Source: Corallium rubrum | Lineage: Eukaryota > Cnidaria > Anthozoa > Scleralcyonacea > Coralliidae | Length of the DNA stretch: 64,000 nucleotides | Direction: 5' to 3' | Assembly: GCA_964035015.1 (NCBI GenBank) | Contig: OZ035997.1 | Span: 16,895,463-16,959,462 of the forward strand | In this document: in pieces, positions 1 through 64,000 of the stretch | Numbering within the stretch: position 1 is the first letter of the stretch | How the letters are laid out: the number at the start of each line of letters is the position of its first letter | The notes under the pieces: model-generated | Databases searched by the model: none | What the model saw: the letters and a program-made list of their open reading frames with translations, nothing else | Told to the model about the DNA's origin: nothing | Made by a program: the position numbers and the translations under genes

Positions 1-2110
1 AATAAGGCTGGATAAGCGAATTATAAATAGTAAGTAATGTTCTGCGTGGAACAAATTTACGTGCTTGCTTTAGACCATTTATGGAACGACAAATTTTTGT
101 AAACAAGTAATCGATTTGTTCGTTCCAGGTCAAAGTTTCATCCAAATAAATTCCAAGGCATTTAGCAGACTCGACTCTTTTGATAGGTTTATCACTGGAC
201 CCAAATTGTCCAATTAAACTGTGTACCAATAAACATTGTACTCAGTTTTAGTGACATTTAAACTTAATTTATTCGCTTGTAGCCATTTGTCGACATTTAG
301 TAAGTCACATTTAACTTTATTTTGAAGTTCTGTAGTGTAGTCGATTTGGATGAAACACTTAGTGATGTATCATCTGCGTACATACGAGCTTTTGTGTATT
401 GCAGACATGTCGGTAAGTCATTGATAAAAAGTAGGGAAAGTAGAGGTCCTAAAATAGACCCTTGTGGAACCCCACATTGAACTTCTTGAAGTTTAGAAGT
501 ACAACCTTCTACTAAACAGCATTGTTTTCTGTTTGATAAATGTGATGAAAACCAATCAAGAGTCATTCCATAAATGCCATAGAACTTCAATTTTTCTAAT
601 AATATTTCATGTGACACCGTGTCAAAAGCCTTTGCTAAATCCAAAAAATTAATGTGATAAGATTCAAATTACCTTTATCAATATTCAAATACCATTCATT
701 AGTTGCGTCAAGCAGGGCTGTAACGGTTGAGTGAAGCGAGCGAAATCCAGACTGATATTTACTCAATAAATTGTTTTCAATAAGATTTTCATAAAGTTGA
801 TCATAGACTATCCTTTCACATAATTTAGAAATTGCTGGTAAAATGGATATTGGCCGGTAATTCTGTTGATTAGTTGCATCGCCAGATTTAAATAGCGGAA
901 AAACCTTAGCAATTTTCCAATGAGATGGAAAAATACCGGTTTCAATCGACTTATTTATAATTAGTGTTAGCGAGCCACAAACAATAGAAGCTGATTCCTT
1001 AAGAAGCCTGCTCGAAATGTTATCCAAACCAGTTGCTTTATGAATAGGTAAACGCTTTAACAGATTTAAAACAATATTCTCTGATGTTGGTTCTAAACAA
1101 AAGGCAGATTTTGTTGGTGTTAAATAACTCTGGAAACTATGTTCACTATCGGGTATTGTTGAAGCCAAATTAGGTCCTATGTGAATGAAATGGTCGTTCA
1201 AAACTTCACAAAGATTAATTGGTTCGGTAAATGATTTCCCGTCAATTTTGATTTCATTAATTGAAGTGTTACACGTCTTTTTGCGATGCGTCAATTGGTT
1301 AATTGTTTTCCAAATTGCCTTAGCATTACCAGCATTTCCCTGAATTTGTGAATGATCGTAATTTGCTTTCGCCTGCCTTATTTCGTTATTAGCAAAATTT
1401 CTAGCTTTTTTAAATTCATTCCATATTTCAGGGCTATTAGTAATAACGGCTTGTTTTTTTAGATTATTTCGTTTAATAATTAAAGCCCTAATGTGATTAG
1501 AAAGCCAAGGAGATCTTTTATTTTTAACTCTTCTAATTCTCACCGGCACATGTACATCAGTCACTGTTGTAAATAGGTGTAACCAAATATCTAACATGTC
1601 TTCAGGAGATTCACAATTACCAATACTATTCCAAGGCATAGCTTTTAAATCGGCCTTAAATTTATCAGAGTTGAAATTTTTGAAATCTCGAGTTGTGATG
1701 TATTTGTGCGTATTTTTAGTAGGAATTGCAATTTTACGAATTGTATAAACTAAACTGTGGTCACTGATAGCAATATGAGAAACTCCAGACATAACAACTC
1801 GTGATGAGTCATTTGTAAGTATGACATCAATGAGAGTTTTAGATGTAGGAGTTATTCTCGTAGGATCTGTTATTAATTGAGACAGCTGATATACCTGGCC
1901 AATAAATTTTAGTCGAGTTAAATGACCACAGTAGTCCTTTGAGAGATAATTACAGTTTAAATCACCTAAGAGAAAAAATTCTATTGATTCATTGTCAAGT
2001 AAACGAACAATGTTCTCCATAGTTGAGAAAAAATTATCATCACATGCACGAGGTCTGTATAAAGCTGTCACATTAAAAGGACTACTGTTAGGTTTAGAAA
2101 TATTGATGAG
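1..2110 (-). pseudogene. LINE fragment 1 (APE endonuclease end to reverse transcriptase)
   Basis: Minus-strand translation runs from the C-terminal part of an APE-type endonuclease (LLGDLNCNY, and ISDHSLVY near the end of the domain) into a reverse transcriptase: NYRPISILPAISKLCERIVY, FRSLHSTVTALLDAT, AKAFDTVSHEILLEKLKFYG, GVPQGSILGPL, and the MYADDT catalytic motif near 375. A frameshift lies around 640, and another shift precedes the KLSLNVTKTE segment (about 245-275). The copy continues past position 1. The motif set fits the Jockey/CR1 group; the exact clade is uncertain. It is cut on its 5' side by the GA microsatellite at 2116. Confidence 0.85.
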
Positions 2111-2115
2111 AGGAT

Positions 2116-2449
<334 letters not shown>

Positions 2450-2450
<1 letters not shown>

Positions 2451-3866
2451 AGTCGGAATTTCTTCAGTTGATAAACTGCTTTACAAGAAAGCCGAACTAA
2501 ACTTACAAAAGTTAAAAATTAATTATTAATTAATTAGAAGCATGATGTGAGGCCTCTTTTGAACTCATTGATGTTTTCACTACATTTTACATTTTCCGGC
2601 AAGTTGTTCCAAATTTTACATCCAGAATATGCAAAACTTTTTTTTTAAGAATTCAGTACGTGCTTGAGGTAAAACAAGACACAACTTTCTGTTTCGCAGG
2701 GAATATATATCATTAACGGTAGACATTTTAAAATGGTCTCGTAGATACGGAGGGGCCATGTTGTTTAACACTTTATACATCATAATTAACTTGTGCATAT
2801 CTCGTGTTTCCGTAAGATTTTTCCATTGTAATTGTTGTCTTATTTCATTAGATCTGACTTCATAACCTTGACAAGTAATCACTCTTGCTGCACGGTTTTG
2901 CAGCTTTTGCAGTCTGTGGGCTGTTGTCAAAGGCATATTGTCCCACACAACATCACAATAATCGAACAATGGTTGAATTAGTGACTTGTATATTGTAATT
3001 GAAGTTTGCTGAGGAACAAAACGTCTCACTTGTCGAAGACCTGAAATTGAAGCACTTACTTTTTTTGACATATTGTTGATATGATCTAACCATGATAATC
3101 TTTCATCTATATATACCCCTAGAGATTTGGTTACCCTAACTCGTTTTATAGGTTTACTGTCGAGATATAATAGCGGCATATCTCTTACCTTGTCAAGATT
3201 ATAGTCAGACCCAACAAACATGTACTCTGTTTTAGTTACGTTTAGACTGAGTTTATTTGCTTTTAGCCATTCACTAATATTTTCGAGATCTTTGTTGGCA
3301 AGAGTTATTATTTCTCGAATAGATGTTCCAGTAGTTGTTACGTTAGTATCGTCAGCATACATTCGAGCAGTGGAATATTGCAGACAATGTGGAAGATCAT
3401 TAATATAAATGAGAAATAATAATGGTCCAAGAATGGAACCTTGGGGAACGCCACAGTTAAGTGTGCGTTCTTTTGACAGAAAGCCGTTAACACAACATTT
3501 TTGTCTGCGATTGTGCAAATACGATTTGAACCAAGATAAAGTATTTGCATCAACTCCATAACTTTGGAGCTTACAGAGAAATATGTCATGGCTTACAGTG
3601 TCAAATGCCTTTGCTAAATCCAAATAAACTACAGAATTAAGAAGTCCCTGATCCATGTTTTTAAGCCAATCAGTTGTTGCATCTAGAAGTGTACTCGTAG
3701 TAGAGTGAAATGGCCTAAAGCCTGATTGTTTTTCATGCAATAAACTATTTTTATTGAGATACGTATATAACTGATCGTAAACAATACGATCAAAAACTTT
3801 AGATACGGCACTGAGTACAGAGATAGGTCTGTAATTGTTTACGTCGTCTTTAGCTTCGCTTTTATG
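2450..3866 (-). pseudogene. LINE fragment 2 (reverse transcriptase to 3' end)
   Basis: This is a related but distinct copy on the minus strand. It holds [76 protein letters not shown], the thumb/connection region (LSLNVTKTEYMFVGSDYN), and a C-terminal IYKSLIQPLFDYCDVVW and LQNRAARVI block, ending at 2616. Most of the reverse transcriptase domain is open. The 5' part is replaced by a GAGAGG microsatellite. Confidence 0.85.
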
Positions 3867-3870
3867 TATT

Positions 3871-4425
3871 GAGAGGAGAGGGAGAGAGGGAGAGAGGGAG
3901 AGAGGGAGAGAGGGAGAGAGGGAGAGAGGGAGAGAGGGAGAGAGGGAGAGAGGGAGAGAGGGAGAGAGGGAGAGAGGGAGAGAGGGAGAGAGGGAGAGAG
4001 GGAGAGAGGGAGAGAGGGAGAGAGGGAGAGAGGGAGAGAGGGAGAGAGGGAGAGAGGGAGAGAGGGAGAGAGGGAGAGAGGGAGAGAGGGAGAGAGGGAG
4101 AGAGGGAGAGAGGGAGAGAGGGAGAGGGGAGAGAGGGAGAGAGGGAGAGAGGGAGAGAGGGAGAGAGGGAGAGAGGGAGAGAGGGAGAGAGGGGAGAGGA
4201 GGGAGGGAGGAGGGAGAGAGGGAGGGAGGGAGAGAGGGAGGGAGAGGGAGAGAGGGAGGGAGGGAGGGAGGGAGGGAGGGAGGGAGGGAGGGAGGGAGGG
4301 AGGGAGGGAGGGAGGGAGGGAGGGAGGGAGGGAGGGAGGGAGGGAGGGAGGGAGGGAGAGAGGGAGAGAGGGAGAGAGGGAGAGAGGGAGAGAGGGAGAG
4401 AGGGAGAGAGGGAGAGAGGGAGAGA
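3871..4425. repeat. (GAGAGG)n / (GGGA)n microsatellite
   Basis: About 555 bp of GAGAGG with a GGGA-rich block at about 4200-4360. It joins LINE fragments 2 and 3. Confidence 0.97.
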
Positions 4426-4860
4426 TTGATTGATTGATTGATTGATTGATTCACTTTTATTTCAATACGGTAGTTTCATAAGTAGACACTTCTTTACATG
4501 AAAGCCGTATGACAATATGTACATATATATTAAATATTTTTACAAGTTTTATAAAATAAAAATATACAATAGATGAATATAAACAATTAAGATACACAAT
4601 GACAATTTTTCAAATCAGACAATTTGTTTTTAAAAGTAGTCAGTGATTGCGGTATTTTAAAATCGTGTGGAAGAGAATTCCACATTTGCACACCTCTATA
4701 CGAGAAGCTTCCCTTAAAACATTCAGTTTGGGGAGTTCGAGTTAATGCTAAATTTATTTCACTGTCCCTAAGTTTTGACCTGTAAGAAATATAATCTGAG
4801 CACTTAACAAAAAGGTCATTTAAATAACCAGGAACTTTATTATTTAGAGCTTTATAAAGA
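4426..4860 (-). pseudogene. LINE fragment 3 (3' terminus with (CAAT)n tail)
   Basis: Only the last 80-90 codons remain (NNKVPGYLNDLFV, then FSYRGVQMWNSLPHDFK, stop near 4587), followed by the 3' UTR and a short CAAT-type repeat (read as attg on the plus strand, 4426-4452). Short repeat tails are typical of CR1/L2-like LINEs. It is 5' truncated by a GA microsatellite at 4861. Confidence 0.75.
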
Positions 4861-4930
4861 GGGAGAGAGGGAGAGAGGGAGAGAGGGAGAGAGGGAGAGA
4901 GGGAGAGAGGGAGAGAGGGAGAGAGGGAGA

Positions 4931-5006
<76 letters not shown>
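4861..5006. repeat. (GAGAGG)n/(GA)n microsatellite
   Basis: GAGAGG grades into GA. It separates LINE fragment 3 from a Penelope-like 3' end. Confidence 0.95.
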
Positions 5007-5009
<3 letters not shown>

Positions 5010-5115
5010 TTCGTCGAAGGGTCTTACGTTCTCTGTTTCGGCAGTATATCTAACCTTAAGTAAATTTCGATTGTCAGTGTTTCTACACTGTCTACGCAGC
5101 ACGCTAAAGCGGTTA
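5007..5115 (+). mobile_element. Penelope-like element 3' end remnant
   Basis: CTTCGTCGAAGGG, TTTCGGCAGTATATCTAACC and TTTCTACACTG blocks match, in inverted orientation, the 3' region of the element at 6340-7415. It is a short plus-strand relic. Confidence 0.55.
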
Positions 5116-5125
5116 TCTAGTAGAC

Positions 5126-6339
5126 TTTTATTTTAAAAATAGTAACATTTGACGGAAACGTTTACAGATCATTGTTTAGAGAATTATTAAGAGAACTTTC
5201 AACCATTAAATGATCGCTTTTGGTTCTTTAAAAGTCAATATATTCGCCAAGGCATCTTTTCTTGTATTTTTGCAAACATATTTTAATTTAAGTAAGTGCA
5301 CCATCACCAATGCAAATGAAAAAGCTCCATTTATCCCAAACAAAGTTTACATATACTAACAAGGAAACAATTGCGCGTTTTTTTTAGTATGTGTAGAGTA
5401 AAACTTGTGGAATAATTTACTTCAATTAACGGCGTCGCGTGTTAATCAGCTGCGAACACATTCATGGCATTCTGCGCATGTTAGCGATAAAGCCATTATA
5501 GGTAGCAAGTATTTCATTCTTCTAACAAGTACCGTATAATATGCGCGAGCTTAATTTAATCACAAGAAACCAATATTGAAGAAATGATATTCGGTTAAAA
5601 AGTCGGAAATTCTAAACGTTTATAGACGTTCATTGAAGACAAGTAATTGACAAAACTTATTAAAAATTGTTTTCGGTTTTATTACCAATCGTAATAAGTA
5701 CGGTACTACCAATATACACTGGAATAAAACGCGAAAGATTTGCGGGAACTTACAAGTTGTGCTTACAAGTTGTGGCACAAGGGTTCCCAACGGGTTCCAC
5801 TACGGTTGCCACTTAATCCTGTTGAATTTATTTCGTCAATTCAAGCTTCTTTTACAAAAAATTGACAGTGCAAAAAAGTGACACTTGCATTGTATATTTC
5901 TCGATTGAATCTCTTAACTAGAATTAGACTAACAAAATGACGGTATTTACAGGTAAAGCGCGCACGGTTCCCACTTCCGCAGTATAAAAGCCGATATAAT
6001 GATCAAGTACTTACAGATGTTTAGCGAGAATCGTTGTGAAAAACGTATTTTAAAAGCGTCAATTGTAAAAATTCATCATTCCTATATTAAAAACCATCAT
6101 ACAAGTCAACAATCGTCGTTCTAGAACGTGTTTTTTAGTAGAAATCGTAGTGGGAACCGTTGTGGTGGCCATTTTGACTCTAAAATCTCATGTTGCCTTC
6201 CCAATGTTACTCATAAGCAGCGTTGTAAGCCTACTGTAAGATTACTTTCCATTTTTCGCTTTAAAAGACGGTGTTTAGTTAGTTGTAACAGCATTGTTCG
6301 ACCAATATATTAACATAGAATGTTTTTTAGACAATCAGT
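5126..6339. other. No gene seen
   Basis: AT-rich DNA between two oppositely oriented Penelope-like 3' ends. GGGTTCCC-type and GGAACCGTTG short motifs recur at about 5780-5990 and about 6130-6170. No supported coding region. Confidence 0.6.
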
Positions 6340-7415
6340 GACAAAATAGTGTAATAAAAGTAGCGTGCTACGTAGGCAGTGTAGAAACAACAATCGAAAT
6401 ATAGTAAGGTTAGATATACTGCCGAAAGAAAGAACGTAGGAGTCTAACATTTCGAGCGAAGGCCCTTCGTCAGAGAGAAACGAAAAGAGTGTAAACAAAC
6501 AATGAACGTATATACGAAAGGTAATCATGTGACCAAAAATAAGCCAATAGATAAAAATGACAATAACAAATTGATAATGAGATGCGAAAAATTAGCCAAT
6601 CAAATCAAAATAACAATAACAATAACAAAACGATGAGACGCGAAAGACATTTGCTATTCATACCGTCCGATGAGCAAGAAGGAGGGGGTGTAAAAAGGAT
6701 GAGCGAGAGTAAAAATAGATAAATATAAAAAGTGAAAACGCTGTTTATGTCCGCCCTTGCTAAACAGAAACAATGTCTTCAGAGGTGTTAAACTAAAAGA
6801 AAAACGTTCGTTGAGTCCGTGAGGATGAATGGTAGCAATTTTGAAAATGAGACGCTTTTGAGTCTTTTGCGGCTGACATTACCGCCAGAAATGGGTGAGA
6901 TGGCACAAACTTGCATGTCCGAAATACAATGGTTGGCACTATTAAAATGTTGGGCAACAGGCTTGTCAACATCATTGTTCCTCACAGAACGAAGATTTTC
7001 AGCAAACCTGTCAGATAAACGTCTGCCAGTTTCACCGATGTAAAGCATGCAACATTTATTGCAAGAAATACAGTAAATGATGTTGGAAGAGATGCAATAA
7101 AATTATGATGAATAACAAAATTAGATTTAGGTCCAAAAATACATGTAGCGGAGTTAAGAAAGGAACACGTGTAACAACGGGTACGGGAGCAAGAAAAAGT
7201 ACCCGCTGGTGCCAATAGATTTTTTCTAAGGGCACTACGCACTAAACCATCACGAATATTTTTATTACGCCGAAAAGAGATTAAAGGGTTGTCGGTGAAA
7301 ATAGCTGACGTTTCAGGATCATTCTTTAGGATATGGAAATTGTGGCTAATGATATCCTTAACTTTGTAGTTGAAAGGATGACAAAATACCTTGGGACACT
7401 TCGTGTTTGTAGGTT
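6340..7415 (-). pseudogene. Penelope-like element with GIY-YIG endonuclease, degraded
   Basis: Minus-strand translation gives the end of the reverse transcriptase and linker (HPFNYKVKDIISHNFHILK, ISFRRNKNIRDGLVRSALR), a Cys-containing linker (CSRTRCYTCSF) and the GIY-YIG module (MLYIGETGRRLSDRFAENL, then KPVAQHFNSANH). GIY-YIG plus this linker is diagnostic of Penelope-like retroelements. A frameshift separates the linker (7242-6982) from the endonuclease (7048-6788). The 3' UTR runs to about 6340. The reverse transcriptase core is missing beyond 7415. Confidence 0.85.
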
Positions 7416-7665
7416 AAGTTAATACATTTTACGTTTTTTCTCGTGATAGAGTTTATACCTCCCTCTCCCTTCCTTTACAATGTTGACTAGGAAATAAGGG
7501 AGGCTGTGAACGTGAAAATGAGCGCTTAAATAGTCACCCAAATTGAACAGGTGGGCCGATGATATATTACCCTTCGGGATGATATATATCATACCTCGGG
7601 CTTCGCCCTCGGGGTATATCATACCTTGGGGTAATATTTCATCGAACTCCCCTCGCTCCAGGTCT

Positions 7666-7671
<6 letters not shown>

Positions 7672-7726
<55 letters not shown>
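7672..7726. repeat. (AT)n microsatellite
   Basis: About 55 bp of alternating AT. It is preceded at 7560-7650 by a hairpin around a CTTCGCCCTCGGGGTATATC motif. Confidence 0.95.
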
Positions 7727-7728
<2 letters not shown>

Positions 7729-7739
7729 TTATATATCAA

Positions 7740-8670
7740 ATTTTTTAATTGTTTAACTAATTTACAGATGGATACAAGTGTCTTTATATGCACAGTGAAT
7801 AAAGGATTATAAAATTCAAATTCAAACTTAAATTCAAATTACAACGGGCAAACTTACTGAAATACCTAAATGTTCAGTTGCTTATATGTATATGCTAATT
7901 AAAGAATAAAACTCATGCAATAGAATTTACATTAATAAGATAAACTATAAGTGTAAACAGATTATAATTACAGGGTATGTTAGTAAAACAAGCTGAGAAA
8001 TAAACATAAAAATAGTGATTTGAAATTATAAGCTGAATATAGTGTTGAAATGGTGGATCGTCTCATAAATTTAAACCAGGAGAATTAGAACTGTTACGGA
8101 ATGGACTTAGCTTTTCCATCAAACCACATCGACTAGCTAAACTCCTCAGACATATTAATAACCTCCTTTGAACTCATCCATCAATCGATGAAAGAAAAAT
8201 TGAAGAATAACGAAGATCAGATCCACTTAAAAAACGAACTTCAATCAGTGACAAAATTGTTGGGACACTTCAACTTGAAAAACAACATTTTCCGTTTTAT
8301 GTTCCTCTGTATAACCTTGATTGTTTAAAACTCTAATACCATTTTTTTACAAAGACTAACAGTACAGTTTGATATAGTTACCGCGCCGGTCATTTTTTAT
8401 TTACAATAAGGTTTTATTATTTATAACTGAAAGCGTCGGAAGAAAAAGGGGTCAGTGAGGTCACAGTAACACAATACCGGATTACTCTCGTAGCGGATCA
8501 ACTTTCATACCGGTTAGGCGTCTTTGTAACTAAATGAGACCATAGACCACTTTCATAATAGTGAATATTCTTTTATGTGCATCTTAATAAGCCTTTCTCG
8601 TCTCGTTTGTGTCCATAATTCAAACGAAATTTTTGCTTCATAACGAGGCCAGAAATGCTTAATACCATTT
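7740..8670. other. No gene seen
   Basis: AT-rich sequence downstream of gene B with no supported ORF, RNA or clear element. It probably includes the gene B 3' UTR at its right edge. Confidence 0.5.
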
Positions 8671-8676
8671 TTACCA

Positions 8677-11600
8677 TTATTGCATAAATTCCATCATTAT
8701 ACAGAAGAGAATACTGCAAAATACTGTTAAAACATATTTTGCCTCAGCATTCCAGTGCAACGAGTAACCCAAATCTTCAATGAAAGGTTCTACAAATAAT
8801 ATCAAAACGTTAGTTTTTCTTCTTAAAAAATATTAGATTTGTTATTTCGATGTTAATTTCATTAATTTATTGTCTAACTTGAATTTAGTATTATAATTTC
8901 AATTTACTAATGCATGTGATTGACAGATTCTTTAACGCTTACCAAAATGAATTTCACAGGATAAGTTGTACTGAGGTTGGATGATTTTCAGGCTAGCTTT
9001 CTGTTTGTTATTTTTCAGTAAAAATTGCTTTGCCTCGTTCCCCATCACCACATAATACGTTGTTTCTGTTCCAGAAGTAATTTCAAAAATAATTTTTGGG
9101 TTGTTGCCAGTGTACAGTAGTGATTGGAATCGAACGCCATTGTTTTGACAATTAAATCGGACATAATTATCGTCTACAAAAAGTAATTATAGTAAGAAAA
9201 TCAGTATTAGTAAAATGCTCAATTAAACTTTTGTTTGTACATAGCTTGCAAATTGAAGATGTGTTTTTTTCTTCCAAATCCTTCATTATAATTGGTTAGA
9301 AAGTTTGCGAGAATTCGCATTATTATACATTATCTTCGAATCCTAGTGGATTATAATTGGTGGGAAACTTGTACGAATTCTTGATATCTGCACTTTTAGT
9401 TGTATTTGCCGCTGTAATTGGTTGATTCTGAACACAGAATGCTATTATCTGTAGTTTCTGGAGGTATTATCTGTAGGAAAAAGGACTTATCATGCATGTG
9501 CTGACGTGACGCCACTGACAAGCTGGCAAAACAACTGTCTTTGAATTGCATTTTTTGGGGTTATGGGAGTGATTTTCTTTACATTTTCAACTGAAATGTA
9601 TAATAAAACAATTATTGAATTTGACTTTTTTTTTATATCAGATTATGTCTCAGACCGCATTATCAGCCTTCGTCTTCGGCTTCGGCAGATAAGTCATAAC
9701 ACAGACCTCGACCTTGATAATTCTTGATATCAACTGAAACTCTCATCCGATAATTGTTTATCATCTGCACATTTAGTCGTGTTTGCCGCTGTGATTGTCA
9801 GATTTTGAGCCCACAATGATATTATGTATAGGTTATTTTGAGGCCACGAGGGGATATGTGATTTATTCACCGAGGGCGAAGCCCAAGGTGAATAAACACA
9901 TATCACCGAGGGGCCTCAAAATGACGTACTTATTTTTCATATGGCGAGGTTGACAGGATTTCATAAAGAGTAGTGCGGGGGATATTAGACGGGAAGATTA
10001 GAGGAGAATATTATAGCGAGGAATGGTAGAGGGGAATATTAGTGCCTTAGATGGGAATATTAGAGGGGAATATTAATCATATCTACTGTTTTGCCAGGGG
10101 CTATTGAATATATTCCCCTAAAAGAACAAAGGAAACCAAGGCATTTGAAAAATAACTGTAGTTTCTGAAGGTATTATCTGTAGGGAAAAAGGCTTAATAT
10201 CATGCATGTGATGACGTGAAGCAAACTAAAGAAAAGGCCGGGCAAGATGCGACTGTCTTTGAATTGCGTTTTTAAACGTCTTTTTGGTTCTGATGGGAAT
10301 CAATGATTTTCTTTAAATATTCTTAAATATATAATAATTCAATGTTTTTGATATCAAAAATTATCAAGGTCTCAGACCAAATTATCAGCCAAGCTCAAAA
10401 AAGGCTAATCCAATAATTGTGATATGGACGACATCAATGTGTTGCTCTACATGTTTTGCTGAAAGATATAGCTACAATTTATCTCTGGTATGGGTCAGTT
10501 TCTACAATCGGCTCTTGTCGTAAAGACTATAACCGCACGATAGCTATATAGCAACACATTTATCGGCTAGAAGCAGTAATACACTAACGTGCGTTATTAA
10601 TAATTAGTTTTGCAGCTGTTTTATGATGCAGTTAAATGGTTGCTGTTTTGCCATAAAAAACGACATGTCTTTTTGTTCAGGTGAAATGGAAAGTCAAAAC
10701 AGCTTTGTATACTCTAAAGTGTTTAATGAAACAACTGATTAATTTGAGAAAGTTTTGTTTAGAAATTCTGCAGTTTACGAACTAGAAGCATTTAAACACG
10801 TTGGGAATTTTCGACAACATACTAAGATATTTTTCTTTTTTTACTTTGATACATTCATATTAAAAGGGGAAAATAATATAAGTTTCTTATCTACATGTAG
10901 CTTTATAATTATTCAAAGTGTTATTTCAATTAGCTCAAATTATGCAGTAGCCATTTTTTAGTTATAAAGAGAAGCGTTTACAAAGCGTATTTAATGACAA
11001 CTTGGTGCAATGTCACTTATGACGTCACAAGGCATTTTTGACAATGCTCATTTTGAATTGACAAAATTTCCAGTTAAATTGTGAAGAGAAATCTACAGAC
11101 AATTTGTTATGTTACATGGACAGAAAGACTGTTTAATTTTCCCCAAAAATCTTTTCCAACCACCTGTTATATCTTATCAATATAATATTTAAAAAAATAA
11201 AGATTTTTGCCACTGCGTTTTGGTCTTTTGGAAAGAGAGTGCAATGTTTCTTTATGTTAAGCTATTATGTTTAATATCGTTACTATCTTTTCTAATAGAT
11301 TTGTCACATTTATAAACGCTTAACCGATGTATTTAATATTCCACATTATAGTGACTTTTCTATAACATTTTGCTAGTTTTGATTCTACATGTATACGAAA
11401 AATTACGCTGAGCAAATTTGTGTAGTACTTTAAAACAATGGTTTAATGGTTTATAACGGCAAATAATTAGTTTGTCAACTTTCCTGCTTCGTCAAAGTTA
11501 ATGTTTGACTTTACTTACTTGATCGCACTTTAACTCCACAAGTACTTTCATTAGAGTCTGAAATTTCCATTTCAGTGATGTGAGTTTTGATTTGAATCAC

Positions 11601-12410
11601 ATTTTTATCACTTGTTAATATCAGTGTAGCGTTTCGAACTGTTGTAAAGAAAACTGCACATCGAGATAAACTTCCCTCTAGTAAAAAAGAGAAAGTAATA
11701 AAAATCATGGAAACCTTTCTTTTCTTTAAGCACTGAGATAGGTTTTTAACCCCTTGACTACCCTTGACGAGTAAAATGATCGTCTGGCGTTATAGCCAGA
11801 GTAAAATATTATATAGGTTCGTCTACATGCGTGAGTAGTCAAAGGGTTAAATCAGTATCTTAAAATATACTAGATGATGGAGGCAAACTATTCTTTTTTT
11901 CTACTTACCGTCCTTACCGAGTATTTTAAAACTAGTACTATAACAGTTATGTTGAAACTAATATTTACGACTCTTACCTATGGCTTTGACAATTAGCTTC
12001 TTGTTTTTTAAAGTACAAATCCTTTGTCTTTTGTCGCGAGACCTTGCTGAAAATGTCCCACTATCATTCAAAGTCAGATTGTAGATTGTTAGACCAACAA
12101 TTCCTTTTGATAAATCTCCGGTCCAAGCAATACGTTTAGATGATGATAAGTGCGGATTTCGGATAACACGTCTTTTTGACGGGAATATGGTAAGAAGTTT
12201 TGGGAAGATATCTTGATAATCTTCATTCCAAGGTCCAACACTTATTTTTTCTATGTTTTTAAGGACATCTATAGGATACTTCCAAACCATATTGATATCC
12301 TTATCCAAACTACCGTTAACTTGCAGCACATCTTTTACATTAGCTTTGCTACAAAGTAACGGAGTTACTAGAATGATGAAAATAAATAAATGAGGAATTA
12401 AAGTATACAT
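8677..12410 (-). CDS. Ig-superfamily surface protein, three Ig-like domains (gene B)
   Basis: Four minus-strand exons join in phase: 12410-11978, 11677-11519, 9173-8943, 8789-8677, giving 311 codons plus stop. Exon 1 encodes a signal peptide (MYTLIPHLFIFIILVTPLLC) and a V-set-like domain ending in an F-strand-like NDSGTFSAR. As in gene A, neither canonical cysteine is present. Exon 2 (residues 145-197) and exon 3 (198-274) are each phase 1 to phase 1 and each hold one Cys pair (SRCAVFF...STCGV and RFNCQNNG...NLSCEIHF), so they look like separate C2-type domains. Exon 4 ends in a hydrophobic stretch (YVLTVFCSILFCIMMEFM) with no cytoplasmic tail, which may be a GPI signal or a short membrane anchor; this exon is the least certain. 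No kinase exons follow, so it is not a second copy of gene A. The function is not known; adhesion or recognition is an inference. Confidence 0.68.
9260..10420. repeat. Duplicated noncoding block in gene B intron 2
   Basis: A segment containing TAGTTTCTGGAGGTATTATC and CATGCATGTG...TGACGTGA occurs at about 9450-9560 and again at about 10150-10220, and the detail following (CTGTCTTTGAATTGC) also repeats. A hairpin around CACCGAGGGCGAAGCCCAAGG lies at 9860-9895. At 9975-10080 a GGGAATATTAGA motif is repeated several times. All of it sits between gene B exons 3 and 2. Confidence 0.6.
10430..11500. other. Gene B intron, nothing recognised
   Basis: AT-rich intronic DNA with no element boundaries or coding signal that I can support. 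Confidence 0.5.
11750..11846. mobile_element. 97-bp MITE with TTAA target, gene B intron 1
   Basis: Terminal repeats CCCCTTGACTAC and GTAGTCAAAGGG, flanked by TTAA (11746-11749 and 11847-11850). The core CGTCTGGCGTTATAGCCAG is shared with the CTCATTCCTGTCC family near 19 kb. TTAA targets are typical of piggyBac/Kolobok-type elements. Confidence 0.8.
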
Positions 12411-12419
12411 TGCAAAAAT

Positions 12420-13730
12420 ACCTTCCTACCCAGCCCCCGCTCATAAAAGCTGCGCCATTGTATACTCGATCATGCATGTTACACCGTGCCGGTCTGCAGC
12501 CTGTATTTTCCCTAAGTTTGTTAGTAGTCTCATGACTGATACTGTGACAACTAAGAAGTGCATAATATTCCCTTAGATCGATAAATAATGTAATTTTGAA
12601 ACTAGCATTTGATCAATAATTTCAAATAATTTCGTATTATTATATAAGTTGTTTATTTTTTCTCTAATTAGTTAGTCATTGTATTTTACTAATTTTCCTA
12701 AGTTAGGAAAATACAAAGGAAATCTGTACCATGCAAGGCATACATCATGTAGGAGAACTTGTCGTCATTGTCGTGGACTCATGGAGATATGTTTTATAAG
12801 TTTATGTTCCAAAATTACCATGTATATTCAGATTTCAGATTGAGATTGTATACAATACGTCTATATAATCGTGATTCTTACTGTTTTAAAATTGGGCTTT
12901 CAAATTTACAAGATATTAGCGTATCATGATGTCCAATCTTATTGCAAGGGAAAGGCCATAGCTACGGCCTGTATCAATAAGCATTGTTATACAATATAAT
13001 TTATGCACGTTTTACACACGAGTGACTGTTGCATGACTTGTATAAACAGCTGCTAGTGTATCGCTGTATAATCCTGTATTGGTTGGAACAGGGAAGGAGG
13101 GTGACTAGTCACCCCAGTCACCCCCCTGTATCCGCCCTTGGCTAATGAACTTACCAACAGGGCCGTAGGCAGGATTTTTTAGTCAGGGGGCAGTAAGAGT
13201 GCCCAATTTCTAGGGAGTCCGGGGGTATACTCCCCTGGAATATTTGAACATTTTAATTTAAAACATATTTTTAAGACACGTTCTCTCATTTTTACAAAAT
13301 ATTTTGTCTAAAACTACAGTATTACATATTTACAAAGACAACGACAGTCATTTGCAACTCACTTGGCACTTTTCACCAAAATGTTCAGAAGTTTGTTACG
13401 AAGTTCGCAAGTTCGTAGGGAAGCGCGAACGCAACGCGAAAACTCATTGTCAGAGTTACTGTATGATATTAAACGACTAGTTAGTTCTTTATTCTGTGAC
13501 TCTGGGAACAAATGTGATATTCCTGCGCAATTATTAACTGTATAACTGTCTGAATACCAATAAAAAATAATAATCAGCATTATAAAAATCATAGTTTGGA
13601 TTTCCCCCCGCTATCTGCCGCCCTGCTTACCAAATGGGTTGTCTTCGGCAAAACTATTCAAAACATTTGCAGTACGTGTTTTACCAGATCTATTAATTGC
13701 CTTGTGTTTTAAATCTAATAAAACTGAAAT
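12420..13730. other. Gene B upstream region, no gene seen
   Basis: Upstream of the gene B start. No core promoter motif is convincing. Short open frames at 13359-13592 lack homology signals or splice support. Confidence 0.45.
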
Positions 13731-13737
13731 ACTCTAT

Positions 13738-14418
13738 TGCATAAACAGCTGAAGATCAAAACATTACTGAAGTAACTGAACAGATGTTAATATACACATG
13801 AGTGTGACGCTTGTGCTCACGCATCAATTATTTTAATTAAAAGTGTGATGCAAGATCATACTTTTAATTAAAATAATTGATGTGTAAGCACAATATACGC
13901 TTCGTCACACTTATGCGTGTATGGGGCCATTTAAACGGGAGAAAATAAGTCGCGACTTAAGCCGGTTTTCCACTAGGCGACTTTTTTCGCACGAAGCGAC
14001 TTTTTCTTTTGTCTCATGAGCTCTGAGCGGGAACTAATCAGAAATCTATCGAATTCGAACAAAAGAAAGTCGCTTCGCACGAAAAAATTCGCCTAGTGGA
14101 AAACCGGCTTTAATAAAGACGCGTCCTTAATTAAGACGCGTCGTGAACACACTCACATAGGTCTGTATAAATGGTCAATTTGTTCGGGGCCAAAGTAAGT
14201 CGTGACTAAAATAAGAACAGGGTTGAAAGCTAATCCAAAGTAAGTCGCGACGTCCTAGAAATGGACCGTTTATACGAGTGTGTTTGCAGGATGCGTAGGA
14301 CGCGTCTTAATTAAGTCGCGACTTATTTCTCCGTTTAAATGGCCATGCTATACGCTTCGTCACACTTCTGTGTATTTTAAAATCTGTTCAGTAGTGTTTT
14401 GATCTTCAGCAGTTTATG
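13738..14418. mobile_element. Nested palindromic MITE cluster
   Basis: The outer arms (GCATAAACAGCTGAAGATCA on the left, its inverse on the right) bracket a second inverted pair around CCATTTAAACGG...AAATAAGTCGCGAC. The second pair brackets a third element at 13960-14109. A perfect TTTTAATTAAAATAATTGAT-type hairpin lies at about 13820-13890. No coding sequence. Confidence 0.65.
13960..14109. mobile_element. 150-bp Harbinger-like MITE (TTA duplication)
   Basis: Terminal repeats AGCCGGTTTTCCACTAGGCG and inverse, flanked by TTA on each side. A 3-bp TWA duplication fits PIF/Harbinger. It is inserted in the stem of the larger palindrome. Confidence 0.7.
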
Positions 14419-14464
14419 CAACTGAAGAACTAAACTATCATTTGAAGAACTAAACTACGATTAA

Positions 14465-15018
14465 CCCTATCCAGACTGAGGGGGGGGGGGCGGAAAGTGC
14501 CCGCGCTGATTTTAAAAGTTAATATCTCCTAAACCAGTACAGGTATGGTTCTGAAATTTTGTGAATTTTCCTAAATATGTATGGGCTTTATGTGTGGAAA
14601 ATTTGGTGAAAAAATATTACGCCAAAAAAAAGTTACAGCGTAGTCGTGAACACCTACCAACACTAAATTTCAGCAGACCAATTTACTTATGTTTTCTTTT
14701 ATAATAGTTACAATAAAAGTAAGCACTTTTTAATAAAGAGAAACTATTTTTTTGATATACTACCTTTTTTATGTTAACAAAACAATAAGAAAAAGAATTT
14801 TGGAAATTCTAAAAATCCAGGGGTTTTGCAATTAATGACGTCATAATTTGTTGCCATGACAACATAAGTGTAACACATACTTGAACAAGGCATACCATCC
14901 ACCTGTAAAAGTTTCGTCGGAATACACCAAATGGTTCAGGAGATATTGACCGCGGGCACTTTCCCCCCCCCCCCCCCTCCAGTCCCAGAAGACCCAAAAA
15001 AGCCCAGTCTGGATAGGG
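14465..15018. mobile_element. 554-bp TTAA-flanked element
   Basis: CCCTATCCAGACTG on the left and CAGTCTGGATAGGG on the right, flanked by TTAA (14461-14464, 15019-15022). G-run and C-run blocks sit near the ends. No transposase, so a nonautonomous piggyBac/Kolobok-like element. Confidence 0.85.
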
Positions 15019-15022
15019 TTAA

Positions 15023-16700
15023 ATTAACAACTACATAATTATGTGAACCCTGCAAGTACAGTTAACTTGAAAAACAGCATGATGCGGTTAGGAAGCTGCA
15101 CGTATTTCCTGCCTAAATAGTTATTTTAATTTCTAACTACGATTATAGGCGTAGCAGCCTAAGTTTGTTTCGGGGGAGGGCAGAGGTTTTCTCCCGAAAA
15201 ATTTAGAGCCAAATATTGATTTTTCAGTCTTACTTTAACGCCGGTTTGTATTTTGCTTGAGTATTTCACCGCAACGCCTATTCAAATTGCCCTAAATTCC
15301 CATCAGAAAGCGCCCGAATTTCTCTTTTTCAAATATTTTGGGAGAAATTGCCCCTCACCCCTAACTCATTCTTGTCCGGCTCGAAATCACTCACAGCAGG
15401 TGGTCTCAGCAAATTTGTGAATTAGCATGCCATAATAACACAAAAATAATACCACAATATATAATTTGAATCGTTTTTACCTCTACTATTCAAATTTTGG
15501 GTTGTCGGGTCTTGTCAGACAACCCATTTTGCAAATTATGCTAATTTATGCTAATTATTATTAATATTATTATTATAATCTACAACAAAATGTTAAATAT
15601 TTAAACAATAAATGACTTTAGCACCAAACTTTGGGGAAGTAAAATGAAAAGCACTATTTCACAAATTCAAATTGAAAAAATTAAAGCAATATAATAAAAT
15701 GCGAATATTATATTGATTTTTTAGTATTTTTCATTGGGCGACCCCCGTGGTGCCGCTCGAGCGGGATCGTCACTTATTTTGGAAATTTACAAATTAAAAC
15801 AGAATTATACAAGAACATACAACCATAATACATCATTAAGATCGTTTTTAAGTCAGCTATTCAGATTTGTTGTTATTTTGCATGATATTTACTCCTGTTT
15901 GCCATTACAACGCCGACAAGTCGAGGCAAATTTTGTTCGAAAAAATGGCCGACCGGCTGAGTTCTTTTTGTCAAATTTTACCAAATTACTGCTAATCTAC
16001 GAAATAATTACATCAAACAAATGCTTATACTCACTTTAGGAGTTGTTACAGCAAAAAATTTGGTTGGTTTCGCTTATATATTGACCAAAAAAAGCCATTT
16101 TGTTCATCTTGTCTCGTCGCGCCACGAGCAGACTTCCGGATCAAATTTCCTCGCTTCAGAGCTCGGGTAGTACTTCATGGCATATCATTATAAAGGTCTC
16201 ATTTTAAAAAGGGATCTTTTAGGATCATTTTAAGCCCGAGGGGGGTAATTTTGGTCAAAACCTCGCCGGTTCACAGCGAACCGAAGTGATCCGTCACCAG
16301 TAGCGGATGACAATAGGGCCGGACCAGAATGAGCTTTAGAGCAGCATTATCCCAGAGCTGTTCCAAGAAGTCGATACCAGGATTCGTTTGCACTGCTTGT
16401 TACCAGTTGTTTAGCAATTTTGGAACAAGTTGTTAGCATCTTATAACAAGGGTGACGACTTTATCAGATTTACGAGATGTTCTGACAAGTCTGATATCAC
16501 CTGAACGTAACAAGTTGCTACAAGGTTGGCGACAACAAATTTGTAGCAATTTGATGAAATAGCAACATTGTTACAACTTGTTCACAGCCTTGCTACAAGG
16601 TTCAGTGTTGCGAACACATCTTGTTGACAAGCTGTGAGATTTTTACGTGTGCGCTACGCCTATGAGTATGGTTTATCATATTCGACTAGTGCTGCTAAGC
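15023..16700. other. No gene seen; degenerate repeats
   Basis: Low-complexity AT sequence. At about 16360-16640 there are many near-copies of an ACAAGTTGTTA-type motif, also seen at about 60000-60200. The open frame at 15734-16039 has no supporting signal. Confidence 0.5.
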
Positions 16701-16713
16701 GGTTGTGCCACGT

Positions 16714-17190
16714 CAGGGCCGCCGAGAGAAATGTTGGGCCCCTGGTCAAAAAATATTTACGGGCCCCCTCCCCAAGGCAATTGTGGGTTCGAAATCGAAT
16801 CCCAGTCAAGTCCCCGCTCTGTACGTTAACAATAGAGAATCAAATAATCCCAGTACGGCGATGGATAGTACTATAGCGGTGCCGGTCATAAAAGCATAAA
16901 GGGCCCCCATATCCCCCATAGCAGTGATAAAGCCATAAAGGGGCCCAATGCCAGTGATAAAGCCATATAGGGCCCCTATAGCAGTGATAAAACCATTAGC
17001 GAGAGACACAATGCAATGTAACGATTAATGCTAAAACTTCAATTGTCTATTATAAAATCGATTTTATCGTTTCACACTTTCACGGTAAAGATAATGTATA
17101 ATATATTATTTTGTTTCCTTACAAATGGGCCCCCTTTGGCTCCGGGCCCCTGGTCAACGACCAGGCTGACCCCCCCTCTCGTCAGGCCTG
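16714..17190. mobile_element. hAT-like MITE, 477 bp
   Basis: It starts CAGGGCCGCCGAGAG and ends CTCTCGTCAGGCCTG, flanked by the 8-bp duplication TGCCACGT (16706-16713 and 17191-17198). Inside, an AGCAGTGATAAAGCCATA-type unit repeats several times at 16880-17000. Confidence 0.85.
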
Positions 17191-17774
17191 TGCCACGTCA
17201 TAAGACTGAATTATGTAAATCACTTATGATATCACTTATCCGCAATTAATTAAGTTGAAGACCACGAGCTAACTATGTAGACTATGTATACAGAACCGAA
17301 AGTAACAGTTATTGCCGTTACGTTCACGGGATTCCCCAACATCATCGAAAACCAGTCACGGAAAATCCCGATGTAAATTGAATTGTTTATTTAATTATAC
17401 TTTCTAATGATATAACTATATGGTTTTGTCGTCACATTTTCGATTCTTCCTACGTCAGTATTTCTTGCTAAAATCTCAGTAGTAATCTCACTTTTCACGT
17501 TGCTGCGCTCTGTTTCAAATTAAAAAACTGAATAAGGTGGAAATGACAAAATTATTAAATTAAGAATAAAGTGAAAACTACATTTCTCTTCTCACTATTC
17601 TCCAGTATTCTTCACTATTATTCTTTCCGTTATTATTTTTATGCCGTTTTAAGGGCGATTCCTTTTCTTATACAATTTCCACAGACACTTAACAGATGTT
17701 TAAACGTAATTTACACTTACATGCATGTCAATGTCATCATTGCCATGAGTCTATACAGTTTGTAGGGAGCAACC

Positions 17775-18882
17775 ACGGAAGCCGAGAGGTGTAAATGAAA
17801 GTACGTTTTGAAAATTCGTTTTGAAAACTCGTTTCACAAGTACGTACTTGAAGTTCGTCGGGGAAAACCGAAATTACGTAGTTCAAAAAGTGAAAGTACG
17901 TAGTTCGTAACCTAGCAACCATTTGTTGGTTAAACAATACTTACGTACAGCGGTTTCTACTGTTTAAGTCAGGGGGGTTTAAGTCGCTTAACAGGTGGGC
18001 TTAAATTGTTTTGATTCAGCCGCAACACCAGTACATCCCAGCCAGTATGTTTTCCTTTCTTTTGGAGCAATGGAGACCGATATAAACAGTAAGTATACCA
18101 ATATAAACGCTATATAAAGTTTAGTTCCGTGATGCTTTGATCAGTTTGATGCTCAGCTTCTGGATGCCCATTGAATGGCGATGGTTCTGGTCTGTATATA
18201 AAGGTCTGTTCGCCTTTTATTTAAAAGGATGTATCGTAAAGTATTGGAAGCAGTGGAAACCGTATACACTTATTCTTATTTACTTACGCAAAGAACAAGG
18301 AATCAGCCGAAGGTATTCAAATAGTTGCGGTCACTGGTTGTGATGTACTAGTGCCAAAACCGATGATGCACGGCATGGCCCAAAATAAACATGTCATGTT
18401 TTCCACCAAAACATTAACGAATCCGATTGCATTCCTTAGCCTTTGAAATTGACACTGTGAGATCACTGCAATATGATTGGTCCATTTGCCACTTTGGGAT
18501 TCTCTAGCCAAAAACGTTTAGGAATGCAGACGGATTCGTCAATGTTTTGAACAGAAATTGACGTGTTTTGGGGGGGCCATGCCGCGCATCATCGGTTTTG
18601 GTAATAAGCCCATCCTGTTGTTAAACGACTCAAACCCCCCTGACTTCAACAGTAGAAAGCGCTGTACATAAGTATTGTTTAACCAACCAATAGTTGCTAG
18701 GTTACAAACTACGTACTTTCACTTTTCACATTTAGATGGTTGCTAGGTTACGAACTACGTACTTTCACTTTTTGAACTACGCACTTTCGGTTTTCCCAAC
18801 GAACTTTAAGTACGTACTTGTGAAACGAGTTTTCAAAACGAGTTTTCAAAACGTACTTTCATTTACATCTCTCGGCTTCCGT
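17775..18882. mobile_element. 1.1-kb long-inverted-repeat MITE
   Basis: The arms match over roughly 250 bp (ACGGAAGCCGAGAG...GTACGTAGTTC and inverse). Imperfect 8-bp flanks (GAGCAACC/AAGCAACA) may be a decayed duplication. The interior is a second palindrome around CCGATGATGCACGGCATGGC (18360 and 18600). No credible protein. Confidence 0.75.
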
Positions 18883-19038
18883 AAGCAACAAAGCTTTACG
18901 TTGATTCAATTATCGTTAGTTTAAGAAAATGAAGAATAAATCTAAACCATGAAAATTAAATCGATATAGGTAAGATCCATTCATGTCTCATTTGTTGTTA
19001 ACGAGATATATACAAACTCCATCAGTAACGGATGTTAA

Positions 19039-19131
19039 CTCATTCCTGTCCGGGGGCTTCCCCAGAGGTGAATAAAATCGTCTGGCGTTAGCCAGAATAA
19101 AATACTAAAGACCAATTCGGACAAGAAAGAG
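19039..19131. mobile_element. CTCATTCCTGTCC-family MITE, copy 1 (93 bp)
   Basis: Flanked by TTAA. It contains the hairpin CGTCTGGCGTTAGCCAG. The next copy starts after 19 bp. Confidence 0.8.
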
Positions 19132-19150
19132 TTAAAGAGATAGTTTACAA

Positions 19151-19243
19151 CTCATTCCTGTCCGGGGGCTTCCCCAGAGGTGAATAAAATCGTCTGGCGT
19201 TAGCCAGAATAAAATACTAAAGACCAATTCGGACAAGAAAGAG
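19151..19243. mobile_element. CTCATTCCTGTCC-family MITE, copy 2
   Basis: Nearly identical to copy 1, in the same orientation, with a 112-bp period. Right flank TTAA, left flank degenerate. Confidence 0.8.
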
Positions 19244-19725
19244 TTAATACATGAAGGGAAACGATGCATAAATTCTGCTTACACATGCACAATTTCATCC
19301 GGTGAAACCTTAACGAAACGACTGCAATACTACATATTATTTGAAAAACTAAATGAAAGCTATCAGCCTGGAGCGCCGTTAACGTAGAAAACAGCAAGCG
19401 GCCGGGGGAAAGCATGGCCGCGTAAATAGATCGTAAACGCCAACGAATTAGTAGTCATGTGATTTTACTATATATTTTAGTGACGCCGAGATCACTCATG
19501 TACATATTTATAAATCACTACACGGTCACTTACCAGAATTAAAGAAGCTAAGTATGCAGACCAATCTTTCAATTTTTACAACTCGTAAGCCTAACATGTT
19601 TATCATTCCTATCTGTCTCTAAACCACTGAGTCGTTTGGGCACCACTTGAAGACTGATAATCTCGTCAACTAAAGTTAATTAACTCATTCCTGTCTGGGG
19701 GCTTCCCCAGAGGTGAATAAAATCG

Positions 19726-20554
19726 AACCTCGTCCCCAGGGCATTTTGCCTCCACGTTTTGAGGTCGGCGAAAATGGCCCCTGGCATCGGCTGGTCACGT
19801 GACACCCAGAATTTTGGGGGTGTTTTGGCAAGAAAATGTATGCGGTCTTTGTTTCGTTTTTGTATAATACGTATACATGAGTAATAAATAAGAAATATTT
19901 AACGCTCTGCCGAATCACTCATGTGAACCTTTATCATAACTGGCTAGCATTATTCATCATGATACTCCCCACGATTATCCAGGATGCATTTAAATGTCGG
20001 GAAGAAACATATGTCTAATGTTGTTCTTGACTTTAACCAAAGCTATCGTTACAATTCTTTGGATGAACTTCGCAGAGTGGATTTATTGCAATTCATATTT
20101 TGATGAATAAATTACACTGTATCTGAATTAGTCAAGTTTTTAAACCGGCCAATCCGATTATACAGGGTGTATCAAAAAAAAGGCTACCCTTAGAAAATAT
20201 AATTAACATTCTTTTCAAATAACCTATTGTATATTGACAGCCCTGTGGTCAGTTGAACCATTTTTAATCGAACTGATATGAATATAATTAACATTTTTAT
20301 TTCAGTTATGCTCCTTCATACGTTTAGAAGTTATCGTAATTTCCCAGGTGTATACGACCATTTGTTTTTTACGCATCCGTGACTTCAGAGGTGTCCAGGG
20401 CTGTCAATATACAATAGGTTATTTGAAAAGAATGTTAATTATATTTTCTAAGGGTAGCCTTTTTTTTGATACACCCTGTAGAATCGACCAGCCGATGCCA
20501 GGGCCATTTTCGCCGACCTCCCAACGGGAGGCAAAATGCCCTGGGGACGAGGTT
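19726..20554. mobile_element. Mutator-like MITE with 11-bp duplication
   Basis: Ends AACCTCGTCCCCAGGGCATT and inverse. The flanking direct repeat GAATAAAATCG occurs at 19715-19725 and 20555-20565. Terminal repeats extend about 70-80 bp. It itself contains the mariner-type MITE at 20163-20478. Confidence 0.75.
20163..20478. mobile_element. Mariner-type hairpin MITE, 316 bp
   Basis: CAGGGTGTATCAAAAAAAAG and inverse, flanked by TA. The arms pair over about 90 bp. The termini resemble those of the Tc1 element at 36094. Confidence 0.85.
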
Positions 20555-20635
20555 GAATAAAATCGTCTGGCCTTAGCCAGAATAAAATACTAAAGACCAA
20601 TTCGCACAAGAAAGAGTTAAAGAGCTAGTTTATAA

Positions 20636-20728
20636 CTCATTCCTGTCCGGGGGCTTCCCCAGAGGTGAATAAAATCGTCTGGCGTTAGCCAGAATAAAAT
20701 ACTAAAGACCAATTCGGACAAGAAAGAG
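20636..20728. mobile_element. CTCATTCCTGTCC-family MITE, copy 4
   Basis: Same 93-bp unit, again 19 bp after the previous copy. Right flank TTAA. Confidence 0.78.
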
Positions 20729-20984
20729 TTAATAGTAATTAAGGGGAAGTCCCTCACTTTCAGCGAGGCGGACAAAAAATCAAGGACCTCTAAAGGACAG
20801 AAACCGAAAATTCAAAGTTGCAAAACTTTGCTTAAATTTAAACAAAAACTGTATTTTAGTTACAAGTGCATACCTTATTAAAGCTCACATAATATTTTGT
20901 CGGGAAATTGTTCACTGTAAACGCTAATTTCAACAAACTTTTATGCGAAGCTTTTTGATTTACTTATTACTCGGGCTACTGTGG

Positions 20985-21330
20985 TTACGGTCGTGTTATT
21001 GTTAGTGTTTTTGCGGCTACTGGTTGCTAAACCATAATCCGCTATGTCATGAGCGCGGTTGTGTGTGTGTGTGTGTAAGTATGTTTTCGTCAATCACGTG
21101 ATCAACGCAGACCAATAGCAATAGTTCGAATCAGCATACTTCAGAAGTCTTATTTGTATGTCCGAAGGGTTTACGAACGTGAATACGAACAACGAATGGG
21201 ACATAAAAGTTGAGTTTTGCTTCAGGTAATGAACATTTGCACGCAATCACAAGACGTCAAGAAATATGATGACAAGTCGACAGCTCACAGTGGGCTACTG
21301 GTCTGTCGGTATAAATTTGAACCTTTCTGT
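20985..21330. repeat. Dispersed repeat, first copy
   Basis: TACTGGTTGCTAAACCATA, then CGTCAATCACGTGATCAA, then CATACTTCAGAAGTCTTATT and GTCCGAAGGGTTTACGA recur in the same order at 27595-27870. No coding sequence. Confidence 0.75.
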
Positions 21331-21567
21331 TTCGTTCCCCGCAGGAACGAAACTGTTACTGTATTAGCTTTCCATTGACATCACAAAAGAAACTGTCATC
21401 ACAGATGAAAATCGTCCAATCGTAGTGCAGTGTTGTTGACATAACTGTGATCTTATCCAATGAAATCAAAATTCCGCATAAAAAATTTAGTTGGAGGCGT
21501 GGTTAAACGGGTTGGGATAAAACGCGGAAGCGGAATGGCGGAAAGCGGAACGGCGGAATGGCGGAAA

Positions 21568-21770
21568 TGGGATAAACGCGGAAATGCGGATAAAACGCGG
21601 AAATGGGGATAAAACGCGGAAATGGGGATAAAACCCGGAAATGGGGATAAAACGCGGAAATAGGGATAAAACGCGGAAATGGGGATAAAACGCGGAAATG
21701 GGGATAAAACGCGGAAATGGGGATAAAACGATGAAAAGGGGATAAAACGCGGGAAATTGGGATAAAGTCA
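21568..21770. repeat. Minisatellite in left arm (about 19-bp unit)
   Basis: Roughly ten imperfect copies of ggataaaacgcggaaatgg. The same array appears inverted at about 25125-25240. Open frames across both arrays read as FYPHFRVLSPFPRFIP-like repeats, but they exist only because of the tandem unit and are not credible proteins. Confidence 0.85.
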
Positions 21771-22631
21771 CGTAAGTCACACTGTTTTTTAAAATGTGAA
21801 ATAAAAGTAAAAGTAAATCATAAGGTTCAGGTATTTGGATCCTGGCTGTGACTTACCATCCTTGGATTGAGATTATGGAGGTTAGGGTTGGGGTTAAGAG
21901 GGTTATGTTTAGAGTTGAAGTTATGTTTTAGAGGTGGATTTTAAGTTGTGGGGTGGGGGTGGGGGGTTAGTATTATAATTTATTTTTATTTTTAAATTTA
22001 ATTATAACTTATTTTAATTTGTGAAATAAACTTGGGCTGATAATTGTAATTTATTTTAATTTATAAAATAAATCCTTCTGGAGAAGTCAAATATGTTTTT
22101 GTTGTGGTAGGGAGTCCAAATATGGAAATCCACTGGGTTAGGGTTTGATTTTATGAAGTGGTTTTAAGTTTTGGGGTGGGGGGTGGGGGGTTAATTTATT
22201 TTTAATTTTAATTGTAATTAATTTTTAATTTCTAAAGTAAATCTCTTTTGAAGAGGTGAATTCTGTTTCTGTTGTAGTAAGGAGTCCAGAATTGGGGATG
22301 CTCTGACTTGTGTTTCCTTGAGATTGGAGTACGTAGATCGACGCTGATGTCTAGTAGAATTTAGCACCGGTGGCGATGAGGCGAGCTCCAATGATATGAG
22401 TTTGTTGAGTGATTCGTAGAGATTTGTGAGAGTTTCCGTATCAAGGGAGAAAATTTGGGGGAGCAATTGCATAACCCGGGTGCGGAAAAAGAGAAATGCC
22501 AACGGACGAGATAAATGCCTAAGTCCGCTATCTCGACCGAGTCCCTGTTCTGAAAAAAAACATCCAAGTTTTGAAAAAAACAAGGAGCCATGTTATCGTC
22601 AGGTTCCAAGCATGGCTGGAAAGGCACGTTT

Positions 22632-23673
22632 CTAACCCGCTAGCAGGTCCTGGAACGACGTGCCCGCATATGATAAAAAGAGGAGGGCCGTGAAGGATGG
22701 CCCAAAGATGGTGGGTATAGAATGGCGCGAAAACGCGAATGTGGAGATGAAAATTGTCGGTACGGAGGTGAGAAATGGGCTAATATTCCGTAGTATTAGA
22801 TGTAAATTTTTTGGTAGAAGTTGTGGTCGCTGTTCAAGGTTCCTTAAACTGGATGCCGAGGGTCGTTCTTCTGGTTCAAAAGTGACACACGTCGAAAATG
22901 CCTCGTCGACAACACACAACTCCTTCATCCGTTGACGTTCGTATTTAGTTCCATGTTTTGGAATTATTTTATCCTTCAGGAACTTCTTGAGTGCGTCGAC
23001 AGATGGCTTGACTCCGACTTTCTTTAATTCGGGAAGGTATGGACCATCCACTTCTGCCTTCTGGATTGAGAAGGCAATACATTACCAGCCCAAATGCCCA
23101 GATGTCGGCCTTCTTCAATTCGTCCAGGTTGGCTTCTTTTAGCTTTCCCGAATGGATTTCTGGCGCTTGGTAAACTGGCGTACCACGGTCGACTCGTTTC
23201 GTTTGCGCTCGAACCAGGGTTTGCGTCTGAAGATACGTTGCCTTACTCTCGCCGAAATCCGCAAGTTTGGCTTGTACTGGAGACTACCCAAACTTTCTCG
23301 TTCGTTCACTCTCTGTCATCGACACTTCCGTGTAGTATTGGTTTGTCACCAAGATGTTGGACGGTTTGAGATCTCGATGAGAAACGTTCTTGTCGTGAAG
23401 ATAAACCAAACCTTCGGCGATATCTCGGGCGATGCAAACTTGCACTTTTTCGAAAGATTGGAAATCGAACTCTTCATCCGCGAACCGCAACAGATTGGAA
23501 AGGGAACTATTCCCTTCGCGATAATATGCGCAATATACGTTGCCGAAAGCGCCTGAACCAATTTCTTCTTTATTGGTGACATCCTTCCACGAAAATGTCG
23601 GGATGTCTAACGATAATCTACTATCTCGCTTAGAAAGCGAAGGCAATTTGAACACTGCCATAACACTGCACAC
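22632..23673 (-). pseudogene. Intronless serine/threonine kinase pseudogene inside a transposon
   Basis: An uninterrupted kinase-like reading runs on the minus strand: IGSGAFGNVY glycine loop, SHRDLKPSNILV catalytic loop, LADFGES, RGTPVYQAPEI, and KKADIWAFGLVMYCLL. HRDLKPSN marks it as Ser/Thr-type, unlike gene A. It is dead. An in-frame deletion joins the glycine loop directly to SSLSNLLRFADEEF, removing the VAVK lysine and alpha-C region. A TAG stop occurs near 23284, just before the DFG segment. A one-base insertion near 23065 shifts the frame before DGPYLPELKKVGV. The lack of introns suggests a retrocopy or a transposon-captured copy. What follows ASSLRNL is of uncertain coding status. 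Confidence 0.8.
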
Positions 23674-26376
23674 CTATTCCAGCGCCAGGATGCAGTGCAA
23701 GTGCGCAGACTTCTAGCGTAAGCGACACCGCGTGTAAGATGACCTCATAGTGTCAGATGAGACTGAAGGTGCAACCGCGTAAGGTGTCGAAGAAAAACCT
23801 AAACATCTGTGTCAAATCCGGACTCAAAAATCTGTAATATTCATGCTGGTATAATTCTTTTTAATTTTCGCTGAACGTGTTACGACGTAGAAGTCTAAAT
23901 CCTAAATCTTTACTGCGCGGCAGAACTTCAGGACGTTATAAGGCGTTTTTTGAAAACGTCAAGATGATGGCGCCGATAAATGTTGATTTACTCCGATTTA
24001 TCATAACAGACACACATACACAGTATGAAAAGCAAGCCCAGAAGCCATGTAGATCAGAATTTAGAAGAACTTTTGTCGAAACATATGCAAGAGGTGTTAT
24101 CTTCTCACATATTGGCCACAATTTACCTCGTCCCATAGGAAATACATATATGTCATACGTCATATGATATATCGAACGTTGAAAGGGTGCATATCAAATA
24201 TTATGGGTGAAACTTTTCTCTAAGAAAAGCACCGCCAAGACGTCATTGACGCCCTAGCTGACAAATGTATTTTACACAATAATGTCGACGGTGTTCTACA
24301 TATTGTCATCTGATTATTTTAGTCGGCTCATTTTTAAAAACAATAACTGAGTAGTTTCACTACGTTAGGGCGCGCCTTTGGATATATGCGTGCAAACAAA
24401 TTTACCAAATTATGCATATAAAATATAACATTAGCAAACTAGTCAAAGATCTAATGAAGAGCTCTAATAAAAAGTTCTTATATCAGGGCTGGAAATAGAA
24501 AAAAAAAAGAATGACCTGCCATTTTGTTGGCAGGTCAAATAAATTATGGCATGCCATTTATTATATTTGGCCTGCCAAAAAAGACATGCTCGCGTGTCTG
24601 TGGACACTGTTGTTTCAAAATTGAAAGTTAACCTTTATAATCATGCCCTGATTTTGATGGAGAAACACAAACATTCCTGAGCGTCACAGACATCACAAAT
24701 ACAATCCTCAAGCTATGCCTTTCATAATAAATTATTTGCCACTGCCACTGCTCATAACACCATGTATGTTTAGGAGAAAAGCAGTATTAAAGATTAAGAA
24801 ACGGTGGTAAACAAATGAAGTGAAACCGACTGATCGCCCCCCCCCCCCCCCCCCCAACCATTTTATTTTTTGATTTTATTATTAGTTGAGTCCCGATCTC
24901 GCGCGTTTGGTCTTGGGACTAGTAGTGAATGGTGTGGAATAAGCAATAAGTATTTGTAGTTATAACGACACGATTTTCATGTTGAGACTGCGATTTGTAG
25001 TCAACCTCTGTAAGTGTAAAGGCAAATCAGCAAGTTACCAGTTTTACGTACAGCTTTCAGCCGCTTTCTACAAAAGTGCTAAAAATTACTTCAAACTTAT
25101 TAACACATATAGGGTGCAATTTACATTTTATCCCCCATTTCCGCGTTTTATCCCCATTTCCGCGTTTTATCCCCATTTCCGCGTTTTATCCCCATTTCCG
25201 CGTTTTATCCCCATTTCCGCGTTTTATCCCATTTCCGCCATTCCGCCGTTCCGCTTTCCGCCATTCCGCTTCCGCGTTTTATCCCAACCCGTGGTTAAAC
25301 GCCAAAACGAAGTGAAAATATTGCTGATCTAGGGTAATTTGAAGACGTACACAATCCCGTGCGAAGCGAATCATCAATCTTGTGCTGTAGAAAGTAGGAA
25401 CTTTCAAACCCTCGTTGAAGTCGAGAATGCATTCGTTATGTATGACAACTGCGCGTTCCAAAAGGTCAGTCGCACTGTTTCACGCGTGTCTAATAATTTT
25501 AAAATATAGCTATTTTATGAACAATGTCAATAGTTTGAGGCTAGAAGTTCGTTATCATTCATTTGTGGCCCATCTAAAGGATTATTCTGATTCGAGAATT
25601 AAACTATGACCTATGACGACGAAAATGATGATAGTCCGTTATTGACCTAATTTATATTGATCCTTTTAGCCTTGGAAATTTATGGATTTGCTATTGGCGA
25701 TTATTCAATAAATACCGCGGTGTCATAAATAAATCAGCTGCATGAAATTTTAAATGCGACGTGCTAGCGTCTCGCAATTTTCCCGAGAAAGCAATTATTT
25801 TGGTAACGTTTTATTTTCCTCCTATAGACGGTCAGAAGAGTATTGCTACTGAATAGAAGATTTACACTGCCAAAATAATTGCGTTCTCACGAAAATCGCG
25901 AGACCGCACATTTAAATTCAGTCGAATTTATGCGACTGCGAATAACCTGAAATAATCAATAGAGCCTGCCCCCTGGACTGCGGAGGAGAGAGTAATCCGT
26001 CATGATCCGACTACAACGTCTGAAATGTGTGTTCGTTTTATTAGACGAAGCTTAAATTATTTTTTTGTAGTTTTATTATAAACTTCTCGCTTCAGCATAT
26101 TTCTAGTTTGTTTATATGCAAAACAAAAATCGTCTAAATTAAATTTGTCGTATGAAACGCAGGCGCGTAGTAAAAATTGTCGCGCCAGCCTACCGTGGGG
26201 GAAATAATTAGTTGAGCTAAAATTCGTCATTGCTGTTGAAACAGCCCCTCATAAACGACTGACCGGAACGAAACAGCTATTTCTTTTAAGAAACAGTTTC
26301 TTGTTGAGAATTTTGCGGATTGTCTGGTTTCGAAACAAAATGTATTTCAGCGTTTTAATAGATTTTTATGCATGTA

Positions 26377-26786
26377 CAGGGGCGTCGGAAGCGGGGGGGG
26401 CCTGGGGCCCCCCACTTTTTTTGGTGGGGGGGGGCCAGAATATGTTTGGGCCCCCCCCCCCCCCCCCACTTTTTAACAAGGCCAGTAATAAACAAGGCCA
26501 ATAATACAGTTATGATTAACAAAATCACTAACCCTAGCTAACCCACGACTTTGAATAAAGATATAATAAAGAAATTTGAATGCAGATATTCAATGTCCGG
26601 AAAAGTGTTGTCTATTGAGTATTTTGTGACGTTTTTGGACCTTTAGAATTCTGTAAATCCTTGTCCTAAAATGCAGGAAATGGCATTTCAGAGACTCTAG
26701 ATTTCAAAATTTCCCGGGGGAGCATGCCTCCGGACCCCCCTAAAAATTTCCGCCCCCCCACTTTTAGTGTCCCTCCGACGCCACTG
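26377..26786. mobile_element. hAT-like MITE, 410 bp
   Basis: CAGGGGCGTCGGAAG and CTCCGACGCCACTG termini, flanked by the 8-bp duplication TGCATGTA (26369-26376, 26787-26794). G- and C-rich subterminal runs are present. Confidence 0.85.
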
Positions 26787-29084
26787 TGCATGTATGTGTA
26801 TGTATGTATGTACTGTTGTTTTATACTATAAATACAAGCGCGCGGTGACTGCACATTTACATGCCATACTTTCTCATGTTCAATACAGCATCACGTAATA
26901 AAACCATACAAGGTGTTACTATAATAATTCCGGAACGCACTTCGACTTTGTCGCCTAAACGACAAGCTTTCCAAGGGTGAAGAAACAGTGTGAGCGCTTG
27001 TTTGGCTTCGAATTAAAGATCTTTCTGAAATCTGAATGCCATTTTAACTATTAAATGTTTCAAATGTTTATGTGTTCATAGGCGCTCGGCCAAGATGTTT
27101 TAGCTATAAGTTTACACGCAGAAATCCGTGCTTGGCATTGTTTATGTTACATGTAGACGTGTATGCAATGCCTATTCAAAAAACGCGTTGAACATTGATT
27201 TATTGAGACGCATGAATGCATATGTTACCAGAGTCTAAAACATAGACATATAAAACATAAAAATATCATATTCTTTAACAATGCGATTAGCGTCCGCGTT
27301 TCCTGTTTTTGCTGATTTACCTAACACTACACTCAAGCGAAATTAAAGCGATATAAGTATCATATTTTAATGCGATTATAGGGACCGCGTTTCATGTTTT
27401 TTTCCTGTTCACAAAACTGAACAGTTAACATGTCCAGGAGAAAACAAGCTGTAATGACGTCGCAAAAATAAATCAAGTCAACATAGGTTTATTGTTATGC
27501 TGTGCCAAAAGCTGCTTGCCGCCAAGATTAAAAAAACGAACAAACAGCAGGTTGAACAATAAATAAAACGATTATGTAAATCCACTTAACGTGCGTTTTT
27601 GCGGATACTGGTTGCTAAACCATAGGTGTGATCCGAATGTTTTCGTCAATCACGTGATCAAGCCGAAAAGCTAATAGGCATACTTCAGAAGTCTTATTCG
27701 TATGTCCGAAGGGTTTACGAGCGTGTACAAGGACAACCACTGGAAGATTGGAAGTCGAGTTTCGCTTCAGGTAATGGATAATTGCACGCAATCACAAGAC
27801 GCCAAGAAAATATCCACGACGAGTTGATAGCTGATAGTGGTCTACTGGTCTGTCGATACAGTAAAGTTTAAACGATTTTGTCAATTTTTGCAAATCAGTG
27901 ACTGCTTTCTAAACCATATACCTATATACCAGATAGTATGCATTTCATCGCTTTTAGGTTATGATATTATATGTATTCACTGTTATCTTAATAGCAAGCG
28001 CGCGGTCAATGCTCGTTTACATGCAATACTTTTTCGTGTTCTGTAATTCAGCATCGCATAATAAAATCATACATGCAAAGTGTTATTATAATTATTTCGT
28101 AACGCGCTTCAACTTTCTCGCTCAAACGAGAAGCTTTTCATGGACGAAGAGACAGAGCGAGTGCGCAATATAAATGATTAAATTATTATTATTATTATTG
28201 TAATTCAAAACAATATTCACTAAAAGTAATCTTCAGTTGTACCCAGCTTGTAACATCAGATGCATATGAAAAAATTGTCAAAGGTGGCAGATGATAAGAT
28301 TGTCGTTTTTGCAGTATCAACAGTTTACCATTTTTTTTCATTTGATATTGCCCAATATATTTTTTACACTGCCTGTGCACCTCTTAGAGCAATTCTAATG
28401 CTTTTCTTTTTTCTTGTATCAGAATGATGAATCAATTGATGTTGAAATTGCAAAGTCAGTTGAGCCGTGACTGGTTATGTCAGGAAGTTTGTCATCGCTT
28501 GACCTAATTCATATTGCTGCAGAGGGGATGATTATCTGCTTTCATTATTGGTTGGTACAGTAGCTGCTATATTTTTAATATGGAGTGCCCTTCCTGGTCA
28601 AGGAACATGTTTTTGTATATTGAAACAATATTATTGATGGATAATTGTAACAATTCGAAGAAAAGAGCTTAGTTTAGTTTAAAATTATTAAAGTTTTTTA
28701 TGCATGTCTATTTTATGCACCTAATCAGCCAAGATTGTTTAACTTTATTTAATTACTTTTTTTTTAATTGCATACGATTTCACATCACTTTTGACAACAA
28801 TTTCTGAAGTTCATTCGGATATTCGCCAGTTTATTTCAACTTACGCGTTTGATTAGGTATTGAATTCCATGTAGCCAATGAAATGCATCAGTTCAAATGA
28901 ACTTGCGAACATCCGAACGAACTTGCGAATATTCGAACGCACTTTTGTCAAAAGTGACGTGAAATCGTCTGTAAATATCTTAAAATTTGTAAATAATAAG
29001 TGCAAGTCAAATTAACCCCCAAAATGTACTAATGTAGTTAATTATATGTAGTTATATTTACTTTTAAATTCTAGTAAAATAATT

Positions 29085-29335
29085 GTGGTTAAATTTACCA
29101 CAAAAGTGCAGTTATTTTATGTAGTTATATTTACTACAAAAGTGTGATTAAATAAATGCAGTTAAAATTACTACAAAAGTGTGGTTAAATAAATGTAGTT
29201 AAAATTACTACAAAAGTGTGGTTAAATAAATGTAGTTAAAATTACTACAAAAGTGTGGTTAAATAAATGTAGTTAAAATTACTACGAAAGTGTGGTTAAA
29301 TAAATGTAGTTAAAATTACTACAAAAATTGTAGTT
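29085..29335. repeat. 37-bp tandem repeat
   Basis: Five to six copies of a unit containing AAAGTGTGGTTAAATAAATG and TAGTTAAAATTACTAC. AT-rich and noncoding. It lies inside the first insertion splitting the duplicated segment. Confidence 0.85.
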
Positions 29336-29620
29336 GTTCTGAACCTTTTTTTTTAACTACGTTTTTGTAGTTAAATTAACTACTTTCAAATAACAGTGTG
29401 CTTGTTTGGGATCTTTATGAAATACGAATAGCCTTTTAACTAATGTTTCAAATGTACTGTTGACATGTTAGGCCATCAGCCATCTGATTGTCTGTATATA
29501 CGCAGAAATCAACTGTATTTGGTACTGCTTGAGTTACATGTAGGCGTATAAAGTACTTATTCAAAAAGCGTGTTGATCATTGTTGAGACAAATCAATTCA
29601 TGTGTTACCAGAGTCTAACG

Positions 29621-30782
29621 CAGGGTTGGATATAAGAACATTTTTTCAAAAATAAAATTTTCTTATTTCTTATATTAATATAAGAACATTTTTTGCAATA
29701 TAAGAACATTTTCAAAAACCTTGATGACGTCATATTATGACGTCATCCAAAATCTTGGGCTGTCAAAATTATAAAAATAGTTGTCACTGCTGTATTTATA
29801 CGACTACTAGAAATACGTGAATGCAACAACCCCTCGCCCGCTTTTATTAAATGCTTTCTTGAAACACCCCCCACCCACCCTGATTAAAATAAGCACACCT
29901 GATAATTACAGCCAATATAAAAACAAACAGATATATATATAAAAACAAATGATAATCCTCAAGCTCATTCTATAATTTATGGATAAGATGAACATATCAA
30001 AGCAAAACTTAGATTTCATTATTAAATTCTGGTTGTACAAAATGTTTTTAGGAGGTTTCAAAAGGGATTATTTTTAACAAGCTTTAAATGGCTCCCCTAT
30101 GCATACATGTTTTGCAAAGGCAGAATTAAAAGTCAACAGCTCAAAAATTACATTTATAATAGAGTCCGAGATAAAAACAATTCGGTAGAATCGGATTCTT
30201 GAAAGCAGTATTAAACAGACAACGTTTCAGTCGAAAATTTGGAAATACAGCCAAAAAAATCGCCAAAGCCCATGGCCATGAATGATGAGTATTTAATAAT
30301 AAAAGTACTGAAGTAATGCCAATGAAAAACATCACGTCTACATAAGCTTATAAAGGTAGTGTTTTGAGTTAGCTTTAGTTAAGCTGATTTATGGTTTGGA
30401 CGAGCAAAAGGAAAGCACGAAAACGTGAAGCTGTATATTGTTTAGGTTAAGCGAAAACTTGAAAAATATAACAAGAATCCTACCGTTATATTTGACCACG
30501 GAGTGAGTGACTGCAGATCGTGTTTTTGTTTACCATACGGCGTTTGGTTTCTTCAAGTTCTCTGGTTTCTCTTCAAGATATATTAAACGGGTTGTTTGTA
30601 TCCTTCTTTTCTTCGTGCTCCATTTCGGTTCGTTTAAATAAACGAAAGCAATCATGAAAAATTTTCTCATGTTTCTGAGGATGATTCTGTAATAAAATAC
30701 TATTTGTTTGAGGAGTTCATAGTTTTCTTCGTCGCTAGTCACCAGTGTCCAACTATTCTTACCGCGTGACGTCGTGCCAAAC

Positions 30783-30863
<81 letters not shown>

Positions 30864-31159
30864 CCCAGATTTCGTCTCCCTCGCTTTTTCTACACGCGTG
30901 TAAAGTGGACTCCTCGCATGTCGAGATTAGCACCCTCACCGGGCTCCGGGCCTTCGGCCCTCCGCCCGGGCTCGGGGTTTATCTGTATATCTTATCTTCA
31001 GGATGAATGTCAAATAGTTAAAATTTTCAACTTCAAGGTAGAATAATTAATGAGAACAATATAAGAAAATATAAGAACATTTTTGCCCCCCAAAAAAATC
31101 TTCTTATATAATATAAGAACATATAAGAACAACTAATATAAGAAGATTTGCCAACCCTG
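29621..31159. mobile_element. hAT-like nonautonomous element, 1.54 kb
   Basis: CAGGGTTGGATATAAGAACA on the left and GCCAACCCTG on the right, flanked by the 8-bp duplication GTCTAACG (29613-29620, 31160-31167). TATAAGAACATTTTT motifs repeat near both ends. The interior contains (AT)n at 30782-30855. No transposase found. Confidence 0.82.
30782..30855. repeat. (AT)n microsatellite
   Basis: Long AT run next to a GTCGAGATTAGCACCCTCAC block that is also found, inverted, beside the (AT)n at 60308. Confidence 0.95.
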
Positions 31160-31639
31160 GTCTAACGTAGACAGTAAAGATTAGAACGAAAGCGATATTA
31201 GCGACCGGGTTTCCCGTTTTTCCCAATTTACCTAAAATTGTCATTTTAACTATTATAGTTAAGATTAGGGTTGGGGCAGGGCTTGGGTTAGGGATTGGGT
31301 TGGAGTTTAAGTAAGGGCTAGAATTAAGCATTTATATTGTTAAGTTATTAAAGGCATTTAAAAATTAATAATTATTGTCGATTCTAGATGATACGTGAGG
31401 GCATATGCTGATATGTCACAAGGTTATCAAGCATTTTCAGTATGTTTTAGTCAACAATTTACGTTGTTCAATCATTACCTGTTGGCCAAATAATACCAGT
31501 ATCCGCATGTACGCATTGCGTACCTATTTTTGGGGGTCGCGATATTGCCCCGACAGGCTTTGCGAAACTGCAGACATGTGACGCTTCTGACGTCACAGCT
31601 CAAATGCTGATGTTTCATCATGGCGGATTTCCATGCAGG

Positions 31640-32345
31640 AGTGATTGTTTTGGTACACCAGTATTGCCACTATTTCATTGTTTTGGTACACCAATATGGC
31701 TGATTGGCCACTATTTCAATTGTTTTGGTACACCAGTATGGCCACTATTTCAATGTTTTGCTACACCAGTGTGGCCACTATTTCATTGTTTTGGTACACC
31801 AGTATGGCCACTATTTCAATGTTTTGCTGCACCAGTATGGCCACTATTTCATTGTTTTGGTACACCAGTATGGCCACTATTTCATTGTTTTGGTACACCA
31901 ATATGGCTGCCATTTCATTGTTTTGGTACACCAGTATGGCCACACTATTTCATTGTTTTGGTACATCAATATGGCCGATTGGCCACTATTTGATTGTTTT
32001 GGTACACCAGTATTGCCACTATTTCATTGTTTTGGTACACCAATATGGTTGAGTGGCCACTATTTCAATTGTTTTGGTACACCAGTATGGCCACTATTTC
32101 AATGTTTTGCTACACCAGTATGGCCACTATTTCATTGTTTTGGTTACACCAGTATGGCCACTATTACATTGTTTTGGTACACCAATATGGCCGATTGGCC
32201 ACTATTTCATTGTTTAATTTTGGTACACCAGTATGGCCACCATTTAGATGTTTTGGTACACCAGTAATGGCCACCATTTCAATGTTTTGGCAGACCAGTA
32301 TGGCTGCCAAATCAATGTTTTGGTACAGCAGTATACACACCATGA
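31640..32345. repeat. 33-bp minisatellite, about 20 copies
   Basis: The unit is TTTTGGTACACCAGTATGGC followed by CACTATTTCATTG, with variants (GCTACACC, CCAATATGGC). Because 33 is a multiple of 3, several frames are open across it, including 31604-31993, 31645-32052 and 31704-32267, so openness is not evidence of coding. Confidence 0.95.
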
Positions 32346-32634
32346 TTTTCTCTATGATGAATATTCCACTACTACAGTCAATTGACTGAAAGTTGCATCA
32401 AATTCAACCATTAACTCCAAACAGCACTGCTGTTGTTATAGTATTTTGCAAGGCACCAGTCCACAGTAGCCCGAGTTCACGCCTGGCGGGCGTCTTGTTT
32501 AATTTTAATCGATTTAGTTTGCAAATGTATATTTTACATTTCATTAGAATTTTTTCAAAAGTTTATTGAAGCAAGCATTGAATTTTATCTACCTCTAAAG
32601 GTTGTCAACAGTGCAATCTGCGCAGTCGCATTAA

Positions 32635-32944
32635 AGTGCCTATCTCATGGTTGGGGACTTTGAATATTTGTAATCTTTAGATTGTTCTGAGAAAAATTGT
32701 AATATATCTTGTCAGACGAAAATTTCATCTTCATGGGCTTTTTCGCTGTTAAAGGTTCCGGAAGTGATGTCATTTTGACGTCAAAGCAGGAATATGTGTA
32801 TATTAAACCCTATTTCTAAATCCCTGCTTTGACATCACTTCCGGAACTTTTAACAGCGAAAAAGCCCATGAAGATGAAATTTTCGTCTGACAAGATATAT
32901 TACAATTTATTATATTACAAGTCCCCAACCATGAGATAGGCACT
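32635..32944. mobile_element. Near-perfect hairpin MITE, 310 bp, TTAA target
   Basis: AGTGCCTATCTCATGG and inverse, flanked by TTAA (32631-32634, 32945-32948). The arms pair almost end to end around a loop of about 30 bp. Confidence 0.88.
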
Positions 32945-33541
32945 TTAAGTAGTTTCATATTGATGTTTCTCAAAGTTCCCAATCTAATTTTATATTGTGA
33001 GAGGAAAAGATGTGGTTCCGTGGGCATTTGTAAAAAATTAGAGAACAAAAAATTCAGACACGGTACTTCGTATTAGCTTTAGTGAACACATAAATAAATC
33101 AATATTATGGAGAAAAAAATTGTGAACATGCGCAGTTTGCACTGTACACCACCTTTACGGAAACGGTAATTGTACGTACGATAAGTTCTAGTTCTGCGGT
33201 TTATTTGCGTTCTTAGCTCAGTTATGAATGTATTTTAGTTTCATGCATGACTGTCTTTGCTTTACGATTTCCATCACATGTTGCCATAAAATAGAAATTA
33301 CCCATTTTACATAAAGTTGTCTACTTGTGTACTTCTATGTGTTAGAAAGACCCGATATCAAATATATGATCCCATACAGTATTCGGTTTTCATTCTAAAA
33401 CCTACGCTTCATCAACATTGGCATAATGGGCAAAATCAAATTCATTGAAACAAACCAGCAACTAAAAAAATAGAAATAACAAAATAAGTACAGTAACTTA
33501 TATCAATCTCGTATATCCCCCTCTAAGAACCTTGGCTCAAG

Positions 33542-33998
33542 CAGGGCCGTCGAGAGCCAGAACGGGCCCCGGGTCATAATTTGCATGCGGGCCCCCTCCG
33601 ATATTTTTACCAAGGTTTTGCGGAGGGGTGTATCACTCCAGAAAAGTGTACGAGGTTTTTGGGATTTTCCAACTCCTGTGAGATATTTTTTTGATTTTTG
33701 AGATTTTTTTTTTGATTTTATAGAAACTTTTTGAGATTTTTGGTGATTTTTTGAGATTTTTGGTGATTTTCTGAGATTTGTTGAGATTATTGCGGATTTT
33801 TTGAGATTTTTGGGATTAACGATGTGAGATTTTTTTGAAAGATACACCCCTTGGGTTTTGCTCGGCCCCAGGGGCGTGTTTTTGATAATTATTATAATAT
33901 ATGATGTATCGACTGAGTGTTTCGGGCCCCTTCTGGGCCCGGGCCCGGGGGTAATTACCCCGCCTACCCCCCCCCCCCCCCCCCTCTCGACGGTGCTG
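33542..33998. mobile_element. hAT-like MITE, 457 bp
   Basis: CAGGGCCGTCGAGAG and CTCTCGACGGTGCTG, flanked by the 8-bp duplication GGCTCAAG (33534-33541, 33999-34006). Same family as 16714-17190. Includes a run of TTTTTTGAGATTTTTG near-repeats and a poly-C tract. Confidence 0.87.
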
Positions 33999-34009
33999 GG
34001 CTCAAGGTC

Positions 34010-34680
34010 CGACTTAATTTGATACAAACACTTGCAAATTTTAATTTGTTTTATATTTATAAAAATTGTTTTACAAAATTATTTTTATTTTCATACGATT
34101 TTATTAAAAATTATCTTTATAGCTATAAGTTTTTTTTATGGATACCAACTGCTTAGATGAATGAGCATCATATAATTCAGTATTTTAGTTCTTGAGTGTC
34201 TTGAGTTTGTATATCCGATACAAATAAAACGCGCCGGTTGCTCCTTTTGTAAATCAGTACTTTAAAGTAAATTATTAACATTATAAAGTTTACTTTTATA
34301 CAATTCTATTTTATAAGATAATTAATTGCATGTTTTGTCCTAGATATAGGTGTGCATGCAGTATAATTATAGTCAAAGAAGAAAAACAATGTGCTTAAAT
34401 TAAGTGTATATGAAATGAAAATTAAGTTTTTATTATATGTGGAGGAAATCTTAAAATATATTATTTAATAATTGAGTCGGTTTTCTTTGTTCTTTCAAGG
34501 ATGTACGATAATTAAAAATTCAAGGTTGTAAATAGATATTTCCCAGGTCAACAGGGAAATATATAGTAATTGACATGTTTTTTAGAGAACCTCCACGACT
34601 ATTAAAAGTCAGTTAATTACATCGAACCTCGGCTTGTCTAAAAGCCTCGGTTCTCGGTAATTAACTCTTCCATAAAATTT
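34010..34680. other. No gene seen
   Basis: AT-rich sequence. A short hairpin (ACCCACTGCATAC and inverse) lies just to its right at about 34690-34775. Confidence 0.5.
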
Positions 34681-34789
34681 GATAAGCTAAATAACCCACT
34701 GCATACGTCATACTGCATGAGTTTATTATAAAATTTCAAGTGTGAGGTATGCAGTGGGTTATTTGCATATCTTAATTTTTAAGAACTAA

Positions 34790-35189
34790 GACCCCATTTA
34801 CACGATGCTGGTACAATTTGAAAACGGAACAAAATCATGCCGTTTAGGCCTTGCGTTTACACGATACCGGCACAAAAATGACATGAAAACGGCACAAAAT
34901 GAAGACGGGTTCCTTGACGGCATGAAATGAAAACGGAACACTAACCGGTGTAAACGCCCTTGCCGTAACAGTTTGATGACGGGAAACACGATATATACGA
35001 CCACAGTATTCGGGTCAGCAGTATTCACAAACTGTCTTCTCAATTCTCATTGGAAGAGAATAGCCACATGCTAATTCGTCATTATATTATACCGGCACCG
35101 TGTAAACGCAAGACTTTTTGGGCTGTATTTACACACCGGCATGATTTTGTTTCGTTTTCGAATTGTACCGGCATTGTGTAAACGGGGTC
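34790..35189. mobile_element. Harbinger-like MITE, 400 bp, at the 3' end of gene A
   Basis: GACCCCATTTACAC and GTGTAAACGGGGTC, flanked by TAA. Internal GGTACAATTTGAAAACG blocks are repeated and inverted. A related copy is at 47183-47357. It ends about 35 bp beyond the gene A poly(A) signal. Confidence 0.8.
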
Positions 35190-35223
35190 TAAGTGAGATA
35201 CGAAAAAAATTATAAGGTGTCAC

Positions 35224-35229
35224 TTTATT
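35224..35229 (-). promoter_or_regulatory. Candidate poly(A) signal of gene A
   Basis: AATAAA on the minus strand, about 170 bp after the gene A stop. Confidence 0.5.
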
Positions 35230-35397
35230 ATTTTGAGAGTTTCACCAAATATGACAAATTTAATTTTCATTTCATCTACACTTTAAACAAATTGAGTTGC
35301 TTTAATATGAAATGACCTTTGTTTTCTGCTGCGCGGTATAATGCTTGAGTTTCATAAGCTAATCCTCTTCTTTGTAAAATATAAAATAATCAGTGTA

Positions 35398-38300
35398 TTA
35401 ATTAAGTTGTACCTCGGTATCGTTCTCCAATCTCTCAAATATTAACTTAAAATCATTGAAGTTTGGGCGTCTGTCTGGATCACTTAACCAACATTCTTGC
35501 ATTACTGAGTACCTAAAAAAATAAAAACCGTGATAATCTAGAATGTATAAAAAAACTGGTTTAAACGCCAGAATATATCATGTGTTAATATTGTACCACA
35601 TTGGACTTACTGTTCCTGGTCACTATCATATATAATTATGCATGTCAGGTTATATAATCACAATATTCGTCACTTTCATAATTTATCCTGTATTTATTGT
35701 TACGATTTTGAATTGCTTAAGTGCGTAGCCCGGAACTTTGAATGAGTCTCGTGTATTTTGCTCTAGATAATCTACAAAAATAATCACTGGAGAAAGGATC
35801 AAGACTCACGTTGCCCTAACCCACATCTTCGTCTTCATCTATTCCTTACAAGCTAGCCAATTTTTCCTTACAAGCTATTCCTTATTTTACTGATCAGTTT
35901 ATCCAGACTCGTTTCATTATAGCAAAGCTAAGCATAACAATTGGTCCCGCTATATAAATATAATCAGATATAAAAAAATATTGTTACACACAGATATTTG
36001 TGGGGGGAAATTTTCCGCTAGCTTAACTGCCAATACTTCCTAAGTTGATGGTGTTTTTTTTATCGTATCTATTGTAATATTTTTGTGGATATACAGGGGG
36101 TTGCCAAAAAAAAGGAGCCCCCCTTTCCAAAACTAAAATAGACAAATAAAAGTCGTAATTCTTATTTTTTATTAGATAATGATAGGAAAAACACTCTGAC
36201 ATGATCAAAAATCCTTAATACTGTCCTAAGCACACAAAAGTTAATAGGCAATAGGATATCCACGGCTTTTGATAACTTTTCGACAGCGCCTTGGCATACT
36301 TTCTGCAAGTTTATGAAGGTAATCGTCGCTGAGATTCTCCCATGTCTGTTTCAAACACTGAAACAATTGTTCCTCACTTTGGCATGTACGTTTATTCAGT
36401 TTTCTGTTAAGCTCTGCCCACAAATTTTCAATTGGATTCAAGTCTGGGCTTTGTGGTGGCCAAAAAAGCAGTTCAATATGCTGATTCCTGAGATAATTTG
36501 TCACGACATTGGCTGTGTGTTTTGGATCATTGTCATGCTGAAAAATGAAGTTATCTCCGTGAAGTCGTCGGGCTGAAGGTCTCATTTGACTGATTAATAT
36601 TTGACGATATCTTTCTTTTGTTAATATTCCTTTTATTTGATGAAATGCTCCAACTCCCTTAAACGAGAAACATCCCCATACCCTAATTTTTTTCTGGTGC
36701 TTTAAAGTTCCTTGCAAACATCTAGGTGAAAACTGTTGCTTTCGAAGACGCCAGACATAAGATCGATTTTGGCGGCGGAGGACAAATGGTGATTCATCAG
36801 ACCAGACGACCTTCTTCCATTGACCGACTGTCCAGTGACGATAGCGTTTAGCAAATTTTAGCCGCTTACGCCGATTTACACTGCTCACAAAAGGTTTTCT
36901 TGTGTTGAGACACTTCTTATAATTCCTTTCATGAAGGCGGCGCTGCGCTGTTCGACGTGATATTTCGGTAGATGTGCGGTCTTTCAGTGACTCTGAGAGG
37001 TCAGCCGTGCTTGGACAGACATCGGAGGGATCACGTTGTCTCACAGCTTCTCTGATTAAAAACCGATCTTCTCGAACTGTTGTCTTTCGCGGTCGTCCAG
37101 ATCCAGGTTTTCTCTCTCCACTATCTCCTTTCCTCAAACGCGAACAGAGCTTCTTTGACCAGGAATAGCTGAGACCTCTCTCCTCCGCAGAGGCTTTGCG
37201 TGGATAATGAGGTTTAACATGAAGTAGCTACGTGCTACGAGGGAAAACCGCTAGTGGAAGAAACGTGGGCGTAAGGTCAGAGGCGTGCGGTGAACCCTGG
37301 GAAGACGGAAAACGAGAAAAGAAGCCTCTGCCAGATAATGTGCCGTTCTCTGGACAAATCCGCGGTTCTCTGGTCATGGCAGACAGCGACGATAGTTTGC
37401 ACGAAGTACATTGTTTTCTTCAAGATCTAAGGCTAGAATGTACTTCTGGATGTTATTCTGAATTTTTCTATGGAATCACCTGCCGAACGGGTCGAAAAAT
37501 TCGAAACGCTGCCAGACTGACAAACGTTTCATCGAACGTTGTCAACTGCCTGGAAGCTTTCCACTCCTGATTAAGTATTAACTTGATAAACAAAGCCGAC
37601 GAACAGCGCTAGAAATATTCTCGGTGCTAACTTTCTACGACATAATGGTAAGATCTATGTTTACAACAGTTCGTCCTTTGATGAATGATAAACTTTCTCA
37701 TGTAGCGTTTGTTTTATAATTTTATTTGCATAAATTCAAAACCGGAAAATCCTGTCCTTGTGTTGCAGTAACATTGTCGAGTTGAGAAGTATCAGCGATT
37801 TAAATGTGTCTTTTGTCCACAGTTTAGTGATTTCCGACTTTTGCGTAGTAGATTTGTTGATTATATAATGAAATCCCGAGTCTGGCGCCTAGTCCATCAC
37901 GGAATTTGGGCGCCATATTGACATTATCTGGCAGAGGCTCATTTTCTTTCCCTCTTCCCATCATTCCCCGCGCGTCTTCCCTCACCCGCACGCCTGCCCC
38001 TCCGAGCCTCTGCGGAGGAGAGAGAGCTGAGACCGTATTCGTCCGCCACTTGCCGAGCATTCCATCCAGCACGAAGAGAGCCCACAATCTGCTGATTTCT
38101 TGCAAACTTCTTCTTGGCCTTTTCTTCTTGTTGTTGTTTCTTAGTTGCCATATCTTCCAAACTGACTACAACGAAACTGAGAAAATTTCAACTTCTATTT
38201 GAATACGGAAATTGTGCGCAACGAATGTGGGATACTTGTTCGCACTTATACCGTTCTCGCGCATGTCCCTTTAGCCTTTTAACGTAAGAAACCCTCTTTT

Positions 38301-41300
38301 TCATGGCAGCTCCTTTTTTGGCAACCCCCTGTATTTTGCCCTGATTTCTGAATATCGTTTATAATTTTGAATGGACCCTATATAATTTTCTTCCTTTCTG
38401 AACTGGCCCAACAGCCTTCTGAACCAATCCTAGCAACCTTCAGTTGTATTGGCCCGCTGGAAGTTCCCCCAGTGGCCTTCCGCTACTGCCATATTCTCAT
38501 TATTTGTATTTTTATCATCGTCATCATCCACGTCTTAAGTTACGCTGTTCTCATCTATATTTCCTATCTCCACTTGTATTCCCATCCACATTTTCGTCAT
38601 ATCTACATTTATTCATCCTCGATTATTCACATCTTATCTGACATTAGTTCGTACTTATCTTCACTCTTATTCTTATCGTTCATATTATCTTTATTCTTAT
38701 TTTTACTGGCACAACCTTGTCCCAACTCCAACCCATCAATTTTTATTCTTACTCTTATTTCTATCTCCATAATAAAACAAAAAATAATACGTATACATCT
38801 TACAATTTATCGCTGATGATTGCGGGCCTTAACATTCTGTAGCCTCTTTCGAGTTTATTAACAAGATGGCGTGCGTCCATGTTAGGGTATGGTTCTTCAC
38901 CTCAAGAAAGAAAAAGTATATTCCTTAAAGGACGTTGGCAATAAAAATTAAGTTCGTCTAATTTGAAAGAACTCGTCAAATTGTAATTGAAAATCGTTTA
39001 TAACTTTTTGTATTTTTCTTCGTTTTCAATATATTCCAGTTTGTTTGATATGAAAATTAGATGATCTCTGACGCCAGGAGCAGGGTAAGTATTTTCACAC
39101 CTAGCAAAATCAATTATATCTCTAAGTTTGTTTAACGGAATAACTTGAAACTGTGCACATAAAAACGCCTTGTGACACTAAACATTTTGTTTTGAGCAAT
39201 CATAGATGTATAAGTGATTTTGTAATGTATAAAATAATAAAAATAATGTACCCTGCTCCTGACGTCAGAGATCATCTAATTTACATATCAAACAAACTGA
39301 AATATTTTAAAAACGAAGAAAAAGTTGTAAAAGTTCAAATGTGACAAACGTCATTTTTTATTACCAATGTCCTTTAACATAAACTTAAATTAGTTACTTA
39401 TTCTTCTTTGGCGTTTTAGTTCTAAGTAACGCCCAAACACTTGATGGAAGTCTCTCCATAAGGGGTAGACTTGATTTCCAGCACTATTGATTGCCATTTT
39501 GAGCTTATGAGATAATTTATGCAATAACCCCAATCATCCCTATAATGTTTGCCTGCTGAAAATGTGCAGGCTCGTTTGCGATTGGTGCAAATCAACAATA
39601 GACAAGCTCACAAGTCCAGCCGTGATATTCGGGGAGGTGAATGCCAGGGCCCGAGATACGGCCCGAAATCGAGCCTGCGTAAGTTATAGGGGTAAAAGCT
39701 TCAGTACAGTTCAATAAAATGTTTACCAAAAGTAAATATCTCAAACAGGACTATACCATAACTCCATCTGCAATACATAAAAAAAGGAATTTGTTACGAT
39801 ATTAATTATTTCCTTAAAGACTATACTACAAAAGTATTGTAACTGACCAACCGCAACGTGACTGTGGGGTCAAATCTACTGTTTGCACTCCTGGCAAATT
39901 GTATCAAGGCAATTAAAAACCAAAAATTTTAATATGTTTCTCCTTAACGTAATGCTTTTGCTCAAAACGGCGTTAGACTTTCTTTATGAGTATTTCAGTA
40001 GTACACAAACTTTTTAACATAAATTTTTAGTTTCTACACTGCCTATACGAAGCCATTAACTTTTATAAACTATGTGATAAAGTCGCCCTAAGCTTAGAAC
40101 TCTGCATGTGACATATGATATAGTAGTGATAAAGTTATGAAGTTTACGGCTTGAAAAAGGTTTATGTTAATGGAAACAACACTTTAATTTAATTTAATTC
40201 CTTTTAATTATTAAAGTACTCTGGATTAGTTTAGTTTAATCGCACTGCATTATAACACTTCAACTACTTCACTTATTGTCTTCTTGATAATTAGTATTAT
40301 ATAGCAAATTCGATATGAAATTAAACTAAAGACAAAATAAAATAGAACTGGTTAAAGTGCCTATGAAACAAAAATTAAGTTTGTCTTATTTAAAAGAACA
40401 CTTAAAATGATAGAGAAACATATTTTGCAGTTTTTGGTTTCCTTGCTTCGTTTTCGAGATATTTCAGTTTGTTTGATATGTAAATATGATAACTTTACGT
40501 CAATCTTTGCATAATGACTTATCGCAAAAGATTATAAATCTCCGTTATTGCCAAACAAAAACACTTAAAATTTACACAGACTCTGCTCAACACTCACACA
40601 TGGTTCCTAATTCACCAAGTGCTTTTGTTCAAACTGTGACGTAACTTTATCTTATAAGTCAAATTTACATATCAAACAAACTGAAATATCTCAAAAACGA
40701 ACTAAGGAAACGAAAATCTACAAAATGTGTTATATTATCATTTTAAGCGTTCTTTCAAATAAGACAAACTTAATTTTCGTTTCATAAGCACTTTACTTTT
40801 TGCTTTTATATTTGTTCGGGAAAAAGTTGGGGTAATTTGCGGTTCCCCAATTAATAAAGATTTGTTTTTAATTTAATTTACTTACACATCGCTTTTGGTT
40901 GTGTAAATGTCGTAAAGAAGTCCTTCAATCGAAGTCCATTTGACTGGAATTTTTCCCTATTTTATCATGATTTTTTGAATTAAAGAAAAGAAAAAAAGTT
41001 TATAAAAAGAAAAGTTAATGTGAGTCAAAGATAATTGCATAATTATTTTAACTATATTTATTATTTTGGTATCATATTGCCTACAATACAACTCGCTCTC
41101 ACTTTTCTATATAAACGGCAGCATGCAACTTCTCCTCGTTGTCAGTTTAACACGTAATATTTCATGCTCAACCTCATTAATAATTCATGAAGAAAACACA
41201 ATGGAAATCCGTTACCGACCAACGGTTTACAACTTGTTGGTAAATGTGGTAATAAACTCCCATAAATTAGTAAGACAACTTTTACCTCAATTTCTCTTTA

Positions 41301-44300
41301 AATTTACAGATTCGTTTAAGAAGCTATATGCCAAACACACAAAATCCTGACTCTTTCCTGTCCAAATCGGTCTTTTGTATTTTATTCTGACTAACGCCAG
41401 ACGATTTTACTCACCTCACATGGGGAAGCCCTCGCACAGGAATGAGTTAAACTATAACTATATTTATACTGGATGACCCTATCAGTTATATCTAAACTGT
41501 TATCCCTAGAGGCCAAGTAAGGGTCATCCCTCATTAGTTCAGTGTTACTACAGGAGGAAATCGGAGTACCCAGTGAAAATTTGTGATGTTTTGTAGAGTG
41601 AAACTAGAAGCATTTTTCTCATGCGCGGCCAAGGTGAAATTTTCCGTCATATATAACTGCTGAGAGCAAGAATCGAACCCGGGTCGCAGAGGTGAAAGGC
41701 ACGTGATTTGAAAACATCGAGACCTTAGTGTGTTCTCAAGTCTTCTCAACGACCTCTCGTGTATGAAATATTATATACATCAAACATGAAAAAATGTTTG
41801 GTTTCATGATCAAACACCAACAAGTGTGTTAAAAACACAAGGCTAACTTCGAAATACATGCATGTTTTCATATCACATCAAACACAACTTTCGATTGTCT
41901 AATATTGCCAGTTTCAAATTGAATCAGTATTTTAAGGAAATTTAAGGTAAAAGTTGGCTTAATTTAATTTATGTATTGGTGTTTGATCACATATCCAAAC
42001 TACTTCTCAGCATTTATTAATACTGATTTACTTTGTTTTTATCTTATAAATTATAAATAATGAGATTGGGAACAATAAATAGAATACCCAAAATCGTTGT
42101 TTTACTGTTAATTAACCTATGCACTGCCACAGTATACCGATATATTATTATACCTTTGATCTCCGCATATAAGGCTCTTGGGCAGTTGTATGTCGTGCAA
42201 ATCCAAAATCAGTCACTTTGCAAGTGTTATCCTTTGAGAGCAAAACATTCCGTGCAGCTAAATCGCGATGAACCACCTGAAGGGAAATGAAAAACCGATT
42301 TAACACATCTCTGTTCGAAGGTTTTCCCAGAGAAATATAAAATTGTCAGGGGTAAACAAGAATTTAAATCCAATTTGGACACAATCTGGCTCCGTCACCT
42401 GCTCCAGGAATCTTTGGTACTAGCTAAAAGCTAGCTGATACCTATATTTTCTGTTTAATTTCTTGTTTAATATTGCGCACGTAAATAATCTAAAAAGACA
42501 CAAATAAAACCCTCCGAAATCGCCCTTACATTGCTCAAGCTGCTGTTACACGATGCCACTTTTCTTGCAACTTGCAGAAATTTTACCCATTGAAAAAAAC
42601 TCGCAAGTTACCTAGAGGGGGGTTTGCACGCCGACATATTTTCCTCGAATATGTAATCGTCGAAGTGGTCCGCCAATGTTGTTTATTCCAAGGAGCGTTT
42701 GACCCCAGTCTCGAGTGCGGGCGCTATTCTGAAGTTCTCACACCTGATTGGTTAGCATGGAAAATAACTTACGTTGTGTTGCGACAGGAAGTCCATTGCG
42801 TTTGCTATTTCTTGTGCAAAAGTAAACAAATCTGCCAATTGGATTTTCTTTGACGTACGAAGTTTGCAACTGTTACGAGTTTCTCGATTCTTTCGTAGAA
42901 ATGTTAATAAATCACCATGTTGTGCAAATTCTGTCACCACCAAAAACGCACCTAATAGTTGTTACGTACAGTAGTGTAGATTATTAAACAAGCATTTTAG
43001 TTAAAACGATAGCTGCTGTTAGTTAATTCTGGTTTACTTATCAATTTTTTTACTCATTTATATATAATTTCTTTTAGGTCTTTTTTAGTTTGTAGTCGTT
43101 AATAAACATTAGAATTGTGTTTGGTGTGTGATTTCATCCTTGACGTTTTATTTGATTATTTGATCAGCAACTTTTTTTGTATCAGTTTTACCCATAGTTA
43201 AATATGTATATTTTTAGATTTAATTCTATCTATACGTGCTATTAATATATTTTAACTTTTTTTGTGTGAGTGTATATATGTATTTAAATAACATGGGACA
43301 GGTTTGTAAGTATTATCATATTATTATCTACTAAACTAGCACATCAATATTACAATTCTTAAATAAAATACCTGGTTGTTTGACACATCCAAGTAATGTT
43401 ATTACATTAGCGTGCCAAGGAAGTGATTTCATTACATTAAATTCTTGCTCCAAATCTGTTGTATTTTGCGTGTTTTGGTGCTCTCCTAAAAATTACAAGG
43501 AGCAATGTAAAGGTAATTATTTGTGCTTTTTAGAATCATACGACACGACAACACACAAAAAAGTTATAAAAAAACGAAAACACACAAAAATGTTATAATT
43601 AAACTAATGTAAATTATTACATAATTTGATTTCGACCTTTTAGGGACGTTATATAAGCAAATTTGCATCGCACATTAAACAGTGCATAATCAAAAATTTA
43701 CCGCGACCACTTCATCAACTGTTTCCGCGTTGAGTGTTGATAAACACTCAACGCGGAAAAAGGAATTTTTTTTTTTAAATTAGACAAAGCAAAACTGGCC
43801 GCCATTTTGTTCTGTATATGATGGGCAAAATACTTGAAAACTAAAAACCAATCAGATTGCATGAAAAGTACTATTATTTTTTAAACAAAGTAAAACTAGT
43901 CGTCACTTTGTTTTGTTTGGTGTGCAAGATCAGTTTAAGATTAAATAGCTGACTAGTCATATTGCATGTAAAGCACTACTTACTTGCGACGTATATATGA
44001 TAAACTAAATATAAAATGTCTCACCTTGTATTTTTTTAACGGCAACAAATATTAATTTACCATTTTGATCAACAAGTACACCTTTAGTGACTACGCCAAA
44101 CTCCCCACAACCAATAACATTTAAGAGACGTAGTTTCTTAGAATCTATTACCCATAGATCAGGTACGTCGTAAATACTTTCGGGCTGCTAGTCATAAAGC
44201 AATAAATCAATTATAGATCATATCTCGTGCATTCTACGATGAAAGTATCAAGTATATGCATGGAAATTATAATGATAAAATCATGAAAATAACATGTATT

Positions 44301-47300
44301 TAGGGGATTTTAAGATAAAAAATAATTAACCAAGTTCTGTATGGACCATCTTTACTAAATTAGTCAAACATATTTTAATTGATACAACAGAACATAAGAT
44401 TATAGATAGAATTGGGATATTAATTGGACATGGAATGCACCTTCCTAGAAAATTGCATTATATTATAAAATATTTACAATTATATATTAATATAAACCTA
44501 TTAGACATTCTTTTCCAAATGTTAAGTATACTTACTTGTAAATTAAGCTCAATTTCGTGATTTTTGGTGTTAATAGTCCTAAATATCAACGATATCTTCT
44601 ATTATATGTGTGGTAAACTTCACAGCGTCTAACAAATTATGTTGAAGTGCCTTGATAGTACCCAATTTTGTTTTACGCTCATTTTGATAAATAAAAAATA
44701 ATATTTAAATATTAAAATAATAATAATAATAATAATAACAATTTTTTTTTTATTTAAAAGATTTAGTATAAATGAATACACTAGGTATACAAACAAAAGG
44801 ACATGGGGATCCCCTACAAAGTTTGACACCTGTAACCCAACCCATAATAAAAATTTAAACCCTACCCCAATATGCCCATATGAATAACAGAATAGGTACT
44901 ACCTGATACAATAATGGGAAAAAAAAACACGGTATTAACACGAGCACAAAGTGAAAGTGTTAGGATGACGACACAATAATAGTAATATTAAAATATTTAT
45001 GATTAATTAAACCTAAACGTTTATATTAGAAACTGTTTCATTATACTAAGCGTATATAGTTTTATACGGACCATGCAGCCGGTAATAAGGCTGGCACAGC
45101 TAGTAGGGATATAGCTCCACCACTTTTTTGGACTGCTTGTTTCAGCGAAATATTTTCTGAATACGTTCAATAAATCACTTGCACGTACGTTTTAATTAGC
45201 AAAACTGCAAAACGCGTTTTTTTGTGTTTCTGATTCGTTTATAAATTAACAACATATCTAGGCTACAAATAGAAACTTACATGTAGCTATGGTCTGACGA
45301 TTCACCTTCATTTGTAGTCCTCATCCTGTTTGCTTCATGTTCCTGACAGTCCTGTTGGTTAAATCTCTTTATTATTCCTACTAGAAATCGAGGGAAAATA
45401 AGCTTAATTTAAAGAGAATATATAGATAACATTTTTCTATAAAAAACTGCGCAAACTAAATTCTTTGTTTACTGCGGGAGCAATAAGAGTGTTTATAAAA
45501 TATTTTTGAAATTTATTTGCTCGTTCCGACTAATTTATCTTATACATGGATTTTATTTTTTAACCATCCAGCAGGAATTACGATTAAATAACCAAAAACA
45601 ATCAAATTCAAAACAGAAAATTGTCCAAACAAGTTTCAGTCAACCGGGAATTTTTACATTATATGCATGGTGCAATGGTACAATATCAATAGTAACATCA
45701 CACTTGACATGGTTTTCCAAAGCACTTGAATCAAGTGCCATTTTAAATTTGACAGGATTTCCAATTACAAAAACATTAATTTCAATCAAATCTTCAAGAA
45801 ATTTTTCCTTAGAAATTTTCTCAGTGGATTACACTATTGTCTAGTTTAATAAAATTAAAAAAACAACTTTTCAAGTAGCAAATGCACCACAGGCCATTAA
45901 AATAAATTATCACACATGTTATAGATTTTAGTAAAGAATGTAAACAGGGCCGCCGAGAAGGGTGGCTAGGAGGGTAAGTTGCCCCAGGCCCCCAACTTGA
46001 GAAGGGCCCCCTAAATTTTTTGAGATTTTTTGAGAGTTTTTGACGTAAGAAAACATGAGTCTCAGAAATCGTAAAGGTCAGTAACACTAACTTCATTTTT
46101 AGACAACCCAGGGGACCAGGGGACATAGACACGACCCTATGACGTGTGACGTTTATCAGGGCCCCCCAAATCGAACCACGTGACGTCATCAGGAGCCCAT
46201 TTCTTTTTAAATTTTGAAGTAACATAATCAGTTTATCCGTTTACAATCTCACTGAATAGTAGACACCGAAAAACTTACGGTATTTAATAAGCAATATCGT
46301 GGAAATGATAAAGCCAAAGGCAACTGCGGCTGACCCAATGACGATAAAAATAACTTTAACGTCGTTCTTTGTGTATATTTGATTCTTTCTAATTGGCCAG
46401 CCCCCCAGAATTTCGATTTCATTTAGAGTACTGTTCTGTAAAAACAAAACTGAAAAGACAGAATAATTAAACTTGTGTACCGCAATCATGTTTGTTTGGG
46501 GTTTTTTCTTTTAATTAAACCAGCTTTCATGCATATTGTTATTGTATATACAATAACAAATTAGATATCTTTTATCTATCTAGAACAAAAAAAACAAAAA
46601 AAAACAAAAAAAATACTCTATTTTAACCGTTTTGTGCAAAACGTTTCTACCAACGTTGTAATTTAGTATAAATTAAACGTTGCATACATGATTAATTTTA
46701 ATTCTTACGCAACAGTGTAATTGTTCTATGCTAATTTCTAGAATCAAAATAGCGAAAGTTTGTATATTTCATCTGAACTTTTACCTTGACTGGAGGAGCC
46801 ACATATTTTGGTTGAAAGGACAATCTTTGCATTCATTGATGTTGTGAATATTTTTTCCACTGTGACTCTTGTTGCAAAACCTGTCGTAGTAACCGTGGAT
46901 GATTTAGGTATGACAGGTGATGAAAAAATAATAAATGGGCTTGAAGATCGACCTTGAAAAAGATTTAATGTTTCTGTTAACTGACAGCTTTCCGGTTTTA
47001 ACGAAACTCTTCATCAAGATTTCAAATAAGAGCAGGGTTTTTGTCAGGATTCTCAAGATGGAAAGAGTCGTGCATTTATAATACCAGAGTGTTCTACCCA
47101 TAACATGCAAAGACGTATAGTCCCATAGGGTAGAGATGGTTTGTTACGAGACAAGTTGCCTAAAGCATTTTAAAGACTTTAAGACCCCGTTTACACGATA
47201 CCGGTACAATTTGAAAACGAAACAAAATCATGCTGGTATGCAAATACAGCATATAACATTTCATGTTATTTTTGTGCCAGTATCGTGTAAACGCAAGGCC

Positions 47301-49732
47301 TAAACGGCATGATTTTGTTCCGTTTTCAAATTGTACCGGCATCGTGTAAATGGGGTCTAAAAGAGTAATCATAACGCTGTTCTCGTTCTCTATACACTAC
47401 GCCACTCAGAGCATTTCCACACGACGTCAATGGCCAAAAAGATGAGAACTGCTGCTTGCAATTGAGACTGACTTCGATACGGACACTGGATCATTTTAGC
47501 AATACTGAGGCGTTTTGGAAGTCACCAAACTAGCTTCAAAAATCTTCAATAAAATAATAGTCAGATATTTTTATAAAATAATTCTTTAAATTGTAAAATT
47601 TATATATGTTGCTTCTTAACCGTCGTCGTCGTCCTAGCATTTTGAAGTCCCTTATATATAATGTAAGTAATATCAGTAACATACGGTGCAATAGTCAAAA
47701 TCGTTACAACACACGTTGCTGCAACCGTTGAATAAAGTAAAATCGAGTTTTATTCTGCAAAGATAGGATGCTGCACGCGGTACAACGGTTTGTGCAACTT
47801 ATCTTGCAACAATTATGCAGGGCCTTTCATTAGGTATAAGCAAAGTTATAATCTTTAAAAAAACCAACATTTACATGAAATCAAATAATTAGAAAGTATA
47901 TTACAAATAAAATACAGAATTTTCCTTATGATAAAAAATGTTTTCTCGTGATGTTAATTTGGGAGAGGAAACGTGTGCTTATATATATTTAAACAGATAT
48001 ATCATTTGCGGTGCGGCCGAAACATATATATTTAATTTCACTCTGTCCCCTTCGGCACATGCACGAGTGTAATTGTCCGCCTCGCCAGGACTCCTGCCTT
48101 TAGGCCCCGGCAGCACTTCCACCTGAGCTATTGGGAACAATAAAATAAAGTGTAGACCTTATTCATAAATGATGCCTAATTTAGTATTCTTTAAGATTTT
48201 TAGTGAAAGAAAATTTTGAGTGTATATATTCAATATTCTTTTAAATACATGTAATTTAGCCCCTCTATTTGCACTCAAACGGAGCTAAACGGGTCTATCT
48301 ATATGCATATCAACAACATGCAGTTTAGTCGAGTAAAATGGTAGAGGCGACCTCTTGGAAAGTCCTGTATATTCTTGGTTTGCACTTGACGTCATGGCGG
48401 CCATGTTGCATGGAAGAACTTTAACAAAAGAATTTCATTATAGCAGCTATTGTATTTGGAGTATGTTTTCCTCCAACATGGCCGCCGTATTGATCTTTGT
48501 CTTCTAAATCTCAAGGGATTGATTGCAAACGGCACCAATAGTAGTTAATAAGGGCCGAAGAGTTTCGTTTTTGAATGACTGATTTCGAAACGCGTCATAA
48601 TTTAATATACTCTTTAACACGCTGAAACCAAAATTAAAAGCTTCTTACTTTTTAAAACCCATGCCATCTATTTTGTTTTAACTGAAAGATGTTTTGTTTC
48701 AAACATGTCAGTTTAAAGTAAGATCGTCTAATTATAACCTCAGGAATAGTGGACAGAACTTTGAACAAGCACGTCGTAATACATTGTATTTACAAAACTC
48801 TCTTTCCTACATATATTGTTAGTCATGTATGGAATGAACTCTCCTTGCATATTAAAAACTCAGAATCTTTGGCTACTTTTAGAAACAGCATAACTAATTT
48901 GGATTTTACCAACAAAATTAATCTTGGTTGTAAGTGCATGCTTGTACTTGAGTTTTTTATAATTTTCTGCATAGTTTTACTTATGCTTTTTGTATTATAA
49001 TAGATAACTATACCTTTTAAAAATTTTATTGCAAAATAGTAATTTATATTAATTGTTGCATTTTTAATGGCTCGGGGGACACCGACATTTTTTAATTACT
49101 CGTCTTCGTATCACACACTTTGATGCCCATGCATCTAGTAATACTAAAATATACTGAGGTAATCGCATTATACGTACCAATATCTTTGTCTTCCTTTTTC
49201 ACTTTCACAAGAATCTTGTGAAATAGATTATCGTATGGATATATCCCAACTTTGATCATGTAATATCCAGCATCATTGTACCTTATGTCTTTAATAACAA
49301 GAGTAGCCACATAAAGCGCTTCAATTCTCCAACCAAACATCAATTCAGCTTCAGGTGTAATGTTAAACGCTTTTTGTGACTGCTGAAGGTCTCTGTAAGC
49401 CAGTAGGATCTTTTTATTAAAATCATCAAATTTGTAAAACATGACATAATTAAATTCCGCATCTTGGTTTCGTCTTGTAAAATTCCATGTCAAATTCAAA
49501 TAATCTCCAAAAGTAGCATTTAAGACGTCCTTTGGCTTTTTGCTAAATTCTTCAGTTCCTATATCACAATGAAATTATTGTCTAAAAATAGAATAAACAT
49601 ATTCGGTTACATACGTTCACTTGCATACTTACGGGTAGCCAATACAGGTGTTTGAAGCATGAACATAGCGCTTAAAGTTAAAAACCCTAATGTCAATGTC
49701 AGTCTAAACACACACGTCGACATGGTGAACAT
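35398..49732 (-). CDS. Receptor tyrosine kinase with one cysteine-less Ig-like domain (gene A)
   Basis: Fifteen minus-strand exons join in frame to 602 codons plus stop: 49732-49633, 49558-49178, 46880-46785, 46737-46709, 46435-46279, 45380-45281, 44578-44536, 44187-44025, 43485-43372, 42951-42773, 42276-42154, 40956-40886, 39767-39727, 38900-38804, 35512-35398. Every junction has AG/GT and matching phase. Order: signal peptide (about 1-32), Ig-like domain (36-158), short stalk with Cys187/201/202, transmembrane helix (about 230-252), juxtamembrane region, tyrosine kinase (about 320-600). Kinase motifs are intact: GCGEFG loop (328-333), VAVK Lys353, alpha-C Glu371, HRDLAARN (457-464), DFG (477-479) and one activation-loop Tyr490. 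Tyr308 in IYDVP is a plausible SH2 site. The kinase resembles the FGFR/VEGFR/PDGFR/RET group (family knowledge). Introns 10-14 are loaded with transposons. The last exon could instead splice at a GAG/GTACAA donor to another tail; a poly(A) signal lies at 35224-35229. The ligand is unknown. Confidence 0.88.
36241..38160 (-). pseudogene. Tc1-type DD34E transposase split by a MITE
   Basis: The helix-turn-helix N-terminus (38160-38025, with ARNQQIVGSLRAGWNARQV) and the remainder (37166-36241) are separated only by an insertion and its 9-bp duplication. Taken together without the insertion the two parts have matching frame and about 353 codons, near the usual Tc1 length. The catalytic triad is present: VVWSDES, FQHDNDPKHT, and SPDLNPIENLW, with 34 residues between the second Asp and the Glu. 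No other disabling change was seen, so the insertion is probably what inactivated it. Confidence 0.88.
37176..38024. mobile_element. Mutator-like MITE (849 bp) inside the Tc1 transposase
   Basis: Terminal repeats CTCTCTCCTCCGCAGAGGC are perfect at both ends and are flanked by the 9-bp duplication AGCTGAGAC (37167-37175 and 38025-38033). A 9-bp duplication is typical of Mutator-like elements. The interior has partially matching inverted segments (a GCAGAGGC/ATTATCTGGCAGAGG block near each end). No transposase frame was seen. Confidence 0.82.
38804..44187 (-). CDS. Gene A kinase-domain exons 8-14
   Basis: Seven exons encode most of the catalytic domain. 44187-44025 holds the glycine loop and VAVK lysine. 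43485-43372 holds the alpha-C glutamate. 42951-42773 holds the hinge (VVTEFAQHGDLLTFL) and a short basic kinase insert. 42276-42154 holds HRDLAARN and DFG. 40956-40886 holds the P+1 loop (KIPVKWTSIEG). 39767-39727 encodes WSYGIVLFEIFTFG. 38900-38804 encodes EEPYPNMDARHLV and RGYRM. The final YSVMQECWLSDPDRRPNF block is at 35512-35398. Nothing expected for an active kinase is missing. Confidence 0.88.
38929..39373. mobile_element. TTAA-target hairpin MITE abutting gene A exon 14
   Basis: AGGACGTTGGCAATAAAAAT and inverse, flanked by TTAA (38925-38928, 39374-39377). The arms share AGTTTGTTTGATATG with the element at 40356. Its edge lies only about 28 bp from the 3' splice site of exon 38900-38804. 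Confidence 0.85.
40356..40792. mobile_element. TTAA-target hairpin MITE in gene A intron 12
   Basis: AGTGCCTATGAAACAAAAAT and inverse; left flank TTAA, right flank TTAC. Same family as 38929-39373 by internal TCAGTTTGTTTGATATG arms. It sits about 90 bp past the exon 12 donor. Confidence 0.8.
41351..41448. mobile_element. CTCATTCCTGTCC-family MITE, inverted copy in gene A intron
   Basis: Reverse orientation of the 19-kb family, with AACGCCAGACGATTTTAC core. Right flank TTAA. Confidence 0.75.
41530..41755 (-). mobile_element. tRNA-derived SINE
   Basis: The minus strand carries a box-B-like GGGTTCGATTC (41670-41680 region) preceded by CACTAAGGTCTCGATG, followed by an unrelated body. It lies inside the gene A intron between exons 11 and 12. 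The box-B match is strong, box A weaker. Confidence 0.55.
43723..43757. repeat. Short perfect palindrome
   Basis: TTCCGCGTTGAGTGTT, four-base loop GATA, then the exact inverse. It sits in the gene A intron between the glycine-loop exon and the alpha-C exon. Function unknown. Confidence 0.8.
45948..46225. mobile_element. Truncated hAT-like MITE in gene A intron
   Basis: It begins CAGGGCCGCCGAGAAG like the 16714 and 33542 elements and carries the same GGGCCCCC and TTTTTTGAGA features, but no matching right end was found. Confidence 0.55.
46279..46435 (-). CDS. Gene A transmembrane exon
   Basis: The exon encodes an extracellular linker, then a run of about 23 hydrophobic residues (VIFIVIGSAAVAFGFIIST and following) ended by a basic stop-transfer KYR. 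It has a TTTTACAG acceptor and a GTAAGT donor, with phase 0 in and phase 1 out. This fixes the receptor as a single-pass type I membrane protein. Confidence 0.85.
46709..46737 (-). CDS. Gene A microexon (29 nt) in the stalk
   Basis: This 29-nt exon lies between TTCTAG and GTAAGA, entering in phase 1 and leaving in phase 0. Without it the flanking exons are out of phase, because the upstream exon ends in phase 1 while the transmembrane exon reads only in phase 0. It encodes EISIEQLHCC, ending in a Cys pair just outside the membrane. The call rests on phase logic and splice sites. Confidence 0.65.
47183..47357. mobile_element. Harbinger-like MITE, 175 bp, in gene A intron 2
   Basis: GACCCCGTTTACAC and GTGTAAATGGGGTC, flanked by TAA. 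Short relative of 34790-35189. Confidence 0.8.
47400..48745. other. Gene A intron 2, mostly unremarkable
   Basis: A tRNA-like SINE head (minus, about 48060-48132) has AGCTCAGGTGG and a shortened box B. A CATGGCGGCCATGTTG / CAACATGGCCGCC inverted pair lies at 48390-48490. No further exon was found. Confidence 0.5.
48749..48950 (+). pseudogene. LINE 3' remnant
   Basis: The open stretch reads VWNELSLHIKNSESLATFRN, the same C-terminal signature as LINE fragment 3 (MWNSLPHDFK...SLTTFKN), here on the plus strand. Only the last part of the ORF survives, in the long second intron of gene A. Confidence 0.6.
49178..49558 (-). CDS. Gene A exon 2: V-set-like Ig domain without cysteines
   Basis: One phase-1 to phase-1 exon of 381 nt carries the whole domain. 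A B-strand-like LNLTW, a C-strand-like FNYVMFYK, an ATLVIKDI E strand and a DAGYYMIKV F strand give the V-set pattern. There is no cysteine anywhere in the exon: the F-strand position expected to be Cys is occupied by Met/Ile. N-glycosylation sequons are present (NAT, NLT, NFT, NIT). The domain is bounded by AG before GAACTG and by a GGTACGT donor. Confidence 0.85.
49633..49732 (-). CDS. Gene A exon 1: signal peptide
   Basis: This first coding exon encodes a hydrophobic leader ending near LQTPVLA, a good signal-peptidase site, and is followed by a GTAAGT donor. Two ATGs lie three codons apart (49732 and 49723); the first is used here, and either gives a working leader. It exits in phase 1, matching the next exon. 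Confidence 0.8.
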
Positions 49733-49759
49733 ACTGTTCCCTTCTCGTCAGTGCAATTT

Positions 49760-50560
49760 CATTTTAGGAAGACAAATATTTATTGACAATTACTTTTACT
49801 TTTGATGGTGTCAAAATTCTTCTGAGGAAGTGGGGTAAATCACATCGCTAATAGACATGTAGAGGAAATTAATTTGAGGAAATTAAAAATGGCGAACTTT
49901 TAGGCATTATTTTTTAGGCATTATTTTTTAGGCATTATTTTTGACAATCACCTTGACTGAGATTAAAATTAAGTCTTTAAAATTGCCGTTAACTCACGGC
50001 TGTTTTTGTCCAAACGGATTCGTGAATTATTACAGGAATTCAATTTTATTACGCTTTGATATTATATCAACATTTACTATATTGTAATACGATTTGAGGA
50101 AATGCACGAAATGAACTACTCGATCAACTTCTGAAACTTCAAAAAAAGAGCAGCGACTCGATTAACTTGTTCCGTGAGCTAAAATGGTTCCAAACCATGG
50201 ATTATCTAACCAAAATGAGGAAAATACTGTTACAAATAATTTTTAATGTTTTGCGTTCTTCAACACCAATTGAAGTCCACAAATATTTATTTTACATTTG
50301 TTAGAACGAAGGAACATTTGTTTGATCCGGTCGGCGGTGACGGCGATTAGAGGCAGTCGTGATGTAGTTTCTAGTCGGGACCGAGATGCAAACATTGAAC
50401 TGGGTTACAGAGAAAGCCGTCTTGGAGGTTTTTAGTTTTGTAAAGTTTTAACAAGAACATAATAACAATTCTTATGACATATCATTCTTTGGATTATAGA
50501 ACATTTTAGGATTTTATATGTATATATTTAATTTACCTTGAATCTACTAATGAATTACTA
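49760..50560. other. Upstream of gene A, no gene seen
   Basis: This is the presumed promoter side of gene A. No convincing TATA or initiator could be picked. TTTTTTAGGCATTAT is repeated three times at 49900-49940. Confidence 0.45.
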
Positions 50561-50565
50561 TTATT

Positions 50566-50574
50566 ATTGTTAAA

Positions 50575-50645
<71 letters not shown>
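50566..50645. repeat. (ATT)n microsatellite
   Basis: About 26 ATT units. Confidence 0.97.
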
Positions 50646-51866
50646 GCTCACTATACTGAATTCAAACGATTTCTGCGCTGCAGATTAATCGATGAAATGA
50701 CAATACGTGCAGTGCCTAGCATGCACTAGTAGCCATGAGCAACTGCATGTATACGGCTGTTTGGTCTTCTTGGTCCTCGGTGGCAACACAGGGAAAAGCT
50801 GAAGGGGTAGCTCGAAATTGTTTTCTATTTCTCAAATATGAAACCTGACAATTTTAATTCAAAATAGAAATTAATTAATATTTCAATATATAAACCTATT
50901 TCAATTTCATTCTACTGCATGTATCCGGAATAGATAGATAACTTAATACCTAAAACAGTTTAGGTTGGTTTTGTTTAATGTTTTCAGGCACGACAATAAT
51001 TGTAAATATGAAGTGCGTTGAGGCCACTGATTTTTTGCATACAAGATTTAAAAATAGCACTATCCGTTTCGTTGGTTAGGCCGTGTAAGCTGGTGGCTGG
51101 GGGGGGGGGGGGGGGGCTTTGAAGCGAGTAGTGATGCTTGGATTGAAGTTGAGATCCAACCAAAGTGCATGTTATCTTGAGTCTTGACCACATAATTAGA
51201 AATGGCCTTGTGACTAGCCGATGTTCATTATTTTGGTTGACTCAGCTCATTATGGGAGCAAAACAATGTTAAACTTATTACTATGCTTTCTTTATATTTT
51301 GAAATATTTTCTGTTTTTAAGGCTGTCATATTTCAATTATTACATAATGGAGGATATATAAATAACCTGCTGACGCTATCATTTTGAGACCATTTTCATA
51401 ATATAAATTATATATAGCCTTAAAAGGTGATGCAGTGCTTACAACACATTTGTAGAAGCCATACATTGTTTTCACACATTTAAATAGTTTCAAATAGGGC
51501 CGCCGAAAAATAGTGTTACTATGTTATGATTTTTCTACTTTTTGGTAAGAAGTCTATCCCTACCTTTTTACCTTTTTGACAATGCAACAATGTAAGCCTA
51601 TAATGTAAATTGACCAATATCTTTCTAGCTAGTCCTTTTCAGAAGCTTCTTTGTTGATAATGAAAGCTAGATCGGAATGGGCAGAAGAGAAAAGAAAGTA
51701 AGTACGCGTGAAACGATGAAAGAGCTCTTATCATCCTCTTCCATCCCTATACGCCTCATCCCCAGAGCCTTTCCTTCTCGCGCGTCTTTGTCTCGCAAAG
51801 AAACCTCTGCAGAGAAGATAGGACTAGTCCCTAGGTTTTTTTAATTGCTTGATTGTACCAAGTTAG

Positions 51867-52115
51867 CTACAATCATTGACAAAATTAGTTGAAACGACTC
51901 TAGTGAATCATGCCATGTTAATTGCTAGGACTCTTTTTTGCATAAAATGCTATCCCCCCGTCCCCCCTTTTCAATGTTCTTACTCTGAACATTTAAATGT
52001 AATGGCAGGTGACTGAGTGCAAATGGCACACATTTTGAGTTCCACAACAATGAAGTGGAGGGAAGGGGGGACATGAAACCATTTCATGTTAGCTTTGTTT
52101 CAAGAATTTTGTCAG
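51867..52115. repeat. Near-identical direct repeat, left copy
   Basis: About 247 bp from ACAATCATTGACAAAATTAG to AATTTTGTCAG is repeated almost base for base at 54764-55010 (one difference noticed). The left end carries CTACAATCATTGAC. Confidence 0.9.
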
Positions 52116-52119
52116 CATG

Positions 52120-54760
52120 GCCAGAAATGAGGGACAGTCAGCGCAATGCATCGCGGGCGCATAAATTAGCCAAATTCTATGCCTGGAATAGGAATATCAG
52201 ACATCTTAAAAGAACTTAGAACCTAAAATAAACCAAAAGAACTTAGAATAATATAAATTTAAATCAGTTAAACAGTGTGGCAAAGATTTCTTGAATGTAT
52301 AATCTTTTAATGAAATGAAGTGAACAGAATATTTTATAACTTGACAAGTACAAAAGTACACCAAAATATATTGAATTGGAGGGATTTTTTTGTATTTTGG
52401 AGCCCTTCGTACCTCATTAAGTTAGTCAGCGGCTGTACGTATAAATGTTTTCAAAATGGTTGACAAGAAGGCACTGAAACGCTCGTAATTTTGGAGTATT
52501 TCGCACTTTGTCTTCTCTGGAACGTCTGCATTGGTAACAGGGATCAGCTTACAGTTTTCATAAAAAACAGACTATTTTAAATGTATTTGGCGGAGCGAAT
52601 ACAAGCTAAGATGTCTCTAAATCAACACAAAATGAAGAATCAAACATCGTACAAGAAATGTGGACGTGTGCATTTCGTCGTCGAACACTTCGAACAATAC
52701 TATACTGGCCTGAACTTAGCATATATTATTTTGCTGTACTTAATAGGAGTTTACGTTGCGAAATAATATTGTAAAATTGACTTACTCGGGCGGAGTATTG
52801 GAAAATCGTGACATATCAAGAGTTTACAAGACCACTCATTGAGGTATTTTATAGATTTGTAGACGTGTGCACTTTGCAAATTCTGTTTTGTTTCAGTTTG
52901 CGCATCGCATTTGTATGTTTTTAGTGTTAAAGCTTAGTATTTCCGCCATCTTGAATTCGCAAAATTGGTTACTTGTGCGCATAACTGGCAGCCATACTGT
53001 CCTTAATTTCTGGCCATGTGATTGTCTGAGAACAAAATGGACGCAAACGCAACGGATTTAATTCATTAAAATCCATTTTCTCTAATGAAATGACCATTAA
53101 TGTTTTAAAATGTGATAAAGATGAATGTGGGGTTAGTTTAAATGCATATTCTATTGTCGAACGGGATTGCAATACCTTTTTTGTAAGCATTTGAAGTTAA
53201 AGTTTTATGCAATCAACAAGCGATAAATTACAGTTGTAGCCATTTAAAAGAAGTTGCGCATGCCACGGCCTACAGGCAAAATGACCTCTGTGACAAAACA
53301 AATCGAAGAAACCACTCTAGTCAAGAAATTACCAAGTTATTTAGAAAAAGATGAGTGCGTAGCTATAGTTTGATAAAGGAACTGTCGTCCTATTCAATTT
53401 CTATAAAACCGTGGCGAAGTCGAGTGGCTCATGTGCCGCTGGTTGCTCAATTACTTCGAATGAACATTTTTCGCGATAGAACATAGTGGAATAACAGGAA
53501 TTACTCGTAAATAAATGCAATCGATCGTATACACGATTATGTTCAACCGGAGAAATGAGCCAGATGTCTTGTGTGTGTTTTTTGAACAAATCTCCCCGGC
53601 ATGGGGTCTATCGCAACATGCGCCTTGCTGCTTAACATTCGCTATACTTCGAATGAAATTGGACAAATAAATAGTGTTATAGAATTATTTCGAGTGAGAT
53701 TAACTGTTTATAGTACTTTCTTAGCTGCATCGTTTTATATCAATTCAGCTTACTACATTAATTCTGTATTTTGCCACACTTTACCACACCTTACCACACT
53801 TTACCATGCTTATTTTAATAAATTACAATATGATTCTTTTATATATGCAGATTGTGGTAAAGTGTGGTAAAGTGTACTAAATTTTGGTGTAAGTATATGG
53901 TAAAGTGTGATCAAATGCAACAATTATATGTCCACGTAATGCTCAAGTACAGCTAAAGTTTAAAAACATCTTTGCGTATAGAATATTTCAGTTGAAATTG
54001 CACTGAATATTATGCGAAGTTTGTGGTAAAGTGTGGAAACTGAGCTTAATTTTAGGACTCTCGTACGTAGCAAAGTGCAATGATATCTTACAAGTATATA
54101 TGTGTTGTCAACTATTTGTAATGGTAAAAGTATAAGGGAGAAATGTTTGGGTATCGATTATTTTTGCTGAAATCGAGCTGAACTCCTCGATTCATTGTTT
54201 ATTTATGTTCCGCCTTGACGTAACTTGAGATGAATTCGAAGCCTTGGGTAATTATTTTATTGACAAGTTTTCCATGAATGCAACTGGTGAAATAATCTTT
54301 TCCCCCTTGCTACAAACAATTTGTTCAGTTCTTTTAAGCATTAACTTAGGACAATTTCTTCCCGACTTTTCTCTTTATATCAGCATGAATGGTGAAATAT
54401 TTTAATGATTTGCGCAAGTGCAGGGTATATACATTATCCTTCATGACAGGTCTACAATAAAGTTATCGGCAGATTTTAATTTTACGTGTAGCTTTTGTGT
54501 CAGAATTATAAATTCATCATGGAAATACAGAGAGCGTGCGCAGCTTTTCAACCGATAATAATTTTGAACTTGATTTTCGCGTAGTGACAGTTAACATTAC
54601 GACGTCATGGTAACGTTATGTAATTAACCTTTAAAATTATCGTTTGTTGTTAGTGATCAATATATGTATTAAATGTATGTGAGATCACTTTGCGCAGTCG
54701 TGGGTAAAATATGCGGTTTATCTGCAACGAAAAATGTACGGAGAATTATTAACATAAATT
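52120..54760. other. Sequence between the direct repeats
   Basis: No conserved coding sequence seen. A TTTACCACAC-type tandem block at 53768-53808 is matched in inverse by TGTGGTAAAGTG copies at 53853-53880, with further copies near 53900 and 54020. Confidence 0.55.
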
Positions 54761-54763
54761 CAG

Positions 54764-55019
54764 ACAATCATTGACAAAATTAGTTGAAACGACTCTAGTG
54801 AATCATGCCATGTTAATTGCTAGGACTCTTTTTTGCATAAATTGCTATCCCCCCGTCCCCCCTTTTCAATGTTCTTACTCTGAACATTTAAATGTAATGG
54901 CAGGTGACTGAGTGCAAATGGCACACATTTTGAGTTCCACAACAATGAAGTGGAGGGAAGGGGGGACATGAAACCATTTCATGTTAGCTTTGTTTCAAGA
55001 ATTTTGTCAGTGATTGTAG
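54764..55019. repeat. Near-identical direct repeat, right copy
   Basis: Same orientation as 51867-52115. Its right end continues into GTCAGTGATTGTAG, the inverse of the outer left end of the other copy. Confidence 0.9.
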
Positions 55020-55334
55020 TTTCAAGCAAGCCGATTCACTTGTTTGAGCTGACGACGTAAACCTACAAGGACAGCATCGTTTTAAGAATCACGGTCCACC
55101 TGACTTAAAAAGTCAACGAACAAAAAGCAATTAAAAAGCAGCCTAGCTAGCAAATCGAAATGTAAGTAAACAAGGTTGTAAGTTAAACATGGCGCATTTT
55201 CACAACTGTTAAAGGAAGTTACAATTTTGTGATTTCTGGACTAACAGACTGTTTTACGACACTAATCGGAGGAAACAAAATGCCAAACAACATCGCCAAT
55301 GTCAACAAAAACTAAAAGATAATTCTGTTATCGC

Positions 55335-55530
55335 CATGGGAGCACGGGTGGCGTGTGCTGTTAGCGCGCTGCCTCTCACCAAAAGTTGAGCCCGGTTCAG
55401 ACGAGGTTAGCATACTTGGATGGGTTACCCCTTGGCAGTTGGGAATGACCCCGTTGTTGACCTGAGTTTCGCGGGGTTTTCGCGGGGTTCTCTGGCTTTT
55501 CTGCCTCGGTAAAATCAACACCTACATCTT
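55335..55530 (+). mobile_element. tRNA/5S-like SINE
   Basis: Box-A-like TGGCGTGTGCTGTTAGCGCG (55349-55368) and box-B-like GGTTCAGACG (55394-55403) give a tRNA-type head. It is followed directly by GTTAGCATACTTGGATGGGT, which resembles the internal control region of 5S rRNA. The body GTTTCGCGGGGTTTTCGCGG is unrelated to either. Confidence 0.55.
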
Positions 55531-56134
55531 AGCTGTGATCCGTGGTCTGAGCTGTGTCGTAAATGGCGGCTGCTAATTGGAGCGCTTTTAATATTTCTCG
55601 ACACGGCCACGTTGATCTGCGTTCTTTGCAATTCATGATCAGCCACTGGCTGCAAGTAAGGATTATTAGCCCCCAGTCCTTCATCTATCTTGTTTTCTTG
55701 GCTAATAAGCGGTTCTCATGAAGGTTTGAAAAGAACATTTGTAGACATTTTTCGCGAGTTGCATCGACAACGTAACCCTAAATTTTATTAAACAACGTAC
55801 AGTTTCAATAAAAGAGCCTTTACATCTGTCTATTTAACAAAGGCTGTGGATTGTGCATAAAAATGGCCAAAAACTACAGGACGGTTGACTTAATTAGTAT
55901 AAGGCGGTAACTATATATGAACGAGTGCTAGCTCACAAAAGCCTTGGACGTAACCTTAGTCGCGTTGTCCTTCTTCTCATATCAACCAAGAAAATGTTTA
56001 GACTCTCCCAGAAGAACTAATTGCACTGCATATATAAACAGAGGCTTTGGAAGCCGTGAAAAGTTTAATAGTATTCAAAACATTTAATTTTACTTTAAGT
56101 TGTAACAAAACCGATTAAATAGAAGAATTGATAA

Positions 56135-59100
56135 CTAAAGAGAATGATTTTCTTCGGTTTCCAGCTCTCTTCTCTCTAACAATTCCAATTTATCGCCATC
56201 AATAGCGACAAACGTCTCCTCCATGTTCGGTTCTTTATCCACACGCAAGCCCACACAGCAGAAAATGAGCGAAATAATTCGACTAAGACGAGTTCTTTTT
56301 GCGTTCTTTTTGGTTTTTCTTTCTTCTTTATCTATTGGTAGTAAGCTGATTGTGTCAATTTCCTTTTCTAGAAACAACGCCAAAAGAACAAATAATTATC
56401 ACTGAAACATGAAATTATCACTATCACTATAATAAGAAATTATCACTGAAATCTCAAACAGTTTCAATATCCAGCTACAGTATAGCTAGATGGTACTGTT
56501 AAAAAATCAGCCACTATTTTACAGTAAAAAAACTACTAGCTATTGGAACACCAGAGTTATAGCTGTCTACTTGATCAAACAGGATATGTCAGTTTTGAAA
56601 AAAGACAAATTCTTTTTGAATTAGATCAATAAATGAAAATGTCAAAACTAATGTTGTCAGGATGTAGGAACCCTTGTTACCCTTTAACCCAAGGCTAGTG
56701 AATTCTTATATCAGGCTAATGATTTTTGAGGCATGCAGTCTCTTCCTCCGAGAATAATTAATTGAGACACTAAAGCATCAATTAGCTTCGTTCTTGCTTC
56801 TTTTACTACCGTGAGATAAATAACGTTGTTTTTCCCCTCCCCCTCACTTCTGAGTCCTAGTGAACAAAATTTAGGTCGCAACCTTGATTGGAGGGGGAAG
56901 GGGAGGGCAATTTTAAAGATAAATCGCGTGCGCACAGAAGGCACTTGACATACGCTGTGTTCCCAATGTAATATTTATTGATTGTACACTCAGTGAAAGT
57001 CAGCGATATTATTAACGGTTATGGGATGACTATTAGTATCAGTGAAATAGTTTTCCGATTCGTATAGTTGAGTCATGGCGGCCTGCACAGTACTCCACTG
57101 AAATAGGTCTATATTCGAAAGAATCGAAATTAGTCTTCTTTAGACTTATTTACTTAATCTTCCCTGTAAGCGCTGAATTATTGTTGTACAGACTCTTTTA
57201 CTCTGCAGATAAATAACAGTGCTCCATGCACCAATTTAAAAAGTAATCTAATTATAATATTTAAAAATACGACTTAATTTAGGTATTTTGCCACCTAAAT
57301 ATAGCACTAACATCTAGAACTTTATCTGCACTATAAGCGTGATAGAGACAGTTGTTATTTAGAAAGCGTTTATGTGAGAAATACCCAGTAAACGCATGGA
57401 GTACTGTGCGTGAGGCATAAATACAGTATTAGCACAGCTAATTATAAATGCAGTGTTCACATTTATCTTGCATTGTCATTTAGACCCCGTTTACACTAGA
57501 GCAAAAATATCCGGATTCACATTGTTTTTTATTCCCATGAGCGTGAAAAACAATGTGAATCCGGATACTTTTGCTCCAGTGTAATAGTTAATACGCGGGC
57601 CAAATAAAACACAAGTTTGTACTGTTTTGTTCTTATTTAGAACAATTGAAGTGGACACGGATAGTAAAAGTAAACAAGAATAACCTACGAGTCTGGGTTA
57701 GTATTTTGTTAGGGTCCTTTTTGATTCCAGAGTTAATTCGGTTATGTATAGACGTCGATCGTTTGATCAATTGTCGCTGTCTTCGCAACAGCGAAAACTC
57801 GTTCCGATTGAAATGTTGAAATGATTCGTTTGCTTTTTATCCGTTATTTATTATTTTGGCACGGCGTAATTTTAGTTCATTGCTATTAAATGTTTTCAGA
57901 CAATCGTAGAATAATTACATTGGGACACGGCGTATAAATGTCAAATGCAAGTGCCTTCTGTGCGCATGCGATTTATCTTTAAAATGTACCCTCCCCCAGT
58001 GGCGTAGCCAAGGGGGGGCAAGGGGGGGCTCTGTCCCCCCTCCCCCCCCCCAATCATCTTCAAGACAGCCCCTGTGAAAAGCCCAAATCCGAGGAGAAAA
58101 TATTTGGGGGGGAGGTACGAAATGATCGCTGGATCCTCCCAGCATTCCTGTGAGTGCTTTAATAGACGACAATATATATAATTGGGGTCTTACTAACTGC
58201 AAGTAATAATTTACATTACAAACGTATTATTTCAATCAGTCGAAAGTCAAGCCCACCATTTTTTTTTTGGCCGGGAATTGCCGAGGTTGTTCGAATCGAA
58301 AGTATCAATGACGAGTGCGATCTGAAATATTTGTATAACATGAAGTACTGTGAATACTATTATGTTTTATGGTAATGAGGAAGCTCCTCAACATGTGTTT
58401 TTACAAATGTAACTTTTCTTTATACGGCAAAGATATATTAGCTAAACTTTCTTGTGAAACCATAAAAATATCTTTTTATGTGTACTACTTGTTATGTTCT
58501 AAATTCTTTTAACTCGAGCCCACAAAACGCAGGAAATCACATCGCAGAGGCCCCAGAATTCAAAATTTTTCCGGGGGAGCATGCCCCCGCACCCCCCTAG
58601 GTACCTCGCGCCTTCGGCGCTCGGCCCCTCCAATGTACAGACCCTGGCTACGCCACTGCCCTCCCCTTCCCCCTCCGATCAAGGTTGCGACCTAAATGTT
58701 GTTTACAAGGACTCAGAAGTGTCCCCTGGAAGTCAACATTGATTGGTGGGGGAGGGGGAAGGGTAAAACAACGTTATTTATCTCACGGTTGTAGAAGAAG
58801 CAAGAACGAAGCTAAATGATGCTTTAGTGTCCCAATTAATTATTCTCGGATTGTAGTTGAGACATTGCTTGAATTGACCTTTTCAAATTAACAGTGTTAT
58901 TTGCTAATTTTTTTTTACAGTATTGCAAATACCTTAACGTCACATGATAAAAACATACATCTACATAATGAACTATAAGAATGTTCTAAAAAATTTATAT
59001 AATAACTTCTAAATGCATGAAAAACTGAAAAATGTTTTCTTACTTATTAGGGACGAACCATTATTTTTCTGGAGGATGGGGGAGGGGAATGAAAAATATT

Positions 59101-59758
59101 GAAAAAATTGTTTGCAGATGCTGATAAGAACAAATAAATTGTTTGCAAACATAATAAGTAAAAAACAAAATGTTTGCAGAGCAATGATGAAAGCCCCATG
59201 ATTTAATATTTGTTACCAACTTATCTCCGTTCATCAGTAGCGTAGCCAAGGGAGAGGGGGTGGTCGCCCCCCAATGGTCTCCAAGACCATTCTCGTGAAA
59301 AGTTTAAATCCGTAAACTTGTAGGGGGGGAGGTTACATTGTTTTAAGGCCAAGTGAGTAGACTAGTAATGCGCTATATATTTAGTAGGCATGCATATGCT
59401 ATAAATTACAATACTATTAAAGGTTCAAAATTCAGGAAATAGCGCTTCAGAGGTCGACCCTAGAAATCCAAAATTTTTCGGGGGGTGGGGGCGGGGGGGG
59501 GGGGGGCATGCCCCCGGGCCCCCTAGGAGATCGAGCTTCTTGTCCCACCCACCCACCCCCAAACTCAACATAAAACCCTGTCGTAGCAAGCCACGTATAC
59601 TGGCTGTGTCTTGAACTGTACTGGTCAGGAAACCTTGATTCCACCATTCCACATATCTAAGACACCTGATATATGCTCTAAAAATAGTGATGAAATAATT
59701 TACGTGTGTCTCTTGTATTTAAAAAAAATAGTTTGCAAATGAAGACTGTTGTTTGCCT

Positions 59759-59846
<88 letters not shown>

Positions 59847-60308
59847 CGTACTAGTAGTAGTATATAGTGTAGTACATGTACTGTAAGTACAATTGCCTAC
59901 GCCAATCTATCTATTCATTCAAATATTGATGGTGAGTAGAAAATTGACGTACTAACACTTGGCGCAATATCATTGACCGTGTATACACGCGTAAAACCGC
60001 ACGGGTTGTTTCATACCCGTGGGCAAGTTGTTACAAGGCTGTTCCAACAAGCTGTACTGGGATGCATTTGCACTGCTTGTCAGGCCAGTTTGTTAAATAA
60101 GCCATTAACAGGTTGTTGACAAGTTGTATATAACAAAGTTGATGTCTACAACAAACTTGTCACAGCTAGTTGTTTCAAGTCTTTCAACAATTTGTTACCG
60201 CTCTGCATTTAATCCCCGAGCCCGGGTGAGGGTGCTAATCTCGACACACGTGGAGTTCACTTACACGCGAAATTACACGCAAGTGGGAAAGAAATTCTGC
60301 GGGATGTT

Positions 60309-60384
<76 letters not shown>

Positions 60385-61839
60385 AACAAATCCGCAACTT
60401 TCGCAGTTCGGATAGCAGGCTAGGGTACTGGTAACTGTTACGACGAAGACCGTGGCCAAAGCCTGTAAAACAATTCTGCTCTGGTGTATTCTACTTAACT
60501 CGAGGGAAAACGATGGGAAAAAATCAGTTAGAAACAAACGGCTTTTTAGATCTTGAAGAGAACTGAATGTTGCCTGGTCACGGAAAAAGTAAGAAAGCGA
60601 AGGAGAAAAACAATCTGAGTTCGGAAAAGAGTATAGACTGAATTGGCAGTGTTTATGGTGACAAAAGCAGAAGAAAGTTTAACGGTAGGAGATTCATATT
60701 TACCAGTTTGAAAAAGAAAATCATGCAATATAAATAATATTCTTGTCTACAGTTGCCTTTGGACGCTAGGACGTGACATTGTATCTTTTCTTGGCCACTA
60801 TTGTCTATTTTGAATGAAAATTTGTTATTTGGTTCATCTCGTTTGTTTTTTTAATATTGACTTTGTATGCTCTTTCAGTGTGTCAATACATGACTACAGA
60901 TGAACTTTCCCAATGAATTTTCTTTGATGTTATACTGGTTTGTTTCTCTCTTTCTACTCAAAAATTTTCAGGCTGTTAAATTATTACATACTAAAACTAT
61001 AAAAGACTAAATATAAAAATATGAAAACCGCATAATAGACTTAAATACAAAAAAAATTATAATAGACTAAATATAAAAATATAAAAACTATAATAGACTT
61101 AAATCCAAAAAAACAAAAAAAAACAACCAGAAAGTGTGTGTGTGGTGGTTGGTGGTGGAGGTGGTTTACAAAAATGTATATATTAAAAGTGGGCGGGGGG
61201 TTGTTGCGATCATGTATTTCTAGTAAGTTGCTAAACTAGATAGACAATAGACTTGCTACATGTCTCTTTCTCTCTATCAAAAGCGGAAAACGGAAGAAGG
61301 AAAAGAAAAAAGAGAAGAGGAGAAGAGGGGAGGGGAGGAGAAAGGGAGAGGAGAGAACACATCCTGTTAACACGCTGGTAGTTTACGCGTCTAGCACGAT
61401 GCATGCCTGAAACACCTTTATTGAAATTTAACTTTTATTAAAAAGTTTACTTACTTTTGAAATAATTGCGAAAAACTAAAAACGCAATTCAGTTTTTGGA
61501 GGTTTGCACCATTTCAACTATCATCTCGTTGAAATTCAGGCCATAATCTAATCAGTTGTCAAATAGCAGATTTTTACCTTCATTATCTTCATGGTCCCTT
61601 TCTTCATTTAATACTTTAGGCTTATGTTGGGCCAAAAAGCTATCTACCATCTCGTTGGATTCTCCTGATCTCTGAATATGAACAAGATAATCGTAGAAAC
61701 ATGGGTAGACGGTTTTGTGACTTTTGTCCCATTCCATAAGAAGTTGTAGTCCTCGCGATGTATCTCTAGTATAAGCACCTAAGGACCTAATTCCTTTTTC
61801 AAGGTTGTTTAAGAGTTGTAAACGACTTGTATTTATCAT
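56135..61839 (-). CDS. Possible small three-exon gene, unknown product
   Basis: Three pieces agree in phase. Exon 1 (61839-61578) starts at an ATG with an in-frame upstream stop, encodes 87 codons (for example LGAYTRDTSRGLQLLMEWD and YPCFYDYLVHIQRSGESNE) and ends at a GGTAAAAAT donor in phase 1. A 21-nt candidate microexon (61475-61455) lies between TTTAG and GTAAGT. A terminal exon (56367-56135) begins after TTTCTAG in phase 1, encodes 76 codons with a basic stretch, a short hydrophobic ISLIFCCVGL and an acidic tail, and stops with TAG. Joined, they give 171 codons plus stop. The intervening introns hold MITEs and (AT)n. I do not recognise the protein. Exon 1 is convincing on its own; the link to the terminal exon is inference. 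Confidence 0.35.
56748..58849. mobile_element. Large inverted-repeat element, right arm interrupted by a hAT-like MITE
   Basis: The left arm 56748-56955 and a right arm (58849 leftwards to 58667, continuing at 57996-57945) are inverse copies, with CCGAGAATAATTAATTG termini and a shared GGTCGCAACCTTGAT. The right arm is split by 57997-58658. No transposase was seen in the interior. Confidence 0.75.
57997..58658. mobile_element. hAT-like MITE, 662 bp
   Basis: CAGTGGCGTAGCCA and TGGCTACGCCACTG, flanked by the 8-bp duplication CCCTCCCC (57989-57996, 58659-58666). A decayed relative begins at 59235 (CAGTAGCGTAGCCA). Confidence 0.87.
59761..59842. repeat. (AT)n-(GT)n microsatellite
   Basis: AT run followed by about 14 GT units. 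Confidence 0.95.
60308..60381. repeat. (AT)n microsatellite with conserved GC-rich flank
   Basis: Preceded by GGGTGAGGGTGCTAATCTCG and ACACG, the inverse of the flank at about 30880-30970. Confidence 0.9.
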
Positions 61840-62667
61840 TTTAACCGTGTTCTCCTTTTGTTTTTGCGCAATTTTGTCACCGAAAATGTTTCACCAAAAT
61901 GGTTGTATCGAAGCTAACTTTCAATCACCAGTTGCAGTCAATTAGGATAAACTTTGTTTATGACGTCACTTAATTATATCTTGCGTGCATGTGCGACTCT
62001 GACGTACGAGATTGACTCTGGCGTAAATATAATGTAATTAACTAATTAGATTTTAGTTACTAAGATTACTCGCTGGACTGGCCAAAGACGTAAAAGAATA
62101 GAAAAGATCAAACAATTTCAAGATTAGATAAATTTTACGCCTCTCATAGGCCAGTTCCAAAATATACTGATCCCATTACGCTCATAGAATGGTTGGGAAG
62201 TCAGGGGTCAACCATAATCATGTGACAATCTTTGTTTGTGACGTCATATCATCGTACCTTGAATAAGCACAAGCCAGATGTGGAATGTTTACAAAAATGA
62301 TTTATTGTCCTATTGCATGAATTTACCTGTTCGTGCGGAAACAAACATCCACTCGTGCGTGTCGCTTTTGGATAATTGGCTGTTTAAAAAGTTTGCGTAT
62401 TTTCGTCTTGTAAACGGGCCGTTAACAACCCAAACGATCTATCCAAACCCTGTGTTTCCCAAGAATTCCCTCAGCACCATAACCCTGCCGGTGATTTTGT
62501 GGCGTGTTCCTGCACCTATACCACCATGTCCATGGTACCAGCGCTCTCACCCCATGTATATTTGGGTAAAGCGGTAACTGTGTGAGCCATGTACGGCGTA
62601 CATTGTACGCACACAGGTGAACTCAGTTGAACTCTATATATACCTGGAAGGCTGACTCCCAAACAAA

Positions 62668-63390
62668 AGGTGAGGCAAAACATGGCGGCAATGGGGAATT
62701 TTTGGACGTCAGTTCTAGGCCCCTACGCAGTCATCTTAATTGGATGTACGCAGTCTTAGTCTTTTTTTCGCGACCGAACCACTCATTAACTTTACGGGGG
62801 AACTGCGTATGTTGACCGTTGGCACAAATTCAAGTGGAATATAGAATTTCGACATAAATGTTTTTAACTTACTTCTGCTTAATTTCTATTTGTTGATGCT
62901 TGTGTCTTTCTGCCGTCTGACTCGAGTTTGAACTATATTTCGACGAGATGGTTACTGATGATATATACGTATGCGTATATACGAACGGCCGGTGTCACCT
63001 CAATTTGTAGGAGCTGCGAAGATGAACGTTTTGGGTCGAAAGAGCAATGAATGAACTGAAAGCCAAGTTCTTAAACGAATGTACTGATGACAATTTTAGC
63101 AAGATCGAGTGGTTTTTGTGGATTTTACGGAGCTTCAAGTGAGGGCCGTGTGAAATATTTCTATGTCTAAATTTGGATATTTGGTGAGTCTAAATTTATT
63201 TCGAATTTCTATACCCTGGTCCCAGAGGATTTTTCTTGTAAGTACAGAAAGTACACACAAAAGGAACAACACTTTTCGCGCTCAAGAGGGTGTACGTTTG
63301 GGCCGCCTGTGGTTCCAAGATGACTGCGTAGGGGCCTAGAACTGACGTCCAAAAATTCCAGATTGCCGCCATGTTTTGCCCCACTTTTTA
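62668..63390. mobile_element. Inverted-repeat MITE
   Basis: Arms of about 70 bp: AAAACATGGCGGCAAT...TTTTTGGACGTCAGTTCTAG on the left, inverse on the right (63318-63388). The interior has no gene. Confidence 0.75.
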
Positions 63391-63399
63391 GTCCTGGAA

Positions 63400-64000
63400 T
63401 TGAATGGCGTCAGGACCATATTAATATGTTAGTAATATAGATCTGTTCGTTACAGAGTTTGCTCATAGACAGACAATCAGATTGAAGCTATTTTTGCGTT
63501 CATGTATTTCTAGTAGTCTTTCGCTGATCAAAAACAAGAAATGTGCATGGTTTTTGATGTACTTACATACATTTTTGTAAATACCTCCTCCTATATAATA
63601 ACACACGCCACCCCTTTTTACATGCTGTTACACAGGCAGTTTTTGCATTGTCACCAAAGCAAAAGTAACGACATAACAAATTGTGATGAACACATTTTTA
63701 GATTGTATCATGAGTCAACTATTATTTGGTATGGCGACTGAGAAATGAGCGTAGAAACAAGTGAATGTATGACAATCCCACCCTGCGCACATCAGTGACT
63801 AAACGTGGAAGACAGGAATCAAAATCGACACTTTCCTATACTAAGAAGTTTTCTGATAACCTAACCCAAACAAAAACCCTAATCAGTAACGAGCATGGGA
63901 ACGAATTGGTATAATTGACAATGTCATAGCGTCTATGTTACCGAGAAATCATCATTGATATTTTGTGTAACAAATTTAAGTTAAAATTTCCCTGAATCTG
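63400..64000. other. No gene seen
   Basis: Right edge of the window. AT-rich, with no supported ORF, splice or repeat boundary. Confidence 0.5.

Follow-up and report, generated by a model that had tools for sequence, protein, structure and literature searches.

Among receptor tyrosine kinases, FGFR carries two or three immunoglobulin (Ig) domains plus an acid box, RET has cadherin-like and Cys-rich modules, and TIE is built of Ig, EGF and FN3 modules. An early-animal receptor tyrosine kinase, that of the sponge Geodia cydonium, has two Ig-like domains and was once proposed to act in recognition. The CEACAM, SLAM and Alr systems rely on separate enzymes for signalling, and no Alr protein is known to carry a kinase of its own. 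VEGFR combines seven Ig domains with a split kinase (passages of PMC10328876), and the V-domains of CEACAM proteins take part in trans binding (passages of PMC4057559 and PMC8013792). In Hydractinia, the Alr genes form a cluster and encode transmembrane Ig-superfamily proteins whose domains are V-set-like (passages of PMC11067881 and PMC11999971). The titles listed in the literature searched, which was not directed at octocorals and included few subscription papers, showed no cnidarian receptor kinase with a Cys-free V-set domain, and we make no claim that such a receptor is absent from print.

The gene described here lies in a window of 64,000 nt from the octocoral Corallium rubrum (OZ035997.1, positions 16,895,463 to 16,959,462), which is part of a 96-Mb contig (C1) in the searched genome of 474 Mb and 312 contigs. 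Positions given without a contig name are those of the window. The gene model supports the original prediction of a compact receptor kinase with a single Cys-free Ig domain, and this combination is an unusual one built of parts that each have a precedent.

The kinase was compared with the PDB. Among the best 60 of 2462 matches, a tandem EGFR construct scored 325 bits over two stretches (ca. 161 bits each), and the per-domain scores were 221 for RET, 207 for TIE2, 203 for FGFR3, 195 for PDGFRA, 194 for CSF1R and 192 for KIT. RET and TIE were thus the best single-domain matches, and the coral kinase has RET-like features (WxxIE after the activation loop and YxxRS(K/Q)G); however, the ectodomain modules of RET and TIE were not seen in the coral receptor using Pfam. 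The receptor resembles VEGFR, PDGFR and KIT in its Ig ectodomain, one transmembrane helix and related kinase; it differs from them in having a single Ig domain in place of five or seven, and a kinase with a short insert where theirs is split. It is similar to FGFR in having an Ig ectodomain and a kinase without a long insert, but its ectodomain consists of one V-set-like domain with no acidic run. The Geodia receptor can be likened to it by description (an Ig-like ectodomain and a kinase), although with two Ig domains rather than one. By these comparisons, the coral receptor appears to sit in the RET/TIE/FGFR/PDGFR superclade and to belong to no single class.

Gene model and kinase

Fifteen exons were rebuilt on the minus strand (49732–35398) with AG/GT borders and consistent phases. 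The resulting reading frame of 1,881 nt including the stop codon has no internal stops and encodes 626 amino acids in the order signal peptide, one Ig-like exon, stalk, one transmembrane helix and complete tyrosine kinase. The phase-consistent 15-exon model proposed earlier was therefore borne out, and the receptor tyrosine kinase gene is real and intact. Exon 1 (49633–49732) contains the start codon and the signal peptide, which is hydrophobic from residue 8. It is followed by exon 2 (49178–49558), encoding the Cys-free putative V-set Ig domain with core sites Trp58, Phe74 and Ile135, and by exon 3 (46785–46952), encoding a Ser/Thr-rich stalk with Cys211. Exon 4 (46709–46737) is a micro-exon of 29 nt that carries Cys225 and Cys226 and is not forced. 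The membrane-proximal segment and the transmembrane helix are encoded by exon 5 (46279–46435), and the juxtamembrane region by exon 6 (45281–45380), which extends up to Tyr311, and the 43-nt exon 7 (44536–44578). Exon 8 (44025–44187) carries Tyr332 (YDVP), the glycine loop and the catalytic Lys377. The rest of the kinase is divided among exon 9 (43372–43485; Glu395), exon 10 (42773–42951; hinge and short insert), exon 11 (42154–42276; HRD Asp483, DFG Asp501 and activation-loop Tyr514), exon 12 (40886–40956; KWTSIEG segment, preceded by a pyrimidine-poor acceptor), exon 13 (39727–39767; DVWSYG segment), exon 14 (38804–38900; C-lobe) and exon 15 (35398–35512), which contains the kinase end, a short Tyr-less tail and the stop codon. 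The last intron contains an open Tc1-type transposase frame of 328 amino acids (36241–37227, minus strand; DDE_3 E = 6e-20).

Several splice choices affect the ectodomain. An in-frame acceptor at 46449 (pyrimidines at 13 of 17 positions), 14 nt upstream of exon 5, provides a second way of joining exon 3 to exon 5; its use would remove Cys225 and Cys226 and leave one stalk Cys. The cysteines of the model are at positions 7 (signal peptide), 211, 225 and 226, and those from 290 onwards are intracellular. Because the acceptor bypasses exon 4 in frame, the earlier claim of three stalk cysteines is conditional: all three are present in the 15-exon model, but two of them depend on the unforced micro-exon, and the suggestion that they mediate dimerisation is weakened to the same extent. 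In contrast to exon 4, exon 7 appears to be needed, since its omission breaks the frame, and no alternative in-frame join around it was found among the splice sites examined. Exons 2 and 3 can each be skipped with the frame kept; Ig-less transcripts could therefore be produced by omission of exon 2. The acceptor of exon 12 has pyrimidines at 4 of 17 positions, and the weakest donors, those of exons 4 and 13, match 3 of 7 consensus positions.

A strict Ig E–F strand (F-strand) motif was scanned against 207,980 six-frame residues from the window and 40 kb of flank. Only two matches were obtained, both in Ig exons (exon 2 and a gene 37 kb away). The 2.2-kb intron at 46953–49177, where additional conventional Ig exons would have overturned the original prediction, contained no Ig exon among minus-strand ORFs of at least 35 amino acids judged by eye, in agreement with the motif scan.

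The kinase matched the Pfam profile at E = 8.9e-83, so chance is not an issue, and residues 346–610 corresponded to profile positions 2–254 with about a dozen extra residues. The catalytic residues were identified as Lys377, Glu395, HRD Asp483 and DFG Asp501, confirming those given previously as Lys353, Glu371, Asp459 and Asp477 in a numbering 24 lower. The protein thus has the signal peptide, single transmembrane helix and Lys/Glu/HRD/DFG residues of a receptor tyrosine kinase. Apart from sub-threshold noise, Pfam found only the kinase and a weak V-set match. Tyr514 aligned opposite the RET activation-loop Tyr. Tyr311 (YMTI) and Tyr332 (YDVP) are candidate docking sites on the cytoplasmic side, and the C-terminal tail contains no Tyr. 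YDxP motifs are known to attract the SH2 domains of CRK and NCK.

The receptor kinase of this octocoral is best explained as single-copy; of 69 matches listed by the genome kinase search, none outside the receptor gene exceeded 60% over an exon. A kinase cluster on contig C25, considered as close kin (49%–60% in one exon with the same exon start), was rejected after inspection by eye as Eph-like with SAM-like exons. At least two tandem Eph-like receptor genes with FN3-like and SAM-like exons were present at C25:5070001–5110000, and further matches of the same kinase exon at C25:4.3–4.8 Mb suggested an expansion. The match with the best E-value elsewhere in the genome (C53:4.53 Mb, 40%) reads as a Src-type SH2-kinase and was likewise set aside. 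Several kinase ORFs also recurred across the genome at identical scores (for example, five share E = 4.4e-19 and four share 2.2e-26), a pattern that would fit spread by a mobile element. Within the window, a broken protein-kinase copy with an internal stop was found at 22632–23673 (minus strand; Pkinase E = 1.2e-12 on one piece).

The Cys-free domain and linked V-set exons

Exon 2 alone matched the last 39 positions of the Pfam V-set profile at E = 0.0088, with 16.7 bits (17 bits for the trimmed exon) against a curated cut-off of 26 bits, and the match was weaker within the whole 626-residue protein (E = 0.14). The exon was absent among the matches listed in a genome-wide V-set search in which 150 of 300 candidates were scored, and a PDB sequence search with exon 2 alone returned nothing at E ≤ 10. 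AlphaFold2 models of exon 2 alone and with the domain of the neighbouring gene described below had pLDDT values of 54.9 and 61.6, respectively, and Foldseek searches of both low-confidence models against the PDB gave no match at E ≤ 0.001. Models of this quality are too poor to be informative on the fold and are no proof of a non-Ig fold.

More informative was a third exon located 97 kb from exon 2 (C1:16847811–16847422, minus strand). Its V-set match spans nearly the whole profile and passes the cut-off (E = 1.7e-6, 28.6 bits). Exon 2 aligned with it end to end at a score of 68, whereas the best shuffle reached 58 and none of 5000 shuffles attained the observed score, linking exon 2 by homology to an accepted V-set domain. 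A fourth exon (C1:16803419–16803054, minus strand) was 44% identical to the third and matched V-set at E = 0.0075. When exon 2 was compared by profile with these two exons, E was 0.0014 but the probability just 17.5%. Support for the V-set nature of exon 2 thus comes from its alignment with an unambiguous V-set exon, not from predicted structures. The C1:16.847 Mb exon was also considered as part of a second receptor kinase, and no kinase exon was found within ca. 14 kb downstream.

The remaining member of this group belongs to an unannotated Ig-superfamily gene 37 kb downstream of the receptor, with phase-1 introns and four exons on the minus strand (12410–11978, 11677–11519, 9173–8943 and 8789–8677; window 8677–12410). 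The encoded protein of 311 amino acids begins with a signal peptide, and its C-terminus is hydrophobic, lacks a cytoplasmic tail and resembles a GPI signal. Its first domain is Cys-poor and V-set-like (V-set E = 0.0039; TIM-3 E = 0.00094); Trp replaces its B-strand Cys, and its F strand lacks Cys. Direct homology between this domain and exon 2 was not significant (657 of 5000 and 269 of 2000 shuffles), and the Trp and motif that they have in common are regarded as a lead only. Genome searches with exon 2, the neighbour's domain and the third and fourth exons detected no further relatives apart from one broken match at E = 1.45.

Exon 2 contains no Cys in translation, as originally predicted, and therefore lacks the B–F disulfide that is usual in Ig domains although not defining. 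A profile of the four exons matched TIM-3 in the PDB at E = 2.8e-7, and the profile searches listed TIM-3, PD-L1 and CEACAM as well as VEGFR1. In the alignment to TIM-3, Trp58 occupies the B-strand Cys site and Ile135 the F-strand Cys site, and Phe74 stands at the usual C-strand Trp (alignments read by eye). All four exons have Trp at the B-strand Cys of TIM-3, and Ile, Ala, Leu and Leu are found at the F-strand Cys; in the third and fourth exons, a Cys follows three residues after the Trp (WTYC and WTFC). A small control of 12 readable V-set matches (of 13 chosen) from two other hand-picked places in the genome, read by eye, retained the F-strand Cys in all 12 and the B-strand Cys in six, and none had Trp at the B site. 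The six without the B-strand Cys all came from one place (C20) that is titin/obscurin-like in appearance. Because four exons share the Trp-for-Cys feature and no control match has it, it seems uncommon for this genome but is not a one-off. What appears to be new here is a set of four V-set-like exons, confined to 142 kb of a single strand of C1 (C1:16.80, 16.85 and 16.91 Mb, plus exon 2), that have Trp in place of the B-strand Cys and no Cys at the F-strand site.

The absence of the disulfide has precedents among receptors and adhesion molecules. The statement in the original prediction that Ig-type receptor tyrosine kinases rely on disulfide-bonded Ig domains proved too strong, given that the F strand of VEGFR1 in the stretch DAGNYTILLS, which we take to be domain 4, is Cys-free, as in exon 2. 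The B–F disulfide is also absent from domain 4 of KIT, PDGFR and CSF1R, and the canonical disulfide from the first domains of CD2 and SLAM. The CEACAM N-domain and the CD2 and SLAM first domains are, like exon 2, V-set domains without the canonical disulfide, and they act in cell–cell contact. The F strand of CEACAM1/6 (DTGFYTLQV) is Cys-free as in exon 2, and SLAMF5 was listed weakly in profile searches (E = 0.0094 and 0.024). The CEACAM and VEGFR1 stretches score ca. 10 bits and were used for their letters only; as such scores are not significant alone, no kinship with CEACAM is claimed. Moreover, CEACAM, CD2 and SLAM proteins usually have further C2-type Ig domains and no kinase, and Trp at the B site is a feature of the coral domains.

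Proposed function and alternative explanations

We propose, at about an even level of confidence, that the gene encodes a contact receptor kinase whose V-domain works like that of CEACAM or SLAM proteins. The domain would fold without a disulfide, like its N-terminal counterparts in CEACAM, CD2 and SLAM proteins, and might bind a membrane-bound Ig partner on the adjoining cell; candidates are the receptor itself and products of the linked V-set genes, among them the GPI-tailed protein encoded 37 kb downstream. Contact could then cluster the receptor, possibly from dimers pre-formed through one or more stalk cysteines, and the clustered kinases would phosphorylate each other at Tyr514. SH2 adaptors may be recruited at the juxtamembrane Tyr311 (YMTI) and Tyr332 (YDVP), where docking is placed because the C-terminal tail has no Tyr. 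The Cys-free V-set exons grouped on the same strand lend circumstantial support to the earlier suggestion of a recognition receptor.

A less probable but realistic alternative is that the gene encodes a growth-factor receptor. It would then be a member of the RET/TIE/FGFR/PDGFR superclade that is specific to this lineage, has a reduced ectodomain and uses the Ig domain or the stalk to bind a diffusible ligand. The per-domain kinase scores, which are best against RET, TIE2, FGFR3 and PDGFRA (221, 207, 203 and 195 bits), are consistent with this, and Ig-bearing receptor tyrosine kinases with known ligands mostly bind soluble factors. However, the V-set domain resembles V-domains of adhesion and immune receptors (TIM-3, PD-L1 and CEACAM), although VEGFR1 was listed too, and exon 2 sits in a same-strand group of V-set exons. 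A further alternative is that the gene model is materially incomplete or alternatively spliced, with extra exons or the omission of exon 2 or 4 altering the ectodomain. We consider this unlikely: exons 2 and 3 can each be skipped in frame and the acceptor at 46449 bypasses exon 4, but no further strict Ig motif was present in the window and 40 kb of flank, and the 15-exon frame is unbroken. Finally, the receptor may no longer work, its cysteines having been lost by drift in a decaying gene. The transposase ORF inside the last intron would fit such decay; nevertheless, 626 codons without a stop or frameshift, the preserved AG/GT borders and catalytic residues, and a Trp common to three other exons, which neutral decay would not give, make it very improbable.

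A broader form of the contact-receptor reading, which we regard as unlikely, is that the four-exon stretch forms part of an octocoral self/non-self recognition complex built on disulfide-free V-domains, with this kinase as its signalling arm. V-set proteins encoded by the linked genes, whether GPI-anchored or transmembrane, would trigger the kinase from the opposing cell. The clustering of the coral V-set genes resembles the Hydractinia complex as described in passages of PMC11067881. If the V-domain does bind members of the linked group, recognition and kinase signalling would be joined in one polypeptide. Such binding would further suggest that cnidarians have a family of disulfide-free V-domains with Trp in place of Cys, and this family could provide a handle for finding octocoral recognition genes. 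Even if merely a growth-factor receptor, the protein would be a minimal Ig receptor kinase useful for studies of ectodomain assembly.

Other features of the assembly were also noted. Reverse-transcriptase-like ORFs (YADD, by eye) lie beside long AG-rich simple repeats on the minus strand of the window (297–4475). The small contig C129 held ten of the 11 COX1 matches together with six to MutS; a mitochondrial MutS is not known outside octocorals, in keeping with the octocoral origin of the DNA. The copies on C129 run in both orientations, which would fit a mitochondrial genome assembled as a concatemer.
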